NCBI RefSeq assembly: GCF_900167415.1
Contig: NZ_FUWU01000009.1
Location: forward strand, 1-56,178
Length of the DNA: 56,178 bases
Source of the DNA: Fibrobacter intestinalis
Lineage (GTDB): Bacteria > Fibrobacterota > Fibrobacteria > Fibrobacterales > Fibrobacteraceae
Reading direction: 5' to 3'
In this document: piece by piece, positions 1-56,178 of the stretch
Numbering within the stretch: the first letter of the stretch is position 1
Layout: every line of letters starts with the position of its first letter
Made by a program: the position numbers and the translations under genes
The notes under the pieces: generated by a model
Told to the model about the DNA's origin: nothing
Databases searched by the model: none
What the model saw: only the letters and a program-made list of their open reading frames with translations

Positions 1-227
1 TTTTAGAAAACCTTGCAATAATTTCACAGGGTAGAAATCAGTTTTTCCCAATAGTTATGCGGGCTGGGCGGGATTTTAAGGGAGGACTATTTAGTTATGA
101 GTTATTAGTTTTCAGTTCCAACTCCCAACTTTCAACTAATCGAAGGGCGCTAACCCCAAACTTGCGTGAAGCGAATTTTGTATATCGGTCCCTTTAATCG
201 CCTGATTTGCCGGGTGCGCTAGTGTGC

Positions 228-257
228 AAAAAAATCCCGGCTTTGGCCGGGATTTTT
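228..257 (-). terminator. Rho-independent terminator of the porin-like gene
   Basis: An 8-bp perfect stem (ATCCCGGC at 234-241 and GCCGGGAT at 246-253) with a TTTG loop is flanked by an A-run and a T-run, so it could work on either strand. It lies 20 bases past the stop of the leftward gene ending at 277. The stretch 1-227 to its left has no convincing gene; 85-140 holds degenerate direct repeats of the agttgggagttgg/agttatgagttatt kind, also seen near 23650 and 44665. Confidence 0.8.
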
Positions 258-276
258 CAAATCGTTTCCGATGCGA

Positions 277-1827
277 TTAGTGGATGGTGCCGATCAGGTT
301 GCCGGTAAATCCGTAGTCGCGGGAAGTGCCGTAGCTGTGCGCACCGAAAGAAAGCGTGAAGCGTTTGGTCAGCGGCTTTTCGATGTAGAACGCGGCGAGA
401 ACGTCTTTCACGTGCTTCTTGTCTTTGTCCGCATAATCGGTTTCTGCACGGTCGTGGATGTATTCCGCTTCGAGAATGATGCGGTAGTCGCGCGGCGTAA
501 ACAGGATGCCGCCGGTAATCGGGGCCACGAGATCCTTGGTGCGGGTGCGCTTTTTGCCAAAGCGGTCTTTGTAGGTTTCTTCGGCGTCAATGCCCATCAG
601 CGCGCCTTCCAGGAAGAAGTAGGCGAGGTCGTTTACAATCGGCGTCTTGCCCTGCAAAGAAATCGTGTGCTGCACGTCGGTATCGTCGTCGTGGACAATG
701 TCGAACACGTTTGTGCGGTAGCCCAGATCCAAGTTCAGAAATTCAATGCCCGAAAGATCGTGGAAACGGAACATCAAACGGAGATCGCCGGTGTTGAGAT
801 TCGGCGTCGTGCTGATGAACGCCACGTCCATCGACATGGTTTCCGTCGGCGTGAACGAGAACTGGAGAGCGTTTTCGCTGTTGGTTCCGCTCTTGAATCC
901 GTTGTAGTAGCCATCGACGTAGTTACCGAAGTAGTCGCCATTCTTCTGTGTGAATTCCCAACGACCGAGCTTGATGGCCGCATAGCGGGTATGCTGCTCG
1001 GCGTAAGCTTCGTGGATTTCAAACAGGTCGCGATATTCATAGGTATCGGACGTGTCGCCGTTGGCGGTATGGTGCGTGTGGTACTGGTTGTCTTGCAGGT
1101 CGCCCGGATACATATAAATCAAGATGCGACCGTTGAAATCATTTGAACGGGTTTCCAAACCGAGGTTGGCGCGTCCCCACCATTCTTCGAGGTTGTCGCT
1201 GTTCTTGTCGTCTTCGCTGACCCAGAGGGTTTTTCCCGCCTGGATTTCAAAGCTGGCGTTGATGTCAAATTCAAATTGGCCCGCTTTCAAGAGGGGTTCT
1301 CTTTTCTTCTTTTTCTTTTTGGGTTCGGAATCGGCAGCTGCCATCGACATATCCGGAGCGGGCTGCGCTTTTTTTACAGCTTTTGCGGTGTCGGCTTTAG
1401 CGACTGGTTCCGCCTTAACGGAATCCGCCGCCACGTTTGCCGCTTCGGCTTCGAGGGCCTTTGCGGAATCGGCCTGTGCTACTGGTGCCGCCTTGACGGA
1501 ATCCGCTGTAGCATTTACCGCTTCGGCTTCGGGCGCCTTTGCGGAGTCGGCCTGCGCGACGGTTTCCGCCTTGACGGAATCCGCAGTTGCATTTGCCGCT
1601 TCAGCTTCGGGCGCCTTTGCGGAGTCGGCCTGCGCGACGGTTTCCGCCTTGACGGAATCCGCTGCCACATTTGTCGCTTCGGCTTCGGGCGCCTTTACGG
1701 AGTCGGCCTGCGCGACCGGTGCCGTTTTTGTCGTATCGAGCGCGGGCTGCGCTGCGGTGGCCACTGGTGCCGCCTGGGCGAACAGTGTCGTCGCCATTGC
1801 AAGGGAAGCAAGTAGGACTTTGTTCAT
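277..1827 (-). CDS. Porin-like outer-membrane protein with an Ala/Glu-rich repeat N-terminus
   Basis: 516 residues, function not identified. An N-terminal signal peptide (MNKVLLASLAMATTLFAQA) is followed by an Ala/Asp/Ser/Lys/Glu-rich low-complexity segment at about residues 36-155, built of four near-identical 26-residue units (78 bp each, roughly 1405-1722), then a Lys6-Arg patch. From about residue 185 the protein alternates aromatic and polar residues (QFEFDINASFEIQAGKTLW, GRILIYMYPG, YRIILEAEYIH) and ends in an aromatic-rich strand, as expected of an outer-membrane beta-barrel. By inference the repeat would be a flexible periplasmic or wall-binding spacer. The ribosome site AAGGAGAC sits 5-12 bases upstream of the ATG, supporting the start. 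It is a single-gene unit with its own terminator at 228-257. Related families could be porins or phosphate-selective-like barrels; I cannot choose. Confidence 0.75.
   Translation of the reverse strand: MNKVLLASLAMATTLFAQAAPVATAAQPALDTTKTAPVAQADSVKAPEAEATNVAADSVKAETVAQADSAKAPEAEAANATADSVKAETVAQADSAKAPEAEAVNATADSVKAAPVAQADSAKALEAEAANVAADSVKAEPVAKADTAKAVKKAQPAPDMSMAAADSEPKKKKKKREPLLKAGQFEFDINASFEIQAGKTLWVSEDDKNSDNLEEWWGRANLGLETRSNDFNGRILIYMYPGDLQDNQYHTHHTANGDTSDTYEYRDLFEIHEAYAEQHTRYAAIKLGRWEFTQKNGDYFGNYVDGYYNGFKSGTNSENALQFSFTPTETMSMDVAFISTTPNLNTGDLRLMFRFHDLSGIEFLNLDLGYRTNVFDIVHDDDTDVQHTISLQGKTPIVNDLAYFFLEGALMGIDAEETYKDRFGKKRTRTKDLVAPITGGILFTPRDYRIILEAEYIHDRAETDYADKDKKHVKDVLAAFYIEKPLTKRFTLSFGAHSYGTSRDYGFTGNLIGTIH
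1405..1722 (-). repeat. 78-bp tandem repeat inside the porin-like gene
   Basis: About four copies of a 78-bp unit lie end to end; for example GCGGAGTCGG recurs at 1541 and 1619. The unit length is a multiple of three, so the encoded 26-residue peptide (containing ADSVKAE and ADSAKAPEAEA) is repeated in frame. Copies differ by a few substitutions. Such in-frame tandem repeats commonly gain and lose copies by slippage. Confidence 0.8.
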
Positions 1828-1888
1828 GGATGTCTCCTTTTTATGCGTAATTCAAACAAAATAATAACAATAATTCTTGCGGAATTTG

Positions 1889-1895
1889 TAATTTG
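1889..1895 (+). promoter_or_regulatory. Possible promoter element just before the PIN-domain gene
   Basis: TAATTTG lies 5 bases before the ATG at 1901 and no Shine-Dalgarno sequence is visible. If it acts as a -10/-7 box, transcription would begin at or next to the start codon, giving a leaderless message. The site lies in the divergent gap shared with the porin-like gene. Confidence 0.3.
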
Positions 1896-1900
1896 TCCCC

Positions 1901-2335
1901 ATGATTCGAGTCGAAAAATCCAGAATCCTTTTTTTAGACGAAAAACCGATTCGGCGGTTGCTGGAATTTCGGTCGGACTATTATCCGGTGATGCTCCGGA
2001 TTCTCGACATCGTCTATGAACGCCAGATCCAGATGGTCGCCTCTCCCATTTCGTTGGCGAATCTTTCCGCCCGTGCTTACGAGAAAGGTCTTGCTGTGCT
2101 GGCTCGGGAATTGAAGGAGTTTTTCACGAACAGCGCACAGTTCCGACTGCGGGAAACGGATGCGGAAATCGCGCTCCTCTCTGCCGAATACCGGGTGAAG
2201 TACAAACTCTCTTTTGAAGATTCCTTGCAGCTTTCGACGGCTTTCGTTTCGGGCGCAGACCTCGTGCTGACGGAAAATGCCGCCTGGAAAGAAGTGGACG
2301 GTCTAAGCGTCGTGACTTTGGACGAATTGCTTTAA
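1901..2335 (+). CDS. PIN-domain-like protein (VapC-type fold), no antitoxin partner seen
   Basis: 144 residues. An acidic residue after the first strand (LFLDEK, D13), a later acidic helix (SFEDSLQLSTAF, D107) and a final GADLVLTEN..W segment (D120, E125) follow the pattern of PIN-fold ribonucleases, which use three or four acidic residues to hold a metal ion. The last position reads TEN rather than the usual T-x-D, so activity is uncertain. VapC toxins normally pair with a small antitoxin gene just upstream; here the upstream gap of 73 bases is too small for one and the gene stands alone. It may be a solitary PIN RNase or an orphaned toxin. Confidence 0.65.
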   Translation: MIRVEKSRILFLDEKPIRRLLEFRSDYYPVMLRILDIVYERQIQMVASPISLANLSARAYEKGLAVLARELKEFFTNSAQFRLRETDAEIALLSAEYRVKYKLSFEDSLQLSTAFVSGADLVLTENAAWKEVDGLSVVTLDELL

Positions 2336-2656
2336 GGGCGTGCCCCGCCTTGGTCGGCGGGTCGGCGAGCTGCGGGCTGCCTTCCAGTCGGTGCTACGCA
2401 CTGGCGCGGAAATTTTCAGCCGGGTTCCGCGCCCCCCTCCGCATGTCTCACGCGGTTTCTGGCTGCAAGCAAAGAAAGAAATGCGGAAAACCCGGCTTCG
2501 GACAAGACGCTCGGATTGCAAAATTTTATATTTGCAAAAAAAAACGGGCGCTTGCGTTCCCAAGAGGAAAGTTCTGGATTAGTCTTTGCCGATTCCGCTT
2601 TCTGAAGGCGGCGAAAGTTTGGCCCGGCAAAAGAAGGAAACTCGTTCGGAGTCATC
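2336..2656. other. Gene-free gap before gatB with a dispersed GC-rich repeat
   Basis: No convincing gene. The left part (2337-2400) carries GGCGTGCCCCGCC followed by GGCGGGTCGG, which recurs inverted at about 55455-55482, so it is a dispersed repeat. The right part holds TATATTTG at 2527-2534, a likely promoter element for gatB with a leader of about 115 bases. Confidence 0.55.
2527..2534 (+). promoter_or_regulatory. Putative -7/-10 element TATATTTG upstream of gatB
   Basis: TATATTTG matches the Bacteroidota-type -7 consensus TAnnTTTG. The same octamer occurs before the fibro-slime gene (8518), the tRNA gene (31156) and ruvX (55623). No clear TTG -33 box is found at the ideal distance, so the call is tentative. 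Confidence 0.4.
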
Positions 2657-4111
2657 ATGTCTAAGTATTATCCTGTCATCGGTCTTGAAATCCATTGCCA
2701 GCTGGCGACCAAAACGAAAATGTTCTGCGGCTGCGAAATCGAAGTCAATACGAATCCGAATAAGCACGTTTGCCCTGTCTGCCTGGGGTTTCCCGGGGCG
2801 ATGCCGGTTCCCAACAAGAAGGCTGTGGAATTTGCCATCCGTCTGGGACTCGCCCTGCACTGCGAAATCGATTTGAATGCGATGTGGACCCGCAAGAACT
2901 ACTTTTACCCGGATTTGCCGAAAGGCTACCAGATAACCCAGACCGGTGGACTTCCCATTTACGACCATCCGATTTGCAGCAAGGGCTGGCTGGAAATCAA
3001 GCGTTCGGATGGCGTTGTTCGTCGCATTGGCATCACGCGTATCCACATGGAAGAAGATGCGGGAAAGCTGGTTCACGACATGAGTCCCACGGGCAGCCAC
3101 TTTGACGCCAACCGTTGCGGAACTCCTCTTTGTGAAATCGTGACGGAACCCGATATCCGCAGTCCAGAGGAAGCGGTTCTCACTTTCAAAAAAATCAAGC
3201 AGATTCTGGAATACACGGGAGTTTCCCATGCGAATATGGAAAACGGCAACATCCGCTGCGACGGCAACATTTCCATTCGCCCGAGCGAAGACGCTCCATA
3301 CGGGACCCGCGCCGAAATCAAGAACCTAAACAGCTTTACGAACCTGGAAAAGGCGCTGACCGCCGAATTGCTTTTGCAGACGGTCACTCTTGACGCCGGT
3401 CGGGAAGTGCAGCAGAGCACCAAACGCTACGATCCGAATGCGGACAAGACCATTGTCATCCGTTCCAAGGAAGATGCGCCGGACTACAAGTATTTCCCCG
3501 AACCGGACATGGTGCGCCTGGTAACGGATCCGTCGGTGGTCGAAGAAATCCGTCGGACTCTTCCGGAATTGCCGGACGCCCGTTTTGCACGCTTCTTGCA
3601 GGAATACAAATTGACGGAATATGACGCTCAGGTTTTGACGGATGAAATCCACGTCAGCAACTGGTTCGATTCGGCGGCGAAGACCTGCAAGAATCCGAAG
3701 ATGCTCGCGAACTGGGTCATTACGGAACTGCTTTGCGAAGTGAAGGAGCTGGAAGGTGGCTTTGATGCGGTCAAGGTCCGGCCCGAACAGCTTTCCGCTC
3801 TGGTGAACTTGATCGAAGACGGGACCATCAACGGAAAAATTGCCAAGCAAGTCTTTGCCGAAATGTTTGCGTCGGGAAAAGATCCGGAGGTGATCGTCAA
3901 GGAAAAAGGTCTGGTGCAGATTACGGACACGGGTGCCATCGAAAAAACGGTGCGCGAAGTCGTGGAAAAGAACGCCGCCCAGTTCGCCGAATTTAAGGCG
4001 GGCAAGGTCGCTCTCAAGGGATTTTTTGTCGGTCAGGTCATAAAAAGTTCCGGCGGCAAAGCAAACCCGAAGATTGTAAACCAGATTCTCGACAAGCTTG
4101 CGCAGGAATAG
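2657..4111 (+). CDS. gatB: Asp-tRNA(Asn)/Glu-tRNA(Gln) amidotransferase subunit B
   Basis: 484 residues, the normal length. GatB is the tRNA-binding and kinase subunit of the GatCAB complex, which turns Glu-tRNA(Gln) (and Asp-tRNA(Asn)) into the correctly charged Gln- or Asn-tRNA in the cytoplasm. Visible landmarks are VIGLEIHCQL at the N-terminus, the Cys pairs in MFCGC and CPVCLGFPG that form the zinc site, MEEDAGKL in the catalytic cradle, and a C-terminal helical YqeY-like tail of about 150 residues ending GGKANPKIVNQILDKL. gatA and gatC are not nearby, so the subunits are encoded apart. The start is the ATG after GGAGTCATC. A small membrane-protein gene follows after six bases and may be co-transcribed. 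Confidence 0.97.
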   Translation: MSKYYPVIGLEIHCQLATKTKMFCGCEIEVNTNPNKHVCPVCLGFPGAMPVPNKKAVEFAIRLGLALHCEIDLNAMWTRKNYFYPDLPKGYQITQTGGLPIYDHPICSKGWLEIKRSDGVVRRIGITRIHMEEDAGKLVHDMSPTGSHFDANRCGTPLCEIVTEPDIRSPEEAVLTFKKIKQILEYTGVSHANMENGNIRCDGNISIRPSEDAPYGTRAEIKNLNSFTNLEKALTAELLLQTVTLDAGREVQQSTKRYDPNADKTIVIRSKEDAPDYKYFPEPDMVRLVTDPSVVEEIRRTLPELPDARFARFLQEYKLTEYDAQVLTDEIHVSNWFDSAAKTCKNPKMLANWVITELLCEVKELEGGFDAVKVRPEQLSALVNLIEDGTINGKIAKQVFAEMFASGKDPEVIVKEKGLVQITDTGAIEKTVREVVEKNAAQFAEFKAGKVALKGFFVGQVIKSSGGKANPKIVNQILDKLAQE

Positions 4112-4117
4112 TTTCTT

Positions 4118-4465
4118 TTGCCGCAGAAAATTTCGAAAAGCCCTTTCCGAGTTCCCTCTTTCGGAGGGGCTTTTGTGTTGGTTCTGCTACTGCTTTTCGC
4201 TGTTGCGGCTCCCGCCGCGGATTCGTTCGATTCCACTTACATCAATACGCTGAACATGACGGACGAAGAAATCGCCGAGGTTTACGGTGTGGATTCCACC
4301 AAGATCCAGGTGAAGCCGACACGGCAGGAATTGCAAGAAGAAAAGGAACCGCAATATGTCATCCGAGAATACAATCACCGGGAGCAGGTGATTGTTGGCG
4401 TCTCGGTCATGCTTTGCGTGGCGCTCGCGATGGTGATGATGAACAATTACAATCCGATGCGCTGA
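4118..4465 (+). CDS. Small membrane protein of unknown function
   Basis: 115 residues from a TTG start six bases after gatB; no better start is visible. Residues about 16-33 are a hydrophobic segment (VLVLLLLFAVAAPAA) that could be a signal peptide, residues 35-85 are polar and acidic, and residues about 90-108 form a second hydrophobic helix (VIVGVSVMLCVALAMVMM). That suggests a periplasmic loop with a C-terminal membrane anchor. I do not recognise the family. Its 3' end overlaps the convergent hflX gene by 59 bases. Confidence 0.55.
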   Translation: MPQKISKSPFRVPSFGGAFVLVLLLLFAVAAPAADSFDSTYINTLNMTDEEIAEVYGVDSTKIQVKPTRQELQEEKEPQYVIREYNHREQVIVGVSVMLCVALAMVMMNNYNPMR

Positions 4466-5561
4466 TTTTTTCCCAATCCTGCATGGCAGAAATCAGTTTT
4501 TGCTTAAGTGCTTCCATGCCGATGTTTTCTTTCGCACTGATTTGCAGAGCTTCGGGATAGTGCGCAAGAAGTTCCTTTCGCCGTTCCTCCGAAGCGGCTT
4601 CCGCCTTGTTGAAAGCGATGATGCGAGGCACTTTTTCATCCACGAGTTCCTGTAAAATCCGGTGGGTAATTTCCAGATGCTCTTCATAATCGTTTGCAGT
4701 CGCATCGACGACATTTAAAATGCAGTTCGCATTGCTCGCTGCGCTGAGCGTGCTTTTGAAAGTGTCCAAAAGATGGGGCGGCAATTTGCGGATGAATCCC
4801 ACCGTATCGGATAGCAAAATGAATTTTCCGTCGCCGACGTAGAGTTTTCGCATGGTGTTGTCGAGGGTCGCGAAAAGCTGGTCTTTCACATAGACGGAGC
4901 TGCTGGTCAGGCGATTGGTCAGAGTGCTTTTGCCCGCATTGGTGTAGCCGACGATGCCGACTTGAAAAATGCCTTTGCGGCGTTCCGCTTGACGTTCTCG
5001 GGCACTTTCGATTTTTTCCAGTTTCTTTTTGAGCTCCTGGATTTTTTTGCGGATAATCCGACGGTCGGTTTCAAGCTGCGTTTCGCCGGGGCCGTTCATG
5101 CCGATGCCCTTTCCGCCCGCTTGTCGGGAAAGGTGCGTCCAGGCGTGAGAAAGTCGCGGAACCAGGTACTGGAGCTGGGCGACTTCCACCATCAGGCGGC
5201 TTTCCGCCGTCACGGCATGCTTGGCAAAAATAGCGAGAATGATGCCCGTTCGATCGAGAACTTTGATTCCCGGAAGGCGTTCTTCGAGATTGCGTACTTG
5301 CGAACCGGAAAGATCTTCGTCGAAAACGAGCAGCTTGGCGTTTTCTTCGTCGAGCGCGGCTCGGATTTCCTGTACTTTTCCTTCGCCGATAAGGGTCGCC
5401 GGGTTGAACGCTTGGACTCTTTGTAAAAATGTGCGGCAGACGACGGCACCTGCGGTTTCGGCAAGGCGTTCCAGTTCGGACAGGTGTTCTTCGGCAGTGC
5501 TTTTTCGGATGTTCGGTGTAACAATGCCAACAAGGATGGCGTTTTCTAAAGTTTGTTGCAT
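4407..5561 (-). CDS. hflX: GTPase HflX
   Basis: 384 residues. HflX is a ribosome-associated GTPase that binds the 50S subunit and splits stalled or stressed ribosomes. The N-terminal HflX domain (residues 1-195) includes NPATLIGEGKVQEI, DRTGIILAIFAKHA, and the glycine-rich RQAGGKGIGMNGPGETQLETDRR, followed by a charged coiled coil. The G domain has Walker A GYTNAGKS at 205-212, switch II SDTVGFIRKLPPHL, and a G4 motif reading NKAE instead of the usual NKxD. Glu at that position occurs in some GTPases but may alter base specificity. TAAATTTG (5588-5581 on this strand) and GGGAG before the ATG support the start. Confidence 0.93.
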   Translation of the reverse strand: MQQTLENAILVGIVTPNIRKSTAEEHLSELERLAETAGAVVCRTFLQRVQAFNPATLIGEGKVQEIRAALDEENAKLLVFDEDLSGSQVRNLEERLPGIKVLDRTGIILAIFAKHAVTAESRLMVEVAQLQYLVPRLSHAWTHLSRQAGGKGIGMNGPGETQLETDRRIIRKKIQELKKKLEKIESARERQAERRKGIFQVGIVGYTNAGKSTLTNRLTSSSVYVKDQLFATLDNTMRKLYVGDGKFILLSDTVGFIRKLPPHLLDTFKSTLSAASNANCILNVVDATANDYEEHLEITHRILQELVDEKVPRIIAFNKAEAASEERRKELLAHYPEALQISAKENIGMEALKQKLISAMQDWEKISASDCNCSSSPSRAPRKA

Positions 5562-5866
5562 ATAGGGAATCTCCCGAATTCAAATTTAGAGGAATCGGAT
5601 TTATTTATCGAAGATGATTTTCAAAGAGGACTTGAAAATGGAAATCGGTTTCTTAATGGATATTCATTGTCGTAACATTCAATTTGGATTTTTTCAAAAT
5701 ATACATTAGAAGGTTTTCCCTGTCAAGATACTGTGCGCCTTCCCGCCGGATTTTATCTTGGAAAATCAGCTTGTACGGAGAAAGCTTGCGCCCTTTTGCC
5801 ATGCAAACCGGATTTTTCCAAGACAGCTTTTGTCAAAGCTTCGTTTCTTTTTTCAAGATTTTTCCG
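5562..5866. other. Gap between hflX and the dxs-like gene
   Basis: About 300 bases without a supported gene. The end near hflX carries its leftward promoter element (TAAATTTG on the minus strand at 5588-5581). The rest is AT-rich; I see no terminator, RNA or repeat in it. Confidence 0.4.
5581..5588 (-). promoter_or_regulatory. Putative -7 element of hflX
   Basis: On the minus strand the octamer TAAATTTG matches TAnnTTTG and lies about 20 bases before the hflX ATG, with GGGAG between it and the start. No good -33 TTG is visible. Confidence 0.4.
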
Positions 5867-7627
5867 TTATATTCCCGCGATGGATTCGGCGATGCCTTCC
5901 GATGTGATTCCCAGCGATTGCAGAAGCTCTTCGGGATTGTAACGGTCGTAAAATTTCTTTTCGAGCCCGTAAACTTTGACGCGAAGAGGAGAATCGGCAA
6001 GGTAGGTCGCCACTTTGGAACCAAAGCCGCCGTCGATAATGCCGTCTTCCAACGTGATGACTAGCGAATGGTTCTTTTTGAGGTTGTCCAGCGTCTGGGT
6101 ATCGATGTCCGAAGCGAATCTCGGATTGATGAGCGTCGGGACGAAATGCAATTTTTCCTGAATGGTTTTGGCAAGCGATTCGCCCCGCTGGAAAAAATCG
6201 CCGAGGGCGATGATCGCCACTTTTTCCCCGGCCTGTTCCGTTTTAAAACGAACTTGTGCGTAATCCGAATCGGCTGCGCGGGAATCTTCTATCACGCCGT
6301 TTCCCGGAATCAAGACGATGGTCGGGTGATCCTGCTGCTCGATGGCGTATTCTACCATGGACAGATATTCCGCTTTATTGGTCGGTGCGAGCACACGGAC
6401 ATTCGGAATGTTGCCGTAAATCGAGTTGATGTAAATGCCGAGATGCGTCACGTCGGTCAGCGTGTTGAAACTGGAATAATTGAGAATGACGGCGATGGGA
6501 TTATTGTTGATGGCTGTGTCCTGAGCCATCTGATCGTAAGTCCGCTGTAAAAAAGTCGCATTGGTCACGACGACGGGTTTTGCTCCGCGTTTTGCCGCCC
6601 CCGAAGCCATCGCGATGGCCTGTTCTTCGGCGATACCGACGTCGGCGTATTGGGAACCGAGCGCTTGCCGAATCGCAGGAGAAAGTCCGACCGAAGCGGG
6701 CATTGCCGGCGTAATCACCAGAAGTTTAGGGTCTTTTTTGGCTTTTTCGAGCAGATAGTTCGCAGTGATGGACTCATAACTTTCTCCGTCGCCCCAATCG
6801 ACTGTCGGCTTGCCACTGGCCCTGTCAAAGGGCGCGCACCAATGCCAGGCTTCCTTGTTTTCTTCGGCGAACGGGTAGCCTTTTCCTTTGAGGGTGTGGA
6901 TGTGCACGACGACAGGATGGTCGATGTCTTTCACTTTTTGGAAGGTTTGAATCAGGCTTTGGATGTCGTTGCCGTTCGGTTCATAAAGGTAATCGAACCC
7001 GAGCGCTTTGAAAAAATTCGGGTTGGCGTTTCCGTTGGAAAGGCGAAGGGCTTCCAGATTTTTATAGATGCCGCCGTGATTTTCGGCAATGGACATCTCG
7101 TTGTCGTTCACAATCACGATAAAGTTGGAATGCAGTTCGGAACCCGCATAATTCAAGGCTTCCAGAGCTTCGCCGCCCGAAAGGGAACCGTCGCCGATAA
7201 AAGCGATGATGTTTTCTTTTTCATGGGCGAGGTCGCGGGCTTTGGCAAGACCGGAAGCGAGGGAAATCGATGTAGAAGTATGCCCGACATTGAAAAAATC
7301 GTGTTCCGATTCGTCGGGATTTGTGTAGCCGGAATTTTCGTTCAGTTTGGCGCTGTCGATATAGCCGTTTTTTCTGCCAGTGATGATTTTGTGCGCATAG
7401 CTTTGGTGCGACACGTCAAAAACGATTTTGTCTTGAGGGGAAAGGAAAACGTAATGCAGGGCGATTTCCGCTTCGACCGTCCCGAAGTTGGGACCGAAAT
7501 GTCCGCCTTTTTGAGTGAGCCGATTGAAAAGCGCTTCGCGAATTTCTGCGGCGAGAACTTCTAGTTCAGAGGCGTTTAAATTTTTAACGTCGGCGGGGAA
7601 GTTGACTTTTTGCAAAATTTCGTACAT
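5867..7627 (-). CDS. 1-deoxy-D-xylulose-5-phosphate synthase-like thiamine enzyme (divergent)
   Basis: 586 residues, shorter than typical DXS (about 620-640). Order of motifs follows DXS: DVSHQSYAHKIITGR, GHTSTSISLASGLA, the thiamine diphosphate motif GDGSLSGGEALEAL with a following N-D-N, HTLKGKGYPF, then the pyrimidine domain with DVGIAEEQA (catalytic Glu) and FLQRTYDQ, and a transketolase C-terminal domain. DXS makes deoxyxylulose 5-phosphate from pyruvate and glyceraldehyde 3-phosphate for isoprenoid, thiamine and pyridoxal synthesis. However, the usual IDRAG..GADGQTHQG stretch reads ILNYSSFNTLTDVTHLG, and the usual YPRG reads IPGNG. Two phosphate-anchoring arginines and an aspartate of the acceptor site are therefore absent. 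It may be a paralogue with another acceptor. A minus-strand TATATTG at 7663-7657 is a plausible promoter. Confidence 0.8.
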   Translation of the reverse strand: MYEILQKVNFPADVKNLNASELEVLAAEIREALFNRLTQKGGHFGPNFGTVEAEIALHYVFLSPQDKIVFDVSHQSYAHKIITGRKNGYIDSAKLNENSGYTNPDESEHDFFNVGHTSTSISLASGLAKARDLAHEKENIIAFIGDGSLSGGEALEALNYAGSELHSNFIVIVNDNEMSIAENHGGIYKNLEALRLSNGNANPNFFKALGFDYLYEPNGNDIQSLIQTFQKVKDIDHPVVVHIHTLKGKGYPFAEENKEAWHWCAPFDRASGKPTVDWGDGESYESITANYLLEKAKKDPKLLVITPAMPASVGLSPAIRQALGSQYADVGIAEEQAIAMASGAAKRGAKPVVVTNATFLQRTYDQMAQDTAINNNPIAVILNYSSFNTLTDVTHLGIYINSIYGNIPNVRVLAPTNKAEYLSMVEYAIEQQDHPTIVLIPGNGVIEDSRAADSDYAQVRFKTEQAGEKVAIIALGDFFQRGESLAKTIQEKLHFVPTLINPRFASDIDTQTLDNLKKNHSLVITLEDGIIDGGFGSKVATYLADSPLRVKVYGLEKKFYDRYNPEELLQSLGITSEGIAESIAGI

Positions 7628-7656
7628 GAAAACCTCGTGTTTTGAATGCGATTATC

Positions 7657-7663
7657 AATATAC
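7657..7663 (-). promoter_or_regulatory. Putative promoter element of the dxs-like gene
   Basis: Minus-strand TATATTG lies about 30 bases before the ATG complement at 7627. It resembles the TATATTTG elements elsewhere in the window but lacks one T. Confidence 0.3.
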
Positions 7664-7737
7664 ATTCGAAAATGAAAATTGCAGTCGGCCTGTCCGCTTT
7701 GCTTGGAAAGCGATGAAGTCTCCCACAACGACTCGCT

Positions 7738-8376
7738 TCAATTCGCTTGCTCTTTTCTTTCGGAAATAAAATGCAATAGCGATTCCATCCATTCCTTTTT
7801 CGCTTGGGCGAGCTTTTCGATGGAAATCTCGTCGGCGGGGCTGGAGTCGCGCAGGGCTTTCAACTGGCGGTAGGCGTTGAGCATCTCGGCGGCTTGGGGA
7901 AAATCCGGCGTCAGATTTTGCAAAGCTTCTTCGATTTTTTCGTCGGAGTAGTAGCGCAAAACCCCTTGCAGATAGGTTCGGATAAATTCGTCGATATTGC
8001 CGTCTTCCTTTTGCTTTCGGGCGATTTCGAACTCAAACGGGCTGATTTTGTCCATCCATTCGGCTTCTCGGATGTATAAATCGTTATCCAAAGCGATGGC
8101 GTTTTCCTGCCTGGAGATGCGGAGCTGCTCGGCGAGTAGTGGACGGTAGGATTCCATGTCCACGTGGATTCCTTCCGCCAAGAGGAAAGCTCCCAGATTA
8201 TTCAGATTTTTTTCGGAAGGGGCTTCCAAAACGCGTTCCTTTAAAATGGCGAGTCTGGATTCCCGGGGGAGTGCCTGGAATCGGGGATTGTCCAAATCGG
8301 TTGCCCGCAGGTGCAGGACAAAGGCTCGAAAAAGAAGCAGGGCAAGGAGGAGAGTAAAAATAATAGCGGCGGTCAT
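7738..8376 (-). CDS. Membrane-anchored helical protein of unknown function
   Basis: 212 residues. An N-terminal hydrophobic helix (residues about 3-21, AAIIFTLLLALLLFRAFVLHL) anchors an otherwise charged, helix-rich domain with an evenly spaced Leu/Ala pattern (ILKERVLEAPSEKNLNNLGAFLL), which resembles a degenerate tetratricopeptide-type repeat (inference). No catalytic motif is recognised. It is separate from the dxs-like gene (110-base gap). No strong Shine-Dalgarno sequence precedes the ATG at 8376. Confidence 0.6.
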   Translation of the reverse strand: MTAAIIFTLLLALLLFRAFVLHLRATDLDNPRFQALPRESRLAILKERVLEAPSEKNLNNLGAFLLAEGIHVDMESYRPLLAEQLRISRQENAIALDNDLYIREAEWMDKISPFEFEIARKQKEDGNIDEFIRTYLQGVLRYYSDEKIEEALQNLTPDFPQAAEMLNAYRQLKALRDSSPADEISIEKLAQAKKEWMESLLHFISERKEQAN

Positions 8377-8517
8377 CGTGCTGTAATCTTAGAAAAACAG
8401 ATCATTATTCTCGGAAAGAAGCCGCGCTATTAAATGCTGTTGGTCACTCTTTTTTGCCTTTTTAGGGAAATTCGTAAAAAAAAGATTGCGGAAAGAATCG
8501 ATTGAAGCGAAAAGTTT

Positions 8518-8525
8518 TATATTTG
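8518..8525 (+). promoter_or_regulatory. Putative -7 element of the fibro-slime gene
   Basis: TATATTTG, the same octamer as at 2527, 31156 and 55623, lies 45 bases before the chosen start at 8570 and gives a short leader containing the ribosome site GGTGGAG. Confidence 0.45.
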
Positions 8526-8569
8526 GGGGAAATATATTCCTACACCCTTTTTTGGTGGAGATTGTGTAC

Positions 8570-11077
8570 ATGATGAAAAAAATTTTGATGTTTGCCACGG
8601 CTCTTTCTGCGGGGGCTTTTGCTCAGGTCTCTTCAATACCCATTACGCTGGACGTGATTGTCCGCGACTTCCAACCCAGTCACCCCGACTTCGAAAACTT
8701 CTCGGAAGAGGCCGTAAACCATATGGACGCGATCTATGGTTACAACAAGCCGGGTTACGATGCGGATTGGTACAATCGGGCCGCGTATCATAATAGCTGC
8801 GGAAACAAGGAATCTTTCGCTAAATATCAAGCCGGTGTTCCTCTGGGCAAAGACGGCCTGCCTTGGACTGCAAACACGCTGCTTCCACCCTATTTGCAAA
8901 AGCAGACCGCTTCTTCTGCCATTTTGACCTATGGGCAGTGCAGTAACTCGGCAATTCCGGGGGTTAAGAATCAGCGCGGATTTGGATCGAATACAGCCAC
9001 TCAGTTTAAGGGCGTTATAAAAAATACCTGTTTCGGTAGTATGTATTGGGAAAACAACGTGGTCTATACTCCAGGTATGGTTCAGCCTTATCTGACTTTT
9101 GATATGGATGAAGAGGGCAATCCGCTTTACCTGGAAGGTGCGCATATCCATAAATTGGGTGATGCTTGCGATAACTCGTTTTTTGAACAGTGGTTTGAAG
9201 ATGTCGGCGGAATCAATAAACGTTCCAACTTGACATTGGATATTCCGACTGCTGCCGACGATCCCAAATACAAGGAATTGGACTACAACTACAACAACGG
9301 CGGCTATTTCCCGCTGGATGTTGTCGATCCGGCTTCTCAAAAATGGCTGGGTTCTGTGGAAGGAACGGACCAGTTTGGACCGCAGAGCTTTTCGATTTTC
9401 TGCCCTCCGTATAATTATCAATATGCTTCAACGCAGGACGACTTCCTTGGTCAGAATACCTATGCTCTTTGCTTGGATTGGCTGAATTATGGAGGTCCCC
9501 GCGCTTTGACTGCGGAACAGGCGATGACTATTGCCGCTTCTAAAGGCAATATCGGCGTTCAGCATTTGCGCAATTACAACTTCACCATGATGGGTTATGC
9601 GAATTTCCGCTATTACAAAGCCAACAATACCGACGAATTAAATCAGGAAATCTTTGAATTTGCCGGCGACGATGATATGTGGATTTTCGTGGATGGCGTG
9701 CTTGCCGTGGATTTGGGCGGCACCCACCTGGCGACTCCGGGCATTGTGAACATTCGGGAATTGGCGATGAATAATCACGGTTGTAATGCGGGCGAACCGT
9801 TGGCTGCTGTTCAGCAGAGCAAGGGTGCTTGTGCCGCGGACGGCTGGACGGACGGATCTTGGCACCATCTGCACTTCTTCTATGCGGACCGCCAGTCCGA
9901 TGGCTCCAACCTTTACATCCGTGCAAACCTCGCCGAAGTCGCTGCTTCTGCCTATGGTCAGCCCCGTATTCTCGAAGCGGAACTCGTCAAAAACGACGCA
10001 GGCAACTTTGACACTTATATCTATGTCAGTTCGCAGCTTTCCGATGAAACGGTCAATTTGATCAATGCGGCGAATGGCCAGTATTTCCCGATTTTGACCA
10101 AGCGCGGAATGGATACTTTGGCCTATCAGATTACAGGTTTCAAGTATGTTCAAAGAACCGCCAAAGGTTATTCCTACGAAATCAAGGGAAAACTCTGTAA
10201 GGATGCCCTTTGCACCGATTTGCGTAATCCGGCTTTTGGCGACTCTTTGGCCTTTAACCATCCTGCCAACGATGTGGATCCCGTCAATAGCATTTTCGCT
10301 TCGGTGATGCAGGTGTTCTCGAAGACGGGCAAAGCTGTAGATACTTATCACTGGGGTCCGGTGACAACGGTTACGATGTCGCAATCGACGACGATTGTTC
10401 CCGCCGATACGACGATCGACCGTCCGCCGTTTGACGATTCCAGACTTCCGAGCGGGGAATTGAGTGACAAGCAGACCGGTGAAATCGTTGTCAGTGTTTT
10501 GCCGCCGAGTTATGCGAATGCGGAAGATCAGGGTGCTTGGATTGCCGATTCTTTGAAGCATTACACGCAGGCTCCTTCGATTGGTAGTGATGGGAAACCC
10601 GTGCCTGGTTCTTCAATCATTAATTCGACAACAGGAGGCGCCGCTTCTTCAAATGCGACGGCTCTTTGCGGAACCGATGCTGCCGGAACGGAAAACTGCG
10701 TAAGCTTCTCCTTTATAACCGATGAAGCTTTCCGCGTGAACGTCCGAATCTTTGACCATCTCGGCCATTTTGTGAACCAGTATAACCAGGAACTTTCTAC
10801 AGAACAGTTCAATGCGATTACGGGTTCTTATGCGCCGACGGATTGCAGTTTGATTCCAGAAACGACGATGGGCACAATTGCCGCCAGCGTCAAGATGTAT
10901 CCGGTTTCTAAGAATGGACGCAAGCTTGGAACGGGTGCTTACATCTATCAGATTTCCCTGATTGAATTCCCGCAGCCGCATTGCACCAATGTGGGCGGTG
11001 AACTGAACTGGTCTGCGGGAACGTATCGTCGAACCGAATACAAGCAGACCCGCGGCTTCCGTCGCATTACCGAATAG
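8570..11077 (+). CDS. Fibro-slime domain secreted protein
   Basis: 835 residues from the ATG at 8570, chosen because GGTGGAG at 8554-8560 has ideal spacing and the protein then begins with a signal peptide (MMKKILMFATALSAGAFAQ). The fibro-slime domain covers about residues 270-470. Its hallmark is EFAGDDDMWIFVDGVLAVDLGG followed by the HLATPG and GSWHHLHFFYADR segments, a PA14/anthrax-protective-antigen-like fold found in Fibrobacter outer-surface proteins and in slime-mould adhesins. In Fibrobacter such proteins are associated with attachment to cellulose (family knowledge). Many Cys residues suggest disulfides. The C-terminal third has a beta-rich domain (FRVNVRIFDHLGHFVNQY) like the secretion or sorting tails of this phylum. 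It is a monocistronic unit with a promoter element at 8518 and a strong terminator at 11097-11125. Confidence 0.9.
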   Translation: MMKKILMFATALSAGAFAQVSSIPITLDVIVRDFQPSHPDFENFSEEAVNHMDAIYGYNKPGYDADWYNRAAYHNSCGNKESFAKYQAGVPLGKDGLPWTANTLLPPYLQKQTASSAILTYGQCSNSAIPGVKNQRGFGSNTATQFKGVIKNTCFGSMYWENNVVYTPGMVQPYLTFDMDEEGNPLYLEGAHIHKLGDACDNSFFEQWFEDVGGINKRSNLTLDIPTAADDPKYKELDYNYNNGGYFPLDVVDPASQKWLGSVEGTDQFGPQSFSIFCPPYNYQYASTQDDFLGQNTYALCLDWLNYGGPRALTAEQAMTIAASKGNIGVQHLRNYNFTMMGYANFRYYKANNTDELNQEIFEFAGDDDMWIFVDGVLAVDLGGTHLATPGIVNIRELAMNNHGCNAGEPLAAVQQSKGACAADGWTDGSWHHLHFFYADRQSDGSNLYIRANLAEVAASAYGQPRILEAELVKNDAGNFDTYIYVSSQLSDETVNLINAANGQYFPILTKRGMDTLAYQITGFKYVQRTAKGYSYEIKGKLCKDALCTDLRNPAFGDSLAFNHPANDVDPVNSIFASVMQVFSKTGKAVDTYHWGPVTTVTMSQSTTIVPADTTIDRPPFDDSRLPSGELSDKQTGEIVVSVLPPSYANAEDQGAWIADSLKHYTQAPSIGSDGKPVPGSSIINSTTGGAASSNATALCGTDAAGTENCVSFSFITDEAFRVNVRIFDHLGHFVNQYNQELSTEQFNAITGSYAPTDCSLIPETTMGTIAASVKMYPVSKNGRKLGTGAYIYQISLIEFPQPHCTNVGGELNWSAGTYRRTEYKQTRGFRRITE

Positions 11078-11096
11078 CGGCGAGTTTTAGAAATTC

Positions 11097-11125
11097 ATCC
11101 CGGGCGTTTCGCTCGGGATTTTTTT
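11097..11125 (+). terminator. Rho-independent terminator of the fibro-slime gene
   Basis: A 10-bp stem (11097-11106 with 11110-11119, one G-T pair) has a TTT loop and a T7 run, 20 bases after the stop codon. Confidence 0.85.
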
Positions 11126-11661
11126 GTGGATTATATATTCCGCCCAAGTCGTCAAAAATCTAGAATGGCAATTGGCCTGAATAACAGCGACCATTGTGAG
11201 TTCCAAAGTAGCTTCTGTCATAGCGAGTTCCGAATTTGCATTCATCATTGCGAACATCCCCCCCCCCGTCATTGCGAACGTAGTGAAGCAATCCAAACGC
11301 ATGCAAGAAGATTGCTTCACCCTAAAGGGTTCGCAATGACAAATGACCGCCACGCTTCCACGAAACTTGGCAATTTATTGCCTTAGGGAGTCGCTCGCAT
11401 CGCAAGGAGGGACGGTCAGCCGGCAGACAAGAGGCTCCTCGCCATGACTTAGAACACTCGCTCGCAATGGCGCGTGCAACTTTGCCGCCACGTGACGGGG
11501 ATAAAAATAAGCGGCAGAGTTCAAAATGTGGGGAAGCACCTTCTTCCAGTCAATTTTTGGCGACCCTCTTTATTAAATGACTTGGAGAGTATTCTTTTTT
11601 TGAAAATGGAATTGGTAAATACCCGCCGGTTTTCTAAATTTGGGATATCAAAGAGGTATTT
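11126..11661. repeat. Gene-free repeat region with a long palindromic dispersed repeat
   Basis: No convincing gene. 11268-11340 is a long imperfect palindrome: GTCATTGCGAAC..GTGAAGCAATC on the left answered by GATTGCTTCAC..GTTCGCAATGAC on the right. Partial tandem copies (cattgtgagttcc, catagcgagttcc, cattgcgaac) precede it from 11190, and a C10 homopolymer sits at 11258-11267. The same family recurs at about 23706-23757, 42301-42377 and 56090-56150. A degenerate GGAGGGACGGTC element at 11406-11417 resembles the typA-flanking repeats. The right end carries the promoter of the next gene. Confidence 0.7.
11612..11642 (+). promoter_or_regulatory. Promoter of the AICAR transformylase operon
   Basis: TTG at 11612-11614, a 20-base spacer and TAAATTTG at 11635-11642 fit the Bacteroidota-style arrangement (TTG -33, TAnnTTTG -7). 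It is the best-spaced promoter in the window. The leader would be about 13 bases and contains AGAGG before the ATG at 11662. Confidence 0.55.
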
Positions 11662-12714
11662 ATGTCCGAAGAATTGAATTTGAAATTTGTCTCCCCGCAA
11701 CCGCTTCGCTACGGTGAAAATTCCCACCAGTCCGCTGTTTTTTATCGGGATCCGACTTGTGATGAAGCAAGCCTTGCGATGGCAAAGCAGCTCCATGGAA
11801 AAGAACTTTCCTACAATAACATTGTCGATGCCGACGCGGCTCTGGAAATGGCTCGCGAGTTTAGCGATTCCAATGCGATTGTCATTGTGAAGCACATGAA
11901 TCCCTGCGGCTTGGCGACGGGCGAAACCCTGCTGGAAGCGATGGAAGCGGCTTGGGCTGGGGATCCGGTTTCGGCTTTTGGTTCTGTCATCGCTTCATCT
12001 CGCAAAATCGACCTCAAGACGGCAGAATTTCTGAAGGGCAAGTTTGTGGAAATTCTTTTGGCTCCGGCTTTTGACGAGGACGCTCTTGAATTTTTGAAGA
12101 ACAAGTCGAAGGATATTCGCCTGCTGGAAGTCGGCAAAATCGAAAAGGCGAAGCGTGTCAAGGTCTATAAGCATGTGATTGGCGGGATGCTGGTGCAGGA
12201 TCGCGATGTCGATACTTATGAAAAATTTGAATGCGTCACCAAAGCGCAATTCCCGAAGAACAAAGAAGAACTGGCTCGCTTTACATGGCTCGTGACCAAG
12301 CATACCAAGTCGAATGCGATAGTCATGGGCTACGAATACAAGCCCGGCTATTTTCAAGTGTTGGGACTTGGACCGGGACAGCCGAACCGCATTGACAGCA
12401 ATTTGCGCCTTTGCCAGCCGCGTGTCCGGGACAACGTCGCCCGGATGGATGCCGCCAAGCCTTTCTTTGATGCCGAAGGAAAACTGGTCGATGAAGCTGG
12501 CCTTAAAGCTTTGGAACGGAAGGTCTTTGGCGAAGTCGTCATGGGTTCCGACGCCTTCTTCCCGTTCCCGGATAACGTGGAAGCGGCTCACGATGCCGGA
12601 GTTCGCTACATTGTTCAACCCGGCGGATCCAAGAAGGATGACTTGTCCATTGCCGCAGCGGACGATTTCGGCATGGCGATGGTCTTTACCGGAATGCGCC
12701 ACTTCCGTCATTGA
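11662..12714 (+). CDS. AICAR transformylase (stand-alone PurH C-terminal domain)
   Basis: 350 residues. The protein matches only the transformylase half of PurH: LRYGENSHQSAVFY, LHGKELSYNNIVDADAALE, VKHMNPCG (the catalytic Lys-His pair), GDPVSAFGSVIA, FVEILLAPAFDEDALE and the terminal AMVFTGMRHFRH. This domain transfers a formyl group from 10-formyl-tetrahydrofolate to AICAR, the ninth step of purine synthesis. The IMP cyclohydrolase (MGS-like) N-terminal domain of about 190 residues is missing, and the start with AGAGG upstream leaves no room for it. Closure to IMP must be done by a separate protein. It is the first gene of an operon with the unknown gene at 12725 and trmFO; both it and TrmFO depend on folate. 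Confidence 0.88.
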   Translation: MSEELNLKFVSPQPLRYGENSHQSAVFYRDPTCDEASLAMAKQLHGKELSYNNIVDADAALEMAREFSDSNAIVIVKHMNPCGLATGETLLEAMEAAWAGDPVSAFGSVIASSRKIDLKTAEFLKGKFVEILLAPAFDEDALEFLKNKSKDIRLLEVGKIEKAKRVKVYKHVIGGMLVQDRDVDTYEKFECVTKAQFPKNKEELARFTWLVTKHTKSNAIVMGYEYKPGYFQVLGLGPGQPNRIDSNLRLCQPRVRDNVARMDAAKPFFDAEGKLVDEAGLKALERKVFGEVVMGSDAFFPFPDNVEAAHDAGVRYIVQPGGSKKDDLSIAAADDFGMAMVFTGMRHFRH

Positions 12715-12724
12715 TTTGGTTCCG

Positions 12725-13174
12725 ATGAGTTTGAAAAATACACGGACAAGTGCCTGCGAAACTTACCTTATGGTTTTGGACTTTTTGAAAAAGGCCTACC
12801 GCAAGGGGCTTCGCAAGGTCAATTCCTCGGATTGGAAATCCTTTTGCGATAAATTGAAGACTTCTTCGGTTTCTGCGGAAGAGGCAAACGCCATCGGTTT
12901 TTGGACAATCGAAAATCTGGCTTGTCACAATCCGTCTCGGATGCAGCCGCGCTCCCTGCAAGAATTTGAAGAGAGAATTTTTCCGGGGGCGGTACATAGC
13001 GAGCTGGTGGAAGCCGTACAATTTGGCATGGTCAGCGAATTGCAGTGCGAAAACATTCTGGAAGAATTTTTGGAAAATTCATCGCAGGCGGTTTTGCCCG
13101 ACAAGATGCTTTCATCGCTTTCCGATGTCTGGTCCAGGAATATCCAAGGCTTTCGTTCAATTAAGGTCAGCTGA
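12725..13174 (+). CDS. Unknown small helical protein between AICAR transformylase and trmFO
   Basis: 149 residues from the ATG 10 bases after the previous stop. An open frame extends further upstream but only as a shadow of the transformylase gene. The sequence is helix-rich (YLMVLDFLKKAYRKGLRKV; GMVSELQCENILEEFLE) without signal peptide or known motif. The C-terminal half faintly resembles the Smg/DUF494 layout (a residue stretch ending in short helices after LQEFEERIF), but I cannot claim it. The stop overlaps the trmFO start (TGATG), so the two are probably translationally coupled. Confidence 0.7.
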   Translation: MSLKNTRTSACETYLMVLDFLKKAYRKGLRKVNSSDWKSFCDKLKTSSVSAEEANAIGFWTIENLACHNPSRMQPRSLQEFEERIFPGAVHSELVEAVQFGMVSELQCENILEEFLENSSQAVLPDKMLSSLSDVWSRNIQGFRSIKVS

Positions 13175-14508
13175 TGCGAGTGCGTGTAATCGGAGGCGGT
13201 CTTGCCGGTTGCGAAGCGGCGTTGCAGCTGGCGTGCCGCGGTTTTGACGTGGATCTTTACGAGATGCGTCCGCATCGGATGACGCCCGCCCATCGGGACG
13301 GTTCTTTGGCGCAGCTGGTCTGTTCGAACAGCCTGAAGGGAATGGAGCCGACGTCGGCGCACGGCCTCTTGAAGCGGGAATTGCGGCTGCTCGGGAGTTT
13401 CCTTTTGAAATCGGCGGACGAGGCCCGGGTTCCGGCGGGGGAGTCGCTGACGGTCAATCGGGAGCTTTTCAGCCAATCGGTGGAAAGGGCGATAGCTTCG
13501 GCTTCTCGCATTCACTTGCATCGGGAAGAAGTGGCGAGTCTTGCGGGCGACTTGCCGACGATTGTGGCGGCGGGTCCTTTGGCGAGCGATGCTTTGGCGG
13601 ACGATATTTTCGCGCGGTTGGGCGGTGAACGCCTGCACTTCTTTGATGCGATTGCTCCTGTTGTGGAAACGGATTCCATCGACATGGATCACGCATTTTA
13701 CATGAACCGCTGGGAAAAGGGTGAAACGGCGGATTTCATCAACTGCCCGCTGGACAAGGAAACCTACGATGAGTTTGTGAGAAGGCTTCGCGAAGCGGAG
13801 TCGGTGGAGCCTCGTCCGTTTGAAAAAAAGGAATTGTTTGAAGGCTGCCTTCCGATAGAGGAAATGGCGCGTCGCGGAGAAAATACGCTGCGCTTTGGAC
13901 CGATGCGGCCCGTGGGACTTGGGCTTGGAAACAACGGGCATAAATGGTATGCGGTAATCCAGCTGCGAGCGGAGAACAAGGAAAAGACGCTTTTCAATAT
14001 GGTCGGATTTCAGACCCGCTTGCATTATGGAACTCAGAAGGAAATTTTCACTCTCGTGCCCGCATTGCGGAATGCCCGCTTTGCTCGTCTTGGAGCTATG
14101 CATCGCAATACCTTTATTGAAAGCCCTAAACTTTTGGATGAAACGCTTCGATTAAAACCCGAAGTGGAAAAAGAAAACGGCCTGCCGCCGACTTGGTTCG
14201 CGGGCCAGATTACGGGGGCCGAAGGCTATACGGAAGCGATTGCGACGGGATGGTATTCCGCTTGGAATATGGCGAATACGCTGCTCCACGATAAAACGGA
14301 CGAACTTCCGGAAGAAAGCTGCATCCGTTCGCTGCTGCATCATCTGGTGAGTCCTAATGAAAATTTCCAGCCGATGAATTTCAATTTCGGTCTGCTGCCG
14401 CACAAGCAGGATTACAAAAAGAAAGACAAGAAACGCCTTTTGGCGGAGCAGGAAGATTTGGCTATTCGGGAATGGATTGCCGGACGCTCTCTTCCCGATG
14501 TCGAATAG
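13174..14508 (+). CDS. trmFO: Folate/FAD-dependent tRNA m5U54 methyltransferase TrmFO
   Basis: 444 residues, typical of the family. TrmFO methylates uridine 54 in the T-loop of tRNA using methylene-tetrahydrofolate and FADH2. The N-terminal FAD-binding motif VIGGGLAGCEAA, the family signature YEMRP followed by LVCSNSLKG (C50), ADFINCPLDKETY (C191), and LRFGPMRPVGL are present. The two cysteines match the conserved pair needed for catalysis. The C-terminal NAD(P)H/FAD region includes GQITGAEGYTEAIATG. The start overlaps the preceding stop. The gene converges on tgt with only two bases between the stops. Confidence 0.95.
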   Translation: MRVRVIGGGLAGCEAALQLACRGFDVDLYEMRPHRMTPAHRDGSLAQLVCSNSLKGMEPTSAHGLLKRELRLLGSFLLKSADEARVPAGESLTVNRELFSQSVERAIASASRIHLHREEVASLAGDLPTIVAAGPLASDALADDIFARLGGERLHFFDAIAPVVETDSIDMDHAFYMNRWEKGETADFINCPLDKETYDEFVRRLREAESVEPRPFEKKELFEGCLPIEEMARRGENTLRFGPMRPVGLGLGNNGHKWYAVIQLRAENKEKTLFNMVGFQTRLHYGTQKEIFTLVPALRNARFARLGAMHRNTFIESPKLLDETLRLKPEVEKENGLPPTWFAGQITGAEGYTEAIATGWYSAWNMANTLLHDKTDELPEESCIRSLLHHLVSPNENFQPMNFNFGLLPHKQDYKKKDKKRLLAEQEDLAIREWIAGRSLPDVE

Positions 14509-14510
14509 AA

Positions 14511-15671
<1,161 letters not shown>

Positions 15672-16733
15672 TTAACGGGTTTTGACGATGGTCCATGCTT
15701 CATCGAAAAGGCGGGCGGCGTCCCCCGGATCTTGCAGGAAGACCATGCGCTTGATTTCTTCTGCTGTTGGGTTGATGACGCGGTTTTCGGTAAAGTCCTT
15801 GTCCAAAAATTCGAGTGCCTTGGTGTTCGGCGTGGCGTAGTTGATGTATTTGGCCAGCTGCGCGCCGATTTTTCCATCGAGAATGTAGTTCATGAATTTG
15901 TACGCACCGTCGGGATTGGGAGCCTTGCTGCTGAGAGTCATGGCATCCACCCACATGAAGGATCCTTCCGTGGGAATCGCGAACTGGAGAGTGGAATCCT
16001 CGTCGATAGCTGCCATCGCTTCGCCGTTGAAAACGATGGCCGCCCAGTCCATTTTGGAAAGCACTTTGTCCTTGCCGCCGACGGAACCGTCAAAGCCGAG
16101 GAAGTGCGGATCCTTTTTCGCCTGCAAAATATATTCGACGGCCTGGTTGATTTCGTCCTTGCTTGTGCTGTTTGCATTGAAACCCTTTGCCTGCAAAGCC
16201 ATGGAGAGCATGGAACGGCTCTCTTCGAGCAAACTAAAATTGCCTTTGGTGTTCTTGGCGTCGAAAAGCATGCTGTAGCTGACGTTCATCGGGTCGATGG
16301 TGGAATCGCGATAGAGAATGCCGGTCGTTCCCCACAGATACGGAACGGTGTATTCGTTTGTCGGGTCGTAGCTCGGATTTTTGAATTGGTCGGCGATGTT
16401 TGTCTTGTTCGGGATTTTTTCCATATCGATTTTGCCGATAAGCCCCAAGTGGATCATCTGCTGGATAACGACATCGCTTGCGATGATGACGTCGTATTGG
16501 GCGGTGCCGACGGTCTGCAATTTGCTAATCATCTCTTCTTGCGCTTCGTAGAGTTCGATTTGCAGCTTGTAACCGGTCTGTTTTTCAAAATCGGTAATCA
16601 TATCCGGATCGATATATTCGCTGTAAATCATGACGGTGACTTTCGTCGGCTTGGCGGCTTCGTTTTTGGCCTCTTTGCAGCCGAACAGAGTGGCGACTGT
16701 CAAAATGGAGAGTGCGAGAAGAAATTTTTTCAA
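15672..16733 (-). CDS. PotD-like polyamine ABC transporter substrate-binding lipoprotein
   Basis: 353 residues. A lipoprotein signal (MKKFLLALSILTVATLFGC, lipid-carrying C19) precedes a periplasmic binding domain of the spermidine/putrescine type: VTVMIYSEYIDPDMITDFEK, YDVIIASDVVIQQMI, VPYLWGTTGILY, and a C-terminal region (NRVINPTAEEIKRMVFLQD) typical of PotD/PotF. It would bind polyamines outside the inner membrane and hand them to a PotABC importer. The ATPase and permease genes are not beside it; tgt follows instead. Ligand specificity is inferred from the family only. Confidence 0.85.
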   Translation of the reverse strand: MKKFLLALSILTVATLFGCKEAKNEAAKPTKVTVMIYSEYIDPDMITDFEKQTGYKLQIELYEAQEEMISKLQTVGTAQYDVIIASDVVIQQMIHLGLIGKIDMEKIPNKTNIADQFKNPSYDPTNEYTVPYLWGTTGILYRDSTIDPMNVSYSMLFDAKNTKGNFSLLEESRSMLSMALQAKGFNANSTSKDEINQAVEYILQAKKDPHFLGFDGSVGGKDKVLSKMDWAAIVFNGEAMAAIDEDSTLQFAIPTEGSFMWVDAMTLSSKAPNPDGAYKFMNYILDGKIGAQLAKYINYATPNTKALEFLDKDFTENRVINPTAEEIKRMVFLQDPGDAARLFDEAWTIVKTR

Positions 16734-16930
16734 GGTGAGTCCTTTTGAAGAAAGTGAACGGCTTGTTTTGGGGTAAATTTAGGAATTTTTCGTGAAAAAT
16801 AGGGAGGATTTTTCGGAATGCGGAAATTGTTAGGCTTTTCTAAAAATGATGTTGAAGCTTGCTTCGACTCGTTCGGCTGGCTCAGCGACAGGTGTGCGGT
16901 GTTGTGGCGAAAAATAAAGTGTGATTTTTT

Positions 16931-17036
16931 TCCCTTTCGCGGGAGCGTTTCTGTTTCGGGAAGGACACTCTCTTTTGGGCGGGGCGTGCTTTTTTGCACG
17001 AGAAATTTTTTCATGAGTGATTTCGTTTGGAAGAAG
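16931..17036 (+). repeat. Direct repeat copy 1 (about 106 bp)
   Basis: This copy aligns with 17272-17377 at an offset of 341 bases, with only a few substitutions. Both share TCCCTTTCGCGGGAGCG, GGAAGGAC, the hairpin CGTGC-T6-GCACG and TGATTTCGTTTGGAAGAAG. The offset is not a multiple of three. Confidence 0.8.
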
Positions 17037-17271
17037 AAGTTCTCCGTGGAACAAGTGAAGGTTTTTTTCACTAATGCTTCGTCTTCTCGGACGGTGCTTT
17101 TTTGCAGGACAGGTGGAGTGTTCGGAGTTGCGAAGCCCACCCTCCCCCTATCCTGCACCAACCCCCTTGAGCACGCTTCTTGTCTGTTCTTGTCTGCTGA
17201 TGCGGGGCGCAAGTTTTTTGAACGGGACTGCCGTTTGGGAGGAAAATTTCGTTACGGAAAGAAAAGAGGTT

Positions 17272-17377
17272 TCCCTTTCGCGGGAGCGTTTCTGTTTCGG
17301 GAAGGACGCTCTATTTTGGATGGGGCGTGCTTTTTTGCACGAGAAATTTTTTCACGAGTGATTTCGTTTGGAAGAAG
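17272..17377 (+). repeat. Direct repeat copy 2 (about 106 bp)
   Basis: Partner of 16931-17036. The hairpin and flanks are conserved, whereas the sequence between the copies is unrelated, so each copy behaves like a discrete element or small RNA/terminator-like unit. Confidence 0.8.
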
Positions 17378-17606
17378 CGTTGTTTTTTCTGAACTTTCCT
17401 TTTTGGAAATGAGTTTTCTTTTGGAACGGGCATTGCTTGTTTGCAAAGGCGTTACTTTTTCCGCGGACGTTGCTGGTAACGTTTTTGTGAGAGACAAGGA
17501 GAGCGGCAGGCTTGCTAACCCCTATTCACCATCCGCGAGTCGATATTCACTTCCATTTTGATCGGGATATTTTCTATTATTAGGAATAAAAGCATAAAGG
17601 ATTTCT

Positions 17607-18098
17607 ATGGCAAATTTGAATGATGATGACGAACTCGACTCTTTTTCGAATGAGCGGGCGAATGAAGACAATATCGAAAGCGCGATGAAACCGCATGATT
17701 ACAGTTCTCGTCGCGTTCTTGTATGGGAGGGCGACGATCAACGCCGGAATTACGCTGTCGAAGTGATTTCGACTCTTTTGACGGGGGCTTTTGTGGAGGG
17801 TGTCGCGACAGAGGCCGAAGCTTTGCAGAAATTGGACGAGGAGCTTTGGGATACTTTTGTCGTTGATTTTTATAACGAAGGCTGTTCTGAATCCGAATTT
17901 GTGAAAAAGGTGAACAACTATCCGGATTCGATTCTGGTCGCTTTGAACCTGGCGCCGTTTACCCTTCCCGAAGAGCGCAACCGTTACAAGATTGAACCTC
18001 TCCGCAAATTGTTTGAAATTGAAAAGCCCAAGGCGGAAGACGAAGAAGCATCTTCCGAGGATGAGGATTCCTTCAACGAGGATAATTTCAGGGATTGA
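17607..18098 (+). CDS. Degenerate receiver-like protein heading the ABC operon
   Basis: 163 residues. Residues about 35-125 follow a CheY-like alternation: RRVLVWEGDD (E41, D43, D44 in the acidic pocket), an amphipathic helix, then DTFVVDFYNEG with D87 where the phospho-acceptor would be, and SILVALNLAPF. The usual Thr and Lys switch residues are not clear, and no output domain exists; acidic low-complexity tails flank it. This is a structural inference, and the protein may instead be an unphosphorylated scaffold. The ATG follows AAAGGATTTCT. Its stop overlaps the ATPase start (TGATG), so it is the first gene of the transporter operon and may modulate it. Confidence 0.65.
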   Translation: MANLNDDDELDSFSNERANEDNIESAMKPHDYSSRRVLVWEGDDQRRNYAVEVISTLLTGAFVEGVATEAEALQKLDEELWDTFVVDFYNEGCSESEFVKKVNNYPDSILVALNLAPFTLPEERNRYKIEPLRKLFEIEKPKAEDEEASSEDEDSFNEDNFRD

Positions 18099-19192
18099 TG
18101 ATGGCAGAAGCCAAATCGGCGATTGATCTTGTCCATGTTTCCAAGGCTTACCCCGGAGAAGCCGATGCGGTAAACGATGTTTCGCTTTCCATTCGGGAGG
18201 GCGAATTCATCGTTCTGGTCGGTCCGTCCGGGTGCGGAAAGTCTTCGGTCTTGCGGATGATTGCCGGCTTGGAATCTCCGTCGCGCGGTAAATTGTTTTT
18301 GCATGGCAAGGACGCCAGTCGTCTGGAGCCGAAGGACCGCGACATTGCGATGGTCTTTCAAACCCATGCGCTTTATCCGCACATGACGGTTCGCGAGAAT
18401 CTGGAATTTGCCTTGCGCATGCGGGGAATTTATTCGGCGGCGGAAATCAAGGAGCGTCTCCGCGAAGCGATTGAAATTTTGGATCTGGATTCCATCTTGG
18501 ACAGGAAGCCGAAGCATCTTTCCGGAGGGCAGCGGCAACGCGTTGCTCTGGGGCGCGCCTTGGTGCGGAAGCCGAAGATATTTCTCTTTGACGAACCGCT
18601 TTCCGGTCTGGATGCCAAAATGAAAAACCAGATGTACGTGGAACTGGGACGGCTGCATTCCCGTTTGCAGGCGACGATGGTGTTTGTCACCCATGACCAG
18701 AACGAAGCGATGATGATAGGGGACAGGGTCGTCTGCCTTTCCAAGGGAGCCATCCAGCAGGTGGGAACGCCCATGGAATTGTATTCGCACCCGGCGAACG
18801 ATTTTGTGGCGAGTTTTATCGGCAACCCTCCGATGAATATCTTTGCGGCGCAGTGGACGTGGGACGGGCTCTTTTTTGAAAAGGCGGCTTTTACGTTTCC
18901 CGTTTCCGAAGATTTTCGGCGTCGCTTTGCCAATGTTCCAAGGCTTCTTGTCGGCGTTCGTCCGGAATTTTTTACGGTTTCAAATGCGTCGCCGACAGCG
19001 ATGGCCGTTACGGTTGAAGTCATCGAGCGGCTGGGGTTTGAAACCCTGATCTATGCCCAGTGCAACGACCAGAGCTTTGTTTTGCGCGTGCCTCCGACGG
19101 AATCTTTTTTTGTCGGGGAAAAGATATTTCTGTCTTTGGACGAAAAGAATATCCACCTGTTTGATATTTCGACGGGAGTCAGTTTCCTTTGA
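18098..19192 (+). CDS. Sugar-type ABC transporter ATP-binding protein (MalK/UgpC family)
   Basis: 364 residues from the ATG overlapping the previous stop. It contains Walker A GPSGCGKSS, the Q-loop region VFQTHALYPHMTV, signature LSGGQRQRVALGRA, Walker B IFLFDEPLSGLD and the H-switch FVTHD. The C-terminal 120 residues are the regulatory beta-barrel (TOBE/MalK-type) with RPEFF. It powers import of a sugar or sugar-phosphate through the two permeases encoded downstream. The substrate cannot be told from sequence. The stop lies 14 bases before the start of the binding-protein gene. Confidence 0.92.
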   Translation: MMAEAKSAIDLVHVSKAYPGEADAVNDVSLSIREGEFIVLVGPSGCGKSSVLRMIAGLESPSRGKLFLHGKDASRLEPKDRDIAMVFQTHALYPHMTVRENLEFALRMRGIYSAAEIKERLREAIEILDLDSILDRKPKHLSGGQRQRVALGRALVRKPKIFLFDEPLSGLDAKMKNQMYVELGRLHSRLQATMVFVTHDQNEAMMIGDRVVCLSKGAIQQVGTPMELYSHPANDFVASFIGNPPMNIFAAQWTWDGLFFEKAAFTFPVSEDFRRRFANVPRLLVGVRPEFFTVSNASPTAMAVTVEVIERLGFETLIYAQCNDQSFVLRVPPTESFFVGEKIFLSLDEKNIHLFDISTGVSFL

Positions 19193-19206
19193 TCGAGCGG
19201 TGCGCC

Positions 19207-20553
19207 ATGCGGATTTTCGCCGCTTTGCTGTGTGCGCTCGCCCTTTGGGGCTGTGAAACGGAGCGTTCCCTCAAAAAGGAAGTTCTTCAGCTTTGGATTA
19301 TGCCGAACAGTCCGGATCCGGCTGCGGATATGCTGCACGTCCTGCGCAATTTTGAATTGGAAAATCCCGGCATTGAAGTGCAGGTGACGATTCTCGACTG
19401 GAGCGTCGCCTGGACAAAAATCACGACGGCTGCGGCGACGCATAGCGGACCCGATGTCCTGCAGATGCCGACGACGTGGGCGGCTTCCATTTCGGCGATG
19501 GGAGCTTTGATGCCCCTTGATTCGCTGCTTGCCGTTTCGGGTGGGGATTCCGCTTTTGCGGAGGTTTCCATGAAGTTTGCGCGACCGGGGACTTCCTTTG
19601 CGACTTCGCTTCCTTGGTTTCTGGATGTTCGACCGCTTTTCTTTCGCCGGGACGTGCTGGCCGAAGCGGGAGTGGACCCGAAAACGCTGCTGAACTGGAC
19701 GGATTTCCGAAAGGCTCTTTTAAAAATTCAGAAGGCGGATTTGACAATCGAGGGAATGCGCATTGCGCCTATCGGATATCCCGGAAAGCACGATTGGAAT
19801 GTCATCCATAATTTGGCTCCCTGGATTTGGGGCGCTGGTGGGGATTTTCTGGATTCGACGGGAAGCGAAAGCCGTTTGGCGACAAAGGAAAGCATTGCCG
19901 GTATCCTTTTTTATTTGAATCTGGTCCGCGACGGATTTAACAGCAAAAAGAACTTGACGAAGAATACGAATCAGGTGAGCATGGATTTTGATGAAGGGCG
20001 GCTGGCTTTCTGGTTCGATGTGACGAACAAGACGCTTTATTTGGACAGTCCGCGTTTTTTGGGAGGCTCTTCCAAGAATGTGACGGCGCGCAATTATTCC
20101 GTGATGCTTCCGCCGACGGCCCCTGCCGGAAAAAGCACCTATTATTTTGCGGGCGGCTCCAATCTTTCCGTCTCCCGCTTTACCAAGCACAAGCGTTCGG
20201 CGATGGCGCTGGTTCGCTACCTTTCTTCCCGTCCGGACGTGCAGTTGGAACTTTCGCGCGTGACCGGTTTTTTGCCGGCGCTTCTTTCGACGTATGAATA
20301 TCCGTATTTCAAGGAAGATGAAACGCGGGGCGTTTTTCAGCAGATGATTTCACGCTTGCGTTCGTATCCGGCGGTACCTTATTGGGGAGAAATCGAAACG
20401 GAAATTCTTTTGCGTCGTTTTGGCAACATCTTTGACTTGATTACGTTGAGCGGCGACAACGCCTGGCCGGAAAAAGAAATCCTCTCGGAAATTCGTGCGG
20501 CGGACAGCGAAATCAACCGCTTTATTAAACGGCAGCGGGAGAGCGGCAAATGA
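19207..20553 (+). CDS. ABC transporter extracellular sugar-binding lipoprotein
   Basis: 448 residues from the ATG at 19207, chosen because it begins a clear lipoprotein signal (MRIFAALLCALALWGC, lipid-carrying C16). An in-frame TTG six codons earlier is less likely. Family 1 solute-binding features: a first strand LQLWIMPNS, SGPDVLQMPTTWAASISAMGALMPLD, an LPWFLDVRPLFFRRDVL hinge segment, and SRFTKHKRSAMALVRYLSS near the end. It captures the ligand in the periplasm for the MalF/MalG-like permeases that follow. The next gene starts inside its stop (ATGA). Confidence 0.88.
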   Translation: MRIFAALLCALALWGCETERSLKKEVLQLWIMPNSPDPAADMLHVLRNFELENPGIEVQVTILDWSVAWTKITTAAATHSGPDVLQMPTTWAASISAMGALMPLDSLLAVSGGDSAFAEVSMKFARPGTSFATSLPWFLDVRPLFFRRDVLAEAGVDPKTLLNWTDFRKALLKIQKADLTIEGMRIAPIGYPGKHDWNVIHNLAPWIWGAGGDFLDSTGSESRLATKESIAGILFYLNLVRDGFNSKKNLTKNTNQVSMDFDEGRLAFWFDVTNKTLYLDSPRFLGGSSKNVTARNYSVMLPPTAPAGKSTYYFAGGSNLSVSRFTKHKRSAMALVRYLSSRPDVQLELSRVTGFLPALLSTYEYPYFKEDETRGVFQQMISRLRSYPAVPYWGEIETEILLRRFGNIFDLITLSGDNAWPEKEILSEIRAADSEINRFIKRQRESGK

Positions 20554-21482
20554 CGAGGCGTTATTTCTTTATTTTGCCGATGCTGGCTTTTGCTGTCGTT
20601 TTTTTGATGGTGCCCGTCCTGTTCGGTCTGCTCCTTCCTTTTTTTGACGGAAATTCGCAGAACGCTCTGGGCGGTTCGTTCAGCATCCAGAATTTTTTCA
20701 AGGCGGTTTCTTCGGCTTCGGGAACGGGGCTTATCGACGCGGCGCGCAATACGGTGATTTACACGCTTTGCGTTTCTAGCGGAAGCATTGTGCTCGGTCT
20801 TTTTGGCGCGGTTATTGTAACGCAGAAGTTTCCCACGGTGAAAATCGTTCGCGGGCTGATGATGATTTCCTGGGTGGTTCCGACGTATATTGTCGGGCTT
20901 CTTTGGGGATTCATGTGGCAGCAGGATGAAGGCATTATCAATACGCTCCTGTTCGACTATTTGCATTGGGATCGGATTTCCGGCTTGTTCGGCGCCGTCT
21001 GGACGTATTCGGACAACGGAATTCTGATCAAGCCGAATTGGCTGACGGGACCGAATACGATTTGGGCGATTATCGTTCCGGCTATCTGGAGAAACTGGCC
21101 GTTTTGCATGATGATGTTTTTGTCGGCGATGGCGGCGATTCCACGGGATATTTACGAAGCGGCGGAATTGGACGGCGTGCCTAGCCGCGAGCGTTTTTTG
21201 CATATCACGCTTCCGATTCTCAAACCGATTTTTGCCGTCATTATTTTGGAATGCCTGGTCATCAATATGTATAGCTTCAATCTGGTGGCGATGATGTTCG
21301 GAAATGGAGCCGGCTTTCCGGGAAAATACGGCGACCTGATGATGACTTTTTTGTACCGCACGTCTTTCCAGACCTGGAATTTCGGGGCGGGAGCCGCTTT
21401 GGGAACGTTGATGATGATTGTAGCACTTTTCGGCGTTTCGCTTTGGTATCGGAATTTTGCAAAGGATTTGCACCATGCTTAA
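20550..21482 (+). CDS. Sugar ABC transporter permease (MalF/UgpA type)
   Basis: 310 residues with six predicted membrane helices, the first at about residues 5-28 (FFILPMLAFAVVFLMVPVLFG). The cytoplasmic EAA loop YEAAELDGVPSRERFLHITLP docks on the ATPase. It overlaps the binding-protein stop by four bases (ATGA) and the next permease by eight bases, so translation of the three is coupled. The long first periplasmic loop is of normal size here, unlike in its partner. Confidence 0.9.
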   Translation: MTRRYFFILPMLAFAVVFLMVPVLFGLLLPFFDGNSQNALGGSFSIQNFFKAVSSASGTGLIDAARNTVIYTLCVSSGSIVLGLFGAVIVTQKFPTVKIVRGLMMISWVVPTYIVGLLWGFMWQQDEGIINTLLFDYLHWDRISGLFGAVWTYSDNGILIKPNWLTGPNTIWAIIVPAIWRNWPFCMMMFLSAMAAIPRDIYEAAELDGVPSRERFLHITLPILKPIFAVIILECLVINMYSFNLVAMMFGNGAGFPGKYGDLMMTFLYRTSFQTWNFGAGAALGTLMMIVALFGVSLWYRNFAKDLHHA

Positions 21483-23646
21483 ATTCCTCGCCTGGGCTTT
21501 CGCTTTTTTGAATATCGCGCCGCTTTTATGGATGGTGTGGAGTTCCCTTTTGGGATCGAGCGAAATCCAGCAGGGGAAAATTCTTCCCGATCCGTATCCG
21601 AATGACGTCGTGTTTGTGGAAAAAATTTCGGATGGCCGCATTGTGGCGGGGACTTTGCACGGTCAGATTTACCAGTTTGAAAACGGAAATCTGGACTCTC
21701 CGATTCGCCGCTCTTTGGATCTCTCGGCGGTTTCTGTAAATTACACCGTTGCGGATTCCAGCCTCTATGCGTTTTCTCCGGATGAAGGCGTGATGCGGGT
21801 GAATTTGAATCGCTGGAAAGTGGATAATCGTTGGGATCTGGGGGATTTTGAAGAGGCGTATCGGAAAAGCGATTTCTCGGAATTCCGCTACGTTCCAAAC
21901 CAGATGCCTGAAGGAGAATTTTCCAGGCTCGGTGCCCTTCTCGATTCGCTTCCGCTTGCGGAAAACGCCAAGTGGACTTTGGCGGAAGTTTTGGGTTCGC
22001 CTTTTCCCCGGGATTCTTCGATAATTCAAAAACTCAATGGCATTTTGAATTCTCCGCAAGTGCTTGCGCGGGTAATTGGCGTCTGGCAGGGAAAATCGGA
22101 CTGGGTGAACCCGGCTATCGGCAGCCTTTTGAAAAAAAGGAACCGCTCCGATGCAGATAATCGTCGTCTGTTCCGCTGGTGCCTTGCAGAACGGGCTCCT
22201 AGCCCGCTGACGATTTTTCGGCAGATTCCGTGGACGCCTATCTGGGTGAATCGTGTTCCTGCCAGCGATCACGGGGTTTCAGTGGTGAGCGCTGGCGATT
22301 ACTTGTGCGTGGGCATGTGGTGGGAACAGTTTCCGGGAATTGCCTTTGTACACAAAAAGACGGGAAAAATCCATTGGCTGACTTCGCAGTGGGGGCTTCC
22401 CTCCAGTTCCGTGCAGCGGATTTTGCGGATTTCGGATTCGGAAATCCTGGTGGCGCACGACCAGGGATTTTCCTTGGTCGAAGTGGAGAGGCAAAAAGTC
22501 AAGGCGAATTATCTTTTTGGCGAAGGCGGTCTTCCCTTTTATAACGGGCGGGATTTGCGCTTGTCCGTGGTGAATCGCAGTGCGATGCTGTTTGCCTGCG
22601 GGCGGCAGATTGTCTTTTTCGATATCCGCGCGGGGCGCGCCATAAAACGGCTTTACGAGGATTCGGAGCTTTTCCAGTCCGATATTTCCGTTATCAAGAG
22701 CGGCGAAGAACGCGTCTTTTTTGGACTTGTAGGCGGGCTCGTGGAAATGAACTTGTGGGATTTGTTGAGCGAAGTCGGCAACCAGAAAACCTATTCCGTT
22801 CTAGGGACGGCGACAAGTCTTTCTTTGGATGGAAACCGCTTGCTGGTCGGCATGCAGGGCGGCAAAATCTCCCTTCTCGACTTGGAAAATCCAGAAAGAA
22901 ATCAAAATCTCCAATTGCCAGAAGGCGGCATTTATTTGCATTGGCGAAATTATGAAGACTTGCTCCGTATGATTCCCTTTGGCACTTTTTTCACCAACTC
23001 GCTCTTGATTTGCGGGACGACGGTTTTGATTTGCCTTTTGCTGGGTTCTTTGGCGGGCTTCGGGCTTTCCCGGGCGACGAGAAAGTTGCGTATTGTGGTC
23101 AATGCGGGGCTAATCTGGAGCCAGATTGTGCCAAACGTCCTCCTTTTGATTCCCGCTTTTTTGCTGGCTTCGTATTGGCAACTGCATACGCCGATTCAAA
23201 TGCTGAACACCCGATGGGGAATCATTCTGTTGTACTCGGTCCTTTTCTTGCCGATGACGGCTTGGATTTTGCAGAATTTTTTCCGCTCGGTTCCCCGGGA
23301 AATCGAAGAAGCGGCGATGATTGACGGCTGCACGGCGTTTTCCGCCTTTTTTCGGGTCATTGTGCCGTCGTCTTTGCCGGGGATTTTGGCGACGGGAATT
23401 TACGTCTTTATTCTGGCGTGGGACGAGCTGATGTTCGCCTGGGTATTTTCGATGGACACTTCGTCGGCGACGATTCCTGTCGGTCTGCGCCTCTTTTTTG
23501 GACAATTCGGCTCCCGTTTTGACTTGATGATGGCTGCGGCGACTTTATCGACTTTGCCTGTCATCGTCCTCTTTTTGATTGTGCAACGCAAATTGCTGAG
23601 TGGATTCGCCGGTAGCCATTCGGCAGACGTTAAGAACAAGGGTTAG
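21475..23646 (+). CDS. MalG-type ABC permease with a large periplasmic propeller-like insert
   Basis: 723 residues against about 280 for ordinary MalG-type permeases. Helix 1 is residues about 5-25, then the chain follows the normal loop start (SSLLGSSEIQQGKILPDPYP). A domain of about 470 residues (roughly 30-500) interrupts it, and the permease resumes with WRNYEDLL..FFTNSLLICG, helices 2-6 and the EAA loop EEAAMIDGCTAFSAFFRVIVP. The insert repeats strand patterns such as DGRIVAGTLHGQIYQFENG, GLPSSSVQRILRISDSEILVAHDQG and DGNRLLVGMQGGKISLLDL, like sensor beta-propellers (Reg_prop/PQQ/WD type). It should lie in the periplasm next to the binding protein. The ATG at 21475 overlaps the previous gene; its frame is open slightly upstream. 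Substrate unknown. Confidence 0.88.
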   Translation: MLKFLAWAFAFLNIAPLLWMVWSSLLGSSEIQQGKILPDPYPNDVVFVEKISDGRIVAGTLHGQIYQFENGNLDSPIRRSLDLSAVSVNYTVADSSLYAFSPDEGVMRVNLNRWKVDNRWDLGDFEEAYRKSDFSEFRYVPNQMPEGEFSRLGALLDSLPLAENAKWTLAEVLGSPFPRDSSIIQKLNGILNSPQVLARVIGVWQGKSDWVNPAIGSLLKKRNRSDADNRRLFRWCLAERAPSPLTIFRQIPWTPIWVNRVPASDHGVSVVSAGDYLCVGMWWEQFPGIAFVHKKTGKIHWLTSQWGLPSSSVQRILRISDSEILVAHDQGFSLVEVERQKVKANYLFGEGGLPFYNGRDLRLSVVNRSAMLFACGRQIVFFDIRAGRAIKRLYEDSELFQSDISVIKSGEERVFFGLVGGLVEMNLWDLLSEVGNQKTYSVLGTATSLSLDGNRLLVGMQGGKISLLDLENPERNQNLQLPEGGIYLHWRNYEDLLRMIPFGTFFTNSLLICGTTVLICLLLGSLAGFGLSRATRKLRIVVNAGLIWSQIVPNVLLLIPAFLLASYWQLHTPIQMLNTRWGIILLYSVLFLPMTAWILQNFFRSVPREIEEAAMIDGCTAFSAFFRVIVPSSLPGILATGIYVFILAWDELMFAWVFSMDTSSATIPVGLRLFFGQFGSRFDLMMAAATLSTLPVIVLFLIVQRKLLSGFAGSHSADVKNKG

Positions 23647-24115
23647 TAATCAGTTGGAAGTAGAATGTGGGGAGTTGGGTCACTCCGAGGCGCGGAGTGA
23701 ACTCCGTCATTGCGATCCGTGCTACATCGTCATTGCGAGCGGTAGCGAAGCAATCTTATAGCCCATTCCCGAACTTTAGGATGGAGGCTTTGCTCTATTC
23801 GCCTAAAGGGAGCAAAGCTTCCAAGCCTTATGGGGGCAGCCACTTCTTCCATTGCTAGCGTCTCGTTGTCTGCGAAAAACTTCGAAGTTCCATTTTGTAA
23901 TTTTACGAAGCTTTGTCCTTGCGCATAAGAAATCCCCGGAAAAATCCATTCCTGCCTGGGAATACGGCGATTCCTTGTGACAAAAGGCGGTTGCGGAACA
24001 TTGACCATAATTTCCCAAAATATCGTCAATTGAAAATGCCGCGGCTTTGCGCTTGTTGGGGCATATAACTCCCTAAAAATTCTATATTCTCGGCGGTTCT
24101 TTTTGGAGTTTTTTG
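23647..24115. repeat. Gap with dispersed CATTGCGA repeats and a hairpin
   Basis: No supported gene. Two partial CATTGCGA..GAAGCAATC repeats lie at 23706-23757. A GGAG-headed hairpin follows: GGAGGCTTTGCTC at 23783-23795 and GAGCAAAGCTTCC at 23810-23822, 13 bp with one mismatch. An agttgggagttgg-type stretch starts the gap. TATATT at 24083-24088 is a likely promoter box for the next gene. Confidence 0.55.
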
Positions 24116-25945
24116 ATGGCTGTTGCAAGAAAAAAATCGGAAGAGTCCCGGATGACGCGGATTTCCCGGATGTATTTCAATCGGATGTTTCCCAAACGAA
24201 TGGATGCTTTGAAGGTCGCTCTTTCGGTTTTTGCGGGCGTGTTCATCGGAATCATGCCCACAATCGGCATCGCCATCATTTTGACTGTCGCCGCCTGTGC
24301 TTTTTTCAAACTTCCCAAGGTGCCGGGAGTCGTGTCGTCTTTTGTGGCGAATCCGCTGACCCAGTTCGGTTTCTTTTATCCGTCGGGATATTATATCGGG
24401 AAAAAAATTCTCCAGCCTTCGGCGATTTCTTTTGATTTCCTTCGGGAATTGGAAGGCCTCTCCTTTAGAAATTGCATCGATGTCGTGACTCGGCTTTGGA
24501 ACGAAGCCTCCGGACACCTTTTGGCATTTTTGCTCGGCATCACCTTTATTGCGCTGGTTTTTGGAATCGCTTTCGGAGTTGCCGCCTATTTCATCGTTTC
24601 CTACCGCAAAAAGAAGCACATTGCGATTAAAAACAAGTATATTCAGGAACTGATTTCCGAAGACCAGAAAATCATTAAAGAAGCTAAACTCAAAGGAAAA
24701 CACATGCATATCTTTCCGTTTAAAGCACTCCGTCCTGTGGATCCGAGTCAGGCCAAGGACATTTCCGCTTTGCCTTATGACGTCATGAACCGCGAAGAAG
24801 CCAAGGAAATGGCGAAGGGTTTGCCCCATTCCTATTTGCGCATCACCCGTGCGGAACTGGAACTGCCGGATTCTGTCGAGGCTTACGACCCGCAGGTCTA
24901 TGCCCACGCTAAAGAAAATCTGGACAAGTTCATTGCGGACGGCGTTATCGCTTTCGATAAAAAGAACTGCCTCTACATTTATCGCCAGACGATGAATGGG
25001 CGGGAACAATACGGACTGGTCTGCACAGTTCCAGCAAAGGATTATTTTGACAACATCATCAAGAAGCACGAGCTGACCCGCAAGGATAAGGAAGACGACC
25101 GTCTGCGCCACGTTCTGGCGACGAATTCGAATACGGGGCCCGTGTTTCTCACCTATCGGGATCAGGGACAGTTTGAACTGCTCAAAAAAATTATCGCCCG
25201 CGACCCGGTCTATGATTTTGTGACGGAGGCCGACGGCTTTGGGCATACGGTATGGGTCATTGACGACGACAATGAAATCGAAGAAATTTGCCGTTCGTTC
25301 GATTCTGTTCCCGTGTGCTATATCGCCGACGGGCATCATCGCAGTGCCGCTGGAGCTCGTGCCGCCGGATACCGTGCCGCCCAGAATCCCAATAACCGCG
25401 GCGACGAGGAATACAACCGCTACCTGGCGATTCTCTTCCCGAGTACCCAGCTGAAAATTCTGGATTACAACCGCGTCCTCAAAGATTTGAACGGGCGCAC
25501 GCAGGAAGAATTTTTTGCGGAACTGGAAAAAGTCTTTTCTATTGAGAAGCTCCCGTCCGCGGCGCATCCGTCCAAGCAGAACGTGGTGAATATGTATATC
25601 GGCGGAAACTGGTATGCGTGCGCGTTTAAGCCGGAATATCTGGAGGATTTGGGACCTGTCGATAGTCTGGACGTCGCCCTTTTGCAGAAGCTCGTTCTGA
25701 AGCCGCTCTTCAACGTGGACGATCCGCGCACGGCGAAGAACATCGATTTTGTGGGCGGAATCCGCGGGCTGGGCGAACTCGAGAAACGCGTGGATTCCGG
25801 TGAATGCGCCTGCGCTTTTGCCATGTATCCGACGACCCTTGACCAGTTGATGGCGATTGCGGATGCTGGCGAAATCATGCCGCCGAAGAGCACCTGGTTT
25901 GAACCGAAACTTCGGGACGGCCTTTTGGTCCACTCCTTGGATTGA
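24116..25945 (+). CDS. Fusion of a DUF2062 membrane domain and a DUF1015 domain
   Basis: 609 residues from the ATG at 24116, with GGAG at 24105-24108. Residues about 1-195 match DUF2062: RMDALKVALSVFAGVFIGIMPTIGIAIIL, SSFVANPLTQFGFFYPSGYYIG and a second helix pair. Residues about 205-609 match DUF1015: FPFKALRPVDPSQAKDISALPYDVM, SYLRITRAELELP, IYRQTMNGREQYGLVC, the strongly conserved YIADGHHRSAAGARA, and a terminal STWFEPKLRDGLLVHSL. DUF1015 shares a fold with ParB/SerK nucleotide-dependent enzymes, including free-serine kinases, so a cytoplasmic kinase-like role is possible (inference). Each domain is usually a separate protein. It is a single gene with a likely promoter at 24083. Confidence 0.85.
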   Translation: MAVARKKSEESRMTRISRMYFNRMFPKRMDALKVALSVFAGVFIGIMPTIGIAIILTVAACAFFKLPKVPGVVSSFVANPLTQFGFFYPSGYYIGKKILQPSAISFDFLRELEGLSFRNCIDVVTRLWNEASGHLLAFLLGITFIALVFGIAFGVAAYFIVSYRKKKHIAIKNKYIQELISEDQKIIKEAKLKGKHMHIFPFKALRPVDPSQAKDISALPYDVMNREEAKEMAKGLPHSYLRITRAELELPDSVEAYDPQVYAHAKENLDKFIADGVIAFDKKNCLYIYRQTMNGREQYGLVCTVPAKDYFDNIIKKHELTRKDKEDDRLRHVLATNSNTGPVFLTYRDQGQFELLKKIIARDPVYDFVTEADGFGHTVWVIDDDNEIEEICRSFDSVPVCYIADGHHRSAAGARAAGYRAAQNPNNRGDEEYNRYLAILFPSTQLKILDYNRVLKDLNGRTQEEFFAELEKVFSIEKLPSAAHPSKQNVVNMYIGGNWYACAFKPEYLEDLGPVDSLDVALLQKLVLKPLFNVDDPRTAKNIDFVGGIRGLGELEKRVDSGECACAFAMYPTTLDQLMAIADAGEIMPPKSTWFEPKLRDGLLVHSLD

Positions 25946-25981
25946 TTCGTGAGCGGGATTTGCGGAAATCGGATTTTAGGA

Positions 25982-27160
25982 ATGCGCGCTGTTTTGTGCG
26001 TATTCCTTTTGGCGTTTTCCGCTTATGCGGGCAATGTAAAAACCGCAGGCGTTTCGGCGGGCGATGCCGCGACTCGCGACTTGCAGCTGCGCGAATTCGG
26101 GATGGTTTTTCATCCGCAGACATACGGCTATCTGGGGGCGAATCTCCTCTATTTTCCTCTTCCTGTTCAGACAAAACTCTCGACGGAATACGGCAAGCAC
26201 GAGGGCTATGTCTTGCGCCAGAATTTTGCGGCCTACTTTGCGGATTCTTTGGGAAAAAGTCCGTGGCAACTCGGCGTTTTGTGGTGGTTTGAACGCCACG
26301 GCTGGGACAGCGAGGACTTTCTTCTTTTTCCGCATTACGGCGATTTCTCGCTGATTCGCAGTGTGCAGACGGCGGGCGTTACCCTTTCCCGCCCGGATCT
26401 TGGTTGGGGCATTGCGGGCGGCATCCAGTATTCCAATCCGGAATTTGTCGGCAAGGGCTACGAAGCGGAAACGGATTCGCTGTTTGAGTGGGCGGCTTTT
26501 ACCTGGTCTTCTTTTTCTGTGCAGACGAGTTTCCGTCATTCGCATTTTCGCCATGCTCGCTTTTCGCTGAATTTGGAATCCAAACAGGTTTTGGGCGGGC
26601 GTTCCTCGGGGCCTCTCACCTATTTGCCCAATATCGATGTCGCCCTTTATGACCGGAACGGTGATAGCAACGACTCCCTGCGACTTTCTTGGGAACAAAA
26701 TCTGATTGCGCAGCGCTTGTATGCGGAAGTTCTGGTTTATTTTCCGGACAAGGCTTTGCGCTCGGTTTCCCTCAAGTATTATCCCGATCCGTCTAAAATT
26801 GTTTCCTTCGACGTGACCTGCTACCGCAAGCCGGGCGGGGATTTGCTGTGGGGCGGGGGAATTACCATGCCTTTTATCCGGGTCGCTTACAATCACGCCG
26901 ACGATATCGAAAATGTTTTTGGTCTGCGGGGAACCTGGATTGTCCAGTTCCATCTGGGAATTGAAAAAATCCTGGACAAGTTTGTCGGACTGAACGGTTC
27001 CCGTTCGACGCCCATGATGACCCGCTCCATCGATACGGACGAATCCTTAAAGAAACAGCGCCGTGAAGAACGGGAAAAGACGCTTCGCTCTTCGGACGGG
27101 CTTTCGTCTAGGACCAAGGAAATCACGGCGAAGGGCATTGTCGTGGAGGAGGCGAAATGA
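25982..27160 (+). CDS. Secreted outer-membrane barrel-like protein
   Basis: 392 residues from the ATG at 25982, which begins a signal peptide (MRAVLCVFLLAFSAYA). A GTG 11 codons earlier is possible but would mask it. The mature part is rich in alternating aromatic strands (RQNFAAYFADS, WQLGVLWWFERHGW, SFSVQTSFRHSHFRHARFSLNLES, RLYAEVLVYFPDKALRSVSLKYYPD), pointing to an outer-membrane beta-barrel. The C-terminus is a polar, charged tail of about 50 residues after the last strand. No named family is recognised. Its stop overlaps the start of the following lipoprotein gene (ATGA), so they probably work together. Confidence 0.7.
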   Translation: MRAVLCVFLLAFSAYAGNVKTAGVSAGDAATRDLQLREFGMVFHPQTYGYLGANLLYFPLPVQTKLSTEYGKHEGYVLRQNFAAYFADSLGKSPWQLGVLWWFERHGWDSEDFLLFPHYGDFSLIRSVQTAGVTLSRPDLGWGIAGGIQYSNPEFVGKGYEAETDSLFEWAAFTWSSFSVQTSFRHSHFRHARFSLNLESKQVLGGRSSGPLTYLPNIDVALYDRNGDSNDSLRLSWEQNLIAQRLYAEVLVYFPDKALRSVSLKYYPDPSKIVSFDVTCYRKPGGDLLWGGGITMPFIRVAYNHADDIENVFGLRGTWIVQFHLGIEKILDKFVGLNGSRSTPMMTRSIDTDESLKKQRREEREKTLRSSDGLSSRTKEITAKGIVVEEAK

Positions 27161-27507
27161 AAAAATTTTTGGCATTAGCCTTTCTCTGTTTATCCGCCTG
27201 TTCGCATCTGGTGGTGGATTCTACGGAGCGTTTGCAGATTAAAAATTTGTCCGATAAGGCGATTACGCGTTTTTCCGTTGTCGGCAAATCGGACACGTTG
27301 CTCTGGGTTCCGGACACGGTCCTTCCGGGCGAGCTTTCGTTTGTACGTGAAGCGGATTTTGTCGGGACTTTCCGGACGATTTTTTACGCCGCCGATTCGA
27401 CGGGAAAATTTCATCTGGTCGATGCGGGCAAAATCCATTTTGACGGCGGAAGCGAACTTCTCAAGTTTTCAGAAAAGGACGATGTTTGGGATTTGGAATT
27501 TGAATAA
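27157..27507 (+). CDS. Small lipoprotein coupled to the barrel protein
   Basis: 116 residues. A lipoprotein signal MKKFLALAFLCLSAC puts the lipidated Cys at position 15; a short beta-rich domain follows (IKNLSDKAITRFSVVGKS, LLWVPDTVLPGELSFV). No family is recognised. Start and stop overlap with the previous gene (ATGA) imply translational coupling. smc follows after 30 bases. Confidence 0.7.
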   Translation: MKKFLALAFLCLSACSHLVVDSTERLQIKNLSDKAITRFSVVGKSDTLLWVPDTVLPGELSFVREADFVGTFRTIFYAADSTGKFHLVDAGKIHFDGGSELLKFSEKDDVWDLEFE

Positions 27508-27537
27508 CGCCTTTGATTAAGCTACTTTTTCCATAAC

Positions 27538-30500
27538 GTGAAGATTACCAAATTAAAGATTTTCGGCTTCAAGTCGTTTGCCCAGCGAACAGAAATCACG
27601 TTTTCTGGGAACGGGCTTACCGCGGTTGTCGGTCCGAACGGAGCAGGCAAGTCCAATATCGTGGACTCGATTCGTTGGGTTCTGGGCGAACAGCGCGCGT
27701 CGGTTCTGCGTATGGATAAAATGCAGAGCGTCATCTTTTCTGGAACGGAAGAGCGCGCGGCCATGAGCCTTGCCGAAGTCTCCTTGGTCATCGACAACAG
27801 CGACGGGGATTTGGCTTCGGAATATTCGGAAGTAATGGTGACTCGCCGGGCGCACCGCGACGGCCTGACCGAATATCTGATCAACAATCAGGAATGCCGC
27901 CTGAAGGACATTCAAAATCTTTTTTTCGATTCGGGGTTGGGTTCCGGCAGTTATTCCCAGATGAACGAAGTGATGATTCGCAATGTTCTCGCGGATAGTC
28001 CGGAATACCGCCGTACACTTTTTGAAGAAGCCGCCGGCGTCAGCAAGTATAAGAAGCAGCGCAAGGAGACGGTCAGCCAACTGGAAAGGGTTCGCACCGA
28101 TCTGGAACGCGTCGAAGACAATTTGAAGCACGAGCGCAATACGGTTCGCCAATACGAGAAACAGGCGGAAAAGGCGAACGAATGGAAACGATTGCGCACC
28201 AGACTGCGGGAATTGGATCTCTCGGTCAGTTTGGACAGGCACGAGGACAACCGGAAAAATCTGGCGGTTCTGAACGACGCCAAGACTCGGATTCAGCATG
28301 AGCAGGATGCGGATAAAACCCGTCTGTCGGAATTGGAAACGAAAATTGCCGAACGCCAGCTGCTGATCGCGGGCGACGAAGAAAATCTGCGCGGCCTGGA
28401 GAACGAGGTCAAAAAACAGGAATTTGAACTGAATGATTTGAACAACGAGCTTTCCCGCAACCGAGAGGCGCAGGGAAATGCAGAGATGAACATTCAGAAA
28501 TATCTCGGGGAAATCGAGGATTCCAAAAACCGGATTGCGTCTTTAAAGCAGGAAAGCGACCGGTTGGAAAACGAAACCAGCCAGTTGGGCTCGGAAGATG
28601 TCCTTTCGGAGCAGCAGGCGGAACTGGAGCGGGAAGAAGAAGCGTTGCAGGTCTTGCGGGACAGCGTAGATGATTTGCGGGAATCTTCCCGGGCGCTTGC
28701 GGATAAGCGCATTGCGTGCGTGAACAAGGCTAGCAGTCTGCGCGCCAACTGGCAACGTCGGGACGCGGAATCGGAAATCCTTCTGGCGAATGCGCAAAAA
28801 TGGAAGTCGGAGTATTCGGACTTGGAACGCCGAAAGAACGAGTCCGAAGAAACGCTGCGCGAAATCGCTGCTGGCGTTGAATCCGCCCAGCGGGAAATAG
28901 AAATTTTGCAGGAACGCAAAAGCGTGCAGGAAGAGGAAATCGAAACCCTTTCCGCCTCCCTTTCTCAGCAAGAAGAAAAAATGCTGCAGGCGAAATCGCG
29001 GATTGCGGGGCTTGAATCGCGCATCGAATTGCTGGAAAATATGGGAAGCGACGCCCTTGCTGGCGAAACTTTCCTGCTGAATTCCCGGGCGTCCGAAGTG
29101 CGCGGCCTGTTAGGTTCGCTGATGACCGTGGAACCGGCGTATGCAAGCGCCATCGAATTTGCCTTGGGAAGAGCGCTGAACGCCGTTGTAACCGATTCTT
29201 CTCGATTGGATGCGCTGCTGGACAATTTGGATGCCGCCGAAGCGGGGGGCGCCATTCTCGCTTTTGTTAGTGGGAACGCCGATGTCCAAGAATTTCCTCA
29301 CCGTCCGGGGGTCATTGGTGTCGCCAGCCGATTTGTCCAAGCGGAGCCGGCAATTCTTCCTTTGGTCGAAAGACTGCTTTCCCGAGCCGTTCTTGTTGAA
29401 AATTTTGCCACGGCCAAATCGCTTGCCCAGGAGTTTGCCAGCGAAGACTACTGGTTCCTTTCTCTTGACGGACGTTATGTTTCTACGCGCGGACTTGTCT
29501 GGGGCGGTTCCGGGAAGAATGAAGCACCGGGCGTGCTGGCGCGCAAAGCCGAACTGGAAAAAGACGTGGCGGAAGTCGAAGCGATTCGGGCGGAAGCCGA
29601 GCGCATTGCCGATGAACGGGAACGGTTGAAAGAAAGATTGGAAGAATCCCGGGCGGTGCTTTCGGAAACGGAGGATTCCATTCGGGATGCGGATGGACGG
29701 ATGCGTTCGGGAGAAGCGGCAAAAAAAATTCATCAAGGCGTTCTTTCCGATGTGGAACGGCAGATGGCCAATCTGCGCTCCAGTCTGGAAAATGCGGAAG
29801 CTCGCATTGCGCAAGCGCAATCCGAAAAATCCGACGATGCCGAGCTCGCCGCCGCCGATGCGGAGTCCAAAAGCATCGAAGACGAATACGCCAAAGTGAT
29901 GGACGCCCTGTCGGAAAAAGAACAGATCTGCAAGGACAAAGAAGAAGATGTTCGGGAAATGCGTTCTCGGCTCGGAGCAACTCAATCTTCTTTGCAGAAC
30001 AGTTTAAACCGCATCCGTTCCATTGCGGAGCAAATTCAGGTTTTTGACGGCATTATCGAAGGCCGTCATCAGGAAATCGAAAAAATCGCTTTGCAAAAGG
30101 AAAATTTGCAGGCAAAAGAAAACGAGCTGGCGGAGAAAATCCAAAACAAAGACGAAGAGCTCCGCGTCAAGGAAGGCGAGCGGGATGCGGCACGCGAACG
30201 TTACAATGTCGTTGCGGGAGACTTGGCCGACTGGCGTTCCGAAGTGAATGAAATCAACCGGAAATTGCTGAATCGATTGAACGATATCAACGATTTGACG
30301 TTGCGCATCAATGCGCTCGGTACCAATATCGACCGGATGAAGGAACGCGTTTTCAGCGAATGGGAAGTGGACATCGACCATGCGGAAGATGTGGAACGCG
30401 TAGAATACAATGAAAGCGCCGCCAAAAAGGAAATCTCCGATTTAAAAAGCCAGATAAAGAACTTGGGTCCGGTGAACGTCGATATCATGGAAGATTTCGA

Positions 30501-31086
30501 TGCGCAAAAAGCGCGCTTGGCAGAAGTGGAGAAGCAATTCAACGACTTGGACAAGGCGCGCGCGTCCTTGGATCGCACTATCACCAAATTGGACGGCATT
30601 GCCCGCGAGCGTTTCTTGGAAACTTTCCGTCGTATCCAAAAAAATTTCCAGGACGTGTTCAGCCGGGTCATGGTGAACGGCGAAGCCAAGCTGGCGCTTC
30701 AGGGCGACGATCCTTTGGAAGCGGCCATCGAAGTGAACGCGCGGCCTACGGGCAAAAAAATGCGTGGAACGACTGCGCTTTCCGGTGGGGAACGCGCTTT
30801 GACCGCGGTTTCCCTCCTCTTTGCCATTTACATGGAGAAGCCTTCGCCCTATTGCGTTCTGGACGAAGTCGATGCGCCTTTGGACGATGCGAATATCGGT
30901 CGCTTTATGGAACTCTTGCGCCATTTTTCAAACAAGACGCAGTTCATCCTTGTCACGCACAACAAGCGTACGATGGCCGCCGCCGATATGCTTTACGGTG
31001 TGACGCAAGAAATCAAGGGCATTTCGCGAATCGCTTCGGTAAAGTTGGACGACGCTGTCGCTTTGGAATTGCACCGTTCGACTTAA
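27538..31086 (+). CDS. smc: Chromosome partition/condensation protein SMC
   Basis: 1182 residues from a GTG, normal length. SMC forms the ATP-driven ring, with ScpA/ScpB, that folds and separates chromosomes. The N-terminal head has KIFGFKSFA and Walker A VGPNGAGKSNIVDSIRWVLGE, a long coiled coil follows, the hinge is around residues 520-650 (GSLMTVEPAYASAIEFALGRAL), then the return coiled coil and the C-terminal head with LSGGERALTAVSLLFAIY and Walker B VLDEVDAPLDDANI. The GTG is the only start giving the full head; no strong Shine-Dalgarno is visible. scpAB are not in the window. Confidence 0.96.
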   Translation: MKITKLKIFGFKSFAQRTEITFSGNGLTAVVGPNGAGKSNIVDSIRWVLGEQRASVLRMDKMQSVIFSGTEERAAMSLAEVSLVIDNSDGDLASEYSEVMVTRRAHRDGLTEYLINNQECRLKDIQNLFFDSGLGSGSYSQMNEVMIRNVLADSPEYRRTLFEEAAGVSKYKKQRKETVSQLERVRTDLERVEDNLKHERNTVRQYEKQAEKANEWKRLRTRLRELDLSVSLDRHEDNRKNLAVLNDAKTRIQHEQDADKTRLSELETKIAERQLLIAGDEENLRGLENEVKKQEFELNDLNNELSRNREAQGNAEMNIQKYLGEIEDSKNRIASLKQESDRLENETSQLGSEDVLSEQQAELEREEEALQVLRDSVDDLRESSRALADKRIACVNKASSLRANWQRRDAESEILLANAQKWKSEYSDLERRKNESEETLREIAAGVESAQREIEILQERKSVQEEEIETLSASLSQQEEKMLQAKSRIAGLESRIELLENMGSDALAGETFLLNSRASEVRGLLGSLMTVEPAYASAIEFALGRALNAVVTDSSRLDALLDNLDAAEAGGAILAFVSGNADVQEFPHRPGVIGVASRFVQAEPAILPLVERLLSRAVLVENFATAKSLAQEFASEDYWFLSLDGRYVSTRGLVWGGSGKNEAPGVLARKAELEKDVAEVEAIRAEAERIADERERLKERLEESRAVLSETEDSIRDADGRMRSGEAAKKIHQGVLSDVERQMANLRSSLENAEARIAQAQSEKSDDAELAAADAESKSIEDEYAKVMDALSEKEQICKDKEEDVREMRSRLGATQSSLQNSLNRIRSIAEQIQVFDGIIEGRHQEIEKIALQKENLQAKENELAEKIQNKDEELRVKEGERDAARERYNVVAGDLADWRSEVNEINRKLLNRLNDINDLTLRINALGTNIDRMKERVFSEWEVDIDHAEDVERVEYNESAAKKEISDLKSQIKNLGPVNVDIMEDFDAQKARLAEVEKQFNDLDKARASLDRTITKLDGIARERFLETFRRIQKNFQDVFSRVMVNGEAKLALQGDDPLEAAIEVNARPTGKKMRGTTALSGGERALTAVSLLFAIYMEKPSPYCVLDEVDAPLDDANIGRFMELLRHFSNKTQFILVTHNKRTMAAADMLYGVTQEIKGISRIASVKLDDAVALELHRST

Positions 31087-31155
31087 TGGACTGCGCTTTT
31101 CTGCCGTTTCGCATTCTTTCAAATTTCCGGGTGGCTTAAATCGCTTAAAGAATGC

Positions 31156-31163
31156 TATATTTG
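31156..31163 (+). promoter_or_regulatory. Putative -7 element upstream of tRNA-Arg
   Basis: TATATTTG lies about 80 bases before the tRNA 5' end. No clear TTG -33 is visible. It may serve the tRNA and the following gene. Confidence 0.35.
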
Positions 31164-31241
31164 TGCTGCTGAAAAGGAAGCGTTTAGCTTTGGGGACGAA
31201 TCCAATCGTCTGCGAAGTTCGACGTTCTAGAATGCATTTAA

Positions 31242-31313
31242 GCCCTCATAGCTCAAAAGGATAGAGCACGCCCCTCCTAAGGGTGAGATCTACGTTCGAT
31301 TCGCAGTGGGGGT
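31242..31313 (+). tRNA. tRNA-Arg (anticodon CCU)
   Basis: 72 bases. The acceptor arm GCCCTCA pairs with TGGGGGT (two G-T wobbles), D-stem GCTC with GAGC, anticodon stem CGCCC with GGGTG around loop CTCCTAA (anticodon CCT), and the T-loop TTCGATT is standard. The T-stem CTACG/CGCAG has one A-C mismatch. CCU reads the AGG codon. No CCA is encoded; ATTTTTT follows at once. Confidence 0.85.
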
Positions 31314-31327
31314 ATTTTTTAGAGCCT

Positions 31328-32818
31328 ATGAAACGCTATTACGTTTTATTTACCGTCGTCTTTTTTTTGATGCTGCTCCTGCCGCTTTCTTGGGAATTGG
31401 CTCATTCCGCTTGCGAAAAAAAAGCGTTTGCCCCGTTTGACCTTTTTCGGGATGCCGTTCGCCCTGTTGTTCGGGAATCGGTTTTGCAAAGGGAAGCGGA
31501 TTCTCTCTATGCGGTTTGGCGGGAAGCCCTTTCTGTGGCGGAATCTTCGGACGTTTCTTTGGAAAAACGCGAAGAGGCTTTTTCCCTTGTGGATGAATGC
31601 GCGCAAAATCTCAAGCGCACGATCATGAATGTCAATGCCTACCTTCCTTTGGATTCGCTGGATTCGGCGGTGCAAAACATCTCCGCGATGCAAAAGCTCC
31701 TTGCCGCATGGGAATCGGAAGAGGACGTTCGGGATTCGCTGGAACATTTGGCTTTGGCGATTCGCGAGGAGTATTCGTCGTTTTCGTGGAAGCGTCTTGG
31801 GAATGCCTGGCTTTACCACGGTTTTTTGAACGGGGATTATCTGCGGGCTTATGAAAATCAGCAGGAAAAAGAAAACGCCTTTGTCAAAAAGACGCGCCCC
31901 GTTTATCAGGCTTTTGCATGGAAAGTTCTGCGGGATCCTGGAGAGAAGGCGGTTGTCGCCGATTCGAATTTTCTTTTTTACCGGCAAGATGTGGATTTTT
32001 TGGTAAAGCCCGCTCCATGGACCACGGACAGTTTGGACAATCCCATTGAAGCGGTTCTCGATTTTAAAAAGGAATTGGAAAAAAAGGGAATTGAACTGCT
32101 GGTCGTTGTCGTTCCGGGAAAGTCCACCATCTATCCGGAAATTTTGAATCCGCAGCTATACGGGCTTTCGGGAATGAATATTTCCTTGGGTCGGCGTTTT
32201 GTGGATACCCTCCGCTCGTTAAATGTGAATGTGGTGAATCTTTATACGCCGTTGATGCAAGCCAAGCAAAAAGATCGGCGCAAGGATTTTCTCTACTTGA
32301 ATACGGATACGCACTGGACGCCGCGCGGGGCGCAAATCGCTGCCAAAGTCATTGCGGATGATGTGAAGAAATTGCCTGTGGCAAAAAATCTGCCGCATGA
32401 AGACTGGGTGGATTCGCTGGTGATGGCCGACCGTGTCGGCGACGTGGCGACGATGGCAAATCTGGAATACGCTTTTCCCCAGCAAAGAGTCGAAGCGTTT
32501 CAGGTGAAAAATGCGAAAACGGGAACGCCCCGCGGCAACGATTTTCGCAAAGCGAAAATTTTGATTTTGGGAGACAGCTATTCCCGCATTTATGAAACGG
32601 ATGCGCCGATGTCGTCCGGATGGATTTCCCACTTGGCGAAGGAATTGCGTACTCCTGTTGCAAGCATTGTTTCCGATGGCGGCTCCAGCACCCTTGTCCG
32701 GGAAAAGCTCGCGCGCCGTTCTGGCGTTCTCAAAGGAAAAACGCTGGTGATTTGGGAATTTGTCGAAAGGGATTTGCGCTTTGGAGCCGAAGGCTGGAAA
32801 AAAGTGAGGTTGGACTGA
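31328..32818 (+). CDS. AlgJ/AlgX-like SGNH acyltransferase-type membrane protein
   Basis: 496 residues from the ATG 14 bases after the tRNA; an open frame running into the tRNA is not used. An N-terminal anchor (VLFTVVFFLMLLLPLSW) and a charged helical region to about residue 210 lead into the SGNH/AlgJ-like domain: LLVVVVPGKSTIYPEIL, YLNTDTHWTPRGAQIAA (D-x-H pair) and ILILGDSYS (nucleophile Ser). AlgJ/AlgX family members O-acetylate periplasmic polysaccharide, taking acetyl groups from an MBOAT membrane partner. No MBOAT gene is adjacent, so its partner is elsewhere or the role differs. The stop overlaps the hemL start (TGATG), which suggests one transcript. Confidence 0.75.
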   Translation: MKRYYVLFTVVFFLMLLLPLSWELAHSACEKKAFAPFDLFRDAVRPVVRESVLQREADSLYAVWREALSVAESSDVSLEKREEAFSLVDECAQNLKRTIMNVNAYLPLDSLDSAVQNISAMQKLLAAWESEEDVRDSLEHLALAIREEYSSFSWKRLGNAWLYHGFLNGDYLRAYENQQEKENAFVKKTRPVYQAFAWKVLRDPGEKAVVADSNFLFYRQDVDFLVKPAPWTTDSLDNPIEAVLDFKKELEKKGIELLVVVVPGKSTIYPEILNPQLYGLSGMNISLGRRFVDTLRSLNVNVVNLYTPLMQAKQKDRRKDFLYLNTDTHWTPRGAQIAAKVIADDVKKLPVAKNLPHEDWVDSLVMADRVGDVATMANLEYAFPQQRVEAFQVKNAKTGTPRGNDFRKAKILILGDSYSRIYETDAPMSSGWISHLAKELRTPVASIVSDGGSSTLVREKLARRSGVLKGKTLVIWEFVERDLRFGAEGWKKVRLD

Positions 32819-34092
32819 TGGAAAATTCTTGGTGGAATCGTGCGTTGAAAGTGTTGCCGGGCGGCGTGGACTCTCCTGTCCGCGCATTCGGCGGAGTCGG
32901 GGGTGTTCCTCTTTTCATTCAACGTGCGCAGGGACCTTATTTGTATGCAGACGACGGAAAGGCCTATGTGGATTTTATCGGCTCTTGGGGGCCGATGATT
33001 TTGGGACACAACCCGAAAGAAGTCGTGGAAGCCCTGAAGGAACAGCTTTCCCGGGGGCTCAGTTTTGGAATGTGCACGGACATCGAAGTGGAACTTGCCG
33101 AATGCATTCTTTCGAAAATTCCGGGGATGGAAAAAATCCGTTTGGTCAATTCGGGAACGGAAGCGACGATGAGTGCGATTCGCGTGGCTCGCGGGGCGAC
33201 TGGTCGCCATAAAATCATCAAGTTCCGCGGCTGCTATCACGGGCACGGCGATTCGTTTTTGATTCAGGCGGGCTCTGGCGCGCTGACGCATGGAACTCCC
33301 AGTTCTCGGGGCGTAACGCCGGGAGTTGCTCAAGACACGCTTGTAGCGGACTACAATCATTTAGAAGACGTGTCCGCTCTCTTTGACGCAAATCCGAACG
33401 AAATTGCTGCGGTCATTGTGGAACCTGTTGCGGGAAATATGGGCTGCGTGCCTCCTCGCGCAGGATTTCTCGAAGGCTTGCGGGAACTCTGCACAAAAAA
33501 TGGGGCGGTTCTCATCTTTGACGAAGTGATGACGGGCTTTCGCGTTTCGGACGGGGGAGCGGCAAAACGCTTCGGTGTTTTGCCCGATATGATTACGCTG
33601 GGAAAAATTGTCGGCGGGGGAATGCCGCTTGCCGCTTATGCCGGCAAGGAATCGCTGATGCGCAATGTGAGTCCGCTCGGAAAAGTCTATCAGGCGGGAA
33701 CGCTTTCCGGCAATCCGATGGCGGTGACGGCGGGGCTTTCGCAATTGCGGGCCCTCTTCCAACTGAATCCGTGGGAGTCCTTGGAGAAGAAGGGCGCATT
33801 TCTGGAGTCTGCATTGAAAGCGGCTGCCGCTTCGGCGGGATGTTCCGTACAAATAAATCGTGTCGGAGCGATGTTCACCGTTTTCTTTTCCTCGCTTTCT
33901 GTTGTCGATACGGAAACGGCGATGTCTTCGGACACCAAGCGCTTTGCGGCCTTTTTTCATGCGATGCTTTCTCAGGGAATTCTCTTTCCGCCTTCGCAAT
34001 TTGAAACGACATTCTTCGGCACGTCCCATACCGAGGAAATTTTTGAAAGGACCATCTCGGCGGCTCGTACCGCATTTGAAAAGGCGATTTAA
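32818..34092 (+). CDS. hemL: Glutamate-1-semialdehyde 2,1-aminomutase
   Basis: 424 residues from the ATG overlapping the previous stop; an open frame upstream of it is a shadow. This pyridoxal-phosphate enzyme converts glutamate-1-semialdehyde to 5-aminolevulinate, entering haem and corrin synthesis by the C5 route. Motifs: LPGGVDSPVRAFGGVGGVP, NSGTEATMSAIRVARG, CYHGHGDS, FDEVMTGFRV and the Schiff-base Lys in TLGKIVGGGMPLAAY, then AGTLSGNPMAV. hemA (glutamyl-tRNA reductase) is not adjacent. Confidence 0.95.
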   Translation: MENSWWNRALKVLPGGVDSPVRAFGGVGGVPLFIQRAQGPYLYADDGKAYVDFIGSWGPMILGHNPKEVVEALKEQLSRGLSFGMCTDIEVELAECILSKIPGMEKIRLVNSGTEATMSAIRVARGATGRHKIIKFRGCYHGHGDSFLIQAGSGALTHGTPSSRGVTPGVAQDTLVADYNHLEDVSALFDANPNEIAAVIVEPVAGNMGCVPPRAGFLEGLRELCTKNGAVLIFDEVMTGFRVSDGGAAKRFGVLPDMITLGKIVGGGMPLAAYAGKESLMRNVSPLGKVYQAGTLSGNPMAVTAGLSQLRALFQLNPWESLEKKGAFLESALKAAAASAGCSVQINRVGAMFTVFFSSLSVVDTETAMSSDTKRFAAFFHAMLSQGILFPPSQFETTFFGTSHTEEIFERTISAARTAFEKAI

Positions 34093-35421
34093 ATGAATAT
34101 CTTTGAAGCTGTCCAGTTTCTTTCCGACGAGGCTAAAAAATCGACGACCGCGTTTGACATTGTGGCGGGGCATTCCAAATCGGAAGGCGTTTCCGTTTTT
34201 CAGGGTAAAGTGCAAAATACGGAAATTTCCGAATCCGTCGGTGTCGGGATTCGCGCTTTCTGCGGGGCAAAACCCGGCTATGCTTACACAGAGCGTTTGA
34301 CAGAGAGCGCCTTGATGCAGACTTTAAAAGATGCTTTGCAGCACACGAAACTTACCAAGGATTTGCCCATATCGCTTCCGCATCCGGAAAATCACGCTTT
34401 TCGCAGGGAACATTATAATCCGCATTTAAAAGACGTTTCGCTTTCGCAAATGACGGATTTGGCGTTGGACATTGAAAAACGTTGCTATGCGCTTTCCGCA
34501 GATGTCAAAAATGTGCCGTATTTGGGATGCCAAAAGAGCGAGAGCCAGATGATTTTCGCCAATTCAAACGGTGTCTATTTTGAATCCGTCGGCAATGGAA
34601 TCGGAGCGGGCGCGGGGCTTGTCGCGGAACGGAATGGTTCCCGCAAAATGGGAAGCTTCGACCAGGACAAAGAGCGGATTGAAGACATTTCCGCCGAGAA
34701 AATCGCCCAAAAGTCTGTAGAACGCGCTTTGGAACTTTTGGAACCGCAAAAAATCGTTTCGGGAAAAATGCCTGTCGTGATTTCCGAACGCGTTGCCGGG
34801 CAGCTGCTGGGCATGTATGCTTCTTCCTTTATCGCGGAGCAGGTGCAAAAAGGGCAATCCCGCTTGCAGGGAAAGCTCGGGCAAAAAATCGCCGGAGCGA
34901 ATCTGACTCTTCTTTCCGATCCGACTCGCGAAGATTTGCCGGGAGTAAAAACTTACGATGCCGAAGGCACTTATGCGGACACGGTTACGGTTGTTCGTGA
35001 CGGCGTTCTTTCCGAATTTCTTTACAATTTGGAAACCGCCGCGGTGGAAGGGAAAAAGAGCAACGGCTGTGCAGCCCGTTCGTATGGCGGAAAGGTGGGA
35101 ACGGCTTTTTCCAATCTTGTCGTTCTTCCCGGTGAAAAAACGACTGCGGAGCTTCTGCGGCTTTTCCCGCGCTGTCTGCTAGTCGTGAAACTCGAAGGCA
35201 ATTCCGGTTGCAGCGCGATAAGTGGCGACATGAGCATCGGCGTGCAGGGGCTTTATGCGGAAAACGGAGAGGTTCTTCATCCGGTCGAAGGCGCTACTTT
35301 GAGCGCGAACTTTATCGATCTTCTGGAAACCCTTGTTGCTATCGGAAGCGAATACCCGGATGCTTTTTCCGGTTTGCAGGTCCCCGCTTTGGCGTTCCCC
35401 GAGATTTCGGTTTCCAACTGA
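34093..35421 (+). CDS. pmbA: TldD/PmbA family protein (TldE-type subunit)
   Basis: 442 residues, starting directly after the hemL stop. PmbA/TldE partners TldD in a heterodimeric metalloprotease. The family pattern is visible: VSVFQGKVQNTEISES near the N-terminus, SNGVYFESVGNGIGAGAGLVA in the middle and NLETAAVEGKKSNGCAARSYGG with a C-terminal GNSGCSAISGDMSIGVQG. The HExxxH zinc motif of TldD is absent, which points to the TldE-like, non-catalytic half. tldD is not next to it. Confidence 0.85.
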   Translation: MNIFEAVQFLSDEAKKSTTAFDIVAGHSKSEGVSVFQGKVQNTEISESVGVGIRAFCGAKPGYAYTERLTESALMQTLKDALQHTKLTKDLPISLPHPENHAFRREHYNPHLKDVSLSQMTDLALDIEKRCYALSADVKNVPYLGCQKSESQMIFANSNGVYFESVGNGIGAGAGLVAERNGSRKMGSFDQDKERIEDISAEKIAQKSVERALELLEPQKIVSGKMPVVISERVAGQLLGMYASSFIAEQVQKGQSRLQGKLGQKIAGANLTLLSDPTREDLPGVKTYDAEGTYADTVTVVRDGVLSEFLYNLETAAVEGKKSNGCAARSYGGKVGTAFSNLVVLPGEKTTAELLRLFPRCLLVVKLEGNSGCSAISGDMSIGVQGLYAENGEVLHPVEGATLSANFIDLLETLVAIGSEYPDAFSGLQVPALAFPEISVSN

Positions 35422-35619
35422 TTCTTTGGTAGCGCTTGCAACCATTTGAATCGGGTGGGCATCCAAATGGCGTAAAAAAACGCTTCTAAAAATGGCTTTG
35501 ATGAAGCGGTTCAACAAACGGCTGCTGTGCTTCACGGGCTCACCAACCAGATGCTGTGTCGTAACCGATTTTTTGAAAATGAATTTTTAGAAGTGACTGT
35601 AAATGAAATAGGTTGAATC

Positions 35620-36720
35620 ATGAAAAAATCGACAATTTCTTTCTCTTGTTTTATAACTGGAATTTTTATTGGAATTTTTGTATTGACCGCTTGCTCTTCG
35701 GAAAATACGCCTCAGCCGTCCAAGGCAGCCCGAAAAGGCGCAGGGGCGAAAACGCTTCGTGTTTCGGGCTACATCGCTCGGGAAGATTCCACATCGGGAG
35801 TATATAGCACGGACGGTGAACTTGTCGCAGCGAATCAGGTGGATGTCGCCGCGGAAACGGCGGGCAAAGTTGTCAAGCTCTATGCAAAAGACGGCCAATC
35901 GGTTTCTCAGGGATTTCTCCTTGCCAAACTCGACGATGCGGAGTTGCAGGCGAATTTGAAAAGCGCAAAGGCTTCCCTGGATCTGGCGCAAAAAAAGGCG
36001 GCGCGCATCAAGACGCTCTTTGAAAAGGACGGGGCGACAGCCGAAGAGCTGGAAGCCGCAGAGAGTGCGGTTCAATCGGCAGAGGCTTCCCGGGATTTGA
36101 TTCTTGCCCAATTGAAAAAAACGGAAATTCGCGCGCCTTTCGTCGGCGTTTTGGGAGTGGTCGATATTTCCGAGGGGGCTTGGATTACTGCGGGTTCTAA
36201 AATTGCCACTCTCACGGACAAGCGAAAACTCAAAGTGGATTTTGATTTGCCGCAGCGCTATGCGTATAGCGTTAAAAATGGGGACAAGGTGGAACTGATG
36301 GATTCGGAACGGGGCGAAAGTTTTGTTGCGAAAATCGCTTTCATGGATGCCACGCTCTCCAATTCCAGTCGCACACGCAAAGTTCGAGCGATTGTCGATA
36401 ATGCGAATAAAAAATTGCTCGCCGGAACCTATGTCCGCGTTCGCTTGAATTTTGGAAACGGAACCGTCGCGGGCTTTCCGATTCCCTCCGAAGCGGTGAC
36501 TTTGGATGCGAACGGGGCGTTTGTCTTTATCGTCAAAGAGGGCAAAGCGCAGGAAGTCCGCGTAAAAACGGGGCTTCGCACGCCGATAACGGTGAATATT
36601 CTCTCCGGCCTTTCGGCGGGAGACACCGTCGTTGTTTCCGGTTTGATGAATGTCCGTAACGGAATGTCTTTGGAAATCAAGGACATTGTGAACAACATGA
36701 ATTACGGGGTAAAGGAATGA
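35620..36720 (+). CDS. RND efflux system membrane-fusion lipoprotein
   Basis: 366 residues. A lipoprotein signal ends at LTAC (C25). The HlyD/AcrA plan follows: a lipoyl half-motif (QVDVAAETAGKVVKLYAKDGQSVSQGFLLAKLDD), a coiled-coil hairpin of about 80 residues, the second half-motif (IRAPFVGVLGVVDISEGAWI), and beta-barrel and membrane-proximal domains (LRTPITVNILSGLSAGDTVV). It bridges pump and outer-membrane channel in the periplasm. AGGTTGA precedes the ATG. The stop overlaps the start of the fused pump-channel gene (ATGA). Confidence 0.92.
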   Translation: MKKSTISFSCFITGIFIGIFVLTACSSENTPQPSKAARKGAGAKTLRVSGYIAREDSTSGVYSTDGELVAANQVDVAAETAGKVVKLYAKDGQSVSQGFLLAKLDDAELQANLKSAKASLDLAQKKAARIKTLFEKDGATAEELEAAESAVQSAEASRDLILAQLKKTEIRAPFVGVLGVVDISEGAWITAGSKIATLTDKRKLKVDFDLPQRYAYSVKNGDKVELMDSERGESFVAKIAFMDATLSNSSRTRKVRAIVDNANKKLLAGTYVRVRLNFGNGTVAGFPIPSEAVTLDANGAFVFIVKEGKAQEVRVKTGLRTPITVNILSGLSAGDTVVVSGLMNVRNGMSLEIKDIVNNMNYGVKE

Positions 36721-39700
36721 GTTTTTCGACTCTTTCAATTCGTCGTCCCGTATTGATGACGGTGCTGGCTTTGGGCATTGTCCTTGTCGGGGCTTTCGGG
36801 GCGATGAATTTGGGCATTCGGGAATATCCCAATGTGGATTCGCCAATTATTACTGTTCGCACGACTTATACGGGGGCGAATGCCGCGGTCGTGGAATCAG
36901 AAGTGACGGAAATCATCGAGGCTTCGGTGAACAGCGCGGCGGGCATCAAGTCGCTCACTTCGACCAGTTCCGATGGCAGCTCCACAATTCGTGCGGAATT
37001 TGAAGTGGGAACGGATTTGGAAGCGGCGGCGAATGATATTCGGGACCGGGTTTCCCGGGTGACGCGGAGATTGCCCGATGCTGCGGACGCTCCTGTGGTT
37101 TATAAGTCGGACTCGGATTCGGATCCGATTTTAATCGTGAGCCTTTTGTCCGATACGCGGGATGCGATGGAGCTTTCGGAGATTGCGACGAATGTGGTCA
37201 AGGAAAAATTGCAGACGATTGCGGGAGTTTCCGAAGTGAGCCTTTGGGGCGCAAGAACGCCCGTCGTTCGCCTGTGGCTGGATCCGCTTCGTATGAAAGC
37301 TTTGGGTGTGACCCCTTCCGATGTTTCGCAGGCCATCAGCCGCGAAAATGAAGAACTTCCTGCGGGAAAAATTGAAGGCCAGACAATGGATCTTTCGATT
37401 CGTACCTTGGGCCGTTTGGAAAAACCTGCCGAGTTTAATTCAATCCCGATAAAAACGGCTTCGGACGGCTCTATTGTCAGGCTTTCCGATGTGGCTACTA
37501 TCCATTATGAACCCAAGGATACGCGCACGGGATTTAAACGCAATGGCAAAAATACGATTGCTGTCGCCTTGATAGCCCAACCGGGGTCGAACCATGTCTC
37601 CATTGCCGACGATTTTTACAAGCGCGTGGAAGAACTCCGCCGGGATATGCCTTCGGACGTGAAAATCGTGAGCGGCATGGATTCCTCCATCAATATCCGT
37701 TCTTCGATTCGCGAAGTGATAGAAACGATTTTCATTTCTTTTCTCTTGGTCGTTGCCGTCATTTTCTTCTTTTTGCGGGAAGCTCGGACCACGTTGATTC
37801 CGATGATTGTCATTCCCGTTTCCCTTGTCGGTAGCTTTTTCGTCCTCTATCTTTTCGGATTTTCCATCAACGTGCTGACTCTTTTGGCGATGGTTCTGGC
37901 GATAGGCCTGGTTGTCGATGATGCGATTGTCATTGTGGAAAACATCTACCAGAAAATCGAACGGAAGATGTCTCCTAAACAAGCCGCCGTAGCGGGAATC
38001 AACGAAATCTTTTTTGCGGTTATCGCAACCTCTGTCGTTCTGATGGCCGTCTTTGTGCCGATGCTCGCCTTGGGTGGAATGACGGGGCTTCTTTTTCGGG
38101 AATTTGTGGCGGTGATGATTGGGACCGTCGTGATTTCCACATTCTGCGCTCTGACTTTGACGCCCATGCTTTGCTCCAAAGTGTTGCGCGTGCAGAAAAA
38201 AGGCTTTCTGTACGAAAAAACGGAACCGATATTTGTGTGGCTGAACGAGCTTTACAACACGTTGCTCAACGGTTTTTTGCGGGTGCGCGGACTGATTTTC
38301 GTCATCATCGCTTTGTTGCTTGGCGCAGCCTATTTCTGCTTTAACAATCTTTCTAGCGAAATGGCTCCGCAAGAGGACAGCAATATGTTCATGGTGAACA
38401 TCTCGGCTCCCGAAGGGACGGGACTCGGGCAGACAAAAAAGATGACCGAGGCTTTTGTCGAAGAAATGACGGCCTTGATGGATTCTTCGGAATATGAAGA
38501 AATTCAGGCGGGCGCGCGTTCCGGCGGCAGTTCCATGATTCGCGTGACGCTTTCTAGCGACAAGTCCAAACGCCGTTCGCAAAGCGAGATCGCCCGTTCC
38601 GTACAGATTCTGGGAGCGAGCTATCCGGATTTGCGGGTGATGGTATTTGAACCGCAGAGCATTAGTACGGGGCGCGGTGGACTTCCTGTGCAATTCGTAC
38701 TTCAGGCGGGGAATATCGAAACCCTTCGGGACTTGCTTCCCGTCTTTACCGCCGAAGCGGAAAAAAGCGATGTTTTTAGCGTGGTCAATGCCAACTTGAA
38801 ATTCACGAAACCGGAACTTCATGTACAGATTAACCGCGACAAGGCTCACGACCAGAACGTTTCTGTGGACGACATTGCCAAAGCGGTAGCCCTCTCGATG
38901 GGCGACCAGACTTATGGGGAATTTTATCAGGACGGCAGGCAATACGATGTCATCGGGGCGGTCCCTTACGAATATCGCGCCGAGCCGACGAACTTGGAAG
39001 AACTCAGCGTGCGAAACGGCGCAGGGGAAATGCTTTCCGTTTCAAATTTCGTCTCCTATGTGGAAAAATCGGCGTCTCCATCTCTTCCGCGTTACAACCG
39101 CTTTAGTGCTGCGACGATTTCCGCAGGTCTCATGCCGGGAAAGACCATCGGCGACGGGGTTGCCGAAATGCGGCGAATCGCTAAAAAGGTCATTCCGGAT
39201 TCTTTGAATATTCAAACGGAACTTGCGGGCACTTCCAAGGAATACGAGGAAAGTTCTTCGGGGCTTTACATCGTTTTCCTTTTGGCGCTGGCTTGCATTT
39301 TCTTGGTTCTTGCCGGGCAGTTTGAAAGCTACCGTTCGCCCTTCGTCACTTTCTTCACCGTGCCGCTGGCGATTGCGGGTGCCATCATTTCGCTTTATCT
39401 CTTTGGGCAGACTCTGAATATATTCAGTGAAATCGCCCTGATTCTTTTGCTGGGACTGGTGACAAAAAATGGCATTCTGATTGTGGAATTTGCGAATCAG
39501 ATTATGGCTAGAACCGGTTGCTCTCGATTGGCTGCGGCGAAAAAGTCTGCGCGTTTGCGCTTCCGCCCGATTCTCATGACGAGCCTTTCCACGGTTCTGG
39601 GGGCGGTTCCCCTGATTATGACGGGAACGCCTAGCCGTGTGGCGATGGGCGTTACCATCGTCTGCGGTCTTACCTTTGCGACATTCCTGACGCTATTTGT

Positions 39701-41102
39701 CGTCCCTGCTGCCTATTCGTTTTTTGCGGGAAAGCCTGTGGAAAAAGCGAATGCCCAAAATGGAAAGGGCGGTCTGGCGAAATCGCCGGCTCTCTCCCTC
39801 TTGTTGGGCGCGTTCTTGATTTTGCCGGTGAAATCCTTTGCTGGACTTTCTCCCGAAGAGGCGGTGCGCACGGCTCTCGAAAAGAATACGGGCGTGCTGA
39901 TTTCCGAAGAAAAGGTCAAAAACGCCGAAGTTGCTCAGAAAAGCGCGCGCAAAGGCCTTTTGCCGACTCTGGATCTTTCGCTCTCCCGTTATTACACCTA
40001 CGGCGATTCCTATTCCAAAACGCAGGCTGGAGTGGCTACGGATATCGACGATAATTTGGGGCGCAGCGATGCGTTTCAGATTGCGGTGAATTATACCGTT
40101 TTCGATGGCTTTCGGGATATTTCCAGTTACAAATCGAGCAAGGCTCAAATCGAAAGTTCCAGGGCGGCATTTCGGGCAGAAAGGGAAGCTTTGGCTGCAA
40201 AAGTTTTAAACGCCTATTTCGAAGCCGTTCATGCAAAATCCGCGTCGGCTCTTTCCGATTCCAATCTTCAGGTTTCTCGTGCCCGCCGGGAACTTTTCCA
40301 AAATAAACTGGACGCCGGATCCGTTACCCGCTTGGATTATCTCTCTGCGGAAATGGATTTTAAAAGCGACAGTGCGGCAAACCTTTCCACCAAATCGCAG
40401 CTGGCGTCGGCGATCCGTTCTTTGGATGAATTGCTGGGAGGGAACGTGATTTCGGATGCCCGGGATTTACCGGATTCCGTTGCCGTAGAAAGAAATCTGT
40501 ATTGGCTCTCTCCGGAAGGACTTTTGGAAGCGAAGCAACGCGCCGTCGAAAACAATGCGGAACTCGCTGCGGCCAGAGCGCAGATGAATTATGCGCAAAT
40601 CCATCGGCAGGGTTCGTCCTCGTCCTTGTATCCCAAGCTCAATTTGCAGGGTTCCTGGAATGCGACAGCCAGCGAATCGGACAAGGGAAATCCCGAGAAA
40701 TCGAACAGCCAGTATTTTCGGATTGGTGCGGATTTGACGTGGAATCTTTTTAACGGTTTTGCCGACAACGCGACAGTGGAAACCGCGAAAATCGCGGAAC
40801 GTTCTGCGGAATTGCAGGTGGAAAACGTACGCTTGAATGTCGAAACAAATGTGGCGAATGCCGTAGAGTCGCATTCTCGGGCGCTAGAATCTTTGGAAGT
40901 GGCGGAGGGCAATGATTCGCTGGCAAGGGAATTGCTGCAGCTCGGCGAGGAACGTCTCAAAGCGGGACGCATTACCGCTTTTGAATTTCGGGAAACGCAG
41001 AGCCAGTGGCGTTCTGTGCGGGAAGCGTTGCTCTCGGCGGCGGTAACGGCCCGAAAGGCGCAAATCCAAGTGGAACTGCTGACGGGGGAGATTTTGAAGT
41101 AG
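36717..41102 (+). CDS. RND efflux pump fused to a TolC-type outer-membrane channel
   Basis: 1461 residues. Residues 1 to about 1010 are a complete HAE1/AcrB-type proton-driven pump: 12 membrane helices, the proton-relay pair in GLVVDDAIVIVEN, a large periplasmic domain in two halves and GLVTKNGILIVEFANQIM. Residues about 1045-1461 are a complete TolC-family outer-membrane factor (LSPEEAVRTALEKN, LDAGSVTRLDYLSAEMDF, LYPKLNLQGSWN, RLKAGRITAFEFRETQSQW). Between them residues about 1023-1045 (ALSLLLGAFLILPVKSFA) look like a complete signal sequence with an A-x-A-type cleavage site. The likely outcome is cleavage releasing the channel after export of its segment. With the lipoprotein upstream this makes a whole tripartite efflux system from two genes. 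Confidence 0.93.
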   Translation: MSFSTLSIRRPVLMTVLALGIVLVGAFGAMNLGIREYPNVDSPIITVRTTYTGANAAVVESEVTEIIEASVNSAAGIKSLTSTSSDGSSTIRAEFEVGTDLEAAANDIRDRVSRVTRRLPDAADAPVVYKSDSDSDPILIVSLLSDTRDAMELSEIATNVVKEKLQTIAGVSEVSLWGARTPVVRLWLDPLRMKALGVTPSDVSQAISRENEELPAGKIEGQTMDLSIRTLGRLEKPAEFNSIPIKTASDGSIVRLSDVATIHYEPKDTRTGFKRNGKNTIAVALIAQPGSNHVSIADDFYKRVEELRRDMPSDVKIVSGMDSSINIRSSIREVIETIFISFLLVVAVIFFFLREARTTLIPMIVIPVSLVGSFFVLYLFGFSINVLTLLAMVLAIGLVVDDAIVIVENIYQKIERKMSPKQAAVAGINEIFFAVIATSVVLMAVFVPMLALGGMTGLLFREFVAVMIGTVVISTFCALTLTPMLCSKVLRVQKKGFLYEKTEPIFVWLNELYNTLLNGFLRVRGLIFVIIALLLGAAYFCFNNLSSEMAPQEDSNMFMVNISAPEGTGLGQTKKMTEAFVEEMTALMDSSEYEEIQAGARSGGSSMIRVTLSSDKSKRRSQSEIARSVQILGASYPDLRVMVFEPQSISTGRGGLPVQFVLQAGNIETLRDLLPVFTAEAEKSDVFSVVNANLKFTKPELHVQINRDKAHDQNVSVDDIAKAVALSMGDQTYGEFYQDGRQYDVIGAVPYEYRAEPTNLEELSVRNGAGEMLSVSNFVSYVEKSASPSLPRYNRFSAATISAGLMPGKTIGDGVAEMRRIAKKVIPDSLNIQTELAGTSKEYEESSSGLYIVFLLALACIFLVLAGQFESYRSPFVTFFTVPLAIAGAIISLYLFGQTLNIFSEIALILLLGLVTKNGILIVEFANQIMARTGCSRLAAAKKSARLRFRPILMTSLSTVLGAVPLIMTGTPSRVAMGVTIVCGLTFATFLTLFVVPAAYSFFAGKPVEKANAQNGKGGLAKSPALSLLLGAFLILPVKSFAGLSPEEAVRTALEKNTGVLISEEKVKNAEVAQKSARKGLLPTLDLSLSRYYTYGDSYSKTQAGVATDIDDNLGRSDAFQIAVNYTVFDGFRDISSYKSSKAQIESSRAAFRAEREALAAKVLNAYFEAVHAKSASALSDSNLQVSRARRELFQNKLDAGSVTRLDYLSAEMDFKSDSAANLSTKSQLASAIRSLDELLGGNVISDARDLPDSVAVERNLYWLSPEGLLEAKQRAVENNAELAAARAQMNYAQIHRQGSSSSLYPKLNLQGSWNATASESDKGNPEKSNSQYFRIGADLTWNLFNGFADNATVETAKIAERSAELQVENVRLNVETNVANAVESHSRALESLEVAEGNDSLARELLQLGEERLKAGRITAFEFRETQSQWRSVREALLSAAVTARKAQIQVELLTGEILK

Positions 41103-41155
41103 CAGTCTTCATCGATATTTTTACATTTGGCGGAAAGAAAAAAATCTAAATCTAT

Positions 41156-41160
41156 AGGAG
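41156..41160 (+). promoter_or_regulatory. Ribosome-binding site that selects the second ATG
   Basis: AGGAG is one base from the first ATG (41162) and seven bases from the second (41168). The spacing favours 41168, which also begins a clean signal peptide (MKKWICLF). Confidence 0.65.
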
Positions 41161-41167
41161 TATGGAT

Positions 41168-42181
41168 ATGAAAAAATGGATTTGCCTTTTCCTGAGTTTG
41201 TGCGCCTTTCTTTTTGCCGATCAGACTTTGCCCGTTTATCAAAAAGAAAATCCGCAGTCCCGCATTTTAGGGTATTTGAACGCTTCCGACCAAGTAGAGG
41301 AATTGCCGATTCCGCCGATCAAGAAAAAAGAAGTGAAATACGTAAAGCAGCGGCATTCCAAAAAGAAGAAAAAAGTCGTCCGCTATGTCGAAGTGCCCAG
41401 GCAGGAGCCGCCTGAATACATCCCGGTTAAAACGCGATTTGCTAAAAAGGGATATGTCCGCCGGGCCGATTTGGCGCGCTTCAAAGAGCGCAGCGCGGAT
41501 TTGAGCGGCATCTATTCTTCCAAGACGGGAACGGTCGTGCTTTCCAAATCGCCGAATTCGCCGGGCCGCTTCAACATCCGGATTCAAAATGGGGAAGGGG
41601 CTTCTCGGGCGGAAATCGCAATAGGCAATGTTCAAGCCAAAGAGCACTTTGGGCATACCCGCTTTGAATACGCCGAATCGGGCTGCAAATTGGATATCGA
41701 TCTTTTTGACCGCAAGGTTCGGGTCGCCGAAAATGGTTGCGAAGAATATGACGCTCCGAATTTCCGATTGGCGGGAACCTATGACGCCTATAAGGAATAT
41801 CGCCATCGGGTGGAAGTTTTTCGAGATCCGGAAGTCCGCCAAAAATTCAAAAAATTTCTCTGGTGTCCGGAAGGTCCCGCTTCTTGTGAAAAAATCCGGG
41901 ACGAGGACGGCTGCGATGTGGAAATCGTCTGGAGCAAGGATTCCCAAGGGATGATCGAACGCCATTGCGGGGAGCAAGTTCACAAGTATCGTCCGATGGA
42001 ACGCATGATTCCGCACAAACGGGATTTTTTTCAGGGCGAAAAGCCTGTCATGATCAAGGCGAAACGAGCGGATATGGCGAACGAATGGATGGTCTGGTCT
42101 TATTATCCGAAAGCGGAGCGTTTTAAAATGGTGCGTCAGGGCGCACGGGAAGACGTCGCCTATATGGAAATTTACGAGTAG
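41168..42181 (+). CDS. Secreted Cys-containing protein of unknown function
   Basis: 337 residues from the ATG favoured by the ribosome site at 41156-41160. A signal peptide (MKKWICLFLSLCAFLFA) precedes a Lys-rich linker (residues about 45-80), then a globular part with six or so cysteines (SGCKLDI, NGCEEYD, WCPEGPASCEKI, DGCDVEIV, RHCGE) likely to be disulfide-bonded. Similar secreted unknowns are common in this phylum. No motif of known function is visible. It follows the efflux gene after about 65 bases and may share its transcript. Confidence 0.7.
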   Translation: MKKWICLFLSLCAFLFADQTLPVYQKENPQSRILGYLNASDQVEELPIPPIKKKEVKYVKQRHSKKKKKVVRYVEVPRQEPPEYIPVKTRFAKKGYVRRADLARFKERSADLSGIYSSKTGTVVLSKSPNSPGRFNIRIQNGEGASRAEIAIGNVQAKEHFGHTRFEYAESGCKLDIDLFDRKVRVAENGCEEYDAPNFRLAGTYDAYKEYRHRVEVFRDPEVRQKFKKFLWCPEGPASCEKIRDEDGCDVEIVWSKDSQGMIERHCGEQVHKYRPMERMIPHKRDFFQGEKPVMIKAKRADMANEWMVWSYYPKAERFKMVRQGAREDVAYMEIYE

Positions 42182-42489
42182 TTTTAGAAAATGGGTTTTG
42201 CACGAGATTGTATGCAATCCGCTAAAGCTGCAAAAAATTCATTTTCAAAAAATCGGTTGCGCTACGTCGCACTGCGTTGTTGCGCCACGTCTCGCCCCAC
42301 GTCTTTGCGAGCGAAGCGCGGCAATCTGGACGCATACAAGGATTGCTTCACCCCTTCGGGGTTCGCAATGACTGTAGTGCTAAATTTTTCCGATTCCGCC
42401 TTTGCTCGGTCCCGCTTGATTTCTCTTTAGCAAAGCAATTTTAAAAGGCCTACAGGGGATGCGGCGCATTTAGATGCCTAAAAGCCTTG

Positions 42490-42517
42490 CCGGACGGTCG
42501 GGAGACCGTCCCTCCTT
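42490..42517 (-). repeat. GGAG-headed palindromic repeat, inverse copy (downstream of typA)
   Basis: A 28-bp sequence, exactly the reverse complement of 44714-44741. Read on the minus strand it is CAAGGAG, then GGACGGTC, a short loop and GACCGTCC: a GGAG tetranucleotide at the foot of an 8-bp hairpin, the format of REP sequences recognised by RAYT transposases. The pair flanks typA. Confidence 0.8.
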
Positions 42518-42658
42518 GAATGACGGGAATGCGACCGACCGCAATGAAAGTGTCCGCTAGCATATAGCCCAGGGATATCCTGCAATCCCCAGTGACAATT
42601 GACAGCTCCTGTGAAAAATTACCGTTCGCTTCCCGGTTGATCCCGATTCCCATTCCAT

Positions 42659-42692
42659 AAAAAAACGGCGCCGCCTTTGGAGGTTGCGCCGT
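42659..42692 (-). terminator. Rho-independent terminator of typA
   Basis: On the minus strand ACGGCGC and GCGCCGT form a 7-bp stem with an inner CCT/AGG stem, followed by T7. It begins about 30 bases after the stop. Confidence 0.8.
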
Positions 42693-42721
42693 AAATTTGT
42701 ACGCGAAGATGCTTTGCGGAA

Positions 42722-44578
42722 TTATTCGTCGTCCTCTTCCACGGGGGATTTGGATTCCTGCTTCCGTTTGTGCGGATCCAGCGTGATTTTCCGCAAGCGC
42801 AATGCCTGCGGGGTCACTTCGACGCATTCATCGTCGTTGATAAAGGTGACGCATTCTTCCAGCGTCATACGGCGATAGGGAGTCAGCTGAATGTTGTCGT
42901 CCGACGCCTTGGAACGCATATTGGTCAAGTGCTTGCCTTTGGTCGCGTTCACGATGATGTCGGTGGTGCGGTTGTGCTCGCCGATAATCATGCCCGGATA
43001 GACTTCCGTCGCCGGCGGAATAAAGAGCGCTCCGCGGTCTTCGAGCTTGGAAAGCGCGTAACTGGCCGCTTGTCCCGGTTCCTTGGCGATGAGAACGCCG
43101 TTGATGCGGGCGGGAATGTCGCCTTTGTAAGGTTCAAAATCCAGGAAGAGCGATTGCGAAACCGCATAGCCCTTGGTGAGCGAGAGCAGCTTGGAACGGA
43201 TGCCCAAGAGTCCGCGGCTCGGGATGTTGTATTCCAAAGCGACGCGGTTGTTGTCGTCCGTGAGCATATCGACCATTTCGCCCTTGCGGTGCCCGAGTTC
43301 TTCGATGACGGCTCCGCTGTATTCCGAGGGGACTTCGACCTTGAACTTTTCGACAGGTTCCAAAAGTTTGCCGTTTTCGTCCTTTTGGAAAATCACCTGC
43401 GGAGAACCGATGGTAAATTCGTAAAGTTCGCGACGCATGCTTTCAATGAGAATCGTCAAGTGCAGAATGCCGCGTCCGGAGACTTTGAATGTCGAAGCGC
43501 CTTCGGCTTTTTCGACGAGCAACGCCGGGTCGGCCATGTGTGCGCGTTCCAAGCGTTCCGCCAGGTTGTTTCCCGTCAGGAATTTTCCGCCGCCCTTGCC
43601 GGCGAGCGGGGAAGTGTTCACCGTGAACAGCATGGAAATGGTGGGCGGGTCAATATGGATGCGGGGAAGATGAACGGGATTGTCCACAGAGGAAAGCGTG
43701 TCGCCGATGTCGAACATTTCCAAGCCGGCGATCTGGATGATTTCGCCGGGGCCCGCTTCGTTGATGGGAATGGACTGGATGCCGTCGTAGTGGAGAATTT
43801 TTTGGATGCGGATATTTTTGACCTTCGGTGTTGCGGAGTCGTCGTCCGTGACGAAGCTCTGCGCAATGGTCATACCCGTTTTGAACGTTCCCTGCTGGAC
43901 GCGTCCCACGGCCATACGACCGAGAAAACTCGAATACTCCAGCGTGCTTATCTGAAGCAGCGGCGCTGCCGCCGGGTCACCTTTCGGAGCGGGAATCTTG
44001 TCGATGACCAGATCCATCAGGATTCGCATGTCGCCATCGGGATCGTTCACTTCCTTGCGGCAAATGCCTTTGCGACCGCTGGCATAGACGCAGGAAAAGT
44101 CAAGCTGCTCTTCGGTCGCGTTCAGTTCGCAGAAGAGGTCGAAGACCTTGTTCAGCGCATTGTGCGGATTGCAGCCGTCGCGGTCGATTTTATTGATGAC
44201 GACAATCGGGGTAAGACCAAGAGAAAGGGCCTTCTGGGTGACAAAGCGGGTCTGCGCCATCGGGCCTTCAAAGGCATCGACAATCAAAAGGACGCCGTCC
44301 ACCGTGCCGAGAACGCGTTCCACCTGGCCGCCAAAGTCGGCGTGCCCCGGCGTATCGACGATGTTGATGTGGTAGCCTTTGTAATTGACGCTGGCATTTT
44401 TGGAAAGAATGGTAATGCCGCGTTCCCGTTCGATAGCACCCGAATCCATCACGCGTTCGTTCACTTCTTCGCTTTCGTGGAACGTGCCGCATTGTTTAAG
44501 AATCTGATCCACGAGAGTCGTTTTGCCGTGGTCAACGTGCGCGATAATCGCAATGTTTCTGATTTTGTTCTGATCCAT
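42722..44578 (-). CDS. typA: Translational GTPase TypA/BipA
   Basis: 618 residues. BipA is an elongation-factor-like GTPase that binds the ribosome and helps 50S assembly and stress responses. Motifs: [19 protein letters not shown], the G2 [49 protein letters not shown], then domain II, the BipA-specific [21 protein letters not shown], and a C-terminal [29 protein letters not shown]. The C-terminal acidic/basic tail is family-typical. Minus-strand AGGAC precedes the ATG. The gene is bounded by its own terminator and by inverted palindromic repeats. Confidence 0.96.
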
Positions 44579-44713
44579 TTTGGATGTCCTATTTAAGGTG
44601 CTTCCGATTTATTTTGCGGCAAAATTTAGAAATTTTTCGAGGAAATGGAAGCCGCGGTTTAGGGAGTGGGGGAGTTGGGAGTTTGTAGTTGGGAGTTGGA
44701 AGTCGGGTGGTGC

Positions 44714-44741
44714 AAGGAGGGACGGTCTCCCGACCGTCCGA
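44714..44741 (+). repeat. GGAG-headed palindromic repeat, forward copy (upstream of typA)
   Basis: Exact reverse complement of 42490-42517: GGAG followed by GGACGGTC, a 4-base loop, and GACCGTCC. A degenerate half copy lies at 11405-11420. Confidence 0.8.
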
Positions 44742-44811
44742 AAGTCTGGTGGTGTGCAAAAGAGTTTTTTTTCAAAATTAGACGGTAGATTCCCCTCGGA
44801 AAAGTAACGCC

Positions 44812-44835
44812 AAGCGGCGGTGCCGCCGCTTCTCC
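44812..44835. repeat. REP-type hairpin AAGCGGCGG/CCGCCGCTT with CTCC
   Basis: A perfect 9-bp stem with a TG loop is followed by CTCC, the complement of GGAG. It is the same element family as at 46867-46927, 47617-47719 and 48313-48454, here in non-coding DNA about 100 bases before the gene they invade. Confidence 0.8.
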
Positions 44836-44939
44836 CGAGAGAATCTCTCCGTCCGCCATGCCGCTGGCGTTTTTTGTGGACATAGCCCGTAAATCCCGTT
44901 ATTTTTATACTTTTGAAAAATCAAATACAATGAGGATTT

Positions 44940-47900
44940 ATGCTGGCCAAAGAGCAAAAGGCGAGAGCGAAAGAATTTGTGGAAAAATGGTCCGGAAAAA
45001 ACGACGAAAAGGAGCACTGTCAGCTTTTCTGGATAGACCTTTTGCAGGATGTTTTCGGAATAAAAAATGTCAGCGAGTACATTTCTTTTGAAGATAAAGT
45101 CAAGCTGGGCCACACCAGCTTTATCGATGCGCGGATAAAGTCCGCCAAAGTCCTCATTGAACAGAAATCGGGTTCCGTGGATTTGCGAAGTGCCGCAAAG
45201 CAAAGCGACGGAACGCTTTTGACTCCCTACCAGCAGGCGAAAAGATACGCCAGCGAATTGCCGGTTTCGGAACACCCCCGTTGGATTGTCTGCTGCAACT
45301 TCAAGTCCTTTCTGGTCTATGACATGGACGCCTTAGGGAAGGAGCCCGAAGAAATTTTGCTTGCCGATTTGCCCAAGGAATACAACCGGCTGAATTTCCT
45401 GTTGAACGAGACGAAAGTGAACCTGCAAAGGGAAATGGACATTTCCATCCAGGCGGGGGAGCTGGTGGGTAAAATTTACGATGCCCTTTTCAAAGAGTTC
45501 CCGGACAAAAATTCCATCGTTACCCACCGCAGCATAAACACCTTGTGCGTCAGGCTGGTCTTTTGTCTTTATGCCGAGGATTCCGGCATTTTCGGCCACG
45601 ACATGTTCAGCAACTATGTCAATAGTTTCCATGCGGACAACGTGGACTTGGGGCTTAAGGAATTGTTCAAAATTTTGAACACGAAGGAAGAGTCCCGCAG
45701 CCCCCTGTTGAAAGACAAGCTGAAATGCTTTCCCTACGTGAACGGCGGGCTGTTCGACGATGGGAAACTGGACGAAGATTCCATACTCATTCCGCCATTC
45801 AGCGAAGAAACGAAAAAAGTCCTGGTGGAAGAATGCGGCTTCGGCTTTGACTGGAGCGGCATCAGCCCCACTATTTTCGGCGCCGTTTTTGAATCAACAT
45901 TGAACCCGGAAACCAGGCGCAACGGCGGAATGCACTACACCAGCATCGAAAACATCCACAAGGTCATCGACCCGCTGTTCCTTGGCGGCCTGAACGAAGA
46001 ATTTGAAAGCCTGGTTTCCAAAAAGGGCTTAAGCAGGAAATCGAAGAGGGAGGCCCTGGAAAAATTCCGGGACAAAATTTCGAAGCTGAAATTTCTGGAC
46101 CCCGCCTGCGGCAGCGGCAACTTTCTGACGGAATCCTTTATGAGCTTGCGCAGGCTCGAAAACAAAGTCCTGCGGGAACTGCAAGACGGAAGCAGACAGA
46201 TGGAGCTGGGCGGCGAGTTCTCTCCCGTCAAGGTGAGCATCCACCAGTTTTTCGGCATCGAAATCAACGACTTCGCGGCCACGGTGGCGATGACCGCGCT
46301 ATGGATTGCCGAATGCCAAATGCTGCAGGAAACGGAAGACATCCTGGGCGAAGCATTGGACTTTTTGCCCTTGAAGAATTACGCCAACATTGTTTTAGGG
46401 AACGCCCTGAAAATCGACTGGAAGACGTTGAATGCGAACGAAAGTCTTGGCGGCATCTTTGCCGACGCCGAAAAATCCGAAGACGAAATCCACTACGACT
46501 ACATCATGGGAAATCCGCCGTTCGTGGGATATTCTTTGCAGAGCAAGGGGCAAAAGGAGGATGTGGCATCCATAATGCCCAAAGGAATCAAGAACGTCGA
46601 TTACGTCGCCCTGTGGTACTACAAGGCGGCTCGGCTGATACAAAACACGGCCACGCGCTGCGCCTTCGTTTCCACAAACTCTATCTGCCAAGGCGAGCAG
46701 GTGACGGCGGTTTGGAAGCACTTGTTCGAAGAGCTTGGCATAACCATCGACTTTGCCTACCGCACCTTCCGCTGGGACAGCGAATCGACGCAAAAAGCGC
46801 ACGTCCATTGCGTGATAGTGGGATTTAGCATGGGAGAAGCGGCTCTGGGGAAAGCGGCTCTGGGGGAAGCGGCGTCCTCGCCGCTTAATCTCAAAACATC
46901 ATCAAGCGGCGGGGAAGCCGCTTCTCCTAAACGCATCTTCGACGGCGAAAAAGTAGAGTTCGCCGACAACATCAATGCCTACCTGCTGAATGCGCCGAAC
47001 GTTTGGATTGACAAACGGACAACGCCGCTGTGCGATGTGCCTCAGTTTGTCAGGGGCTGCCAACCTACGGACGACGGCAACCTGATTCTGATGAATGAAG
47101 AAAAAGAGCAATACCTCAAAAATGAGCCGCAGGCCGAAAAGTTCTTGCGCCCGTTCATGATGGGCAAGGATTTCATCGACCGCAAACCCCGTTGGTGCTT
47201 CTGGCTTGTGGAAGCGAACCCCTCCGACTTGCGCAAGTGCCACTCACTGCTTGGACGAATAGAGAACGTGCGGAAATTCCGCCAAAGCAGTACAAAACCC
47301 GCCACCCAAAAGAAAGCCGAAACCCCCACTCTTTTTGACGAGATAAGGGAGCCGCAAAGCGATTATGTAGCCTTACCTACTGTTTCTTCGGAGGGTAGGC
47401 GGTATATACCTATCGATTTTTTACCCAAAGAAGTAATCCCTGGAAACAAAATATATTTTTTGCAAGGGGCGACTCTTTATCACTTCGGCGTGCTCGTGTC
47501 GAGCGTTCACATGGCGTGGATGCGGGCAGTTTGCGGTCGCCTCGAGATGCGATACAACTACTCGAACACAATCGTCTACAACAACTTCCCGTGGCCGGGA
47601 AAAGCGGCTCTGGGGGAAGCGGCGTCTCGCCGCTTGAATAACAATTCTACCCCGGGAGAAGCAACCTCCTCGCCGCTTAATCTCAAAACATCATCAAGCG
47701 GCGGGGACGCCGCTTCTCCTAACTACCTCGAAAAAAGCGCCGAAATCAAAGTCAAGCAGGCCAATCTGCCGCATTGGGAACAGGACGGAACAACGTGTTT
47801 TGTCACCTTCCGCCTTGCCGACGCCATGCCGCAAGAAAAATTGGACGAATGGCGCGCCGAAAAAGAACTCTGGCTCAAGCGAAACCCCGATCCATGGGAC

Positions 47901-48698
47901 ATGGAAACGGAAATCATCTATCACGAGCGCTTTGGCGAACAGATAAACCGCTATCTCGACAGCAACTACGGCTCGTGCGTGCTGCAAGAGCCGCAGATAC
48001 GCAAGATTGTCGAAGACTCCCTCGCGCACTTCGACGGCGAAAGGTATCGTCTGTTCGCGTTTGTGGTGATGCCCAATCATGTGCATGTGCTGTTCACTCC
48101 CATGCCGGGTAACACCATCTCGGACATCCTGCACACATGGAAAAGTTTCACCGCCCATAGCATCAACAAAGCACTCGAACTTTCGGGCCCACTCTGGCAA
48201 AAAGAGTATTGGGACAGATACATCCGCAACGAACGCCAATTCGAACGCACCGTCGATTACATCATAGACAACAATCCCGAATTGGCAAAAATAGGAGAAG
48301 CGGCTCTGGGGGAAGCGGCGTCCCGCCGCTTAAATAGTAAAAACACAGGAGAAGCGGCGTCCCGCCGCTTGAATAACAATTCTACCTCGGAAGAAGCAAC
48401 CTCCTCGCCGTTTAATCTTAAAACATCATCAAGCGGCGGGGACGCCGCTTCTCCTATCTCCCGCACCGCCCAAGCCATCCTCGATGCCCGCGCGCTCTAC
48501 CCGGACTCATCCCTTGCCGACCTCTACGATGAAACCACCATGCCGGTAGAACTGCGAAACGCCCACGAGGCCAACGACCGCGCCGTCATGCAAGCGTACG
48601 GATTCGACCCTAAAATGACCGAAAGCGAAATCGTCGCGGAGTTGTTTAAGATGTACGAGGAGCTGAGTGGAGGGAAGGGATTAGGGATTAGTAATTAG
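44940..48698 (+). CDS. Single-chain type IIG (MmeI-like) restriction-modification enzyme with in-frame RAYT and REP insertions
   Basis: 1252 residues in one frame. Residues 1-160 carry a PD-(D/E)xK nuclease site (D63, E74-Q-K76 in ARIKSAKVLIEQKS). A helical spacer follows, then the N6-adenine methyltransferase with motif I DPACGSGNFL (D387) and motif IV NPPF (525-528), the target-recognition domain (about 665-885) ending YNNFPWPG, and a C-terminal helical domain AQAILDARALYPDSSLADLYD (from about 1173). One chain would both methylate and cut DNA. Two segments do not belong to this family: residues about 631-663 (REP-encoded peptide) and about 887-1172, a REP-flanked transposase domain. Without them about 933 residues remain, close to MmeI-type enzymes. 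No separate methylase or specificity gene is near. Whether the enzyme still works is unknown. Confidence 0.85.
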   Translation: MLAKEQKARAKEFVEKWSGKNDEKEHCQLFWIDLLQDVFGIKNVSEYISFEDKVKLGHTSFIDARIKSAKVLIEQKSGSVDLRSAAKQSDGTLLTPYQQAKRYASELPVSEHPRWIVCCNFKSFLVYDMDALGKEPEEILLADLPKEYNRLNFLLNETKVNLQREMDISIQAGELVGKIYDALFKEFPDKNSIVTHRSINTLCVRLVFCLYAEDSGIFGHDMFSNYVNSFHADNVDLGLKELFKILNTKEESRSPLLKDKLKCFPYVNGGLFDDGKLDEDSILIPPFSEETKKVLVEECGFGFDWSGISPTIFGAVFESTLNPETRRNGGMHYTSIENIHKVIDPLFLGGLNEEFESLVSKKGLSRKSKREALEKFRDKISKLKFLDPACGSGNFLTESFMSLRRLENKVLRELQDGSRQMELGGEFSPVKVSIHQFFGIEINDFAATVAMTALWIAECQMLQETEDILGEALDFLPLKNYANIVLGNALKIDWKTLNANESLGGIFADAEKSEDEIHYDYIMGNPPFVGYSLQSKGQKEDVASIMPKGIKNVDYVALWYYKAARLIQNTATRCAFVSTNSICQGEQVTAVWKHLFEELGITIDFAYRTFRWDSESTQKAHVHCVIVGFSMGEAALGKAALGEAASSPLNLKTSSSGGEAASPKRIFDGEKVEFADNINAYLLNAPNVWIDKRTTPLCDVPQFVRGCQPTDDGNLILMNEEKEQYLKNEPQAEKFLRPFMMGKDFIDRKPRWCFWLVEANPSDLRKCHSLLGRIENVRKFRQSSTKPATQKKAETPTLFDEIREPQSDYVALPTVSSEGRRYIPIDFLPKEVIPGNKIYFLQGATLYHFGVLVSSVHMAWMRAVCGRLEMRYNYSNTIVYNNFPWPGKAALGEAASRRLNNNSTPGEATSSPLNLKTSSSGGDAASPNYLEKSAEIKVKQANLPHWEQDGTTCFVTFRLADAMPQEKLDEWRAEKELWLKRNPDPWDMETEIIYHERFGEQINRYLDSNYGSCVLQEPQIRKIVEDSLAHFDGERYRLFAFVVMPNHVHVLFTPMPGNTISDILHTWKSFTAHSINKALELSGPLWQKEYWDRYIRNERQFERTVDYIIDNNPELAKIGEAALGEAASRRLNSKNTGEAASRRLNNNSTSEEATSSPFNLKTSSSGGDAASPISRTAQAILDARALYPDSSLADLYDETTMPVELRNAHEANDRAVMQAYGFDPKMTESEIVAELFKMYEELSGGKGLGISN
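46832..46928. repeat. In-frame REP doublet in the methyltransferase/recognition region
   Basis: Repeated GAAGCGGCTCTGGGG units lead into hairpin AAGCGGCG-TCCT-CGCCGCTT (46867-46886). A spacer AATCTCAAAACATCATC follows, then the inverse hairpin AAGCGGC-GGGGAA-GCCGCTT plus CTCC (46904-46927). This GGAG..CTCC inverted pair is a REPIN. It is translated as a Gly/Glu/Ala/Ser-rich peptide (GEAALG, EAASSPLNLKTSSSGG) between VIVGFS and KRIFDGEKVEF, which adjoin each other in relatives (family knowledge). Confidence 0.85.
47598..47720. repeat. In-frame REP cluster left of the transposase domain
   Basis: The cluster contains hairpin AAGCGGCG-TCT-CGCCGCTT (47617-47635), a GGAGAAGC half-unit (47655-47662) and hairpin AAGCGGCG-GGGA-CGCCGCTT with CTCC (47696-47719). 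It is translated with the same peptide phase as the 46832 copy (GEAASRRLNNN, TSSPLNLKTSSSGG). It begins right after the recognition-domain end YNNFPWPG. Confidence 0.85.
47721..48291 (+). mobile_element. REP-associated tyrosine transposase (RAYT) domain embedded in frame
   Basis: Residues about 928-1117 of the restriction-modification protein form a complete Y1/HUH single-strand transposase of the RAYT (TnpA-REP) kind. The opening is NLPHWEQDGTTCFVTFRLAD, the metal-binding HUH motif MPNHVHVLF (H1047, H1049) lies in the middle, GPLWQKEYWDRYIRN follows, and FERTVDYIIDNNPE holds the likely nucleophile Y1107. RAYTs act on GGAG/GTAG-headed REP hairpins, exactly the type found on both sides. No ATG or ribosome site precedes the domain in this frame, so it can only be made as part of the fusion, unless a rare internal start is used. 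Confidence 0.88.
48292..48456. repeat. In-frame REP cluster right of the transposase domain
   Basis: Three hairpins lie in the cluster: AAGCGGCG-TCC-CGCCGCTT (48313-48331), GGAG plus the same hairpin (48348-48370), and AAGCGGCG-GGGA-CGCCGCTT with CTCC (48431-48454). Spacers match those at 47598 almost word for word. The cluster is open in the gene's frame and stops just before the conserved C-terminal domain. Confidence 0.85.
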
Positions 48699-49271
48699 CG
48701 ACTAGCGATTAGTGATGAGTGGTTAGAGAAAATAGGAGAAACGACAACAGCCATTTTTTCGTCTTTTGGGGCTTCGACTAAATGAACAAAACCGTTTTTT
48801 CGTCTTTTGGGGTCTCGACTAAATGAACAAAGCCATTTTTTCGTCTTTTGGGGCCTCGACTAAATGAACAAAACCGTTTTTTCGCCTTTTGGAGCCTCGA
48901 CTAAATGAACAAAACTGTTTTTTCTGCCTTTTGGAGCCTCGACTAAATGAATAAAGGCTTTTCCGAAGCTATGACGGTCTTCGTCAAATGGAACATGGAT
49001 TTCTTGACGCTATTTTGAAGTTCGTTAAATGATACAAGAGTCGGTGGGGAGTGGCTATGCTTTTCGGTCGTTTTATTTTCACCGGAATGCGGAACGGATT
49101 CCATGAAGTCCTGTAAAAATAATTTTTATTGGAGGATGATAGTCTTGAAATCTATGTTTATGGCACAAAAGTTGTCTTTGCGGTTGTGGAGGAGGCTTTT
49201 GGGGTTGGACGTTTTGATTTCGCGGGGCAAAATGGGCAATCGGAACAGTTCACATTTCCGCGGGAGTAAAC
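48699..49271. other. Gene-poor region with the 41-bp tandem repeat
   Basis: After a short run of degenerate attagcgactagcgattag repeats (48686-48720) comes the 41-bp tandem array (listed separately). 49039-49271 is unique sequence; it includes a 47-codon open frame (ATG 49136, or TTG 49145 with GGAGG nine bases upstream, to 49279) that overlaps the next gene and is only weakly supported. GGGAG at 49262-49266 serves the next gene. Confidence 0.5.
48751..49038 (+). repeat. 41-bp tandem repeat forming a chain of overlapping mini-ORFs
   Basis: Five close copies start at 48751, 48792, 48833, 48874 and 48915. Two decayed copies at 48957-48997 and 48998-49038 keep the TCG..TAAATG core and the 41-bp phase. 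Each intact unit ends ..TCGACTAAATGAAC.., so an ATG overlaps the preceding TGA (ATGA). Reading from 48782, 48823 and 48864 gives MNKTVFSSFGVSTK, MNKAIFSSFGASTK and MNKTVFSPFGASTK, each followed by the coupled stop/start. From 48905 one inserted base changes the end (MNKTVFSAFWSLD, then TAA next to ATG), and 48947 opens a 23-codon frame. No spacers are present, so this is not a CRISPR. Confidence 0.85.
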
Positions 49272-50015
49272 ATGAATAAAATCAAGACAACATTGCGTGT
49301 TTCAGAAATGGACACGCTTTCCGGTACGTTTGTACGCCTGTATCGGGCCAGCATCCAAGAGAACGAGAGCTTGGCGAAGGACGGGAATCTTGCCGCTTTG
49401 ATGGCGGAGGTGGAGCATTTCTCTTCTGAAATTTCGCTTGCGATCAAGAGCGATCGGGCAGAAAGCTCTCTTGACGAGGCGGATATCGTCCGCGACGAAA
49501 TTGTCAGGGACATTTCCAATCTTCTGACGGGATATGCGTCGATTCCCTTTCCTGAAAAGAAGTCTGCTGCGGTTCGGCTTCTTTCTGTTTTTCAAAAATA
49601 CGGACGCGGGATCACTGTCAAAAGTTATGCGGAGGAATCTTCGCTTATTGAAAGTATGCTGGGGGACTTTTCCTCGGATAGCGCAAAGTCGGATTTGCAG
49701 CTTCTCGAAGGTGTCGGCGAACTCCTCTCTTCGCTCCGTTCCGCTCAAGATGCTTTTCATCAGGCGAACGATGCCTTTACCGCTGCGAAAGTGGCGCAGG
49801 GCGGCTGCGCGTCTAGTGTCAAGAAAAGTCTTCTCGCCTTGCTCAACGGTAGGCTGATTCCTTACTTGAGCGCTCTTGCTTTGGTGCCTGATTATGCGGC
49901 TTTTATCGCCAAATGTATGGCGGAGATTAAGCGGGCGAACTCGTCTTCGGGCGGTCGCGGAAAGCCGGTTGAAGCAAATAATGCGGAGGACGAATTGGAA
50001 ACGCCGCAAGCGTAA
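49272..50015 (+). CDS. Helical protein of unknown function (possibly DUF6261-like)
   Basis: 247 residues, no signal peptide. Mostly helix, with regular Leu/Ala spacing (LFRLYRAS-like opening then MAEVEHFSSEISLAIKS, EADIVRDEIVRDISNLL). The arrangement of a repeated helical core of about 200 residues resembles DUF6261-type proteins of Bacteroidota, but the match is from memory. The C-terminus is polar and Gly/Ser-rich. GGGAG at 49262 gives a good start. A terminator lies 23 bases past the stop, so it is a single-gene unit. Confidence 0.65.
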   Translation: MNKIKTTLRVSEMDTLSGTFVRLYRASIQENESLAKDGNLAALMAEVEHFSSEISLAIKSDRAESSLDEADIVRDEIVRDISNLLTGYASIPFPEKKSAAVRLLSVFQKYGRGITVKSYAEESSLIESMLGDFSSDSAKSDLQLLEGVGELLSSLRSAQDAFHQANDAFTAAKVAQGGCASSVKKSLLALLNGRLIPYLSALALVPDYAAFIAKCMAEIKRANSSSGGRGKPVEANNAEDELETPQA

Positions 50016-50037
50016 TGAACTTTCGCAAAAAGGAAAT

Positions 50038-50067
50038 GGACGGCTTTCGGGCTGTCCGTTCTTTTTT
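50038..50067 (+). terminator. Rho-independent terminator after the helical unknown
   Basis: A 7-bp stem GGACGGC/GCTGTCC (one G-T) with a TTTCGG loop is followed by GTTC and a T6 run. The 200 bases after it contain no supported gene. Confidence 0.75.
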
Positions 50068-50273
50068 GTCGGCGTACGAATTCAGGTGCAGGCGGGAATG
50101 GGGGATTTTAGGAACTGTGCCGCTATTTGGAAAATGCCGGCAACTAGATTTCTCTGATTTCCCATCGTTTTCTTCATCGCGACGAAAGCAATCTCTCTAG
50201 AAACTAATCGTTTATGCGAAAGAATGTTGTAAATTCCGTTCTGTTTCTGAAGAAAAAAATATACTTTTTTTGT

Positions 50274-53200
50274 ATGAAAAAGTCGCTATTGGTACTGCTC
50301 GTTTTGACCGCAATTTCTTTTTCCCAGGAAATGCTTGCCGTTCAAGCCTATGATGAGCAGCCCGATAACGAGTCGTCCCTTACGTTGAGAGTCAAGGTTG
50401 TCAACAATTCTCCACACACATTTGAAAATGTCGAACTTCGCTATTATTTTGCTCCGAAGCAGGGCAAGCAGGTAGTCTTTGAAAATTATTATTTGGCTGG
50501 GGGGGGCGGCCGCCTTGGTCAAGATGGATTCGGCACAATCCTATTTGCAAATTTTGATTCGGGAACTTCGGCCTGGCGAAATGCCCAATCAAAGTGGATT
50601 TAGTATAGGGCTGCATTATTCCGATTGGTCGCCCTGGCAAAAATCCGAGGATTTCAGTTATCCGGGAGTTGGTGTTTTTTCCGAAACACAAAAGATTCCG
50701 CTGTTTATTGACCAGGCCCTTGTGGCGGGACTCACCCCGAACAGTGTAAAAGAATCTCCGGTCATGCTTAGTCTCGTGGCGATTCAGCCGGAAAACGGAA
50801 CGCAGCCAGCTTTTGTTACGATAAAAAACGATGGCCTGCGCACGATTCATTTGGACTCGGTGTTTGTCAAAAAAGGGAATGGAACAAGAGTTGCTGTTAG
50901 TGGGGACAGTCTGATTGTTGGAGGAAAGGCCACATACAAGCTGGATTCCTTAGGACAAAATTTTAGTGGCAGGAATGGGGAACTCTTGTTTAGCGTCGCC
51001 GAAGGTTTCCCTGTGGCTTACGTTTGCTGGGGCGGTAAAGGTGCGCTGACAGACTATGCAGTAGAAAGTGAATTGTGGGAATCGGAGTGCTTGAAAACGA
51101 GTCCAGGTATTGGCGTATATTACAGCGCGGGAGATTTTTATAGGGTCGCTCCCGAAATGTCCGGCAGGAATGGGGATAACTGGCTGCGCTATGGGGCGGC
51201 TGAACTTGATAAGGTCGATGGCGAACTCCCCGATGCAGAACCGATTTCTTTGCAGGATGGTTCTGCGGTGGTTAAGGCGGCCAAAGAACCCATGCACTTT
51301 GCCTGGCATCCGGTTCCGGGTGCTGCACAATACCAATTGGTGGTGGCACGGGCGGCAGATTCCTCTATCGTTTTTGAAAAGACGACCACGAATACCCAGG
51401 AAGATGTTTTGCTGGATGAAGGGGATTACCTTTGGGGTGTGGGAGCTATCAATGAGACTTCTGTTGCCGCAAAAAAATTGAAGGTTGCTGGAAGCGTCTT
51501 TTCTAATTTGCGAAGATATTTGAAAAAACGATTGACGATTCTGCTGGAGTCGTTAAAGTATGCAGAAAGAGTGGAATTAAACGCGCCGCAGCTTGCTGCG
51601 CGAAAGGATACCTACTTGCTGGATTTGAAATGGGGCGAATTGGCTTTAGCACGAGAATGGGACAGACCCCATACCGATATGGCAACGCATCCAAATTATG
51701 ATGACGAGGAAAGTTATCGCTGCTGGGCCGTGGGAGCCAATATTTTGAATCGGTATTATGGGGGAAATTTAACGCAGGATGAAATAAAAATGTATGGGGT
51801 TACATTCAATGAAAATTTTTATGATGTGGAAAATCCTCAATTAGTGGCTTTTTTACATTTTAGTCAAGGTGCTGCGCCTAATGAAACAATAAATGAAGTC
51901 TTGCAATGGACCTTGAACACGAATACACTCAATCGAATTGCCGGAAAAATTTCAGAAAATCTTCTTGTATCCGCTTTGCAGTCACGGCAACTCATTTACA
52001 TGAGCAATGGACCTCACATAATGACTATTGATGCCTATAGAAAAAGGATTGATGGGCAAATCGAAATTCGACTTTTAAATACGGATAATAACGGGACAAT
52101 CGAATGGAGATTGTTGAGCGCGCAAGAATTTGAAGGATTCTGGATTCCCGATGTAACCGACGGAAATGTCCGCATGACGGATCCACGAGTTCATGTGGAT
52201 TCCGATGAAGATGGCATGATGGACTACGATGAAATCGTGCGGTTCCATACAAATCCAAATCTTGTGGACTCCGACGGAGATGGAATTGGCGACAAGACGG
52301 AAATCATGTCGTATACATTTTTAGAAAAAATACCTGATGATAGTGTTTCCGCTATACGGGGTGTAAAAAAAGAAATTTATGCAGATATCGACGGGGATGG
52401 ATTGCGTGCAGAACTGGATGAGGATTCTGATAACGGCGGTTTGTTGGATGGTTTGGAAGATATAAATCACAATGGTATTTTTGAAGAAAATGAAAAAAAT
52501 CCTTTTGATGAAAAGGATGATTTAAGTGCTGTAGATATAAGATTAGACATTCCTCTAGATATAACAATCTTTGCTAATGGAAGAATACGTTTAAATGATT
52601 ATGTTAAATGTTATGACTTATCTTTTAAAGGAGTGAAATATTGCAAGTTTGCTTCGAATTATGTTCCTAATGATTTTGGTATTGTTTTAGGAGTGGGAGT
52701 AACTGTTGACGAATTGTTTGTAAAATCATCAGTATTTATTAGAAATAAGGCTGTTATTTATGGTCATGTTCGTTTCTATACTTTGCCAAATGAAAATGCA
52801 TTTGTAATGTCTCAAAAGGACGCTTATATCAAAAATTCCTTAGTTATAAAAAAATTAAGTCAATTGTGGCCTTTTTCAATGGCTGATTTACCGCCGATGG
52901 AAGATGTTGGTCAAAGGGAAGTGAGGGTGAAATATGGCGAAGTACTGACTTTACAAAGTGGAGATAAATTCAGGAAACTTTCTGTTGCTCCCGGTGGCAC
53001 GTTGCGCGTTCCCATGGGGGAATTCCATTTTGGTGAATTGCAAATGGATGCCAGCAGTCAAATTGAGTATGTAAATCCCGGGTATAAAAGTGTATTCCAT
53101 GTGAACGGATCCTGTATATGGCGCGCTAAATTAAATCGACAAAATAATGTTCAAGATTCTACAATCGCCCGCGGCGTAATGCTTATGCAACATGGCTCCG

Positions 53201-53400
53201 AGACAATGTTTATCGAGGGGGAATGGGCGGGAACGATTCTTGCGCCGAATGCCGATCTGGTATTGGGGCAATCCAATAAAATAGTGTACGGCCGCTTTGC
53301 CGGCAAGAATGTAACCGTTCATCAATTTGCAATTATTTACAAAGTCCCATATTCACCTAAAGAATATTATGATGTGGCTTTGTTTGGGAGGGGAAAATGA
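50274..53400 (+). CDS. Large secreted protein with cysteine-peptidase-like and calcium-binding repeat regions, frameshifted at a G8 tract
   Basis: Read as one gene of about 1040 residues if the G8 tract at 50499-50506 were G7. The 5' frame has a signal peptide (MKKSLLVLLVLTAISFS) and SSLTLRVKVVNNSPHTFENV, and stops at 50603. The 3' frame continues from the tract (LVKMDSAQSYLQILI) to 53400. Order of parts: an N-terminal beta domain, a fibronectin-like segment (PMHFAWHPVPGAAQYQLVVA), a papain/C39-like domain with YRCWAVGANILNRYYGG (Cys about 483) and GPHIMTIDAYR (His about 581), three calcium-binding type-3-style repeats (DSDEDGMMDYDEI, DSDGDGIGDKTEI, DIDGDGLRAELDED), an AT-rich region and a C-terminal beta-structure (MFIEGEWAGTILAPNADLVL). 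A start at 50479 would skip the signal peptide and is less likely. Confidence 0.7.
50499..50506 (+). repeat. G8 homopolymer at the frameshift point
   Basis: Eight Gs between GCT and CGG. With 8 the frame ends about 33 codons later; with 7 (or 10) the long 3' frame is joined. Poly-G tracts of this kind are classic slipped-strand switches, but a sequencing or assembly error is possible. Confidence 0.75.
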
Positions 53401-54167
53401 AAATAGTATTACTTTGTGCAATTTTATATTCTATATCTTTGGCAGATGGACCTTGGTCAGAATTGTATTTCAATAATAAACTTTTTCAAATAGATGGCGA
53501 GGAAATAGAGCCGTTTTGCTATAAATTAAACTCGATTTTAGATTTTGCCATGAAAATTGGAGTTGAAAGTTGTGAACAAAGTACTGTTTCCTATTATTCC
53601 CCAATAGATACAACCATATTCTTAGTATTTTCATTTGAAGACAATTATTTAACAGAAGTTTATCTACATAGAATTCAAACTTGTGGAGATGATGATATAA
53701 AAAAGGGAAAATTAAATTTAAGTCGGGGTTGGGTAGAAGAAATGAATCGGTTTCAAAAATTGGGGCTGCTGCAAATGGATTCCTCATCATTGTCTGAATT
53801 GTTGGATTCAATTATAAAGAAAATGTTGGCTGTTAGAATTTACAATGATATTGAAAATATTGTTTTTTATGATAGTATTGCTGAAGCGGTTAAAGGCCCA
53901 GGCTGTTCATCGGTGCTTGTAGATTCCACGGAACAAGATTCCGCATCGGGTTTTGTTCAAACGGCCCTTACGGACGTTCCCCTAAAAGTGCGGCCTTTGG
54001 CAGACAATCGGTTCTTTGTTGAAAAAGGGCTGGGCAAGGCCTACGATGTTTTTGATTTGAACGGCAAGCGCATCGGCGGCGGCACATTCCGCAGCAATGT
54101 TCTGCACGTAAAATCTTTGCCCGTCATTTTGAAAGTCGACGGCATGGGCAGTGTGCTGCTGAAGTGA
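53397..54167 (+). CDS. Secreted protein with the shared C-terminal tail (module 1)
   Basis: 256 residues. A short signal peptide (MKIVLLCAILYSISLA) precedes a variable, AT-rich N-terminal domain (53400-53920) of unknown function, which ends near EAVKGPGCSSVL. The last 75 residues (FVQTALTDVPLKVRPL..VFDLNGKRIGGG..LPVILKVDG) closely match those of the gene at 54392. Their V.D..G..I pattern resembles the sorting tails of secreted proteins in this phylum. The ATG overlaps the stop of the large protein (ATGA), which suggests the two are made together, perhaps as effector and accessory or immunity partner (speculative). Confidence 0.75.
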   Translation: MKIVLLCAILYSISLADGPWSELYFNNKLFQIDGEEIEPFCYKLNSILDFAMKIGVESCEQSTVSYYSPIDTTIFLVFSFEDNYLTEVYLHRIQTCGDDDIKKGKLNLSRGWVEEMNRFQKLGLLQMDSSSLSELLDSIIKKMLAVRIYNDIENIVFYDSIAEAVKGPGCSSVLVDSTEQDSASGFVQTALTDVPLKVRPLADNRFFVEKGLGKAYDVFDLNGKRIGGGTFRSNVLHVKSLPVILKVDGMGSVLLK

Positions 54168-54173
54168 GGGGCG

Positions 54174-54395
54174 ATGCTTATGCAGCACGGCAGCGAGACA
54201 ATGTTTATCGAGGGGGAATGGGCGGGGACGATTCTTGCGCCGAACGCCGATCTGGTACTAGGGCAATCCAATAAAATAGTGTACGGCCGCTTTGCCGGCA
54301 AGAATGTAACCGTCCATCAATATGCAATGGTTAAGATTGTTCCGTTCAACCCGACGGCGCTTTACGAAGTTGTTTTCTTGGGAGGTGCAAGATGA
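54174..54395 (+). pseudogene. Orphan C-terminal fragment of the large secreted protein (duplicated)
   Basis: 73 codons almost identical to the last 74 codons of the large gene (53179-53400, offset 995 bases). The homology starts exactly at an internal Met codon (MLMQHGSETMF) and ends in a diverged tail (FNPTALYEVVFLGG). AGGGG precedes the ATG, so it might be translated, but it lacks a signal peptide and all upstream domains. The stop/ATG overlap with the following gene copies that of the parent. Confidence 0.75.
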
Positions 54396-55240
54396 ATCGC
54401 TGTTTAATGGCGTTGTTTTCGTTGATGATTTCATTCTCTTTTGCCAGTCGTGATCCTATGCCAGATACGGGATATCCGTCAAATGACTTTGTCTTTATGC
54501 CTGGAGAATTTCCTATGGATTCCATTGCTTGGAATAAAGTAGGTTTCAGGGATTGTTCATCTTGGGATAATGACGGGGTTTGTTCGGATTTCAAGGGTTG
54601 TGCGGTTGTGAGGGGGGGAGTTTTTTGTGATGAATCTTCATTTGATCCGACAGTTGAGATTTCCATCGTTATTCAAGGTACTTACATCGAAAGCATTACA
54701 CTTTTACGTAATAATCAAGAATGTTTGGATTACCTTGGACATGAAGTGGAAGTGGTTGGGGAAAAGGGGAGTCTTCCATTTAGTGAAGTCCTGAAATTGG
54801 AATTGGGCAGACTCAGGGACTATGGGGTGCTATTGGCGACCGATTCCATGGTGAATGCGTTCATTGCCAAAGTATTTGATTATAGCCGTTTTGACTGTGA
54901 TAATCCAGATGGGTGTGATGGTACATGCGACGATATAGATGGCATGCTTTACGCAAATGGAAATCCTTATATGGTTATTGGCCAGGGGAGATGTTGCTCT
55001 GTATTGAAAGATTCCACATCGGGTTTTGTTCAAACGGCCCTTGCGGCCGTTCCCCTAAAAGTGCGGCCTTTGACAGACAAACGTTTTTTTGTTGAAAATG
55101 GGCAGGGCAAGGCCTACGATATTTTTGATTTGAACGGCAAGCGTATCGGCGGCGGCATCTTCCGCAGCAATGTTCTGCACGTAAAAGCTTTGCCCGTCAT
55201 TTTGAAAGTCGACGGCATGGGCAGTGTGCTGCTGAAGTGA
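54392..55240 (+). CDS. Secreted protein with the shared C-terminal tail (module 2)
   Basis: 282 residues. The signal peptide MNRCLMALFSLMISFSFA and the N-terminal 200 residues are unrelated to those of the gene at 53397 (several Cys, GVCSDFKGCAVV, DNPDGCDGTCDD). The last 75 residues and the 3' flank (55018-55240) nearly match 53945-54167. A G7 tract at 54612-54618 is in frame here. It starts inside the stop of the orphan fragment (ATGA), the same coupling as in module 1. The head is not recognised. Confidence 0.78.
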   Translation: MNRCLMALFSLMISFSFASRDPMPDTGYPSNDFVFMPGEFPMDSIAWNKVGFRDCSSWDNDGVCSDFKGCAVVRGGVFCDESSFDPTVEISIVIQGTYIESITLLRNNQECLDYLGHEVEVVGEKGSLPFSEVLKLELGRLRDYGVLLATDSMVNAFIAKVFDYSRFDCDNPDGCDGTCDDIDGMLYANGNPYMVIGQGRCCSVLKDSTSGFVQTALAAVPLKVRPLTDKRFFVENGQGKAYDIFDLNGKRIGGGIFRSNVLHVKALPVILKVDGMGSVLLK

Positions 55241-55634
55241 GGGACAACCGCGAACTTGCGGGATGGTCGGGGAAACGGGAATGCTATCCGTTTTCTCCCG
55301 TTCGACCCTTTGGGGGGGGGGGCAAATTTCCGTCTGCAGGTGGCTGCCCTCTGTATATGGATTTTCTGCGTGAGGGATGGTGACCCGGATGGGCGGAGAC
55401 GCACTGGCGCGGCTCCGTTGCCCTTGGCGGCTTTGCCGGTTAGGGCAATACAGCCCGACCCGCCGCGAGGCGGGGCACGCCTGGTTCAGTTCGGGTTGGC
55501 ACAGCAGCGGTAGGGGATGGAGACGTCCGTGTAGAATGCCACCGCTTCTCCGGTATTCGGCAGTGTGGCTGGCTTCGCCGAATCGCGCTTTGGGTAAATC
55601 CTTCCGGATCCGTGGAAAGAGCTATATTTGAAAT
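55241..55634. repeat. GC-rich gene-free gap with dispersed repeat and poly-G tract
   Basis: No supported gene and no recognised RNA. G11 lies at 55312-55322. The hairpin CCCGCCGCGAGGCGGG at about 55460-55475 and its flank are the inverse of the repeat at 2337-2367. TATATTTG at 55623-55630 lies four bases before the ruvX start. Confidence 0.55.
55623..55630 (+). promoter_or_regulatory. Promoter element placing the ruvX start at about +1
   Basis: TATATTTG ends four bases before the GTG at 55635, and no Shine-Dalgarno lies between. Transcription would begin at or near the start codon, so the message would be leaderless. Confidence 0.4.
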
Positions 55635-56045
55635 GTGAATTATCTAGGCATCGATTACGGAGAACATCGGGTCGGGATTGCTTTTGCCGATTCCGAACTC
55701 AAGTGGGCGTTTGCCCGGGAAACCATCGACCAGAAAAAGACGGATTTGATGAAACGCCTTTCGGAACTGGTCAAGGAAAATAAAGTGGACGTTTTTGTCG
55801 TGGGGATGCCCTTTCGCCCCGACGGTCGCCCGGATGGGAAAAACCTGGTCGTAGAAGAATTTGTTCGCAGGCTCGCCGAGCGGTTTCCGCAGATTCCGAT
55901 TCAAACGGAGGACGAGGCCTATACTTCTGTCGCGGCACTCCAGGAAACGAGCTACTTAAAAAAGAAAAAGAAGCAGCAGGACAAGGGCCTTGTGGACAGG
56001 CTTGCCGCCCAGCATATTCTGCAATCGTATTTGGATGGTCTTTGA
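55635..56045 (+). CDS. ruvX: Putative pre-16S rRNA nuclease / Holliday-junction resolvase-like YqgF
   Basis: 136 residues from a GTG. The RNase-H-like fold opens with YLGIDYGEHRVGIAFAD (catalytic Asp), continues with VDVFVVGMPFRPDGRPDG and ends with ETSYLKKKKKQQDKGLVDRLAAQHILQSYL, containing the last Asp. Family members trim the 5' end of 16S rRNA; a resolvase role has also been proposed. The length is normal. No Shine-Dalgarno precedes the GTG. Confidence 0.92.
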   Translation: MNYLGIDYGEHRVGIAFADSELKWAFARETIDQKKTDLMKRLSELVKENKVDVFVVGMPFRPDGRPDGKNLVVEEFVRRLAERFPQIPIQTEDEAYTSVAALQETSYLKKKKKQQDKGLVDRLAAQHILQSYLDGL

Positions 56046-56089
56046 AGTCGGTTCTTCAAAACAGGAATTTTTTCACCAAGTGAATTTTT

Positions 56090-56150
56090 CTCGCGGGTCG
56101 CGAGGTGCTTCGCAAAGGATTTCCGCGCTTCGCTCGCAATGACAACGAAC
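56090..56150. repeat. Dispersed CATTGCGA-family repeat at the right edge
   Basis: TCGCGAGGTGCTTCGC and GCGCTTCGCTCGCAATGAC form an imperfect palindrome of the same family as 11268-11340 and 42301-42377. The window ends soon after. Confidence 0.5.
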
Positions 56151-56178
56151 GTCAGGCGAGGAAAGAACGAATAGAATG

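Follow-up and report, generated by a model that had tools for sequence, protein, structure and literature searches.

What does a large, propeller-like domain do in the first periplasmic loop of an ABC importer permease? The question is raised by a 56,178-nucleotide stretch of the Fibrobacter intestinalis genome (assembly GCF_900167415.1, contig NZ_FUWU01000009.1, positions 1-56,178, forward strand; hereafter the window), in which a 723-residue MalG-type permease carries such an insert. To our knowledge, a large folded domain in the first periplasmic loop of a MalG-type subunit is undescribed, and a search of open-licence papers found none.

The operon and its probable substrate

The operon is compact, adjacent genes from 17607 through 21475 overlapping by a few bases, and it encodes, in order, a receiver-like protein, a MalK-type ATPase, a binding lipoprotein, a MalF-type permease and, last, the MalG-type permease (Table 1). 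The ATPase has the Walker A (GPSGCGKS), LSGGQ and FDEP motifs and a TOBE region. Pfam, NCBIfam and motif evidence thus places a binding protein, a second permease and an ATPase beside the MalG-type permease, and we conclude that 17607-23646 is a type I carbohydrate ABC importer operon. The sequence-only reading had described the neighboring permease as having normal loops; indeed, this 310-residue protein contains nothing comparable to the insert.

Table 1. Coordinates of the operon genes and of the parts of the MalG-type permease in the window
Feature	Position	Strand	Basis
Receiver-like acidic protein, 163 aa, operon head	17607..18098	+	No Pfam family; VVD Asp conserved
ATPase subunit, UgpC/MalK type	18095..19192	+	Pfam; NCBIfam PRK11650, 437 bits
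Solute-binding lipoprotein, beta-glucoside/cellodextrin type	19189..20553	+	PDB 7c63 series, CbpB 7x0i; lipobox-like ALWGC
MalF-type permease, 310 aa, without large periplasmic insert	20550..21482	+	Pfam BPD_transp_1; EAA-type motif in sequence
MalG-type permease with predicted propeller insert, 723 aa	21475..23646	+	ORF, Pfam, AlphaFold2
TM helix 1, residues 2-24	21478..21546	+	AlphaFold2 model
Periplasmic insert, residues 33-488 (about 455 aa)	21571..22938	+	Alignment, AlphaFold2 model, core comparison
Predicted propeller blades 1-2, residues 43-121	21601..21837	+	Model strands 45-120
Predicted all-helical block between blades 2 and 3, residues 122-257 (136 residues)	21838..22245	+	AlphaFold2 model
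Predicted propeller blades 3-7, residues 258-482	22246..22920	+	Model strands 268-480
Permease core TM2-TM6, residues 489-723	22939..23643	+	Model; SugB/MalG matches
EAA coupling-helix region, residues 608-632	23296..23370	+	Alignment of relatives

The binding protein is homologous over nearly its full length to the Thermus beta-glucoside-binding protein (7c63 series; residues 31-437, E=2e-86) and to Clostridium thermocellum CbpB (7x0i; residues 33-447, E=2e-75). Cellodextrins and laminaribiose are ligands of CbpB and its Thermus homolog, and C. thermocellum is described as taking up cellodextrins through transporter B alone (PMC9601137). Because these two are its closest matches, the system most likely imports cellodextrins or related beta-gluco-oligosaccharides. 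The window operon contains no glycoside hydrolase gene, so it is the binding protein that carries this substrate assignment. GH26, CBM9, GH94, GH48 and GH8 genes occur in propeller-bearing or orthologous loci elsewhere, and GH1-like sequences lie near L040 and L076 (by eye). Locus L056 (5953-6900) and its Saganbacteria relatives have a gene for a GH26-like lipoprotein immediately 5' of the MalF-type permease, in the slot occupied elsewhere by the binding protein, and 3' of the permeases one for a second GH26-CBM9 protein.

Two flanking genes also deserve mention. Directly 3' of the operon, a 610-residue protein (24113-25945, + strand) fuses DUF2062 and DUF1015 (Pfam), and other members of the genus have a homolog in the equivalent place. 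On the 5' side, next to tgt, a divergent gene (15672-16733, - strand) encodes a second binding protein, PotD-like by eye.

Predicted fold and relatives of the insert

The MalG-type gene is one open frame of 723 residues from its ATG, free of internal stops (an upstream TTG start would give 729 residues). BPD_transp_1 (residues 522-706, 53.9 bits against a cut-off of 26.4) is the sole Pfam domain above cut-off in this protein, in which Y_Y_Y, histidine kinase and receiver domains are absent by the same search; over the insert, PQQ_2 appears below cut-off and no family above it. We modeled the protein with AlphaFold2 from an alignment of 35 insert-bearing relatives (mean pLDDT 82.4, pTM 0.71). 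The model has six TM helices, TM2-TM6 starting at residue 502, and the insert occupies the first periplasmic loop, between TM1 and TM2. Its strands fall into fours (45-82, 89-120, 268-302, 313-347, 362-393, 406-443 and 445-480), predicting seven blades, in the last two of which strands merged by DSSP were split by hand; seven helices form a block at about residues 122-257. Foldseek matched the model to 1392 PDB chains at E<=0.001, and beta-propellers dominate the best 50 of these 1392. The insert is thus strongly predicted to be a seven-bladed beta-propeller plus a helical block. The sequence-only reading had proposed a propeller-like domain of about 470 residues in this loop; the model bears out both the propeller and the approximate size, but not that the whole insert is propeller, since the helical block had been overlooked. 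This block has no Pfam family, and a PDB search with it returned one meaningless match (E=0.25).

Outside the insert, the protein is a conventional subunit of its class. Its core matches SugB (E=1e-26) and MalG (E=7e-19) by phmmer, and E611, E612, A614, D617 and G618 of the EAA region are nearly invariant among insert-bearing relatives. The window system therefore resembles MalFGK2-MalE and SugABC in its permease core, EAA region, MalK/UgpC-type ATPase and binding protein, but among solved structures no MalG/SugB relative matches the insert. The comparison with CbpB-type systems rests on Bacillota orthologs other than that of C. thermocellum itself, and in those examined the permease has no insert. 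The known large accessory loop of this transporter class, MalF-P2 (residues 91-271 of MalF; PMC3150292), is on the opposite subunit and is not a propeller.

Which propellers, then, is the insert related to? A single-sequence PDB search with the window's own insert found no match. Among the 35 single relatives, Reg_prop was detected in 4 and PorZ_N_b_propeller in 10, and the window propeller appears too diverged to give a Reg_prop signal alone. A profile built from twelve propellers of Margulisbacteria and of a second Fibrobacterota family, however, matched 3ott (1.7e-29), 4a2l (3.8e-23) and 3v9f (1.1e-19) in the PDB. By this profile comparison, the nearest solved relatives are the Reg_prop glycan-sensor propellers of Bacteroides hybrid two-component systems (HTCS). 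Like the window propeller, these sensors (3ott, BT4663 4a2l, BT3049 3v9f) are periplasmic and attached to a TM helix; unlike it, they have two propellers, a Y_Y_Y domain and a kinase, whereas the window protein has a single propeller, neither of those domains, and places it in a permease loop. BamB and PQQ propellers share the fold, consistent with the weak PQQ_2 match, but BamB is a lipoprotein rather than a permease insert and is a far weaker match to the profile (E ~2e-3 versus 1e-29). BamB has eight blades.

Conservation and distribution

Could the 723-residue frame be an artifact, an assembly join or fusion of two genes, as the sequence-only reading had considered? This is practically excluded. 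The collinear architecture is identical in many independent assemblies, including 11 genomes of the window's family, among which one is assembled into a lone 3.1-Mb contig; there are no internal stops; and the insert is under purifying selection throughout, its dN/dS being 0.03-0.15, against 0.01-0.06 for the permease core, in pairs permitting an estimate. Conservation within the insert is uneven. Across 23 relatives in the family, columns at least 90% conserved number 26 of 136 in the helical block and 20 of 89 in blades 3-4, against 8 of 163 in blades 1 and 5-7. The best-conserved parts are therefore distant from the linkers, a pattern that would fit a partner-binding surface away from the membrane.

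We then asked how widely the architecture occurs, with the caveat that these counts rest on genome samples. In Fibrobacterota, an insert-bearing permease is present in 28 of 168 genomes, 23 of them among the 111 genomes of the window's family and 5 in a second family. Eleven family genomes have the full-length architecture, the other ten proteins being 35-73% identical to the window protein over about their whole length, and twelve more have shorter or more diverged inserts; one of the family's proteins, L023, would retain roughly blades 1-4 and the helical block, judging from the alignment. The permease is absent from the ~80 genomes of the family's largest genus. The helical block, as far as alignments tell, is specific to the window's family, being absent from the second Fibrobacterota family and from Margulisbacteria. 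In the latter phylum, 46 of 74 genomes have an ortholog, one per genome; classed by frame length, 28 have a long insert, 6 an insert of ~200 residues and 10 none, and 2 are cut by contig ends, so that 34 of the 46 bear an insert. A search of 199 Elusimicrobiota, 400 Chloroflexota and 398 Bacillota genomes also found orthologs, none of them with a propeller or other insert; three oversized frames from this search proved, by eye, to be a permease fusion or overshooting frames. Among the phyla sampled, propeller-bearing orthologs were therefore found in Fibrobacterota and Margulisbacteria only.

The ~200-residue form was modeled separately (the membrane part of the model was poor and was left out). 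For most of its insert, residues 34-236, the pLDDT is about 92, and sixteen strands, or four blades, are predicted. Alignments suggest that the middle blades are the ones missing. Foldseek matched this model to propellers, yet the targets had seven or eight blades and the rmsd was 12-20 A; the matches alone do not prove a closed four-bladed ring. Over aligned positions, four-blade forms share about 80% identity with no-blade forms in the core. It is thus strongly predicted that the propeller is a variable element, with seven, four or no blades on conserved permease cores. On a tree of the core alone, its presence and absence require at least four changes, and a single clade uniting every propeller-less form is rejected (p-AU 0.0006). 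Gain and loss are not told apart by this tree. The propeller-less L067 is weakly supported as an event separate from the other propeller-less Saganbacteria (p-AU 0.044). Its core groups with four-blade forms and its loop resembles that of another propeller-less clade, possibly reflecting loop recombination.

Possible roles of the propeller

The reading that we favor, tentatively and at a little under an even chance, is that the propeller is an accessory docking or recognition platform beside the binding-protein site of a cellodextrin-type importer. Docking and ligand sensing had both been listed as possible roles in the sequence-only reading. Our reading draws on the position of the insert relative to MalG contacts, its predicted fold and profile matches to glycan-sensor propellers, the homology of the binding protein, the conservation pattern and purifying selection within the insert, and the retention of a binding protein. 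Directly after the insert, N492-Y493 are invariant in 35 of 35 aligned sequences. The phmmer alignment pairs query residue 504 with MalG 83, and extrapolating this offset by a dozen residues would make N492-Y493 correspond to the MalG 70-72 segment. In simulations, MalG 70-72 is reported to be in direct contact with MalE, and evidence cited in the same paper indicates that the MalE N-lobe interacts mainly with MalG (PMC3150292). Since the insert ends just before the equivalent of this segment, the propeller should stand at the docking rim. There it would be beside the docked binding protein and might hold it, or offer its oligosaccharide, at the entrance of the permease, a role akin to that attributed to MalF-P2 for MalE, but from the opposite subunit. 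The propeller would tune capture or affinity, while the basic transport cycle would run without it. Certain observations weigh against, or constrain, such a platform. Its closest solved relatives work as sensors rather than as docking domains. Propeller-less orthologs keep similar gene surroundings (L048 versus L056), so any docking role must be dispensable; and because the helical block is missing from Margulisbacteria and the second Fibrobacterota family, one shared interface is not required.

The profile matches to sensor propellers suggest instead that the propeller might be a built-in sugar sensor: it would bind oligosaccharide in the periplasm and, by way of TM1, relay its state either to an unlinked signaling protein or to the permease and ATPase. 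We consider this unlikely, although it is the next most plausible reading. Beyond these matches and the Reg_prop and PorZ_N_b_propeller hits among the relatives, it is consistent with what is described for large HTCS sensor domains, which contain Reg_prop propellers and answer to complex oligosaccharides (PMC3243724). Yet the Y_Y_Y, kinase and output domains are missing, and an output-less sensor is hard to square with repeated presence and absence on an otherwise unchanged transporter.

The sole signaling-like neighbor, the 17607 protein, is not supported as that output either. It has a WDTFVVD motif, whose conserved VVD aspartate suggests a receiver-like fold. The sequence-only reading had raised the idea that the propeller reports to it, and co-occurrence speaks against this: 17607 homologs are found in 106 of the family's 111 genomes, with or without the transporter, against 23 of 111 for the propeller permease. 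In the transporter-less largest genus, nearly all of the ~80 genomes have a homolog, in other neighborhoods. In family loci inspected with sufficient flanking sequence, the gene is mostly linked to the operon (homolog and permease are on different contigs in G104, and also in G009, G013 and G004, the last three having short contigs), but propeller-bearing loci outside the family have no recognizable copy. With a family-wide distribution independent of the transporter, 17607 was rejected as a dedicated partner of the propeller.

Alternatively, the propeller might bind another envelope component, such as an outer-membrane lipoprotein or porin, peptidoglycan or a glycoside hydrolase, and so position the importer, as BamB acts in the Bam complex. 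We regard this as distinctly unlikely. It would fit the weak BamB/PQQ_2 match, the presence of BamB among the Foldseek matches listed, and the finding of propeller-bearing orthologs in Fibrobacterota and Margulisbacteria only, the Bacillota and Chloroflexota orthologs having none; however, the propeller-bearing loci inspected share no conserved envelope-protein neighbor, and several Margulisbacteria lack the propeller. Just behind it in probability, and also distinctly unlikely, is the stronger proposal of a transceptor, in which the ABC subunit would have acquired a sensor domain derived from hybrid kinases. This domain would sense periplasmic beta-glucan oligosaccharides independently of the binding protein and gate or report transport.

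That the primary substrate receptor is the propeller, instead of or together with the binding protein, as Saganbacteria loci without a binding-protein gene beside the permeases might suggest, is very improbable: a binding-protein gene is part of the window operon, and an SBP_bac_1 protein, in nearly all cases one of ~410-540 residues, is encoded in 36 of 36 Margulisbacteria genomes examined, whatever their propeller state, implying that the propeller is an addition and not a substitute.

Whichever role proves correct, these orthologous importers, whose blades number seven, a predicted four or none and which retain a binding protein, constitute a ready-made comparison. They allow one to ask what accessory periplasmic domains add to ABC importers, and whether Reg_prop propellers recognize glycans outside signaling proteins. 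The answers bear on the uptake of cellulose fragments, which is poorly understood, in gut and rumen relatives of Fibrobacter.

Two other long frames in the window were noted by eye. A single 1461-residue frame (36717-41102, + strand), with an adaptor-like gene at 35620 immediately upstream, is an apparent fusion of an AcrB-like RND efflux pump and a TolC-like outer-membrane factor. A 1252-residue frame (44940-48698, + strand) is DNA methyltransferase-like, and its C-terminal half contains a segment resembling a REP-associated (Y1-type) transposase together with Gly-Glu-Ala-Ala-rich repeats.
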